A stretch of DNA of 22,947 nt from a virus. The DNA lies in the IMG/VR virus record IMGVR_UViG_3300009164_000375, positions 1 through 22,947 of that record; one strand, given 5' to 3'. This document shows positions 1-22,947 of the stretch, piece by piece. A program made the translations under genes and the position numbers. Position 1 is the first letter of the stretch, and each line of letters opens with the position of its first letter. Below the pieces are notes generated by a model. It was not told the origin of the DNA, searched no databases, and saw only the letters and a list, made by a program, of their open reading frames with translations.

Positions 1-789
1 GCTACAATCAGCAGCCCTTACACCTTTCTTGCTGCTGACCGAGCACAAACGAAAGTCTGGACAGGTGGTGTTGGCACTGGCACATTGCCATTAGCTGCAA
101 CACTGGCCAACAATTGGTTCACCTTAATTAAGAACAACGGCACTGGCACGTTTACGATTTCGACTACAGGCGCACAGCTAATCGACGGACAAGTTAGTAA
201 GCAGTTCAATCCTGACGAGTCTGCTTTTATTATTTGCACAGGTTCAGCATACCTAACTGTCGGATACGGAATTAGCACGAATTACTCGTTCACAGTGTTG
301 ACGAAGCCTGTTACTGGCGGTGCTTATGCGCTAACTTCGAACGAAGCTGGTAACCTTATTCAAGAATACGTTGGCACGTTGGTTAGCAACGTCACAGTGA
401 CTTATCCACCTGTGGTAAACTTGTATGTGGTTTCTAACCAAACAATCGACAATGGATTTACGCTAACGCTAACTACAGGGATCGTTGGTTCAGCAGTAGC
501 GACAATCCCTCCAGGACAGCAAGCCACACTGATTTGCGACGGCACAAACTTCTTGAATGCTAACACTGTGCAAGCTGGTGCGACTTCTTTAAGCATTATC
601 AACGGCACTGTTGGAACACCTGCGATTAACTTTGCAGCAGAAACAAACACTGGTATTTGGAGAGCTGGCGCTGGCGAGTTCGACATTGCTGTTTTGGGTG
701 TTAATCGCTTCTCGCTAACTGCTCTTGGGCTGGCTATAACAGGCACTGGTAATTTCACAGGTGGAATTTCAGGAGGCACATTTACATGA
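1..789 (+). CDS. Tail fibre/appendage-like structural protein, 3' part
   Basis: The reading frame is open from base 1, so the gene starts upstream of the window; the visible part encodes 262 residues. The sequence is rich in Thr, Gly, Ala, Val and Asn, with alternating short beta-like segments and no hydrophobic helix. Near the end is the pattern GTVGTPAINFAAETNTGIW, followed by a stretch ending in Gly/Thr repeats. This NTGI(W/Y) motif is familiar from phage tail-fibre and appendage proteins, where it lies in trimeric beta-structured shafts. The stop codon overlaps the start of the next gene (ATGA at 786-789), which suggests translational coupling. The role in host attachment is inferred from motif and position; the distal receptor-binding end cannot be assigned. 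Confidence 0.7.
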   Translation, partial: ATISSPYTFLAADRAQTKVWTGGVGTGTLPLAATLANNWFTLIKNNGTGTFTISTTGAQLIDGQVSKQFNPDESAFIICTGSAYLTVGYGISTNYSFTVLTKPVTGGAYALTSNEAGNLIQEYVGTLVSNVTVTYPPVVNLYVVSNQTIDNGFTLTLTTGIVGSAVATIPPGQQATLICDGTNFLNANTVQAGATSLSIINGTVGTPAINFAAETNTGIWRAGAGEFDIAVLGVNRFSLTALGLAITGTGNFTGGISGGTFT

Positions 790-2786
790 GTCGTAAAGTA
801 TTTGCCTTAGACACTCTTCCTGGAATCCAGCGAGACGGAACTGTTTTCGATCGTAACTATTACGTTGATGGTCGTTGGGTGAGATTCCAACGTGGTCGTC
901 CTCGTAAGATGGGTGGCTACCGAGAAATTGTAAACAATTTGGCTGGTCCATCGAGAGGCATTTACGTAAACCCACAAAACAATTTCAACAATGTTTACAG
1001 TGGCTACAATAACGGATTGCAGTTGGTGCCGATCGACAATAATGGTGTTGGTTCAGGTGTAACAGATATCACATTGACTGGGTTTACACCGAACACAAAT
1101 AATCTTTGGCAGTTTGACACTTACACCGACACAAACGGCACTGGAAATCAAATTCTGCTCACTCATCCTGGACAAAACCTTACCGACATAAACAATTCGG
1201 TAGAAACTCCAGTTCTCGGCAACGTAATCGGCACGACCACTGCTAGTCCGATCGGTGTGTTTACGATTGCTGCAACGCTAAACTCTACGACCACTGTAAC
1301 AGTTGCTTCGACGACGCAAATTGGAGCTGGACAATCTGTTTCAGGATCAAACATTCCAGCAGGTGCGACTGTTACTGTTGTAAACAATTCCACGACATTT
1401 ACAATCTCCGCTGCAGCTACAGGCTCTGGCTCGGCAACGCTAACTATAAACAACAATATTTCGGTTTCTGGCGGTGTTGTTGTTTTGCATCCATACGTGT
1501 TCGTTTATGGAAATGCAGGTCTAATTCAAAACTGCTCTGCTGGTAACATAAATGATTGGGTCTCTGCAGACGCCAACGAGGTAAACGTGGCGACTGGTAA
1601 GATCGTGCAAGGGTTGCCAGTGCGTGGTGGTACGACTGCTCCTTCAGGCTTATTCTGGTCAACTGATTCTTTGATTCGTGTTTCTTACACCCCGACAACT
1701 GTTAATACAGGTGGCACTCCTTCCACGATCTATTGGCGCTATGACTTAATCTCGAGCCAGTCATCTATCCTTTCCAGCCAGTGCGTTATCGAATACGACG
1801 GAATTTATTACTGGGTTGGTGTTGACCGATTCCTAATGTATAATGGTGTGGTGAAAGAGATTCCGAACGCTTTCAACCAGAACTACTTTTTCGACAATTT
1901 GAACTATGCAGCTCGTGAAAAGGTTTATGTAACCAAAGTGCCTCGTTTCGGAGAGGTTTGGTGGTTCTTCCCTTCTGGCACTTCTACAGAGTGCAACGAT
2001 GCAATCGTTTACAACATCCGTGAAAACTGCTGGTATGACGCTGGCCAAGCAATTGGTTCACGTCGTTCGGCTGGTTACTTCTCGCAGATCTTCCCATTCC
2101 CAATAAATGCAACTTGGGAAACAAATGCGACAGGTGGCGTCGGCGCTTACACAATCGGTAACAACGGCACTGGCTACACCAACGGCACTTATCCTTTGGT
2201 AAACTTGACAGGTGGCACTGGCACAGGCGCTAATGCATCATTCACTGTTTCGGGTGGGGTCGTTACGAATTTTGTGATAGGTTCACGTGGGACAGGTTAC
2301 ACTGTAGGTGACGTGCTCGGGATAAACTTAGCCACTGCTGGAGCAGTATTCCAACTTACAGTTACTTCACTGATGAACTTTGTTTCGCTTTACCAAAATG
2401 AATTTGGCACCGACTCGGTGCAAGGTGTTGTTGCTTCTGCCATCGAAAGTTACTTCGAAACAAACGATCTTGGCTGGGTTGCAGGTGGTCCATCGCAACC
2501 CTCGGCAGTGGGCGAGAATCGTTGGTTGCACATTGAACGCTTGGAACCAGACTTTGTTCAATCAGGAACAATGCAGTGCTTTGTCACTGGTCGCCCATTT
2601 GCGCAAGCAACTGACCAGACTAGTTCTGCTTACGACTTTACACCGACGACCAACAAAATCGACATGCGTGAGCAGAGACGAGAATTGCGTTTAAGATTCG
2701 TGAGTAACGTGCAAGGTGGCAACTACCAACTCGGTAAGGTTATCATTACGGCAGATATCGGCGACGTGAGAGGTTATTCGACATGA
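786..2786 (+). CDS. Tail hub/nozzle-like beta-propeller structural protein (P22 gp10 / T7 gp12-like)
   Basis: This 666-residue protein opens with a segment containing YYVDGRWVRFQRGRPRKMGGY, a pattern typical of phage short-tail hub, nozzle or packaged-DNA-stabilising proteins. The middle (about residues 310-430) has propeller-like repeats: a QCVIEYDGIYYWVGVDRFLMY blade, then EVWWFFPS and AIVYNIRENCWYDAG. Proteins of this type form a ring below the portal and close the DNA exit channel. Two Gly/Thr-rich beta modules appear to be inserted, at about residues 153-224 and 440-525. The ATG overlaps the stop of the upstream gene, and the next gene starts inside this one's stop (2783-2786). The exact family (P22 gp10 or T7 gp12) is uncertain; a tail structural role is fairly secure. 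Confidence 0.7.
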   Translation: MSRKVFALDTLPGIQRDGTVFDRNYYVDGRWVRFQRGRPRKMGGYREIVNNLAGPSRGIYVNPQNNFNNVYSGYNNGLQLVPIDNNGVGSGVTDITLTGFTPNTNNLWQFDTYTDTNGTGNQILLTHPGQNLTDINNSVETPVLGNVIGTTTASPIGVFTIAATLNSTTTVTVASTTQIGAGQSVSGSNIPAGATVTVVNNSTTFTISAAATGSGSATLTINNNISVSGGVVVLHPYVFVYGNAGLIQNCSAGNINDWVSADANEVNVATGKIVQGLPVRGGTTAPSGLFWSTDSLIRVSYTPTTVNTGGTPSTIYWRYDLISSQSSILSSQCVIEYDGIYYWVGVDRFLMYNGVVKEIPNAFNQNYFFDNLNYAAREKVYVTKVPRFGEVWWFFPSGTSTECNDAIVYNIRENCWYDAGQAIGSRRSAGYFSQIFPFPINATWETNATGGVGAYTIGNNGTGYTNGTYPLVNLTGGTGTGANASFTVSGGVVTNFVIGSRGTGYTVGDVLGINLATAGAVFQLTVTSLMNFVSLYQNEFGTDSVQGVVASAIESYFETNDLGWVAGGPSQPSAVGENRWLHIERLEPDFVQSGTMQCFVTGRPFAQATDQTSSAYDFTPTTNKIDMREQRRELRLRFVSNVQGGNYQLGKVIITADIGDVRGYST

Positions 2787-3031
2787 CGATTGCTGTTGTT
2801 TACGACCCTCGCAACCTTACTTGGGATCACTGGGCTTCGCTTATGGTGGAAGCCTATGGTAGTCAACAGCTTGCAATCCCAACAGCAGAGTCTGAGTGGA
2901 GAGATTGGGCGACTGGTTTTTGTGGTATTGGTTTGTTTGAAAGTGATGCTGCTCCGAGTCCTTATGCCTTTGAAAATTGGCAAGATTGGGCTACGGCAGT
3001 GGTCGGTGCTGTTAGTTTACTAAGGGGATAA
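2783..3031 (+). CDS. Small Trp-rich phage protein of unknown function
   Basis: This 82-residue acidic protein begins MTIAVVYDPRNLTWDHWASLM and has several aromatic pairs (WDHW, WRDWATGF, WQDWATAVVG). The two W(R/Q)DWAT units, at about residues 40 and 67, look like an internal duplication. It overlaps the preceding tail gene by ATGA, and its stop lies just before the RBS of the acyl carrier protein gene. No signal peptide or catalytic motif is visible. Its place between tail and ejection-type genes suggests a minor virion or assembly role. That is inference; I do not recognise a characterised family. Confidence 0.75.
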   Translation: MTIAVVYDPRNLTWDHWASLMVEAYGSQQLAIPTAESEWRDWATGFCGIGLFESDAAPSPYAFENWQDWATAVVGAVSLLRG

Positions 3032-3034
3032 GAA

Positions 3035-3322
3035 ATGACTATAAATTTCTTAGAGTTATTCAATGCGGTAGCAGAAGTGGCAAGACCAATTCATGTGAAA
3101 TATAATCCAATTCCGAACATGACGGATAAAATCGCAGACTACGGAATGGACAGTTTGGATATGTTGATGGTGTGCGTTTACATGTGCGAGCTGCACGGCA
3201 TACCTGAAGAAGTGGGTAAAGATTTGCAAGCAACGAATGTGCAAGAATTCCAAGAATTCATCGACAAACACAAAACCCAAGACCCTGAGTCGATCGAAGC
3301 TGCTGTGGAGTATTGCAAATGA
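3035..3322 (+). CDS. Acyl carrier protein
   Basis: This 95-residue acidic protein matches the size and pattern of acyl carrier proteins. The core is DYGMDSLDMLMVCVYMCELH: Ser40 in a DSL motif at the start of helix II is the expected 4'-phosphopantetheine attachment site. The preceding Asp-Tyr-Gly and following hydrophobic positions fit helix II, and a C-terminal helix (EFQEFIDKHK) fits helix IV. ACPs carry growing acyl chains as thioesters and need a host phosphopantetheinyl transferase, which is not encoded here. The start is set by a strong upstream AAGGGGAT ribosome-binding site. The gene overlaps the next one, a ketosynthase, by ATGA, so the two are almost certainly co-translated partners. 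Placement inside a virion operon is very unusual. Family assignment is strong; substrate and target are unknown. Confidence 0.88.
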   Translation: MTINFLELFNAVAEVARPIHVKYNPIPNMTDKIADYGMDSLDMLMVCVYMCELHGIPEEVGKDLQATNVQEFQEFIDKHKTQDPESIEAAVEYCK

Positions 3323-4434
3323 AAATCTTTTTAACAGATTACCGCACTGCTTGGTCGTCAAATGTGAAACTTATCGGCGACATAAAATACCCACAGTCGG
3401 TGCATTTGTTTGAAGACACCTATAAACGAATCGCTACAGGACTGAGTTATGTACCCCATAAAGTCGCAGAGAAAGTTCTTGACCCCGTGCTTTGCGAGAG
3501 CCTACGTCAGGAAGATTGTAAAACTGCTTTTATTCTGGCAAGTGGTAATAGCCATTTTGCTGGCATCGGTGCTCGCTATTATGATAATTCGCTGAGCTAC
3601 ACCTACAAGTTTTTACCCTTTACACTTACCCAAGTTTACGCAGGTCGGATCGCCCAGTCTCTTGGCGCTTGCGACCAAATCACGACCGACTCGTCTGCAT
3701 GCGCTTCCTCGCTAAAGGTAATGATGGACGTGCAAAACCTTATTTGGACTTACAAGTTCGATCGGGTTATTGTTCTTTCCGTGGAAGACGGAGTCTCGAA
3801 TGCAGTGCTAGAGTTCTTCGGCGAAGCAAAAGCCTCACTTTCCTACTCGGAAGAGCAAAACGGCATTCTCCCGTCTGCTTTCGATGGTTCTAACTATGGT
3901 TTCAGAGTTGCCCAAGGCGCTGTTCTGGCAGTTTTCGAGTCTTCCGAGTATATGGAGCGCTCTGGTCATGCCCCAAAAGCCCAAATGTTGGGTGCTTATA
4001 CTGCCTCGGAAAGTTGCAGCAATGCGATCGGGCAGCGTGAAGACGGACAAGGATTTATCAACGCCATAAAAGGCACACTGGAGGTGGCAAATGTTAGCAG
4101 CAATGAAATCGCTGTGGTCAAAACTCACGGCACTGGTACAAAATCTAATAACCAAGCTGAAAAGTCTGCGCTCGAAAAAAGCCTGACAGGGTTCATCGCA
4201 ACATCTTTTAAGCCAACCATCGGTCACACGATGGGTGTTTCGGGACTGCTAGAAACATGTTTGTTGCTCGATTCGATGAAAAAGGGCATAGTTCCTAAGA
4301 TAGAAAATAGAACGGAAAATGACGATGTATTCCTCTCCCATGACCGAGAAATTTCAGGCGGTGTTGTTCTTAGCTTGGCTGCTGGGATGGGCAATGTTTA
4401 CTCGTCTGCGTTGTTTGACACGAGGGTCGCATAA
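3319..4434 (+). CDS. Beta-ketoacyl-ACP synthase (FabF/FabB-like, thiolase fold)
   Basis: This 371-residue protein shows the complete ketosynthase active site: Cys128 in TDSSACASS, His270 in KTHGTGT, and Lys298/His303 in KPTIGHTMG. These correspond to the Cys-His-His triad and catalytic Lys of FabF-type condensing enzymes, which extend an acyl chain by decarboxylative condensation with malonyl-ACP. It is somewhat shorter than E. coli FabF (412 aa). In the C-terminal gating loop, where FabF has a GFGG motif, this protein has GMGN, with Met357 in the gatekeeper Phe position. The start chosen is the ATG at 3319, preceded by GGAG, rather than the TTG two codons earlier. It overlaps the ACP stop and is itself followed by TAATG into the next gene. 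All catalytic residues are present, so an active enzyme is likely. No ketoreductase, dehydratase or malonyl transferase is seen nearby. Confidence 0.9.
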   Translation: MKIFLTDYRTAWSSNVKLIGDIKYPQSVHLFEDTYKRIATGLSYVPHKVAEKVLDPVLCESLRQEDCKTAFILASGNSHFAGIGARYYDNSLSYTYKFLPFTLTQVYAGRIAQSLGACDQITTDSSACASSLKVMMDVQNLIWTYKFDRVIVLSVEDGVSNAVLEFFGEAKASLSYSEEQNGILPSAFDGSNYGFRVAQGAVLAVFESSEYMERSGHAPKAQMLGAYTASESCSNAIGQREDGQGFINAIKGTLEVANVSSNEIAVVKTHGTGTKSNNQAEKSALEKSLTGFIATSFKPTIGHTMGVSGLLETCLLLDSMKKGIVPKIENRTENDDVFLSHDREISGGVVLSLAAGMGNVYSSALFDTRVA

Positions 4435-4928
4435 TGTTTGTAGATAGCAAAAAAGAAATGCTGGACGATATTGCTTTGCTTCGTCTTGCTTTTGAAAACT
4501 CAAAAACACCATACACAGTAGAAGAAGGGATCGCTGCTGTGCTGGCAGAATCTCGTATGCCGAACTGCATTATGATGCGTGAAGGGAATACTCTTTTCAT
4601 TATTCAATATGTTCCAAAGCAGAAAAACCAAGGAATGTTCCGTGCTTTAAATGCGGACACTCCTGCTAATTATTTACAAAACAGTTTAGAATTCATCAAA
4701 GCTGCTGGTCTTGCGGGTTTTACCCTTTTGGTTAGCCAATTTCAAGACCCAGCATTGCTACAGATTTTTAAGTACATAAGCAGGAAACCACCTTTTCCAG
4801 GAATGGGATATGCCGTTCAGGAGATGAGAGAAGGTGGTTACCAAGTGACAGTTAATTTAGGTACTCCAAAAAGCGCCCATGGTGGCACTTTGCCTTCTGC
4901 ACCTAAGAAAGCAAAGGGAGCGTTGTAA
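4434..4928 (+). CDS. GNAT-like protein in the T7 gp13 position (possible acyltransferase)
   Basis: This protein has 164 residues. An early [13 protein letters not shown] helix is followed by [17 protein letters not shown], which resembles GNAT strands and their turn. The segment [21 protein letters not shown], then [10 protein letters not shown] and YQVTVNL, resembles the C-terminal half of GNAT folds. The acyl-CoA binding signature (Q/R-x-x-G-x-G/A) is not clear. In T7-like phages a GNAT-like internal virion protein (gp13) follows the nozzle gene, and this gene fits that position if the ACP and ketosynthase are regarded as insertions. It overlaps both neighbours by TAATG. The alternative, given its partners, is an acyltransferase that uses the acyl-ACP product; this is speculation. 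The tail of the protein is Lys/Ala rich. Confidence 0.55.
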
Positions 4929-7900
4929 TGGGTGGAGTCGTAGAGGCAATCGGAGATGCAATCGGTGACGTTGTTGAAGCAGTCGGTGACGTTGCTGAAG
5001 CGGTCGTTGAAGCAGCGGTTGACGTTGTTGAAGTTGTTGCTGACACAGTTGAAAATACAGTTGAAGCAGCTTTAGATGACCCAGTCGGCACGATCGCAAA
5101 AGTTGCTGCCGTAGCGACTGGTAATGCTTATTTGCTGCCTTACATAAGTGCAGCTAGCGTTGTTGCCAATGGTGGTAACCTTGAACAAGCTGCTATTTCA
5201 TTCGGAACTGCCTATGTTGCGCAAGGTGTAGCGAACTATGTCGCTGCAGATCTTAGCACTGCCAATACATTCGACACAACTCCGTTCAGCGAACAAACTC
5301 GTATGCTTGCTGACCAAACAGGAGGCATGATCGCCAGAGATCAACTCTCAACAGCAATCGGTTCAGCTGCTGGTGCAGCGACAAGGACTGCAATATCAGG
5401 TGGTGATTTCGAAGACATCTTGACCTCTGGTTTGACTAGTGGTGCTGGAAGTTATGTTGGTCAAGAAGTCAAATCTGAAACAGGCGATTTCCTAGGTAAA
5501 ACAGGTAGCACGATTGCTGGTAACGTGGCAGGTGCAACTACAGCTGGGCTATTACAAGGTAAAGATTTCGAAAATGTTTTAGGTAGTTCACTGGTCAACA
5601 ATCTGATTAATGTGAACCTTGCTAACATGAATGTAGGCAAAGGTAACGAGCCTGTCAAGAAAGCGGAAACAGGCAGTGATGTCATGACTGCTTACGAGAA
5701 TTTGAATCCTGCTGACAAAACTTTTGTAGACATGGCAGTTGCTACAGGCACTGACATAAGCACTGCTGTTAATTACGCAATAGCCAATCCTACTTTAGAA
5801 GTGCCTACAGGTGGAACACAGTACGCATCGATCGATAACGGAGTGCGTACGGATGCAGGTGGCGGTGGTGGCGAGCGTGAAGGTTCTGTAACAGTTGAAG
5901 GTGTTCGAGAACAAACAGAAGAAAAGCCAGAGTTCAAATACGGAGCAAATGGCGAAGTTTATGCTCTTGAACCAGATGGATCATACGCAAAACTGGATTA
6001 CGTAAAACTCGACTCGCAAGGAAAAATCCTTACCTCTGACACAAAAGGAAATTGGACTGAAACAGGTGACTACGCAAAAGGCACAGAAGCATTGCGTTCC
6101 GCTGCTGACGACCCTAACAAACTGAGTTCTGAAGAGTTGGGTAAAGGTTATTACTACGCTTCTGACGGCACAATGCGCACGCCAGAAGGCTCAATGCTTA
6201 TAAAAATTTATGGAACTAGCGACAATGTAACTTCTCCTGAAGAAGCTGAAGTAACTCCAGGATCAGAGTTCGACAAAGCAATGACCAAGATCGGTGGTTT
6301 GCTAGGTCTTGGTGGTGGCGATCCAAATTCTCCCTATCGTGCATTGTTCGGTGGCGGTGCTTACATAAAAGGTGAGCTGGACATGTCTGCTGCTTCTCCA
6401 ATTGGTTGGGGAACGAAAGAAGAAAAAGACGAAGCGCTTAACTACATGGAAATTGTTTTACAAGATCCGAACGCTACAGTCCAAGACAAACAGTTAGCTC
6501 AGCAAGCGATAAACCGAATCAACGAAAGCAAAGTGACAGGACGTATAGGTGGTGGCGAGCCTACGACTGGCGGTGCAGAGAAAACTTTAGGTGGCGACAC
6601 TGGCGGTTCGAGCGCAACTGCAGGCACGACAAGCACCTCTGGCTCTTCGAGTGCAATGAACGCTTCGACTGCAAATTACATTTCTAGCACTGTTAAGAAT
6701 TTAGAAGATTCAGGCTACAAAGACTCAGACATTGTCACGCTGCTTACCAATACATTCGGGTTGGATCAAAACCGAGCAAGCAATTTGACCAATGTTGTTT
6801 CGACCAATGGTGTGGATGCTGGCAACGACTTCTTGCTTATGTCTTCGAGTTTGACTGGCACTGGTAATAAAACAACAGGGACAGGAACAACAGGCACTGG
6901 CACGACTGGCACTGGCACGACTGGCACTGGCACGACAGGAACAGGCACTGGCACAGGTTCGACAACGACTGGCACTGGCACAGGTTCGACCACTGGCGCT
7001 GGGACAAGCACTGGAACAGGAACAGGCACTGGAACAGGAACAGGCGATACAGTTGGAACAGGAACAGGCACTGGAACAGGCACTACAGTCGGGACTGGCG
7101 GTGGCGCAGGAACAGGCACTGGCACTGGTGGTGGCACTGGAGACGGAACAGGCACTGGTGGCACTGGTACTGCTGGAACAGGCACTGGCACAGGAACAGG
7201 CACTGGAACAGGCACTGGTGGCGGAAGCACTGGTAGTTCCGCTGTAACTGCTTTGTCTTATGGAACTTCAGGCGCTCCCAGCTCAGGCTCACAAACAGGC
7301 GCTTTGCCGAAAGGATTAAACGCATCTTATCTTTCTGCTGCACCAATTCAGGACTCAAATATGAACCTAGGACAATTAAAACAACTTTATCCACAATTAG
7401 CTGCAGTTGACCCAAGGATTCTTTCAACCTTGACAAGTAAGAGCAATATGAATGCGCCTGCAGGTGGCGCAACAGGGTTTACTTCTGGCAATTTGATTAC
7501 ACCTTCAGCTGGCTATCCTGCTCAAGCGTCGGGTCAAAATCCTGGTGGGGTTGCTTCGTTCATTCCGACAAATGATTTGATGTCTGGTTCTTACGATGCA
7601 CTTTCCTCTGCGGGACTGCGCTCACTCGGTGCTTTGCCAAGTACTGGTTCGGTTTATGGTCTTAAAAAGGGTGGCTCTGTAAAGAACAAACGAGCACTAC
7701 CACACGTGCCAGAGTTTATCACTGGTAAGACTGGTCACTACGTAGAAGGAAAAGGCGACGGACAATCCGACGATATTCCAGCAATGCTAGCAGACGGAGA
7801 ATACGTATTCGATGCAGATACTGTAGCAGCACTCGGAAATGGATCTTCCAAAGCAGGTGCGCAATTGTTAGACCATTTCCGAGAAGCACTTAGAGATCAC

Positions 7901-7987
7901 AAGCGCTCAGCACCGACGGATAAAATCCCTCCAGCTGCTTCGCCATTGGCTTATATGAAAGCAGCATTGAAAAAACACAAAGGATAA
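4928..7987 (+). CDS. Large internal/ejection-type virion protein with Thr-Gly repeat tract
   Basis: This 1019-residue protein has three visible parts. Residues 1-60 are a Val/Glu/Ala/Asp repeat ([17 protein letters not shown] and similar units) predicted to form an amphipathic helix. Residues 60-240 are Ala/Gly-rich with helices such as [20 protein letters not shown]. From about residue 643 to 768 there is a low-complexity tract of Thr-Gly repeats. The C-terminal part (913-1019) has a Lys/Gly start followed by a conserved phage pattern, [20 protein letters not shown] then [13 protein letters not shown]. That pattern recurs in phage structural proteins, often at the end of tail or internal proteins. 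It overlaps the previous stop by TAATG, with a GGGAG RBS. By position it may be the equivalent of T7 internal virion proteins that leave the capsid with the DNA. The function is inferred. Confidence 0.72.
6854..7231 (+). repeat. Thr-Gly coding minisatellite inside the 1019-aa protein
   Basis: About 380 bases are built from short units such as ACTGGCACGACAGGA and ACAGGAACAGGCACTGG, encoding alternating Thr and Gly with occasional Ser, Ala, Val and Asp. Unit lengths are multiples of three, so copy-number changes would keep the frame. The tract acts as a flexible linker between the globular middle and the conserved C-terminal domain. The opposite strand is open across it, reading Pro-Val repeats, but that is a shadow. 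Confidence 0.9.
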
Positions 7988-7990
7988 ATC

Positions 7991-9004
7991 ATGGCATTGA
8001 CACAAGGCTCACCACTACCGAATATAACAACCACGCAAGGTCAAACGACCACTGCGCCAAGTTTTTATACAGACTATCTAAGCAACCTCGCTCAGCAAGG
8101 CACGACAGGTGCGCAAGGTGCAACTTATGTCGGTGCGACTCCGCTGCAACAGCAAGCGTTTCAAGCTACAGCTGCGAATGTCGGTAACTACCAACCTGCG
8201 CTAACTAGTGCCACAAACCTTGCGACTGGTGTTGGTAATTCAAACATTGCGAACAATGTAAGCAATTTCATGACTCCTTACACCCAGAATGTTGTCGACG
8301 CAATCGGCACACTGGGTCAGCGTAACATTCAACAATACCTCGCTCCTGGAGCTACTGCAGCTGCAGTTGGTTCGGGTCAGTTTGGTTCTAAGCGTGGCGC
8401 TGAAGTTCTTGGGCAAGCGCTTAACACTGGTATGCAAAATATCAATGCTGCTCAGGCGCAGGCACTGCAAACAGGATACAGCCAAGCATTGCAAGCAGCA
8501 CAGAACCAAACAGCAAATCAGTTAGCAGCGAGCCAACAGCTCGGCAATTTAGCAGGTACGACTCAAAACTTAGGTCTTGGTGACATCAATGCGCTCGCTA
8601 CGCTCGGTGCTCAGCAACAGCAAATTGATCAAAATGCAAGCCTGTTCCCCTTGCAAACTGCAAACACTGCAGCTGGTATCTTGCGTGGCTACACAATCCC
8701 GACCTCTGTCAACTCGACTTACACTGGTCCAATTCCTGGAGCGTATTCTGCTTCTCCATTGGCTCAGATTGCTGGTCTTGGCTCTGTGCTCGGTGCAGTT
8801 AGCAATACTAAACTTGGTGGCACTATTGGATCAGGTCTCGGCAGTCTTTGGGATTACTTTGCTAAAGGTGGTACTGGCGCTGAACCTACTTTAGACTTCA
8901 ATAGCGGAGATACAACAGGGAATATAATTTATGACACAGATGGTGGTTACGCTACTTCTGGTGGAAATGTCGTTGACCCTAACGAATATAGTGGAGGAGT
9001 TTAA
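7991..9004 (+). CDS. Gln/Ala-rich virion protein, probably internal or ejection protein
   Basis: This 337-residue protein is rich in Gln, Ala, Thr and Asn. It carries FYTDYLSNLAQQG near the N terminus and YVGATPLQQQAFQATAANVG soon after. The central helical region contains AVGSGQFGSKRGAEVLGQAL and long Gln/Ala helices (QTGYSQALQAAQNQTANQLA), suggesting a coiled coil of several turns. The C terminus is Gly/Asp-rich and ends in a short acidic tail. The GSGQFGSKRG element recurs in conserved phage structural proteins of this type, but no catalytic residues are obvious. It has a good RBS (AAGGA) and follows the 1019-aa gene by three bases. By context it is a companion to the ejection-type proteins on either side. 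Confidence 0.65.
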   Translation: MALTQGSPLPNITTTQGQTTTAPSFYTDYLSNLAQQGTTGAQGATYVGATPLQQQAFQATAANVGNYQPALTSATNLATGVGNSNIANNVSNFMTPYTQNVVDAIGTLGQRNIQQYLAPGATAAAVGSGQFGSKRGAEVLGQALNTGMQNINAAQAQALQTGYSQALQAAQNQTANQLAASQQLGNLAGTTQNLGLGDINALATLGAQQQQIDQNASLFPLQTANTAAGILRGYTIPTSVNSTYTGPIPGAYSASPLAQIAGLGSVLGAVSNTKLGGTIGSGLGSLWDYFAKGGTGAEPTLDFNSGDTTGNIIYDTDGGYATSGGNVVDPNEYSGGV

Positions 9005-9006
9005 TC

Positions 9007-10722
9007 ATGGCACTACCCACTGGGGCAATTCCCGCAGCACCGCCAAATCTCGGAGCTGACGAGAGTGGTAAGAAAGAGTATTTTGATGCGCTTACAAAAA
9101 CGCTAAAAGCGCTCGAAGACCGCTCGGAAAATTCTATCAATTTGTGGAATGTGGCTGGGCAGTTTTTGAATCCTGGACGCACAGGTTCGTTCGGCGAAGC
9201 ATTAGGCAACGTGGCAGGTTCTGTCGGACGAGACGTCGAAAAGCAGTTAGACATGGCACTTCCAATCGCTCAGATGCGTGCTAACATCGCTGGACAGAAA
9301 TACCAAGTCGAAAACGAAACAAAAGCACTTAACATGTTTGCGAACGCAATCGGTGTAACACCTGCTCAGGCTGCTGGCGCATTAGAGTCTGGCAATTTGA
9401 CACCCGACATGCTGAGCAAGATCCCTTCAAATTTGTATGTAGCTATCAATAAACTCGATCCTAAACTTGGTGACAGCATCAAGAATGGTTTCAACATGGA
9501 CGTTGAGCGTCGCAAGTTGGTTAACGACGACATCAAGAATGGCTTGAGCGTTGCGGATATGATCGCTAAGTATGGCGAAGGAATCAAGGTTTATCTGCCG
9601 TCGAACATGCCGAGCAGCAGCAAACCTGCAGAACCAAAAGCAACAGAAACGAAACCTGTAGAAGAGCCAGTCAAAAAACTACTCGCTCCGAAAGACCTTG
9701 CTTTGCAAATCGAAAACGATTTCGGAATAAAACTCGGACCACTAGCTTTAGAGCGCACCAGAGAGCAACAGCAAGACCTTATCAATCGAGCTGGAAAAGG
9801 CGAAAAAGGGATTTATAAACCTTCTCCTCTTGTGGATGGAAAAGACGTTTACCACGAAAATGCAATCGATGTTCCGCAAACTGTTCCAGAGTCTTACTTG
9901 CGTGCTCGTGGTTATTACAGACCTGACAAGAATGATCCCGTGCATGCAGTGCCACTTCCTGGATTTGGCCAGAGTGAAAAGAAAACTTCTTCAGCGCCTG
10001 CAGTTTCCAAACCTGTCGACATTAGCAAAGTTACAGTCGGATCTGACATTAGCGAGCTTCCATTAGCTGCACAAGCAGAAGTTAAAAAGACTCGTACAAA
10101 CAGCCAAGACAAAATGTACGAAGTTCATCGTTCTGAGATCGCTGCTTACAATCCGCAAATGACCGATGAAACTGCCAATCGTTTACGTGAATTGCACGAC
10201 ATCGCTAGCAAGAGACCGAACATTTTCGGTTTGATGCAACAGCAAGGTTTACTCTCTGCGTTGAAAAACTCTGCACAGGAGGGAATTCAATTCGGTCGTC
10301 TTGGCTCGATCGCTTTGCCAGTGCAAACTTTCGAACAGAATATGAAACTAAGTCCTGCTGACCAAAGGATTTTGCGTCGTGCTTCACAGTTGATGGCTGA
10401 GCAATTTTTCGAAAATGCAAAAGCTGATAAATCTGTTCTTGGTCCGCAGATCTCGAACGCAGACGCTCAGTTCTTGCAGCGACCAATGGTTACTGAAAAA
10501 GACGCTGCATCGACAGTTCAGTATTGGGCTAAAAATCATTTGTTGCTTAATGCGCAACGTGGCGAATTGTTCAAATCTTTGCAGCAGCATGACGAGAGAT
10601 TTGGAGCGAATGTTCCATTCGGAAGTTACTTTGGTTCTGATCCTTACGTTAACATTGTTAAGAAATATAGCGATTTGAATAAACAATTGCGTCAACGCTA
10701 TCCTGATTTTGGAGCGAAATAA
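9007..10722 (+). CDS. Large virion protein of unknown function (571 aa)
   Basis: The N-terminal part of this 571-residue protein has helix-rich stretches such as YFDALTKTLKALEDRSENS and NLWNVAGQFLNPGRTGSFG, then KQLDMALPIAQMRANIAGQK. A Pro/Lys/Glu-rich linker lies at about residues 200-225, and a less ordered middle follows. The last 180 residues are a helical domain (ADQRILRRASQLMAEQFFEN, TVQYWAKNHLLLNAQRGELF). There is no signal peptide or hydrolase motif that I can recognise. A GGAGG ribosome-binding site precedes the ATG, and the stop overlaps the next start (TAATG). Position after two structural genes and helical content suggest an internal or ejection protein. The function is unassigned. 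Confidence 0.7.
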   Translation: MALPTGAIPAAPPNLGADESGKKEYFDALTKTLKALEDRSENSINLWNVAGQFLNPGRTGSFGEALGNVAGSVGRDVEKQLDMALPIAQMRANIAGQKYQVENETKALNMFANAIGVTPAQAAGALESGNLTPDMLSKIPSNLYVAINKLDPKLGDSIKNGFNMDVERRKLVNDDIKNGLSVADMIAKYGEGIKVYLPSNMPSSSKPAEPKATETKPVEEPVKKLLAPKDLALQIENDFGIKLGPLALERTREQQQDLINRAGKGEKGIYKPSPLVDGKDVYHENAIDVPQTVPESYLRARGYYRPDKNDPVHAVPLPGFGQSEKKTSSAPAVSKPVDISKVTVGSDISELPLAAQAEVKKTRTNSQDKMYEVHRSEIAAYNPQMTDETANRLRELHDIASKRPNIFGLMQQQGLLSALKNSAQEGIQFGRLGSIALPVQTFEQNMKLSPADQRILRRASQLMAEQFFENAKADKSVLGPQISNADAQFLQRPMVTEKDAASTVQYWAKNHLLLNAQRGELFKSLQQHDERFGANVPFGSYFGSDPYVNIVKKYSDLNKQLRQRYPDFGAK

Positions 10723-11894
10723 TGGCTGAAGAAAAAAAGAAAGACGAACTAGATGACGTTTTGGGCGTTGACTCAAAATCTGACTCTGAATACAAACTTG
10801 ACGAAGTCGATCCTCTTTTTGCAAAGAAGGAAGAAAAAGAGTTTTCTGACAAACCGATCGAAGCGCCGAACTATAGCAATGTCCCCGAAGCTGGCGCTGC
10901 TGGCGCTGTTGTCGGTGCTGTAGCAGGGAGAGTTCTACCGAAAGTAGAAGCTCCTATGCCGAAAGGCTTGGACACTGCAAAAGTAAATGCGTCTGTTGCA
11001 CAAAAGTCTGTGCAGCGACAAGTTGAAGCGCTGAAAGATACAAAAGCAAGTCAAACTCTTAAGATAGACGAAACGCTAAAAGAATTAAACAATGCAAGGG
11101 CAACTGCTTCTGAAGCAGAGCGTAAACTTGCACTTGCTCGTGAAAATGCAATTAGACTAAATGCTTTACCTGAACCACCGCCAGCAGCAGAAGTGCCAAA
11201 AGTTTCTGATTTAGATTATCCTGGAAAAGCCTCTGCAGGAGCAGAGCGCCACGCCAACAAGATGTCTGAAATTCGTGCAACAAATCGTGTTCAACGTGGA
11301 CTTGAAGGTGTTAAAGAATTGCAAGGTGCAGGTAATGCTCCTGGATACACTCGTGTAAGTCGAATAATTGTTCCTGATTCTTTAGCAAATGCTTCTGTTT
11401 ACAATGCTGAGCAATTGCTTGCACAAAAACAATTAGCCGAAGCTGAAGCTGCTTACAAAACTGCTCAAGCGAACGCAAACAGTATGCAAGCAAAATGGAA
11501 AGGTCTTTCAGGCTCAACTCCAAAATCTGTCGTAACTGCAGAGACTGGTGTGGCTCGTGCCACAGAAAAAGCAGCAACTGCAGCTGATAAATTAGCAGAG
11601 TTGCAAGCAGCTAAGCCAACAGGCTTACAACGAGCTGGTGCACTGGTTTCTAAAATTCCTTTCCTTAACACTCTTTCGGGTGGTTTGGTCGGTGCTGAAT
11701 TGATGAATGCAATCGAGCAAGCCAATCGAGGTGAAAATTTCGACGCAGCAATGTCGGGTATGGGTGCTGCGGGTGGAGCGCTTATGATGGTTCCGAACCC
11801 ATATGCAAAAGTGGCTGGCGCAGTTTTAAGTGCACCACCCTTAGCGTATCAAGGCTACCAAGCTGCAAGAGATTACTTCTCTCCTAAGCAGTAA
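10722..11894 (+). CDS. Coiled-coil virion protein with hydrophobic Gly/Ala C terminus
   Basis: The 390-residue protein has an extremely acidic and Lys-rich N terminus (about residues 1-45). A short Gly/Ala-rich stretch, AAGAVVGAVAGRV, follows. Long Lys/Glu/Ala/Gln helices come next, at about residues 85-150 and 220-300, in register for coiled coils. The last 80 residues are hydrophobic and Gly/Ala-rich: IPFLNTLSGGLVGAELM, GMGAAGGALMMVPNP and KVAGAVLSAPPLAYQ. These could insert into membrane. That fits an ejection protein which helps to form the DNA channel across the envelope. It is the last gene of the structural operon and is followed directly by two terminators. Function is inferred from composition and location. 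Confidence 0.7.
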   Translation: MAEEKKKDELDDVLGVDSKSDSEYKLDEVDPLFAKKEEKEFSDKPIEAPNYSNVPEAGAAGAVVGAVAGRVLPKVEAPMPKGLDTAKVNASVAQKSVQRQVEALKDTKASQTLKIDETLKELNNARATASEAERKLALARENAIRLNALPEPPPAAEVPKVSDLDYPGKASAGAERHANKMSEIRATNRVQRGLEGVKELQGAGNAPGYTRVSRIIVPDSLANASVYNAEQLLAQKQLAEAEAAYKTAQANANSMQAKWKGLSGSTPKSVVTAETGVARATEKAATAADKLAELQAAKPTGLQRAGALVSKIPFLNTLSGGLVGAELMNAIEQANRGENFDAAMSGMGAAGGALMMVPNPYAKVAGAVLSAPPLAYQGYQAARDYFSPKQ

Positions 11895-11931
11895 ACGCTC
11901 TCCGTCTCCTTCACGTTAGGGAGAGTGTTTT
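11895..11931 (+). terminator. First hairpin terminator after the structural operon
   Basis: A stem formed by ACGCTCTCC (11895-11903) and GGGAGAGTGT (11919-11928) is followed by TTTT. It begins one base after the stop codon of the 390-aa gene. The stem contains one G-U pair. It is probably the first of two tandem terminators. Confidence 0.75.
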
Positions 11932-12074
11932 GACCCCACTTCGGTGGGGTCTTTTTTAATCAGCGCCGAAGACCATGCTTCTAGCCAGATGTTGTAAGGG
12001 TCGTTGAGCATGTCTTCGTTGCCAGTGCGCTTCAACAATGCAACCCAATCCTCGAATTCTTTTTTAGGATCCAT
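11916..12074 (-). CDS. Small acidic protein at the end of the early operon
   Basis: A 52-residue ORF starts at the ATG at 12074 (MDPKKEFEDWVALLKRTGNE). A good GGAAGGTGG ribosome-binding site lies inside the last codons of the polymerase gene, whose stop it overlaps by 11 bases. A longer version from 12125 is less likely because it would sit wholly in the end of the polymerase gene and lacks this signal. The N-terminal half looks like an amphipathic helix. The last residues, PTEVGSKHSP, are read through both terminator hairpins of the converging operon. No family is recognised, but the RBS and spacing support it as real. Confidence 0.55.
   Translation of the reverse strand: MDPKKEFEDWVALLKRTGNEDMLNDPYNIWLEAWSSALIKKDPTEVGSKHSP
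11932..11957 (+). terminator. Strong intrinsic terminator with UUCG tetraloop
   Basis: GACCCCAC and GTGGGGTC form a perfect 8-bp stem around TTCG, followed by six T residues (11952-11957). It would terminate + strand transcription from the structural operon. On the opposite strand the sequence lies inside the end of a small ORF, where there is no T tract immediately after the stem, so it is mainly a + strand terminator. Confidence 0.92.
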
Positions 12075-13302
12075 CAGATACCACCTTCCATTTTTCAATT
12101 TGTAACATACGGATGCCGTTACCACCCATCCGACCTCGTATCAATAGAACAGCACCGATCGGCACTGCCTCTAAGATTTCTTTGCCCATCTTTTCGTAGT
12201 CCTTACGACGCACTGTGGCGATTGCTAAGCCAGTGTCGTCTTTGATGGTTACGTTAAGCCAATAACGGAACTGTCGGTCGTAGTCGGTAATCACGCCACC
12301 ACGCTTCATTACGTTACCAGTTTCCAGAGCATCACGTAAGTTCTTTTCCGTTAGCACCCCGATCAAAACTCGCTCCGATCCGTCTGCTTCAAGGTCGTTA
12401 CACTTTGTAAACTCCCAGCCCTCTTTCAATCCGTACTTGCGTGGGTTGGCATACCATTCCCCAAACCGAGCAGTGAATGGGTATGGATCTGGCCATTTTA
12501 GTCTTGGGTTTTCAAGTTTGGCGGTTATACTTGGGGGTAGATCTTTTTTTGTAACTCTTGAATCGAGGACTTTTTGCGCCATCTTTGGACCAATCCCGTG
12601 GACTGCGGTAAGCCCACCATAAATTGCATCTCCTTTAGCTGCCCAGCTGGCTTCCGAACGATCTTTGTCGAACGCTACGTATTTGAAACCTTCGGCTGTA
12701 ATTTCTCGGAGGAGTTTGAGGACTGCGTCATCGTCGGAGGTGTGGCGCAAGGAAGCAGCACTGAACTGCAGTGGATGGTAGTACTTCAACCAAGCTGTCC
12801 ACGCAGAGATGACGGAGTAAGCAGCTGCATGTGCCTTGACGAAAGCGTACGACCCTGCATGCATCATTGAGTTCCAAACCTCAAGTGCGGATTCTTTGTT
12901 GATGTTTTGTTGCTCAGCACCATCCAAAAACTTGTCTCGAAATTGATCGAAGTATTCTTTGCCCAACGACTTAGACATTGCTCGACGCAATGCAGTCAGC
13001 TCTGGCCAACCAAGCAAGCCAATGTCCCGACCAAGGAACAAGATCTGCTCTTGATAAATAACAACACCTTCAGTTTGCTCAGTCCACTTTTTATGAATGT
13101 CATGATGATACAACGGAACATCCAACCCTCTCCGCACGTCGAGAAACTTCTTCGCACCACCAGACTGCAATGGTCCAGGACGAGCGAGGGAAGTGAGTGC
13201 GACAATGTCGTTGAAATTCTTGACTTGGAATTGCCTGAGCAACTGCCGAGCAGCATCACCCTCGAGCTGGAAAACACCAGTGATCTTTTGACTGTTTAGC
13301 AA
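12064..13302 (-). CDS. dnaE: C-terminal part of DnaE-like DNA polymerase III alpha (after in-frame stop)
   Basis: This frame continues the polymerase without a frameshift: the upstream part ends at TAA (13306-13308), followed by GAA and then TTG (13300-13302), the assumed start. It contains the fingers-domain signatures ITGVFQLEGDA (residues 7-17), ALTSLARPGPLQSGG and GVVIYQEQ. A MHAGSYAFVKAHAAAYSVIS segment matches the GYGFNKSHSAAYA region of DnaE. Further on are a helix-hairpin-helix (LTAVHGIGPKMAQKVLDSR) and an OB-fold-like end (RVLIGVLTEKN to MLQIEKWKVV). In C-family polymerases these parts grip nucleotide and template. The segment is 412 aa and lacks the catalytic Asp residues, which are in the upstream part, so it is unlikely to work alone. 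Reinitiation, readthrough, or a nonsense change or sequencing error are all possible. Confidence 0.8.
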   Translation of the reverse strand: MLNSQKITGVFQLEGDAARQLLRQFQVKNFNDIVALTSLARPGPLQSGGAKKFLDVRRGLDVPLYHHDIHKKWTEQTEGVVIYQEQILFLGRDIGLLGWPELTALRRAMSKSLGKEYFDQFRDKFLDGAEQQNINKESALEVWNSMMHAGSYAFVKAHAAAYSVISAWTAWLKYYHPLQFSAASLRHTSDDDAVLKLLREITAEGFKYVAFDKDRSEASWAAKGDAIYGGLTAVHGIGPKMAQKVLDSRVTKKDLPPSITAKLENPRLKWPDPYPFTARFGEWYANPRKYGLKEGWEFTKCNDLEADGSERVLIGVLTEKNLRDALETGNVMKRGGVITDYDRQFRYWLNVTIKDDTGLAIATVRRKDYEKMGKEILEAVPIGAVLLIRGRMGGNGIRMLQIEKWKVVSDGS

Positions 13303-13305
13303 TTC

Positions 13306-14793
13306 TTAGATCTTTGGGTCGTGCACGTCGATATCGGTAATCTTTTTGCCGACTTCGTCTAGGGTTTCTTGCACAATGTCGAGCGTCTTCAGTCCTAATG
13401 CGTCCAGCTTCACAAGGTTTAACGACTCTGCTTGGTATTTGTCGATCTGCCCGATTCCCTCTGCAGTGACGGAACAGTAGTCTGCGACTGGCGTATTGCA
13501 AATGATCACACCTGCAGCGTGCACACCTGCATGGGATGCGTGTCCTTCGAGCGCACCTGCATTCCTGAATCCAGGATGTTTGTCGAGCAACTCTCTGCCA
13601 GCCTTGAGCGCACCCATCGTGTCTTCAAGACAGAATGCTGCACGTGAGTCGCCTGATGACCGCTCAATCATGTTGTCTCGGATCTCGGCAGTTTCCCAAA
13701 CTGGAATCTTCATGCGCTTGCCGACGTTGGCGAGAATTGATTTGGGCTTCAGCTTGTTGACGTTGCCCAGTCTTGCAATGTTGGTCTCACCATACGTTTC
13801 TTTTAGGTAAGTAAACAATTCGTCCCTGCGGTCTCCAGGAAAGTCCATATCGATATCGGGTAAGTCGATACGAGTAACGTCCACAAAACGCTCGAACAAC
13901 AATCCGTGCTCAATCGGGTCGAGTTCGGTTATGCCGAGCAGATAGCAGATTATCGAACCAGACGACGATCCACGTCCAGGACCAACGAGCATTCGCTCAC
14001 GTGCCCAGCGCATTAAGTCATAAACCATCAAAAAGTAGGACTCGAACTGCTTTTCACGAATAACACCCAGTTCACGCTGTAATCTGGCTTCGTATTCCTC
14101 ACCGAAACCCTTTGGAAAGCGCCAGCTGATACCTTTCCTTGCCTCTGCCTCTAAATCGCCTTCTACGACCATATTTTTGGCCACTGGCAGGGTTACAGGC
14201 TCAAATCGTTCAGCGATTTCCTCCCAACTGACTGAAAATGGATGAATTTCGTCAATTTCACGCTGTGACCACCAATGTTGCGAGTGTGCACCCAATCGCA
14301 CCCCTAAAAGTTCAGCGTACTTGCGGTCTGTTGGGGCAGGGTAGCGCACGTCTGAAACAAAGAACAGTGGTAGGCTCTTAGCACGAGCTACTTCGATATT
14401 TATTTTATTTTTCAATGGATTGAGTGGGTGCAAGTCCACGACCATGTCTTGCGCTTTGACTCGCTCGATTTCGGCAGTAAACGGAAACACCAACAGATTG
14501 TCGGAAAACTCTGTGTCGTAAGTTATGCCTGCACTGTGGCGGTAAAGTTCCCGCAGACCCTCTTGATTCTTGGCGAGCACCTTGATGGAGCGCTCTTCGT
14601 CGCCCACGAGGAGTTCTGCGCCAAGAATCGGTTGGATACCTGCCTTTTCTGCAGCCTTGAAAAAAGGCACATGACCCCACGTGCCAACGTCACAAATTGC
14701 TGCTTTGGTATAACCCAACTCGCTGGCTCGTGCTACGACCCTGCCAATCGGTCCAAAACAGTTACCAAAAGTGAACTCAGTTCTTGTTATCAT
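13306..14793 (-). CDS. dnaE: DnaE-like DNA polymerase III alpha, N-terminal part with catalytic palm
   Basis: The 495-residue product starts with a PHP-like domain (residues 1-100) in which the usual HxH metal ligands are absent. The pattern CDVGTWGHVPFFKAAEKAGI and LGAELLVGDEER is still clear. The polymerase core follows: VGPGRGSSSGS (270-280), LPDIDMDFPGDRR (311-323) with Asp313 and Asp315 as the catalytic pair, HASHAGVHAAGVII (418-431), and LVKLDALGLKTL with Asp464 as the third catalytic Asp. The gene ends at an in-frame TAA after DIDVHDPKI. In DnaE proteins the next residue is typically Tyr, as in DPKTYELL, so a full protein of 909 aa would result from one codon change. It overlaps the DnaQ-like gene by 17 bases, consistent with a polymerase-proofreader pair. 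Replication of the phage genome is the likely role. Confidence 0.88.
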   Translation of the reverse strand: MITRTEFTFGNCFGPIGRVVARASELGYTKAAICDVGTWGHVPFFKAAEKAGIQPILGAELLVGDEERSIKVLAKNQEGLRELYRHSAGITYDTEFSDNLLVFPFTAEIERVKAQDMVVDLHPLNPLKNKINIEVARAKSLPLFFVSDVRYPAPTDRKYAELLGVRLGAHSQHWWSQREIDEIHPFSVSWEEIAERFEPVTLPVAKNMVVEGDLEAEARKGISWRFPKGFGEEYEARLQRELGVIREKQFESYFLMVYDLMRWARERMLVGPGRGSSSGSIICYLLGITELDPIEHGLLFERFVDVTRIDLPDIDMDFPGDRRDELFTYLKETYGETNIARLGNVNKLKPKSILANVGKRMKIPVWETAEIRDNMIERSSGDSRAAFCLEDTMGALKAGRELLDKHPGFRNAGALEGHASHAGVHAAGVIICNTPVADYCSVTAEGIGQIDKYQAESLNLVKLDALGLKTLDIVQETLDEVGKKITDIDVHDPKI

Positions 14794-15310
14794 TTAGCGC
14801 CTTGTAACACTCCCACAATGCTCGCACGTCGTCCACTGCTCGGTGAGTTTGGGCGAGGGGTTTGCCTTGTGTGTGTTCGTAGAGTTCGGTTAGTTTCATA
14901 CGTCTGCCCTTTATGTGCATCGTTGAATCGACTGTGCATACTTGGTTCGGGGGGAAAGGGAATCTCCTCTCCCAACCAGTGCGGAGTAATTCAAAGTATA
15001 ACACGTCTCGGTCAAACGCAACATTATGCGCAACAAGCGTGTGGGCGCCAAGGAAGAAATCAGCCAGCTCGGGAATGACTTCCTCGATCGTGCGTTTCCC
15101 CTTGAGTTGCTCTGGCTTGATGCCTGTGATTTTGGTAATCTCGGCAGAGATTTCCTGCTTTGGATCAATCAGCTCGCCAAGTTCCGCTACGACACTGCCT
15201 TTGTCCGAGACTTTGATTGCACCGATTTCAATAATTCTCGGTTGCAATACTAAGTCTGACGAACTCGGCAGTATCAAGCCTGTTGTTTCAAAATCAAGCA
15301 GTATGATCAT
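14777..15310 (-). CDS. dnaQ: DnaQ-like 3'-5' exonuclease (DEDDh, proofreading)
   Basis: The 177-residue protein has all DEDDh exonuclease motifs: LLDFETTG (Asp6, Glu8), AHNVAFDRDVL (Asp100) and HRAVDDVRAL (His156, Asp161). It is about the length of a single exonuclease domain, without the tail that binds alpha in bacterial epsilon. Such enzymes remove mismatched 3' nucleotides. The gene immediately precedes and overlaps the DnaE-like polymerase, which itself has a degenerate PHP domain, so this is probably its separate proofreading subunit. It overlaps the upstream DUF6378-like gene by 17 bases. No clear RBS is seen other than through that coupling. Assignment is firm; physical association with the polymerase is inferred. 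Confidence 0.92.
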   Translation of the reverse strand: MIILLDFETTGLILPSSSDLVLQPRIIEIGAIKVSDKGSVVAELGELIDPKQEISAEITKITGIKPEQLKGKRTIEEVIPELADFFLGAHTLVAHNVAFDRDVLYFELLRTGWERRFPFPPNQVCTVDSTMHIKGRRMKLTELYEHTQGKPLAQTHRAVDDVRALWECYKALNDNKN

Positions 15311-15599
15311 CGGTCAGCTCTTCCAACATGGCTGCATAGACCGACAAGTCGTGCGCTGAATCTTTGTGCCCACCTCGCTCGAGGTTTTCTGCGTAACGCA
15401 TTAACTTGCTAAGGCACTGCACGAGGATTCCGTAACGATTGTGGTCGTCTGCAGAAATGCAAGGCAACCCCTCAGGGAAAAGTATCTCGACAACTTGGCC
15501 AAACTTTTTGTAGTTGTCGCCATACAGTTTGTTGCGCTCTTCGTAAGTCTTGGCATTGCTACGCAAGATTTCTGGAACAGTTTGGATTTTCTTTTTCAT
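15294..15599 (-). CDS. DUF6378-like phage protein
   Basis: This 101-residue protein has the pattern TYEERNKLYGDNYKKFG (residues 18-34), then a helical segment HNRYGILVQCLSKLMRYAEN and GGHKDSAHDLSVYAAMLEEL near the end. This arrangement matches the DUF6378 family of small phage proteins, whose function is not established. The alternating acidic helices are somewhat reminiscent of MazG-like all-alpha pyrophosphohydrolases, but I do not see the full EExxE..ExxD metal site. The gene starts within the stop of the HAD phosphatase gene (ATGA) and overlaps dnaQ at its end, so it is embedded in the nucleotide/replication operon. That context suggests a link to nucleotide pools, by inference. Confidence 0.75.
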   Translation of the reverse strand: MKKKIQTVPEILRSNAKTYEERNKLYGDNYKKFGQVVEILFPEGLPCISADDHNRYGILVQCLSKLMRYAENLERGGHKDSAHDLSVYAAMLEELTDDHTA

Positions 15600-16021
15600 A
15601 CTAAGATTCCTTTCACACCGATTGAGTTATACATTTGGACTATGTCTTGCCTGTCGTCGTAGGCTTTTTCGATTTTAAACAACTTGAGCAAGTCGAGGGT
15701 TAACTTGCGTTTCATCTCGGCAGAATGCTCTTCGTTGTCGTTGGGGCGCATGATCAATGCATCGTAATGCAGGTCGTTGTCTTCCAACCACCGACGAGTT
15801 TTCAATCGCATATACTCGGGACGAGCAGTCATAAAGAAAACTTTACAAGGTGCTTCGTCCACGATGTGGCGATTCATAACAGTGTCGCCACTGCAGTGCA
15901 GGTGATACTCGTGGTATTTGTGCAACCCATCTGGTGCTTCTGGGTCGATCAACCAATGACGCCAAGTGTCGTCGCTGATTGTGTTGTCTAAATCGACAAT
16001 ACGAATGGTGTTCGGCAGCAT
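15596..16021 (-). CDS. HAD-superfamily phosphatase (polynucleotide kinase 3'-phosphatase-like)
   Basis: The 141-residue protein shows HAD motif I as IVDLDNTISDD, with Asp10 as nucleophile and Asp12 as acid/base. Motif II is FFMTARPEYM (Thr65), Lys104 or Lys106 is a candidate for motif III, and YDDRQDIVQMY (Asp122, Asp123) is motif IV. The DLDNT form and single-domain size resemble the phosphatase half of T4 polynucleotide kinase and small phage HAD phosphatases. The enzyme could remove phosphates from DNA/RNA ends or from nucleotides. It follows thyX by one base with a strong AGGAAGGA ribosome-binding site, and overlaps the next gene by ATGA. The substrate is unknown; placement with ThyX makes deoxynucleotide metabolism or end repair plausible. 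Confidence 0.87.
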   Translation of the reverse strand: MLPNTIRIVDLDNTISDDTWRHWLIDPEAPDGLHKYHEYHLHCSGDTVMNRHIVDEAPCKVFFMTARPEYMRLKTRRWLEDNDLHYDALIMRPNDNEEHSAEMKRKLTLDLLKLFKIEKAYDDRQDIVQMYNSIGVKGILV

Positions 16022-16022
16022 G

Positions 16023-16760
16023 TTAGTCCTTCCTGATCAGGTCGATTGCTTTTGCGATTTCCCAGCCAACACCTTTGCCAGTGGTGATGCCCATTTCGTT
16101 GGCGATCGTCTCGAGCATTTTAACGGCAACGTCTTTATCAGACTCGAAGAACGGAGTTGCCCATGGCCAGACTTCAAGAATCAAACTTTCCATCTTGCGT
16201 ACAATCTCGCCATACTCACCTTGTGCACGCAACGACTTCCGTGCCTTAATGAGGTCAGTGACGGATCGGAAGTTATATTTACAAACAATGTTGCACTCAG
16301 TGTTCAATGGCAGGATACCACGTGCATCCTCGAGCGCCACACCCATCTCGACCAACTCTTTGTAGGATTGGCGAGCAGACTCCACCGCAGTGCGATACGC
16401 TTCGAGCTGACTGCCTTCCAACTTCCTGCCTTCAACAACACCCAGCTCAGACGCATTGGTAACACGCATCGACTGCATTGCGTAAGAAGCAGTGCGAGTG
16501 CGAGTTATTTGCTGCGCTACAGCTCGGCTGATACCGCTGAGCAGGAAGGTAACGTCCACAAACTCCCAAGAGCTCTTTATGGTCTTAGCCATGTATTGCA
16601 GCTCTTCCTCTTTTTTGCTAATGCCCCAACCCTTGATCTGGCTCATAAGACCAGAGCTAAGATTGAGACGAGTTTGCTTAGTGAAGATCATCACGTCTGC
16701 AGCATGCCACATCTGGTCGCTACGACCGATGCCTGTAAAATCGATTAATTCAACTTTCAT
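16023..16760 (-). CDS. thyX: Flavin-dependent thymidylate synthase ThyX
   Basis: This 245-residue protein matches ThyX, which makes dTMP from dUMP using methylenetetrahydrofolate, NADPH and FAD. The diagnostic signature is present as ITRTRTASYAMQSMR: Arg87, Arg89, Ser97 and Arg99 align with RHRx7SxR, but the usual His is Thr88. Other ThyX landmarks are FLLSGISRAVAQQITR before the motif, EDARGILPLNTEC, and the C-terminal NFRSVTDLIKARKSLRAQGE segment. Its size fits the family (220-260 aa). It overlaps the 80-aa gene by 11 bases and is followed one base later by a HAD phosphatase. Phages carry ThyX to raise dTMP during genome replication. The His-to-Thr change may alter flavin binding or activity. 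Confidence 0.9.
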   Translation of the reverse strand: MKVELIDFTGIGRSDQMWHAADVMIFTKQTRLNLSSGLMSQIKGWGISKKEEELQYMAKTIKSSWEFVDVTFLLSGISRAVAQQITRTRTASYAMQSMRVTNASELGVVEGRKLEGSQLEAYRTAVESARQSYKELVEMGVALEDARGILPLNTECNIVCKYNFRSVTDLIKARKSLRAQGEYGEIVRKMESLILEVWPWATPFFESDKDVAVKMLETIANEMGITTGKGVGWEIAKAIDLIRKD

Positions 16761-16992
16761 TTTCTTTGCTCACTTTCTTTTGTAAAACAGCAACAATTTG
16801 CAATATTTGGTCAGGGGTAAACTTGTGATTGGTTATGTAGTCTTCAACAACATGACAAGCAAAGTTTACACCACGATCAAAACAGTCTAACCCCTTAGCG
16901 ATTGCAACTTCCTCGTGTACGAGTCGGCATTCACCAGTTTCTTGATCACATTCAGATCCTGAAGGACGTCGTCCAGTAATATATTCCGCCAT
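16750..16992 (-). CDS. Small conserved-looking protein between flavoprotein and ThyX
   Basis: This 80-residue protein has a Cys pair near the N terminus (ECDQETGECRLVHEE, about residues 14-28). More Cys follow, as LDCFDRG and NFACHVVEDYI, and the end is a helix, TPDQILQIVAVLQKKVSKEN. The ATG at 16992 has an AGGGAG ribosome-binding site. The gene overlaps the flavoprotein by 106 bases at its start and ThyX by 11 at its end. Such a large overlap leaves open a shorter start, such as a GTG near Val25, but the RBS favours the ATG. Function is unknown. Confidence 0.6.
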   Translation of the reverse strand: MAEYITGRRPSGSECDQETGECRLVHEEVAIAKGLDCFDRGVNFACHVVEDYITNHKFTPDQILQIVAVLQKKVSKENES

Positions 16993-17795
16993 GTTGCAAA
17001 TCTCCCTAAAGAATAAACTCCGTGTTGTTGTGAAAGACTTTCGACAACAAACCTACGGAGTGGTTCGTCGATCGGTGCAATCTTGCCATACGATTGCTTG
17101 TGGTTGGCATCGATGACCTCAATGTCGTCGTCAACAAGACCAAATGCATCAAGCACCTCGGTCATGTCGGACTGCACGTAAGTCATGTCGTCGACCGACT
17201 CAACAATTAGCAAATTGCCAGTGATTGAGGCTCGGTACACAGCAGTGCTCGGAGACGGAAAATAAATCGTCTGGAACACGTCTGCAGATTTGACTCGGAA
17301 GCGTTGCACCCGAATCGGAGAGAACTTGAACAACACGCTCTCTTTTAACTCCATGCCTGCGAGTTTGAGCGCAATGTTCATAGGGATCGTGCTGATGATT
17401 GGGTGGTGCTCGGGCAATTTCTCGACAGGAGTTTCCCATTCCACTCGATCACCAACCTGTTCGATCAAACGCAAGATAAAGTCTTCGGGTGCAATGTAAC
17501 GATCCGCTGCATCCGTTTTCCAAATTGATCGGTCAAAGTAACCACCAGCAACCTTGTGCGAGTACAAATTCGACAACTGAATGTTTGGCTCGTAGAACTT
17601 GCCATCCACCCAGATGTTTTTGAACACACGAATCTTGCGGAACGGAATGCCCACTGCATCGCCGACAGCAGAGGTGCGGAAGCGCAAGACAGCCCTGTGA
17701 GACTGCCTGTCTTTCGACGAGGCTTCAAACACCTTTGCTTGCGGATTGACCGCAGCAGCGATCAACCCACTCAGCCCAGCGCCAAGTATGATCAT
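16887..17795 (-). CDS. FAD/NAD(P)-binding oxidoreductase, UDP-galactopyranose mutase-like
   Basis: The true start is the ATG at 17795, which overlaps the DUF932 stop (ATGA) and follows a GAGGAG ribosome-binding site. A longer frame beginning at 17951 would run inside the upstream gene. The 302-residue product begins with a dinucleotide-binding fold, MIILGAGLSGLIAA (GxGxxG, residues 5-10), followed by acidic Glu24 in KVFEAS, as expected for FAD binding. The C-terminal part (SYGKIAPIDEPLRR then VYSLGRFATWRNILLDDVLQ) resembles the UDP-galactopyranose mutase/amine-oxidase fold. No clear sugar-nucleotide site is visible by eye. Position beside ThyX, another flavoenzyme, may mean shared redox or nucleotide chemistry; alternatively it modifies a nucleotide or sugar. 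Confidence 0.78.
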   Translation of the reverse strand: MIILGAGLSGLIAAAVNPQAKVFEASSKDRQSHRAVLRFRTSAVGDAVGIPFRKIRVFKNIWVDGKFYEPNIQLSNLYSHKVAGGYFDRSIWKTDAADRYIAPEDFILRLIEQVGDRVEWETPVEKLPEHHPIISTIPMNIALKLAGMELKESVLFKFSPIRVQRFRVKSADVFQTIYFPSPSTAVYRASITGNLLIVESVDDMTYVQSDMTEVLDAFGLVDDDIEVIDANHKQSYGKIAPIDEPLRRFVVESLSQQHGVYSLGRFATWRNILLDDVLQDLNVIKKLVNADSYTRKLQSLRG

Positions 17796-18529
17796 AACAT
17801 CTCCTCGGCGATCTCCCACAATTTCATATTCACCTTGACAGTGTTGTCCATTGCACGGATGCCGTGTGTGCGAGTGTTGCGACCATTCGTTGAACGACCA
17901 ACGATGCCACCTTTGATAAGGTTTTCTTGCACACGATTGAAAATGCGCCACAGGTCTGAGCCTTGGTCTTCCGCACGACGAGCCTCGAGCAATGTGTGTG
18001 GCATAACACGACCACCCCAGAGCGCTGAAGCCAGCACAGAGAATTCAACTTCCTCGTTCTTGCTAAGGACACGTTGCTTGAACACGTCGATGCGACGAGC
18101 TGCTTCTTGCGCAGACTTGATGACCTTGTTTGCTTCCTCAAGCACACGCTCAGCAGTTACGTCCACGTGGCGAATGCGAGCAGATTCAATCTCCTGCGAC
18201 TTGACGATCAATCCGTTGGAGCAAACAAAACGGAACAAGCCAGCTTCCATACGCAGAGAAGAAGAGCCATCGTTAGCATTGATGACCATTATCTCGGGCA
18301 CAGAGCCATTGATCTCCTTGAGGTAAGACTCGTGGCGCATACGCACAAAGTGACGCACCATGCGTGGGTCACGTTTGCGTGGCTTGAGTGTGTTGGTTTG
18401 CGTTACTGTGAAACCCTCTTCACGCATGAGGTTGACGACTGATTCGGTGCTGATCAAATCGTACTTGGCAGAAAGTTTTTCGAACTTGATGCCGTCTGTT
18501 GCTGCTTCTGGAAGAATAATTTGTGACAT
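17792..18529 (-). CDS. DUF932 domain protein
   Basis: This 245-residue protein matches the DUF932 phage/plasmid family. Typical elements are FVRMRHESYLKEINGSVPEI, VINANDGSSSLRMEAGLFRF, VCSNGLIVKSQEIESARIRH, then a helical segment with RRAEDQGSDLWRIFNRVQEN and the ending VNMKLWEIAEEML. The C-terminal GGIVGRSTNGRNTRTHGI stretch is Arg/Gly rich. The biochemical activity of DUF932 is not established. These genes occur in phage and plasmid early regions near replication functions, which fits here. The start is preceded by an AGGAGCAAAAC leader that is a weak copy of the operon's repeated leader. It is coupled to the flavoprotein through an ATGA overlap. Confidence 0.88.
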   Translation of the reverse strand: MSQIILPEAATDGIKFEKLSAKYDLISTESVVNLMREEGFTVTQTNTLKPRKRDPRMVRHFVRMRHESYLKEINGSVPEIMVINANDGSSSLRMEAGLFRFVCSNGLIVKSQEIESARIRHVDVTAERVLEEANKVIKSAQEAARRIDVFKQRVLSKNEEVEFSVLASALWGGRVMPHTLLEARRAEDQGSDLWRIFNRVQENLIKGGIVGRSTNGRNTRTHGIRAMDNTVKVNMKLWEIAEEML

Positions 18530-18542
18530 GTTTTGCTCCTGT

Positions 18543-18857
18543 TTAGATTGAAAGACCGAGAACTAAAAATATATACATACCTGTTGCACCGAGTGCAGCC
18601 ATCAAGACCATCTGCCACCAATTTGGCTCCCAATTGTCGCTGAATGCTTTTGGTTTGACAATAGAGTCGATTTGCTTGTTGACGCTGGTCATTATTTCTT
18701 TTGCCCTTTTTGCTTCAAGTTTGCTTAAGCCCAACTCGCAACGGATGTTGTAGATGTAGCCTGTGGTGCAGTTTACTCGCTCAGCAATCTCTTTGATCGA
18801 CATGTTGCCCTCGTTCAAGAGTTTGATGATCAACTGCTTGCGGATAGATTCAGCCAT
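18543..18857 (-). CDS. Membrane-anchored HTH protein
   Basis: The 104-residue protein has a helix-turn-helix at residues 20-44 (SIKEIAERVNCTTGYIYNIR). A charged linker follows, then a C-terminal hydrophobic helix at about 80-104 (WWQMVLMAALGATGMYIFLV), consistent with a single transmembrane segment. The HTH resembles those of small phage and plasmid regulators. A DNA-binding domain tethered to the membrane is unusual and could place phage DNA or a promoter at the cell envelope. The start lies within the end of the upstream 136-aa gene (8-base overlap). The ribosome-binding leader is the repeated CTGGAGAAA element. Function as a regulator is inferred. Confidence 0.7.
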   Translation of the reverse strand: MAESIRKQLIIKLLNEGNMSIKEIAERVNCTTGYIYNIRCELGLSKLEAKRAKEIMTSVNKQIDSIVKPKAFSDNWEPNWWQMVLMAALGATGMYIFLVLGLSI

Positions 18858-19260
18858 TTGCTTTCTCCAGTTTAGTTTTAAAGAGCGCCAATAATTCTGG
18901 CGGTGTGGTGGCTCGTATACCGAGCTTCTTGTCTAGTTTTTGGTAATGAGTCTTGATCAAATCTTGCATCTTGCGACTCTGCTCAAGCACCTGATGCACA
19001 AGCTCAACAGCGTCACTGCTCTTACCACCGACATGCCAGTAGTAACGATGCAAAGGAGTTTCGCTCTCTTTCCAATCGTAGATGGTGGCGATGGTGCCGT
19101 CTTCGAACTGCAAGCGCCAGCAGCAGGTAACCTTGTCTGCTTGGCGGTCGTCTGGACCTTCGTCAGGCTGACCGAAAGCGTCGAACAGCTCGTCGTACGT
19201 AGCGATTACATAACCCTTGAGCGAAGTGCGTTCAATGATTGCGTCGTTTGTAAATTTCAT
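18850..19260 (-). CDS. Conserved phage protein of unknown function (136 aa)
   Basis: This protein contains ATYDELFDAFGQPDEG, CWRLQFEDGTIATIYDWKES and a YYWHVGGKSSDAVELVHQVL segment, followed by a Lys-rich helical C terminus. The pattern of FEDGT, IYDWK and WHxGG is one I associate with small phage early proteins of unknown function; I cannot name a domain. It has a good leader with GGAG eight bases before the ATG. Its end overlaps the HTH gene by 8 bases. Its last residues, KLEKANG, are encoded by the repeated leader element of the next gene, so that element doubles as coding sequence. No catalytic residues are evident. Confidence 0.75.
   Translation of the reverse strand: MKFTNDAIIERTSLKGYVIATYDELFDAFGQPDEGPDDRQADKVTCCWRLQFEDGTIATIYDWKESETPLHRYYWHVGGKSSDAVELVHQVLEQSRKMQDLIKTHYQKLDKKLGIRATTPPELLALFKTKLEKANG
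18862..18879 (-). promoter_or_regulatory. Repeated ribosome-binding leader, copy A
   Basis: On the - strand this reads AAAACTAAACTGGAGAAA, just before the HTH protein gene. It shares the core AAACTGGAGAAA with three other leaders. Here it also codes for the end of the 136-aa protein. Confidence 0.8.
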
Positions 19261-19265
19261 TTCTG

Positions 19266-19283
19266 TTTCTCCAGTTTAGTTAA
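19266..19283 (-). promoter_or_regulatory. Repeated ribosome-binding leader, copy B
   Basis: On the - strand TTAACTAAACTGGAGAAA precedes the 136-aa protein gene; GGAG lies eight bases before the ATG. Its TAA is the stop codon of the upstream 144-aa gene. Confidence 0.8.
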
Positions 19284-19710
19284 GAACCCAATAACCATAC
19301 ACGCAACGACCAGTCTCACGCTCTGGGTTGTGTGTATCGTTTATAACTCCGTCAACAACGCATGTGTAGTGCTTGCTAACAGAAACCACAAGGCGACCCA
19401 TGGGCAACTCGCCATCCGTCAAATGCACTTTGCAACCAGTGCCTATGCCCATCGTTGCTACCCAGCTGAACCCTAGCTCAGCCATGTAATCTTTAAACCA
19501 TTTACGACCCACGTTGATGCCGTTACGAGCCGAGGCAGAACGCTTACCAGCTTTGCCTGAGCGCTGGTTGCCAGTGCCTTCAGCGAGCTTTGCGTAAACT
19601 TCTGCGTAGGGTTTGCCAGAAGCAATTGCAATCGCACGAGCTACGCAATCTCCAGCAGAGCCTTTGAACCCTGCCTCTTGCCTACCACCATCGTTGAATT
19701 TGAATTCCAT
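19276..19710 (-). CDS. Papain-like (Cys-His) fold protein candidate
   Basis: The 144-residue protein has the pattern GSAGDCVARAIAIASGKPYAEVY, with Cys22 at the N-terminal end of a helix. KHYTCVVDGVINDTHNP follows, with His114 and Asp125. This Cys-His-Asp order and spacing are like papain-fold cysteine proteases and related amidases. Similar small phage proteins with a DCVxRA motif exist, but their substrates are not known. Residues 49-61 are basic (RSGKAGKRSASAR). The ATG is preceded by the repeated GGAG leader. A role in processing a host or phage protein early in infection is possible but inferred. It could also be a non-catalytic derivative. Confidence 0.7.
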   Translation of the reverse strand: MEFKFNDGGRQEAGFKGSAGDCVARAIAIASGKPYAEVYAKLAEGTGNQRSGKAGKRSASARNGINVGRKWFKDYMAELGFSWVATMGIGTGCKVHLTDGELPMGRLVVSVSKHYTCVVDGVINDTHNPERETGRCVYGYWVLN

Positions 19711-19717
19711 TTTACAG

Positions 19718-19735
19718 TTTCTCCAGTTTTGTTAA
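19718..19735 (-). promoter_or_regulatory. Repeated ribosome-binding leader, copy C
   Basis: On the - strand TTAACAAAACTGGAGAAA precedes the 144-aa papain-like candidate; GGAG lies ten bases before the ATG. This copy is in a noncoding gap, so its conservation is not explained by protein coding. Confidence 0.8.
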
Positions 19736-19738
19736 AGG

Positions 19739-19805
19739 TAGCGAGCCAAGTCTTTTTAGTCGTTCGTCTTCGAGTACTTGAGCTGAATAGTGTCGAGGCT
19801 CGCTA
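19739..19805. other. Noncoding gap with a perfect 9-bp long-range inverted repeat
   Basis: TAGCGAGCC (19739-19747) and GGCTCGCTA (19797-19805) bracket 49 bases in the only noncoding gap between the 98-aa and 144-aa genes. The transcript would fold into a closed stem with an internal CTCAAGTACTCGAAG near-palindrome. It lacks a T-arm and anticodon layout, so it is not a tRNA. It may be an mRNA processing, stability or small-RNA element. Confidence 0.5.
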
Positions 19806-19812
19806 GTAAACT

Positions 19813-20109
19813 TTACGCTACTTGCGTAACACGCTCGGTCTTCACAGTGATGATCGAGCTGATTTTAGTAAACTTCTGAACTTGCTCGGCAGTAGCACCG
19901 AGTTCTGCTGCAAGACCTTTGCCGTCGAGCGTGCCACGCTGAGACAAAGTTACTTTAGCAACATACTCGTTACCAACAGTAGCACCTTCGCCGAACTCGT
20001 TAGCCACGTGGGCTTTGAGTTCCTTGGCACGTGCTTCGAGCGCTTTGATTTGGTCGTTGATAGAACCGAGTTCGTCGACGATTGATACGATTTGGTTATT
20101 TGCTTTCAT
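19813..20109 (-). CDS. Small coiled-coil phage protein
   Basis: This 98-residue protein begins with a probable coiled coil (IVSIVDELGSINDQIKALEA, RAKELKAHVANEF; residues 7-39). A compact beta-rich part follows, with YVAKVTLSQRGTLDGKGLAA and KISSIITVKTERVTQV. The helix followed by a KVTLSxRxTLDxKxL pattern is common among small early phage proteins; I cannot tie it to a known activity. It starts six bases after the GGAG of a repeated leader and lies downstream of a sigma-70-like promoter (20168-20196). High expression and a binding or scaffold role would fit, by inference. Confidence 0.75.
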   Translation of the reverse strand: MKANNQIVSIVDELGSINDQIKALEARAKELKAHVANEFGEGATVGNEYVAKVTLSQRGTLDGKGLAAELGATAEQVQKFTKISSIITVKTERVTQVA

Positions 20110-20112
20110 CTG

Positions 20113-20130
20113 TTTCTCCAGTTTGGTTTA
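20113..20130 (-). promoter_or_regulatory. Repeated ribosome-binding leader, copy D
   Basis: On the - strand TAAACCAAACTGGAGAAA precedes the 98-aa coiled-coil gene; GGAG lies six bases before the ATG. Shorter, divergent copies occur at 18536-18546 (DUF932 gene) and 20756-20766 (HCDKH gene). Confidence 0.8.
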
Positions 20131-20167
20131 GGTTTCAACCTCTCACAAAATCGTTCGAGGTAAGAGA

Positions 20168-20196
20168 ATTATCTCTCTAAAAATTGGTTAAGGCAA
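20168..20196 (-). promoter_or_regulatory. Sigma-70-like promoter within the early operon
   Basis: On the - strand TTGCCT (20191-20196) and GATAAT (20168-20173) are spaced by 17 bases, close to the consensus arrangement. The downstream gene is the 98-aa coiled-coil protein. It lies in a 146-base gap. The -10 sits in an inverted repeat, AGAGAATTATCTCT (20163-20176), that could be an operator. Confidence 0.65.
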
Positions 20197-20223
20197 CAAC
20201 TTTTTCACAAAAATTACAAAATA

Positions 20224-20248
20224 TTTTCACTATTTTTACCAGTGAAAA
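20224..20248 (-). terminator. Possible weak terminator after the HCDKH protein gene
   Basis: TTTTCACT (20224-20231) and AGTGAAAA (20241-20248) pair as an 8-bp stem, followed on the - strand by TATTTTGTAATTTTT. The stem is AT-rich with few G-C pairs, so termination would be partial. It lies just 8 bases after the upstream gene's stop, in front of the second promoter. Confidence 0.4.
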
Positions 20249-20255
20249 CCCTTGA

Positions 20256-20750
20256 TCAGGCAAATTCTGGGGAATTTAGCCATAAAGGCGCACCGCCAGC
20301 ACGCTCCCAGCTCATCCAGTCGGTCGTGTCGAGCTTGTGGCGGTAATAATTACGATAGGACTCGACAGGATCGTCGGTCTTGCACTCGTCAGGCATGCAC
20401 AGGGCAAATGGGACGCTAGGCGCTTTGTTTAGCGCAGGTGGTGCCTTGCTCAGCTCGCCAGAGAACAACTCAGCGCAAGCGTGGTATTTACCATAGCGCA
20501 ACTTGTATTCACGAGCAAGGTATTGCCCAAGCGTCAAAAGCCAGCGATAATTCATAAGGGAAGCAGCAGCCCACTGAACACAAGGATGGTTCTCGTGAGT
20601 TGGTTTGTATGTTACGTTAGCGCCATTGCCGTGGATGTGGTGCACAGTGGCAAGAATCTGCGCTGTTTCGAGCGTCATCTTAACAACGTGTTTGTCGCAG
20701 TGCATCTTGGCTGCAAGTGGTGCGGATTGGTGTAGTACAAAAATGTTCAT
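20256..20750 (-). CDS. Conserved phage protein with HCDKH motif
   Basis: The 164-residue protein starts MNIFVLHQSAPLAAKMHCDK and continues HVVKMTLETAQILATVHHIH. The clustered His17, Cys18, Asp19, Lys20 and His21, followed by an amphipathic helix, could form a metal or nucleic acid site. Further on, YKPTHENHPCVQWAAASLMN and WMSWERAGGAPLWLNSPEF are also rich in His and Trp. I recognise the N-terminal pattern from uncharacterised phage and bacterial proteins but cannot state a function. It is the first gene of the leftward operon, with a leader that is an incomplete copy of the repeated element, and a promoter about 45 bases upstream. A hairpin downstream at 20224-20248 may end part of its message. 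Confidence 0.75.
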   Translation of the reverse strand: MNIFVLHQSAPLAAKMHCDKHVVKMTLETAQILATVHHIHGNGANVTYKPTHENHPCVQWAAASLMNYRWLLTLGQYLAREYKLRYGKYHACAELFSGELSKAPPALNKAPSVPFALCMPDECKTDDPVESYRNYYRHKLDTTDWMSWERAGGAPLWLNSPEFA

Positions 20751-20781
20751 CTCGGTTTCTCCTGTTGATATCGACTGAACT

Positions 20782-20796
20782 TTTCAATCGATGAAA
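20782..20796. promoter_or_regulatory. Inverted repeat at the expected start site, possible operator
   Basis: TTTCAATCGATGAAA has perfect 5-base arms and lies just downstream of the leftward -10 element, where transcription would begin. A repressor or the HTH protein encoded in this operon could bind here; no binding partner is proven. Confidence 0.35.
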
Positions 20797-20798
20797 GA

Positions 20799-20826
20799 AT
20801 TATGCCTCAATTTTCACGAAAAGCAA
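20799..20826 (-). promoter_or_regulatory. Sigma-70-like promoter of the leftward early operon
   Basis: On the - strand TTGCTT (20821-20826) and CATAAT (20799-20804) are separated by 16 bases, about 50 bases before the first gene of the operon. It is the best leftward promoter in the divergent gap 20751-20885. No equally good rightward promoter is seen; the only TATAAG (20872 region) would overlap the RBS. Confidence 0.6.
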
Positions 20827-20885
20827 ACAATTTTTGTAAATATTTTTCATCTTTTTTGTAAGTCGTTGTTTTTTATAAGGATTTT

Positions 20886-21350
20886 ATGAAGGAATCAGCA
20901 CTCTGGAGTAGCCTAAAAGACTCAGGCGAGCTGCCTTTCCACGTAAGAATTGAGTCTCCAGCCAGTCCTGGAGTGCCTGACGTGTACTTTTCCCTCAACA
21001 ACGGAGTCACGGGTTGGCTCGAGCTAAAAGTTGTTCCCGACACGCACAAGAAAATTTTAACGCAAGGCACGGGAGTCGGGCAACTCCGTCCTCTTCAGGT
21101 TCTATGGGCTAGGCAAGCAAGCGACAAAAATATTTTCACGAATGTGTTGCTCTTCGTCCAAAAACGAGCGATACTTCTGTCAGGTCGAGACGTTTTCCCT
21201 CTTTTGGGCGCACCGATTGACCAAGTGTTAGCGAGGGCATTGTGGGTTGGTTCTACCTCTCCACGTGAGCGCTGGCAAGGACTACAGGAGAAACTGGATA
21301 AACATGGAAGAGAAACAACTATTCACTTGGCAGCAGAAGGCTCTGGATGA
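20886..21350 (+). CDS. VRR-NUC-like PD-(D/E)XK nuclease
   Basis: The 154-residue protein shows the core of a PD-(D/E)XK nuclease: SPGVPDVYFSLNNG with Asp32, then GWLELKVV with Glu46 and Lys48. A following GQLRPLQVLWARQ helix supplies the Gln common in this group. This is the VRR-NUC-type arrangement found in small phage nucleases, often beside an SNF2-like helicase, as here. Such enzymes cut branched or flapped DNA. An AAGGA ribosome-binding site lies five bases before the ATG. Its 3' end overlaps the helicase gene by 47 bases. A role in recombination, replication-fork processing or host DNA cutting is inferred. Confidence 0.85.
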   Translation: MKESALWSSLKDSGELPFHVRIESPASPGVPDVYFSLNNGVTGWLELKVVPDTHKKILTQGTGVGQLRPLQVLWARQASDKNIFTNVLLFVQKRAILLSGRDVFPLLGAPIDQVLARALWVGSTSPRERWQGLQEKLDKHGRETTIHLAAEGSG

Positions 21351-22590
21351 GTCGGCTAAACGCACGTCCTACGGACTGTTTTCCGATCCTGGAACAGGCA
21401 AGACCTACTGCGCCTTACGCATCGCACAACGCTGGACTGACAACGCTCTAGTCGTGTGTCCGTTGTCTGTCAAAGAGCAGTGGGCAAAGGAAGCAAAACT
21501 GGTGGGTGTGCCTACGGAAATCTATCACTACGAACAGGTGCGCAACAAGCGCTACTTCGACGTAATCGTGAACAAACTCCGTGCTGGTCAGACCACGTTC
21601 ATCCTTGACGAAAGCCACCGCATAAAAAGCCCAAGCACCGCAACAACCAAAGCAGTGCTCAAGCTGGCGCCACTCGCCACAACAAGGCTCGCACTCACTG
21701 GCACTCCGACTGCAAATTCACCAGCGGATTTATACACACAGCTCAAGTTCTTGCAACCTGAGCGCAAGATGGAAACCTATCGGGACTTCCAAAGCGAATA
21801 CATCGAAGCACTACCAGCAAACCATCCACTCATGAAGCGCATTGCTGGTCGTCCGTTCATTGCACAAAAGCGCAAAGATGGATCGCTGATGACAAAGAAC
21901 ATCGACAAGCTGAAGAAGCGTGTGCATGAATACGGCATCACAGTCAAGTTGGACGAGGTGGTGGAGTTGCCTGAGCGCACGATGTTGACACGCATGTGCA
22001 CACCCGACAGCGAGTTGCTCAAGACATATCGAGAATTGCAAAAGAATTACATCGCCAAGTTCAAGTCCGAGGAAGTAACAGCGCAAAATGCCGCAGTGTT
22101 GGCTGGGCGCTTGACACGTCTGTCCTCGGGTTATGGTCATGCTGACTTTGACGTTTCATTTGCTAACCCGAAATTGCAAGAGCTTGTCGACGACATTGGC
22201 TCATTCGTAGCAGCAGGGAAGTGCATCGTCTGGTCAGTGTGGACTGCCGAGCGCAACGACGCAATGGACGCACTCAGCGCACGTGGTTGTCGAGTGACGC
22301 TTGACCCAGACGAATTTATAAATGGTGACTACCAGATCTTGCTCGGTTCACCCAAGATGTATGGCACAGGCTTAAACTTGCAGTGTGCCAAGTACCAACT
22401 GTGGCTCTCTCGGTCATGGTCGTTGTTGGAAAGGGAGCAAGCACTAGCAAGGAACTACCGAGCTGGGCAAACAGAGAAAACAGTTGTTGTGGATTACTTA
22501 ACAGAAGGAACAATCGATGCAAGAGTTCTGAATGCTTTGGAAAACAAAACAGATTTACTAAACGAAATAATGACCACAGGAGCATTTTGA
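21304..22590 (+). CDS. Superfamily 2 DNA helicase/translocase, SNF2-like
   Basis: The start chosen is the ATG at 21304 (MEEKQLFTWQQKALDES), giving 428 aa. The longer frame from 21247 adds residues that only overlap the nuclease gene. Motif I is SDPGTGKT (Lys33), motif II is DESH (102-105), motif III is LTGTPTANSP, and the C-terminal half has MYGTGLNLQ and RNYRAGQ (383-389), corresponding to motifs V and VI. DESH with RNYRAGQ is characteristic of SNF2-type ATP-driven double-strand translocases in phages. No zinc finger or nuclease domain is fused. It overlaps the VRR-NUC gene, and together they probably process DNA structures. It ends in TGATG with the following gene. Confidence 0.9.
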   Translation: MEEKQLFTWQQKALDESAKRTSYGLFSDPGTGKTYCALRIAQRWTDNALVVCPLSVKEQWAKEAKLVGVPTEIYHYEQVRNKRYFDVIVNKLRAGQTTFILDESHRIKSPSTATTKAVLKLAPLATTRLALTGTPTANSPADLYTQLKFLQPERKMETYRDFQSEYIEALPANHPLMKRIAGRPFIAQKRKDGSLMTKNIDKLKKRVHEYGITVKLDEVVELPERTMLTRMCTPDSELLKTYRELQKNYIAKFKSEEVTAQNAAVLAGRLTRLSSGYGHADFDVSFANPKLQELVDDIGSFVAAGKCIVWSVWTAERNDAMDALSARGCRVTLDPDEFINGDYQILLGSPKMYGTGLNLQCAKYQLWLSRSWSLLEREQALARNYRAGQTEKTVVVDYLTEGTIDARVLNALENKTDLLNEIMTTGAF

Positions 22591-22925
22591 TGCCACGAGT
22601 ATTTATCACGTCCAACCGCATGCGCAAGGACACATACACGAGGGAACTAAAGCCCATCGTCGACTTGCGCCCAGCCGAACAATACGGAAGTCTTGTTTCG
22701 GTTTTTGACCACGACATGGATCCAAGCAAACGTGAAGACGTAATGGTTGCGTCAGAGCGCTTACAAGACTTTGACCCAGAGCAGGATTACATTCTGCCCA
22801 ATGGCTCGCCAATCGCCACACTGACAACAGGCTTACTGTTGCGAGAGAAAAACGTCGAATCTGTCCAGACACTTGTGTGGGACAAGATCTATCTTAAATA
22901 TTTATTGAATGTGATTGAACTATGA
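22590..22925 (+). CDS. Small phage protein of unknown function (111 aa)
   Basis: The start is the ATG at 22590, in a TGATG overlap with the helicase stop, with AGGAG seven bases upstream. An in-frame extension from 22383 would lie inside the helicase gene. The sequence starts MPRVFITSNRMRKDTYTREL and includes YGSLVSVFDHDMDPSKREDV and PNGSPIATLTTGLLLREKN. It ends in VWDKIYLKYLLNVIEL. I cannot assign it to a domain. Its end overlaps the next start by ATGA. Coupling with the helicase and the next gene suggests a replication or recombination role, by context only. Confidence 0.75.
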   Translation: MPRVFITSNRMRKDTYTRELKPIVDLRPAEQYGSLVSVFDHDMDPSKREDVMVASERLQDFDPEQDYILPNGSPIATLTTGLLLREKNVESVQTLVWDKIYLKYLLNVIEL

Positions 22926-22947
22926 GCGAACACGCAAAACTTTCTCC
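22922..22947 (+). CDS. Start of a gene, possibly DUF2800 (PD-(D/E)XK nuclease-like)
   Basis: Only the first nine codons are in the window: MSEHAKLSP. The ATG overlaps the previous stop (ATGA). DUF2800 proteins, predicted Cas4/RecB-like nucleases of phages, often begin with a similar HAxLSPS pattern, and they occur beside SNF2-like helicases and VRR-NUC genes. The call rests on nine residues and on neighbourhood, so it is tentative. Confidence 0.4.

What the first reader, a model, noticed from the sequence alone, without database searches (positions are those of the whole stretch)
3035..4434. ACP and complete ketosynthase pair inside a phage structural operon
The sequence shows an ACP with a DSL phosphopantetheine site (Ser40) and a ketosynthase with the full Cys128, His270, Lys298, His303 set, coupled by an ATGA overlap. 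Both neighbours are virion-type genes on the same strand, so the pair would be expressed late with the particle. Host lipid genes captured as metabolic helpers would more likely sit in early regions. The late placement suggests that an acyl chain is built for the particle, for an injected protein, or to alter host membrane during assembly or lysis. I know of no described phage system of this kind.
Basis: partly seen in the sequence, partly recalled or inferred. Interest (0 to 1): 0.88.

Follow-up and report, generated by a model that had tools for sequence, protein, structure and literature searches.

The report
Phage acyl-chain module beside ejection genes
A large, widespread group of uncultured water phages carries its own acyl carrier protein and ketosynthase, almost always placed just before an acyltransferase-fold gene and a DNA-ejection-type gene, which suggests that these viruses may attach a fatty chain to a particle protein; the function is untested.

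Summary
Window 3035-3322 encodes an acyl carrier protein (ACP, Ser40) and 3319-4434 a ketosynthase (KS; Cys128, His270, Lys298, His303). The two overlap by ATGA inside a tightly packed late-type operon (786-11894). It is not a one-off: one KS scan found at least 571 related IMG/VR contigs. Among 156 distinct KS proteins the catalytic set is invariant (156/156), an ACP lies directly upstream in 155/155, and 142/146 are followed at once by a GNAT-fold gene (window 4434-4928). The next gene, ejection/tape-like, starts M-[S/G/A]-AVV... with a Val-rich amphipathic segment. Eighty sister-phage loci (Caulobacter phage GB2A type) lack ACP, KS and GNAT gene, and lack that N-terminus. ACP stays beside the GNAT gene in two lineages without KS. 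No PPTase, ketoreductase or malonyl-transferase gene was found, so host enzymes would be needed. Best model (inferred): host-charged phage ACP, with KS tailoring, donates an acyl group through the GNAT-fold protein to the ejection protein, working like HlyC/CdiC but not a member. Function is untested.

The parts
786..2786 (+). nozzle / P22-gp10-like stabilization (virion) gene
   Evidence: phrog_3287 virion structural protein 1.2e-27; homologue annotated 'phage stabilization protein' in MW202545.1
2783..3031 (+). orf82, small conserved ORF between nozzle and ACP
   Evidence: conserved in most module loci and in Caulobacter phage GB2A gp066, E 3e-16
3035..3322 (+). acyl carrier protein, 95 aa; phosphopantetheine Ser40 at 3152-3154
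   Evidence: D39-S40 in 149/149 distinct relatives; ACP fold by AlphaFold + Foldseek
3319..4434 (+). beta-ketoacyl-ACP synthase (KS), 371 aa; Cys128 3700-3702, His270 4126-4128, Lys298 4210-4212, His303 4225-4227
   Evidence: PF00109/PF02801 above cut-off; catalytic residues 156/156
4434..4928 (+). orf164, GNAT-fold protein (putative acyltransferase or degenerate GNAT); RALNAD at 4641-4658 in the P-loop position
   Evidence: AlphaFold pLDDT 87.6; the 50 listed PDB fold hits are GNAT-type acetyltransferases, best E 5e-5, prob 1.00; directly downstream of KS in 142/146
4928..7987 (+). gp1019, ejection/tape-measure-like protein
   Evidence: phrog_6090 tail length tape measure 1e-6; C-terminal residues 926-1010 homologous to GB2A gp065, E 4e-20
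4931..5047 (+). amphipathic Val-rich N-terminal segment ([20 protein letters not shown]...), proposed acyl acceptor region
   Evidence: conserved after orf164, absent in sister phages without the module
7991..9004 (+). gp337, DNA-ejection-like protein
   Evidence: phrog_4287 DNA ejection protein 0.0016; homologue GB2A gp064
9007..10722 (+). gp571, late-operon protein of unknown function
   Evidence: syntenic in relatives
10722..11894 (+). gp390, last gene of the operon
11932..11951 (+). intrinsic terminator-like hairpin ending the operon
   Evidence: 8-bp stem, 6 GC pairs, T-run

Best explanation
The pair is the donor half of a phage protein-acylation module. Shown: an ACP with an intact phosphopantetheine site and a KS with a complete catalytic set, genetically coupled, under purifying selection, usually directly followed by a GNAT-fold gene and by an ejection-type protein with an amphipathic N-terminus. 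Inferred: (1) host PPTase converts the phage ACP to holo-ACP; (2) host enzymes, or the phage KS condensing with malonyl-ACP, place a particular (possibly 3-oxo or elongated) acyl chain on it; (3) the GNAT-fold orf164 uses this acyl-ACP, not acyl-CoA, to acylate the ejection protein, most likely at or near the amphipathic N-terminus exposed after Met removal; (4) the lipidated helix helps the ejected protein insert into or cross the host membrane. It would work like HlyC/CdiC-type activation, with a private ACP and KS.
For: KS catalytic set 156/156, ACP Ser 149/149; dN/dS 0.07-0.09; ACP beside KS 155/155 and orf164 beside KS 142/146. orf164 is GNAT-fold and lacks the canonical CoA P-loop [QR]xxGx[GA] at the strand 4/helix 3 junction in 141/141, as acyl-ACP-using RtxC enzymes lack CoA-binding elements (PMC8339906). 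ACP stays directly upstream of orf164 with no KS in L324/L325 (65.7-kb record G038, no ketoacyl-synt domain found) and in L157 (KS deleted to a remnant). The protein after orf164 starts M-[S/G/A] in 162/172 with an amphipathic segment (mean hydrophobic moment 0.42) versus 0.13 and 0/53 for that motif in sister phages; 0/80 sister loci carry ACP, KS or orf164. No phage PPTase, ketoreductase or malonyl transferase in 17-18 long records, so the pair is not a lipid pathway on its own.
Against: No biochemistry or virion proteomics was found for this group. In six records the pair lies in the replication region, apart from orf164. orf164 occurs without adjacent ACP/KS in about 20 loci, although most are fragments and three of those records carry the pair elsewhere. 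No invariant catalytic His in orf164: His in 132/141, Gln58 in the window. Position 2 is Pro in a few distant members, which cannot be N-acylated in the usual way. Module and N-terminus could simply share descent: two sister clades, few independent events. KS identities track gp337 (r 0.93) better than orf164 (r 0.79), so co-variation does not single out orf164.
Confidence: 0.36

Rival explanations
1. Auxiliary metabolic genes: the pair feeds host fatty-acid synthesis, shifting chain length or unsaturation of host membranes late in infection, or sustaining lipid supply; its position is a convenient expression slot.
For: ACP and KS are the two non-redox parts of the elongation cycle and could work with host FabD/FabG/FabZ/FabI; the relocated pair beside a SNF2-type helicase is unlinked to virion genes; acpP-fabF-fabG were proposed as AMGs in Rhodobacteraceae prophages (PMC8224337).
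Against: The KS is a phage-exclusive family: one near relative in 84,980 species genomes, on a 37.6-kb contig with the same ACP-KS-GNAT order and so probably phage, not a recent host capture. 142/146 sit beside the GNAT-fold gene. ACP persists without KS beside orf164. Host cells already have abundant ACP and FabF.
Confidence: 0.27
2. Host-takeover by sabotage: excess KS and ACP drain malonyl-CoA, phosphopantetheine or acyl-ACP and so block host lipid synthesis.
For: From general knowledge, not tested here: overproduced FabF blocks fatty-acid synthesis in E. coli. All catalytic residues are kept.
Against: A sabotage gene would be expected early; most copies are in the late operon. Does not explain the fixed link to orf164 or ACP without KS.
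Confidence: 0.09
3. The pair makes a small diffusible acyl product (signal or antibiotic-like), with orf164 as an acyl-homoserine-lactone- or N-acyl-amino-acid-synthase-like GNAT.
For: GNAT-fold enzymes of the LuxI and FeeM types use acyl-ACP (general knowledge); KS of similar size act in cispentacin biosynthesis (AmcF, 2.6e-23).
Against: orf164 is embedded among virion genes and is kept in phages with no adjacent ACP/KS; no reductase or export genes were seen nearby; no LuxI/FeeM family match.
Confidence: 0.08
4. ACP and KS are non-catalytic particle or assembly components, for example ACP as a regulatory subunit.
For: A phage ACP was detected by LC-MS/MS in preparations of unrelated Erwinia jumbo phages (PMC7760394); ACPs act as subunits in other complexes.
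Against: Cys, two His and Lys invariant in 156/156 and Ser40 in 149/149 would not be kept for a purely structural role.
Confidence: 0.07

Closest known systems
RTX toxin-activating acyltransferases (HlyC, ApxC, CyaC) and CdiC of class IV CDI systems (PMC8339906, PMC8510554)
   Same: GNAT-fold protein lacking standard CoA-binding elements, encoded next to a large protein that must interact with membranes; acyl-ACP is the donor there and is proposed here
   Different: No sequence relation found; no invariant catalytic His/Asp dyad shown; no dedicated ACP or KS is described for them in the passages read; acceptor there is an internal Lys, here proposed N-terminal
FabF/KAS II beta-ketoacyl-ACP synthases
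   Same: Both Pfam domains, Cys-His-Lys-His set, GHxxGxxGxxE motif
   Different: 371 aa instead of about 412; C-terminal GFGGTN gate replaced by AAGMGN; far below the NCBIfam FabF equivalog cut-off (98 vs 494 bits); phage-exclusive family
Phage-encoded ACP genes (Alteromonas phage R22Y, Erythrobacter phage R6L, Vi01-like and Eneladusvirus phages)
   Same: ACP carried by a tailed phage; detected in a virion preparation in Eneladusvirus
   Different: Reported as ACP genes, not as a fixed ACP-KS-GNAT block beside ejection genes in the passages read
acpP-fabF-fabG in three Rhodobacteraceae prophages (PMC8224337)
   Same: ACP and KS genes side by side in a reported prophage
   Different: Same gene order as the host fab operon and includes fabG, so possibly host DNA; not compared by sequence here
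Uncultured phage ctpbd312 (MW202545.1, Manatee Spring)
   Same: Same gene order; KS 61% and ACP 43% identical; KS annotated 3-oxoacyl-ACP synthase
   Different: Only annotated; no study of the pair found
Caulobacter phages GB2A, RW, RLK, KcrB
   Same: Homologous nozzle, orf82, gp337 and C-terminal part of gp1019 (tested in GB2A)
   Different: GB2A has no ACP, KS, orf164 or amphipathic N-terminus: the empty counterpart

Membership tests
Beta-ketoacyl-ACP synthase (thiolase superfamily) | ketoacyl-synt N and C domains above curated cut-off | tested here: met
   PF00109 35.9 bits and PF02801 55.4 bits, cut-offs 20.8; 19/19 members match both
Beta-ketoacyl-ACP synthase (thiolase superfamily) | Cys-His-His triad plus Lys | tested here: met
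   156/156 distinct sequences
FabF equivalog (TIGR03150) | score above equivalog cut-off | tested here: not met
   98.2 bits versus 493.75
FabF equivalog (TIGR03150) | C-terminal GFGGTN gating loop | tested here: not met
   invariant A355-G356-M357-G358-N359 in alignment A4
Beta-ketoacyl-ACP synthase (thiolase superfamily) | decarboxylative condensation activity | not testable with these tools
   needs enzyme assay
Acyl carrier protein | DSL phosphopantetheine site | tested here: met
   Asp39-Ser40 149/149, Leu41 144/149
Acyl carrier protein | ACP fold | tested here: met
   AlphaFold pLDDT 93.6; leading PDB matches are ACPs, prob up to 0.98, although Foldseek E only 0.09
Acyl carrier protein | PF00550 / TIGR00517 above cut-off | tested here: not met
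   window copy no PF00550 hit; 5/16 relatives weakly, best 0.0043; TIGR00517 16.5 vs 70.45 bits
Acyl carrier protein | is phosphopantetheinylated | not testable with these tools
   no phage PPTase in 17 records, so host AcpS/Sfp would be needed
GNAT acyltransferase (orf164) | GNAT fold | tested here: met
   best E 5e-5, prob 1.00
GNAT acyltransferase (orf164) | CoA pyrophosphate loop [QR]xxGx[GA] | tested here: not met
   0/141 at the strand 4/helix 3 position; RALNADTA instead
Toxin-activating acyltransferase (HlyC/CdiC) | conserved His/Asp catalytic dyad | tested here: not met
   no invariant His; one column 132/141 His, Gln in the window; correspondence to the HlyC His not established
Toxin-activating acyltransferase (HlyC/CdiC) | acyl-ACP-dependent protein acylation | not testable with these tools
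   needs co-expression and mass spectrometry
Auxiliary metabolic gene | recent relatives among host metabolic genes | tested here: not met
   one near relative in 84,980 species genomes, on a probable phage contig; at least 571 viral contigs
Auxiliary metabolic gene | alters host metabolism during infection | not testable with these tools
   no isolate carrying the pair is known in the collections searched

The most novel reading that the evidence does not exclude
A virus-encoded protein-lipidation system: the phage makes its own acyl-ACP with a dedicated ketosynthase and uses a GNAT-fold virion-operon enzyme to fatty-acylate the amphipathic N-terminus of an ejected protein, so that it can enter the host membrane during DNA delivery.
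Probability: 0.3. Interest if true: 0.93.

Novelty: new variant of a known kind. Interest (0 to 1): 0.8.

Why it matters
How short-tailed phages push proteins and DNA through the cell envelope is still an open question. If these phages lipidate an ejection protein with their own ACP and ketosynthase, that would be a new way for a virus to handle membranes and a compact, transferable lipidation cassette. Even if the role is metabolic, a phage-exclusive ketosynthase family found in hundreds of environmental viral contigs, kept beside ejection genes, had gone without a proposed function (its PHROG is 'unknown function').

Tried and rejected
One-off capture, frameshifted relatives or lost catalytic Cys: rejected. 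Recent host origin: no close cellular relative. Lipid pathway carried by the phage: no PPTase, SDR ketoreductase or malonyl transferase. Special co-variation of KS with orf164: first look suggested it (0.885 vs 0.72 with nozzle), but with gp337 as control it failed (gp337 0.93 vs orf164 0.79), so it is not used as evidence. 'Always between nozzle and ejection genes': rejected. KS tree rooting to tell which location is older: the only outgroup sits on a branch of about 10 substitutions per site, so the root is unreliable. Orf164 homology to the GNAT-like gene of phage ctjtQ328: no significant profile match. Hits to Listeria, Enterococcus, Staphylococcus and Pseudomonas 'phage' records (20-28% identity) look like host FabF in unannotated records and were ignored. 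Papers with exact phrases for a phage-encoded ACP or KS: none.

Full report
WHAT IS THERE. The ACP runs 3035-3322 and the KS 3319-4434, joined by ATGA. The KS start is ATG 3319; the ORF lister's TTG 3313 is just the first possible start. Pfam places both KS domains above their cut-offs; the best curated models are FabF-type but far below equivalog cut-offs. Two PHROGs of unknown function match KS (1e-41) and ACP (7e-4). The ACP is weak by sequence, but a 16-sequence AlphaFold model (pLDDT 93.6) gives the ACP fold, and the leading solved-structure matches are ACPs, though with modest Foldseek E-values (0.09 and above).

OPERON. Genes from the nozzle (786) to gp390 (11894) are on one strand with gaps between -4 and +3 bases around the pair; the strong terminator-like hairpin is at 11932-11951. 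The nozzle matches a virion structural PHROG, gp1019 a tape-measure PHROG in a short stretch, gp337 a DNA-ejection PHROG weakly. The sequence supports one polycistronic late-type unit; expression was not measured.

DISTRIBUTION. In the annotated phage collection only MW202545.1 (uncultured, Manatee Spring) has both genes. Of 84,980 species genomes only one contig has a near relative, a 37.6-kb contig binned as Balneolaceae with the same ACP-KS-GNAT order, so probably phage. Among 156 distinct KS sequences: ACP directly upstream 155/155, orf164 directly downstream 141/146, with one more (L202) missed only through ORF calling, so 142/146. KS Cys/His/Lys/His 156/156; ACP Asp39-Ser40 149/149. dN/dS medians: KS 0.068, ACP 0.089, orf164 0.078, nozzle 0.074. 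Loci were found by KS or orf164 searches, so the counts are conditional on those queries.

EXCEPTIONS THAT INFORM. Six records (L030, L040, L226, G017, G023, G026) carry ACP-KS after a SNF2-type helicase and before a small HTH-like ORF; in G017, G023 and G026 the virion cluster with orf164 lies elsewhere. A reverse search with orf164 found loci with neither gene adjacent (for example L133, L150, L152, L158, L292, L293, L301-L303, L312-L314, L316-L322, L328) and three with ACP but no KS: L324/L325 (record G038, 65.7 kb, no ketoacyl-synt domain) and L157, where KS is deleted to a remnant. So KS was never seen without ACP, while ACP can stay beside orf164 without KS. Most KS-less records are fragments, so true absence is shown only for long records, and completeness of G038 itself is inferred from size.

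ORF164. The AlphaFold model (pLDDT 87.6) has GNAT topology and the 50 listed solved-structure matches are GNAT-type enzymes. Its most conserved stretch, RALNADTA, is at the P-loop position, yet the canonical CoA loop is absent there in 141/141. This resembles RtxC enzymes, which are GNAT-fold, lack CoA elements and use acyl-ACP (PMC8339906), but the catalytic dyad of that family was not found. Viral fold matches are mostly uncharacterised, including a DUF2824 protein. From memory, T7 gp13 and P22 gp14 occupy a similar place before ejection genes; this was not tested.

THE NEXT PROTEIN. After orf164, 172 distinct N-termini mostly have Ser (87), Gly (58) or Ala (17) at position 2 and continue as a Val-rich amphipathic segment such as [16 protein letters not shown]; mean hydrophobic moment 0.42. 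In 80 loci of the sister group (GB2A type) there is no ACP, KS or orf164, and among 53 distinct N-termini after orf82 none has this motif (moment 0.13). Homology of gp1019 to GB2A gp065 is limited to the C-terminal 85 residues. The amphipathic N-terminus therefore goes with orf164 and the module. This could be one shared ancestry, so it is association, not proof.

HOW IT MOST LIKELY WORKS. Shown: intact donor proteins, gene coupling, GNAT neighbour, co-occurring amphipathic target candidate, no phage PPTase, SDR ketoreductase or malonyl transferase in 17-18 long records. Inferred: host PPTase activates ACP; KS adjusts the chain; orf164 transfers it to the ejection protein; lipid helps membrane insertion. 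CdiC lipidating CdiA to improve target-cell binding (PMC8510554) is the nearest logic. I give this 0.36; host-lipid modulation is the main rival at 0.27, favoured by the helicase-site copies.

KNOWN WORK. Phage ACPs are reported (PMC11705849, PMC5463345, PMC3220722), one was detected by LC-MS/MS in jumbo-phage preparations (PMC7760394), and fabF is mentioned in a Fonsibacter myophage (PMC7029224) and a lake vOTU (PMC12783922). No paper in the open library that was searched describes this block; subscription papers were not searchable.

Noticed in passing
12064-14793 (-): A DNA polymerase III alpha-type gene is interrupted by an in-frame TAA (13306-13308), giving two ORFs; the same region is open in relatives L002 (18276-20636) and L004 (18872-21112).
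   Followed up: partly
L030, L040, L226, L252, L340, L341: ACP-KS relocated downstream of a SNF2-type helicase and upstream of a small HTH-like ORF (about 103 aa); which location is older could not be rooted.
   Followed up: partly
L157:4639-5456: KS lost by deletion: ACP followed by a short KS remnant (IKTHGAETKLNN) and then orf164.
   Followed up: yes
L133:1129-1286, L150:4283-4440, L152:4830-4991: Where the pair is missing, a non-coding stretch of about 160 bases with conserved dyad-like elements (GGGTCTGAATAGGCCT...AGGCCT...GGACCC) sits between orf82 and orf164.
   Followed up: no
16887-17951 (-): A Rossmann-like protein (phrog_4828, 8e-92, unknown function; MIILGAGLSGLIAA start) whose listed start overlaps the upstream DUF932 gene; the likely start is internal.
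   Followed up: no
6766-7230: Long Gly-Thr low-complexity repeat inside gp1019; the protein's length varies widely among relatives.
   Followed up: no
phage records OR846615, OR848865, OR846827, OQ572406 and others: Unannotated 'phage' records of Listeria, Enterococcus, Staphylococcus and Pseudomonas hold FabF-like genes, probably host DNA contamination.
   Followed up: no
21247-22590 (+): SNF2-type helicase in the window; in the helicase-site lineages ACP-KS follows a gene of this type, here it does not.
   Followed up: partly

Follow-up and report, generated by a model that had tools for sequence, protein, structure and literature searches.

A ThyX variant with an altered active site and its flavoprotein neighbor: a candidate phage module for a C5-modified pyrimidine nucleotide

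Thymidylate synthases of the ThyX type usually carry an RHRx7S signature. The modified-pyrimidine systems of phages T4 (hmdC), SPO1/SP8 (hmdU), and M6/ViI (hypermodified T) use thymidylate-type enzymes of the other kind, ThyA. ThyA-type phage systems of this sort can be compared in passages of two articles (PMC9599517; PMC7824862). In ThyX, H53 stacks against flavin or folate, kept in position by Y91 and N85; Y91 is the likely general acid, and dUMP is activated by R174 (passages of PMC8316439 and PMC11940539). According to excerpts of PMC8316439, mutation of Y91 to alanine in the T. maritima enzyme slows one step by more than two orders of magnitude, and free formaldehyde reacts with ThyX to give a flavin carbinolamine. 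The locus described here resembles the phage modified-pyrimidine pathways in that a thymidylate-type enzyme lies near candidate nucleotide-removing enzymes and a polymerase, and in that restriction resistance has been reported for some of the phages which carry it. In contrast to the ThyA-type pathways, it holds a variant of ThyX instead, ThyA (PF00303) having been found in 0 of 54 records of the group (the positive control was detected in 9 of 14 genomes), and its modified base is putative.

The locus was examined in a window of 22,947 nucleotides, the whole stretch of viral DNA analyzed (IMG/VR record IMGVR_UViG_3300009164_000375), which contains the following features:

12064 to 14793, minus strand: DnaE-type DNA polymerase III alpha subunit (profile match), whose reading frame is interrupted in this record by a stop codon (13306-13308)
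14777 to 15310, minus strand: DnaQ-like 3'-5' exonuclease (profile matches and synteny)
15294 to 15599, minus strand: gene with a DUF6378-like domain (E 0.0026, under the Pfam cut-off; phrog_4889 is matched over its C-terminal part)
15596 to 16021, minus strand: HAD phosphatase, PNKP-phosphatase-like (DxD, T, K, and DD positions conserved)
16023 to 16760, minus strand: ThyX-fold enzyme with altered active site, 245 aa (Pfam and NCBIfam profiles, residue table, fold)
16470 to 16502, minus strand: RTRx7S motif of this ThyX, residues 87-97, RTRTASYAMQS (alignment)
16750 to 16992, minus strand: 80-aa Cys-containing ORF between ThyX and the flavoprotein (ORF list), starting about 100 bases within the flavoprotein gene
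16887 to 17795, minus strand: FAD-type flavoprotein, phrog_4828, 302 aa (UDP-galactopyranose-mutase-like fold)
17792 to 18529, minus strand: DUF932 protein, upstream of the flavoprotein (profile match)

The window ThyX matches Pfam Thy1 (PF02511) with an E-value of 1.4e-31 (110.2 bits against a cut-off of 24.8), and its fold matches 1o27 (Foldseek; E 1e-10, TMt 0.78), the matches listed being ThyX entries. It is also still accepted by the NCBIfam ThyX equivalog model (TIGR02170; 90.4 bits, cut-off 87.9), which counts against a modified-nucleotide reading. Its motif, R87-T88-R89-TASYAMQ-S97, lacks the RHRx7S signature and reads RTRx7S, as had been noticed in an earlier, sequence-only reading of this DNA. 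That reading had limited the change to the motif histidine, to which it ascribed contact with flavin; T88 indeed stands at the place of T. maritima H79, but I61, F67, and V100 also replace H53, H59, and Y91. Compared with the T. maritima enzyme (TM0449), the altered ThyX retains the fold, the profile, and the arginines R78, R80, R90, R147, and R174 (T. maritima numbers). In contrast to ordinary ThyX, nearly all members of the altered group lack H53, H59, H79, and Y91, and the gene is nearly always located beside the flavoprotein.

This pattern extends well beyond the window. Of the 70 distinct ThyX rows to which the flavoprotein led (ThyX at locus ids from flavoprotein queries, although a few loci, e.g., L003, also came from ThyX queries), 69 have none of H53, H79, and Y91, the remaining row being the second, very divergent ThyX of one phage (G149). 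R78, R90, R147, and R174 are never replaced in the rows that align at these positions. In the altered group as a whole (144 rows, a count biased by the inclusion of positions 53 and 79 in the ThyX scan patterns), H79 is kept only once, while R78 is present in 144 rows, R90 in 143, and R147 and R174 in 142 with two gaps. Nearly all members show H53 replaced by I, H79 by T, S, or N, Y91 by V, A, I, or T, and H59 by F. The residue table counts identical sequences a single time and omits L209, L210, L211, and L212 (double-domain, weak, or duplicate). As to whether RTR might be widespread in ordinary ThyX, a nearly all-viral sample of 83 such sequences argues otherwise, with H79 in 83, H53 in 82, and Y91 in 81. 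This control set is non-random, consisting mostly of the best 80 of 202 relatives of an MTATph1-led query, and its search patterns cover positions 58-59 and 82-89, not H53, H79, or Y91. It is nearly all viral because a bacterial ThyX census, performed via the group of G001, gave a match in only 4 of 120 genomes.

The ThyX tree fits a single ancient change followed by descent. The active-site change was concerted, the equivalents of H53, H79, and Y91 having disappeared jointly without being regained. Gekk3-15 has an RHR ThyX yet keeps the flavoprotein, which speaks against the modified-nucleotide reading. The G149 contig holds a ThyX of the group, the second, very divergent ThyX, and a dUTPase; this second enzyme keeps H53 and Y91, and its support is weaker because it has RIA in place of RHR and a very long branch.

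The flavoprotein matches phrog_4828 (E 1.1e-91), starts with GxGxxG, and gave no Pfam or NCBIfam match. Its closest fold is that of UDP-galactopyranose mutase (UGM; 4dsh, Z 19.7, rmsd 3.3, 288 residues aligned), followed by the protoporphyrinogen oxidase (PPO) family (Z 17.6) and by monoamine and amino acid oxidases (Z 15.6-16.1). The UGM-like end previously ascribed to it is thus part of a real resemblance, which is not confined to the end: the UGM-like fold spans the entire protein. With the UGM (Glf)/PPO/amine oxidase family, it shares the whole-length fold, the GxGxxG start, and, by eye, a GR-[FL]-A-x-[WY] segment near the end. Compared with one E. coli Glf, however, its profile aligns over only 17-24 residues, at the nucleotide-binding start, and in global mode over only 7. 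Also by eye, the flavoprotein does not retain the Tyr and Asp found in the C-terminal segment of Glf.

The altered ThyX or its flavoprotein partner occurs in about 360 phage records, duplicates included, mostly of Pseudomonas phages. The Pbunaviruses PB1 and JG024 are among the carriers, and phage SCUT-S1 carries the altered ThyX. The proximity of a second flavoprotein to ThyX, pointed out from the window, proved general: both partners are present in 181 of the 188 loci examined, and in each of the 145 distinct loci holding both, the flavoprotein gene comes first, with ThyX downstream of it in the same orientation. In phages with podovirus or myovirus names and in jumbo phages of Rhizobium, the pair is close together while its surroundings differ. 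The flavoprotein is absent from all 24 ordinary-ThyX records searched whole. With the motif substitution and the flavoprotein neighbor recurring across hundreds of phage records, chance does not account for the association.

Downstream, the 61 loci with at least 6.5 kb of sequence contain DnaE (60), DnaQ (60), the DUF6378-like domain (60), and HAD (58), versus 2, 9, 0, and 0, respectively, in 80 control loci. The catalytic positions of the HAD protein are conserved, and the DUF6378-like domain is a putative pyrophosphohydrolase. A DUF932 gene accompanies the module in 26 of the 61 long loci; SDR, DUF932, and small genes vary in presence. The 80-aa Cys-containing protein, formerly considered one of a trio with the two flavoenzymes, does exist as an ORF in the window; it was found in 19 of 292 loci (5 of the 61 long ones) and was rejected as a functional third member. 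The HAD, DUF6378-like, and polymerase genes, which had gone unmentioned, belong to the conserved set.

Seven of the 188 loci lack one partner (L016, L065, L087, L039, L115, L137, and L181). L016 and L065 are one contig with ThyX at its other end, as also seen for L087, an arrangement which probably reflects wrap-around. The sequence of L039 extends 577 bases past the flavoprotein, L115 starts with ThyX, and L137 contains just the last 38 codons of the flavoprotein. L181, a 17.8-kb contig, has a ThyX of the group with about 1.1 kb of upstream sequence; no flavoprotein is encoded on it. Among seven Rhizobium records checked whole, five contain phrog_4828, and TM39 and TM21B (labelled partial genome) have the group ThyX without it. 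Eight records of Wentworth-type Streptomyces phages have an RSR ThyX and no flavoprotein. In view of these Streptomyces phages, TM39, TM21B, and L181, the flavoprotein and the loss of the histidine are not strictly tied.

We give roughly even odds (about 0.5) to the view that the pair forms the heart of a module with which the phage produces a pyrimidine deoxynucleotide modified at C5, to be used by its own DnaE polymerase; the product itself is putative. The altered ThyX would still bind FAD and a dUMP-like nucleotide and would activate C5 through its retained arginines. Without H53, H79, and Y91, it would be off the normal folate-to-methyl route; with this route lost, we propose that the carbon unit would end as something other than methyl, e.g., hydroxymethyl. 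The flavoprotein would then act on the modified nucleotide or supply the carbon unit, the HAD protein and the DUF6378-like domain would eliminate the ordinary nucleotide with which it competes, and the product may be tailored by the optional SDR and glyoxalase-like genes, the expected benefit being protection from restriction. The nucleotide-modification route suggested by the sequence-only reading thereby gains circumstantial support, shorn of the 80-aa protein. A more specific version appears improbable, namely that Pbunaviruses, Wifceviruses, and many uncultured relatives make a new modified pyrimidine through a non-dTMP ThyX, with an aldehyde-derived unit, not folate methylene, supplied or processed by the flavoprotein and flavin N5 chemistry in both enzymes.

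Restriction resistance, unexplained, has been reported in phages of this group (PMC11990801; PMC11945000; PMC10913387). The DNAs of Pbunaviruses AA20 and AC20 resist 10 and 7 of 16 enzymes, respectively, and are cut by MspI, HpaII, and HindIII; in the same 16-enzyme test, only 11 enzymes cut the DNA of U17, an unrelated phage, so that missing sites or assay limits may account for some of the 'resistance' (PMC11945000). JG024 DNA is left uncut by ScaI, NdeI, and BsaI (PMC10913387) and is cut by SacII and XbaI (passages of PMC3008698 and PMC10913387). It has also been PCR-amplified and long-read sequenced, which counts against a modified base (PMC10913387). SCUT-S1 has been typed by HindIII, EcoRI, and XbaI maps (excerpts of PMC6521218). 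T is unlikely to be replaced completely by a bulky base, since the HindIII, XbaI, and EcoRI sites contain T and yet are cut. Nor is plain hmdU by itself a good fit, as the fully hmdU-substituted DNA of SP8 resists only 17 of 204 enzymes (passages of PMC7653180). No base analysis of these phage DNAs was found in the searched literature. PaP1, which we take to belong to a different phage group, was set aside together with its 'hard-to-sequence' DNA.

Alternatively, the module could simply supply dTMP in the ordinary way, its ThyX having drifted to lineage-specific residues and its flavoprotein acting as the reductase of ThyX or in some unrelated capacity. The Pfam and NCBIfam profiles and the fold all indicate ThyX, which, given the ThyA result in the 54 records, is their sole known thymidylate synthase type; the tree is one of a single ancient change and descent, and Rhizobium phages of the group place the altered ThyX near dUTPase and RNR genes, as for ordinary supply. 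This explanation is nevertheless rather unlikely: H53, H79, and Y91 were lost jointly and permanently despite the cost of Y91A (excerpts of PMC8316439), dUTPase and RNR were found in just 2 and 1 of 30 module records (absent from 28 and 29), many of which may be fragments, and the G149 contig holds a second, different ThyX.

It is also conceivable, if decidedly improbable, that transfer is folate-free: an amine-oxidase-like flavoprotein would release formaldehyde or a larger aldehyde, which ThyX would fix on its flavin N5 and pass to C5 of dUMP. Carbinolamine formation by ThyX (passages of PMC8316439), the loss of the folate-stacking H53, and the monoamine and amino acid oxidases among the fold relatives of the flavoprotein agree with this proposal, whereas its closest fold is UGM, not an amine oxidase. 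Finally, the two flavoenzymes could be linked by descent and not by function within a replication block of old lineage, resistance coming from methylation, to which the authors of the JG024 study ascribe it (PMC10913387), or from anti-restriction proteins. In favor of this, the module genes adjoin DnaQ and DnaE in 60 of the 61 long loci. However, the pair stays close across podo-, myo-, and Rhizobium jumbo phages while SDR, DUF932, and small genes vary, and in RHph_Y65, where its members are about 1.6 kb apart, no polymerase is listed within the 12.8 kb viewed; linkage by descent alone is very unlikely.

No description of the altered ThyX or of the ThyX-flavoprotein pair was found in the literature searched, whose scope excluded subscription journals and preprints, and neither is mentioned in the available passages of PMC11780129, PMC7048862, PMC5954106, PMC3498832, and PMC12390725. 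Annotations name the enzyme thymidylate synthase despite its missing H53, H79, and Y91, and Pbunavirus has been described as a genus much used in therapy. If the proposed C5-modified pyrimidine is made by this module, the modified base could account for the unexplained restriction resistance of these phages. A ThyX-based route of base modification, of which none was found in print, could then reveal new flavin chemistry.

On the minus strand of the window, a virus record of 22,947 bases, a compact series of genes runs from a DUF932 protein to a DnaE polymerase:

17792-18529, minus strand, DUF932 protein
16887-17795, minus strand, flavoprotein (phrog_4828)
16750-16992, minus strand, 80-aa ORF between flavoprotein and ThyX
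16023-16760, minus strand, ThyX, with RTRx7S at residues 87-97
15596-16021, minus strand, HAD phosphatase
15294-15599, minus strand, DUF6378-like domain (weak Pfam DUF6378 match, E 0.0026, below Pfam's cut-off)
14777-15310, minus strand, DnaQ exonuclease
12064-14793, minus strand, DnaE polymerase, with an in-frame stop at 13306-13308

The 15294-15599 product is better matched by the C-terminal part of phrog_4889 (E 1.7e-16). None of the 139 covering related DnaE alignments (duplicate loci included) has a stop within three residues of that in the window, whose copy is therefore broken or misread. At 20256-20750 (minus strand), a pyrimidine-dimer glycosylase family match (PF03013, E 4.4e-6) also corresponds to phrog_624, 'DNA binding protein'. 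In the structural-gene half (3035-4434, plus strand), a 95-aa ORF whose DSLD motif, recognized by eye, resembles that of acyl carrier proteins lies directly 5' of a beta-ketoacyl synthase (PF02801, E 7.6e-15), which was seen in one of 54 module records.

The replacement of the ThyX signature His by Thr88, on which the sequence-only reading had focused, was confirmed. Group ThyX (144 distinct rows) and ordinary ThyX (83 rows, picked by similarity and almost all viral) were aligned to T. maritima ThyX, whose numbering is used below. RTR proved not to be common in this ordinary set, H79 being present in 83/83 rows, while the group has T in 122 rows, S in 15, N in five, and I and H in one each. 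Likewise, H53 is Ile in 140/144 group rows (His in 82/83 ordinary), H59 is Phe in 141/144 (His in 80/83) and Y91 has been replaced by V, A, I, T or M in 143/144 (Tyr in 81/83). R78, R80, R90, R147 and R174 are present in nearly all rows of both sets, and S88 varies within the group (T 75, S 55, A 14). As the ThyX scan patterns spanned positions 53 and 79, residues were recounted on rows reached via the flavoprotein, 69/70 of which lack H53, H79 and Y91. The sole exception, on phage contig G149, retains H53 and Y91 and has RIA for RHR. This contig (locus L098, 9319-9933 and 14819-15601) encodes two ThyX, a group member with RTR and this very divergent one, which carries RIAHAGILQESQRY, and also a dUTPase. 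In a further group member, from Aeromonas phage Gekk3-15, RHR is present and H53 and Y91 are still absent. Judging from these alignments, the His substitution is one part of a concerted active-site change. In published accounts of T. maritima ThyX, Y91 and N85 hold in place H53, the residue stacking on flavin or folate; R174 activates dUMP; and Y91 is described as the probable general acid, its mutation to Ala slowing flavin carbinolamine consumption more than a hundredfold. Taken with these roles, the residue pattern suggests that nucleotide and flavin binding seem retained and the folate-side catalytic network lost. The window's ThyX model still adopts the ThyX fold (pLDDT 88.7; best match 1o27, TMt 0.78).

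The flavoprotein has no match among Pfam or NCBIfam profiles. Its model (pLDDT 85.9) is nearest to UDP-galactopyranose mutase (Z 19.7, rmsd 3.3, 288 residues), a relationship not visible by sequence search alone, followed by protoporphyrinogen oxidase (Z 17.6) and amine or amino acid oxidases (Z about 16). The family appears viral: IMG/VR yielded 265 relatives among 296 pattern matches (80 kept), and the genomes of 84,980 species one among 16, on a 14-kb contig. Searches of 50,697 phage records gave matches to the flavoprotein in 359 (E up to 1e-5) and to ThyX in 358 (E up to 1e-16); compared by totals per host genus, the two lists are nearly equal (Pseudomonas 291/289, Escherichia 27/27, Serratia 9/8, Rhizobium 8/10, Xanthomonas 6/6). 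Five of seven further Rhizobium records have phrog_4828, which is absent from TM39 and TM21B (loci L299 and L303), both labelled partial genome, so the Rhizobium difference is genuine. Both phages retain a group ThyX, that of TM21B without its N-terminal part.

The two genes occur together in 181/188 fetched loci; among the other seven, six are truncated by a contig end or carry the partner at the far end of the contig, and L181 is a true exception. Every one of the 145 distinct loci having both genes has ThyX downstream of the flavoprotein and on its strand, with gaps, taken between stop-to-stop frames, of median 55 bases (<200 in 85 loci, <1.5 kb in 132, maximum 5.9 kb). phrog_4828 is absent from all 24 ordinary-ThyX records and all eight Wentworth-type records searched whole. 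The co-occurrence expected by the sequence-only reading thus holds; of its proposed three-protein modification route, the ThyX-flavoprotein link stands, but the 80-aa protein is found in only 5 of 61 long loci (two-gene loci with at least 6.5 kb downstream). Far more constant in these 61 loci are the DUF6378-like domain (60), DnaQ (60), DnaE (60) and HAD (58), against 0, 9, 2 and 0 of the 80 ordinary-ThyX control loci; DUF932 (26), SDR (26) and glyoxalase-like genes (24) are less so. The FabG-like SDR and weakly glyoxalase-like genes are optional; some module phages carry them together, placed between ThyX and DnaQ (loci L027, 7847-9062, and L031, 9218-10647). The order flavoprotein-ThyX-HAD-polymerase is annotated in Pbunavirus PB1 and LS1, Wifcevirus FEC19, Serratia MyoSmar, Burkholderia WTB, Luteibacter Pluto, Xanthomonas XcP1, Pantoea Kyle, Cronobacter Ss1 and Vibrio RY-3 and PVA7, some runs having SDR or small genes inserted; the DnaE pieces annotated in Gekk3-15 lie on the opposite strand, and Rhizobium jumbo phage RHph_Y65 has a looser arrangement. 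Conservation of HAD positions D10, D12, T65, K104, D122 and D123 in >90% of 131 fragments points to a phosphatase that is probably active. None of 54 module records yielded a ThyA, and dUTPase was present in 2/30 and RNR in 1/30 (fragments possible); among four ordinary phage ThyX neighbourhoods, two have dUTPase, one of these also NrdEF, and two have neither.

The main rival to a modification role, a drifted ThyX making dTMP, is in our view rather unlikely, although the phylogeny leaves room for it. In a tree of 72 of the 236 aligned rows, which contains long branches, a supported branch (99/85) sets apart the 19 ordinary rows, so that a single ancient change followed by descent is possible, and conservation is by itself no proof of a new product. 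Eight Wentworth-type ThyX (RSR, L53, A91) have no flavoprotein, hence the link between His loss and the flavoprotein is not strict; in the tree they fall within the group, on a very long branch, and are possibly flavoprotein-free relatives. These Streptomyces phage proteins (L190, 3662-4708, and L201-L207) lack H53 and Y91, and in Wentworth ThyX is close to a DnaE polymerase.

Restriction data on related phages bear on the product. Pbunavirus AA20 and AC20 DNA resisted 10/16 and 7/16 enzymes, respectively (PMC11945000); unrelated phage U17 was cut by only 11/16 in the same assay, so some failed digests may reflect missing sites. A section heading of that article ascribes DNA-modifying proteins to AA20, and the accompanying text gives such genes only for another phage. 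ScaI, NdeI and BsaI failed on JG024 DNA, with sites predicted for NdeI and BsaI, which its authors explained by methylation; PCR amplification and long-read sequencing both worked (PMC10913387). Cutting of AA20 and AC20 by HindIII, MspI and HpaII (PMC11945000), of JG024 by XbaI and SacII (PMC10913387), and the mapping of SCUT-S1 by HindIII, EcoRI and XbaI count against a bulky, complete T replacement. Plain hmdU would not account for so much resistance either, since fully substituted SP8 DNA resisted only 17/204 enzymes (PMC7653180). A partial or larger modification could fit the observed resistance.

Known phage base-modification pathways combine a thymidylate-type enzyme, enzymes clearing the ordinary nucleotide and a phage polymerase. 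A jumbo-phage review bears on such pathways. The module has a similar architecture, except that a ThyX variant takes the place of ThyA. This variant would still activate C5 of a dUMP-like substrate, and loss of H53, H79 and Y91 would turn the flavin-borne carbon away from methyl, the flavoprotein working before or after this step. The HAD protein and DUF6378-like domain may clear the competing nucleotide and, in a minority of loci, the SDR and glyoxalase-like products may perform tailoring steps. The module is thus best read, with a probability of about one half, as a variant of phage nucleotide-modification modules.
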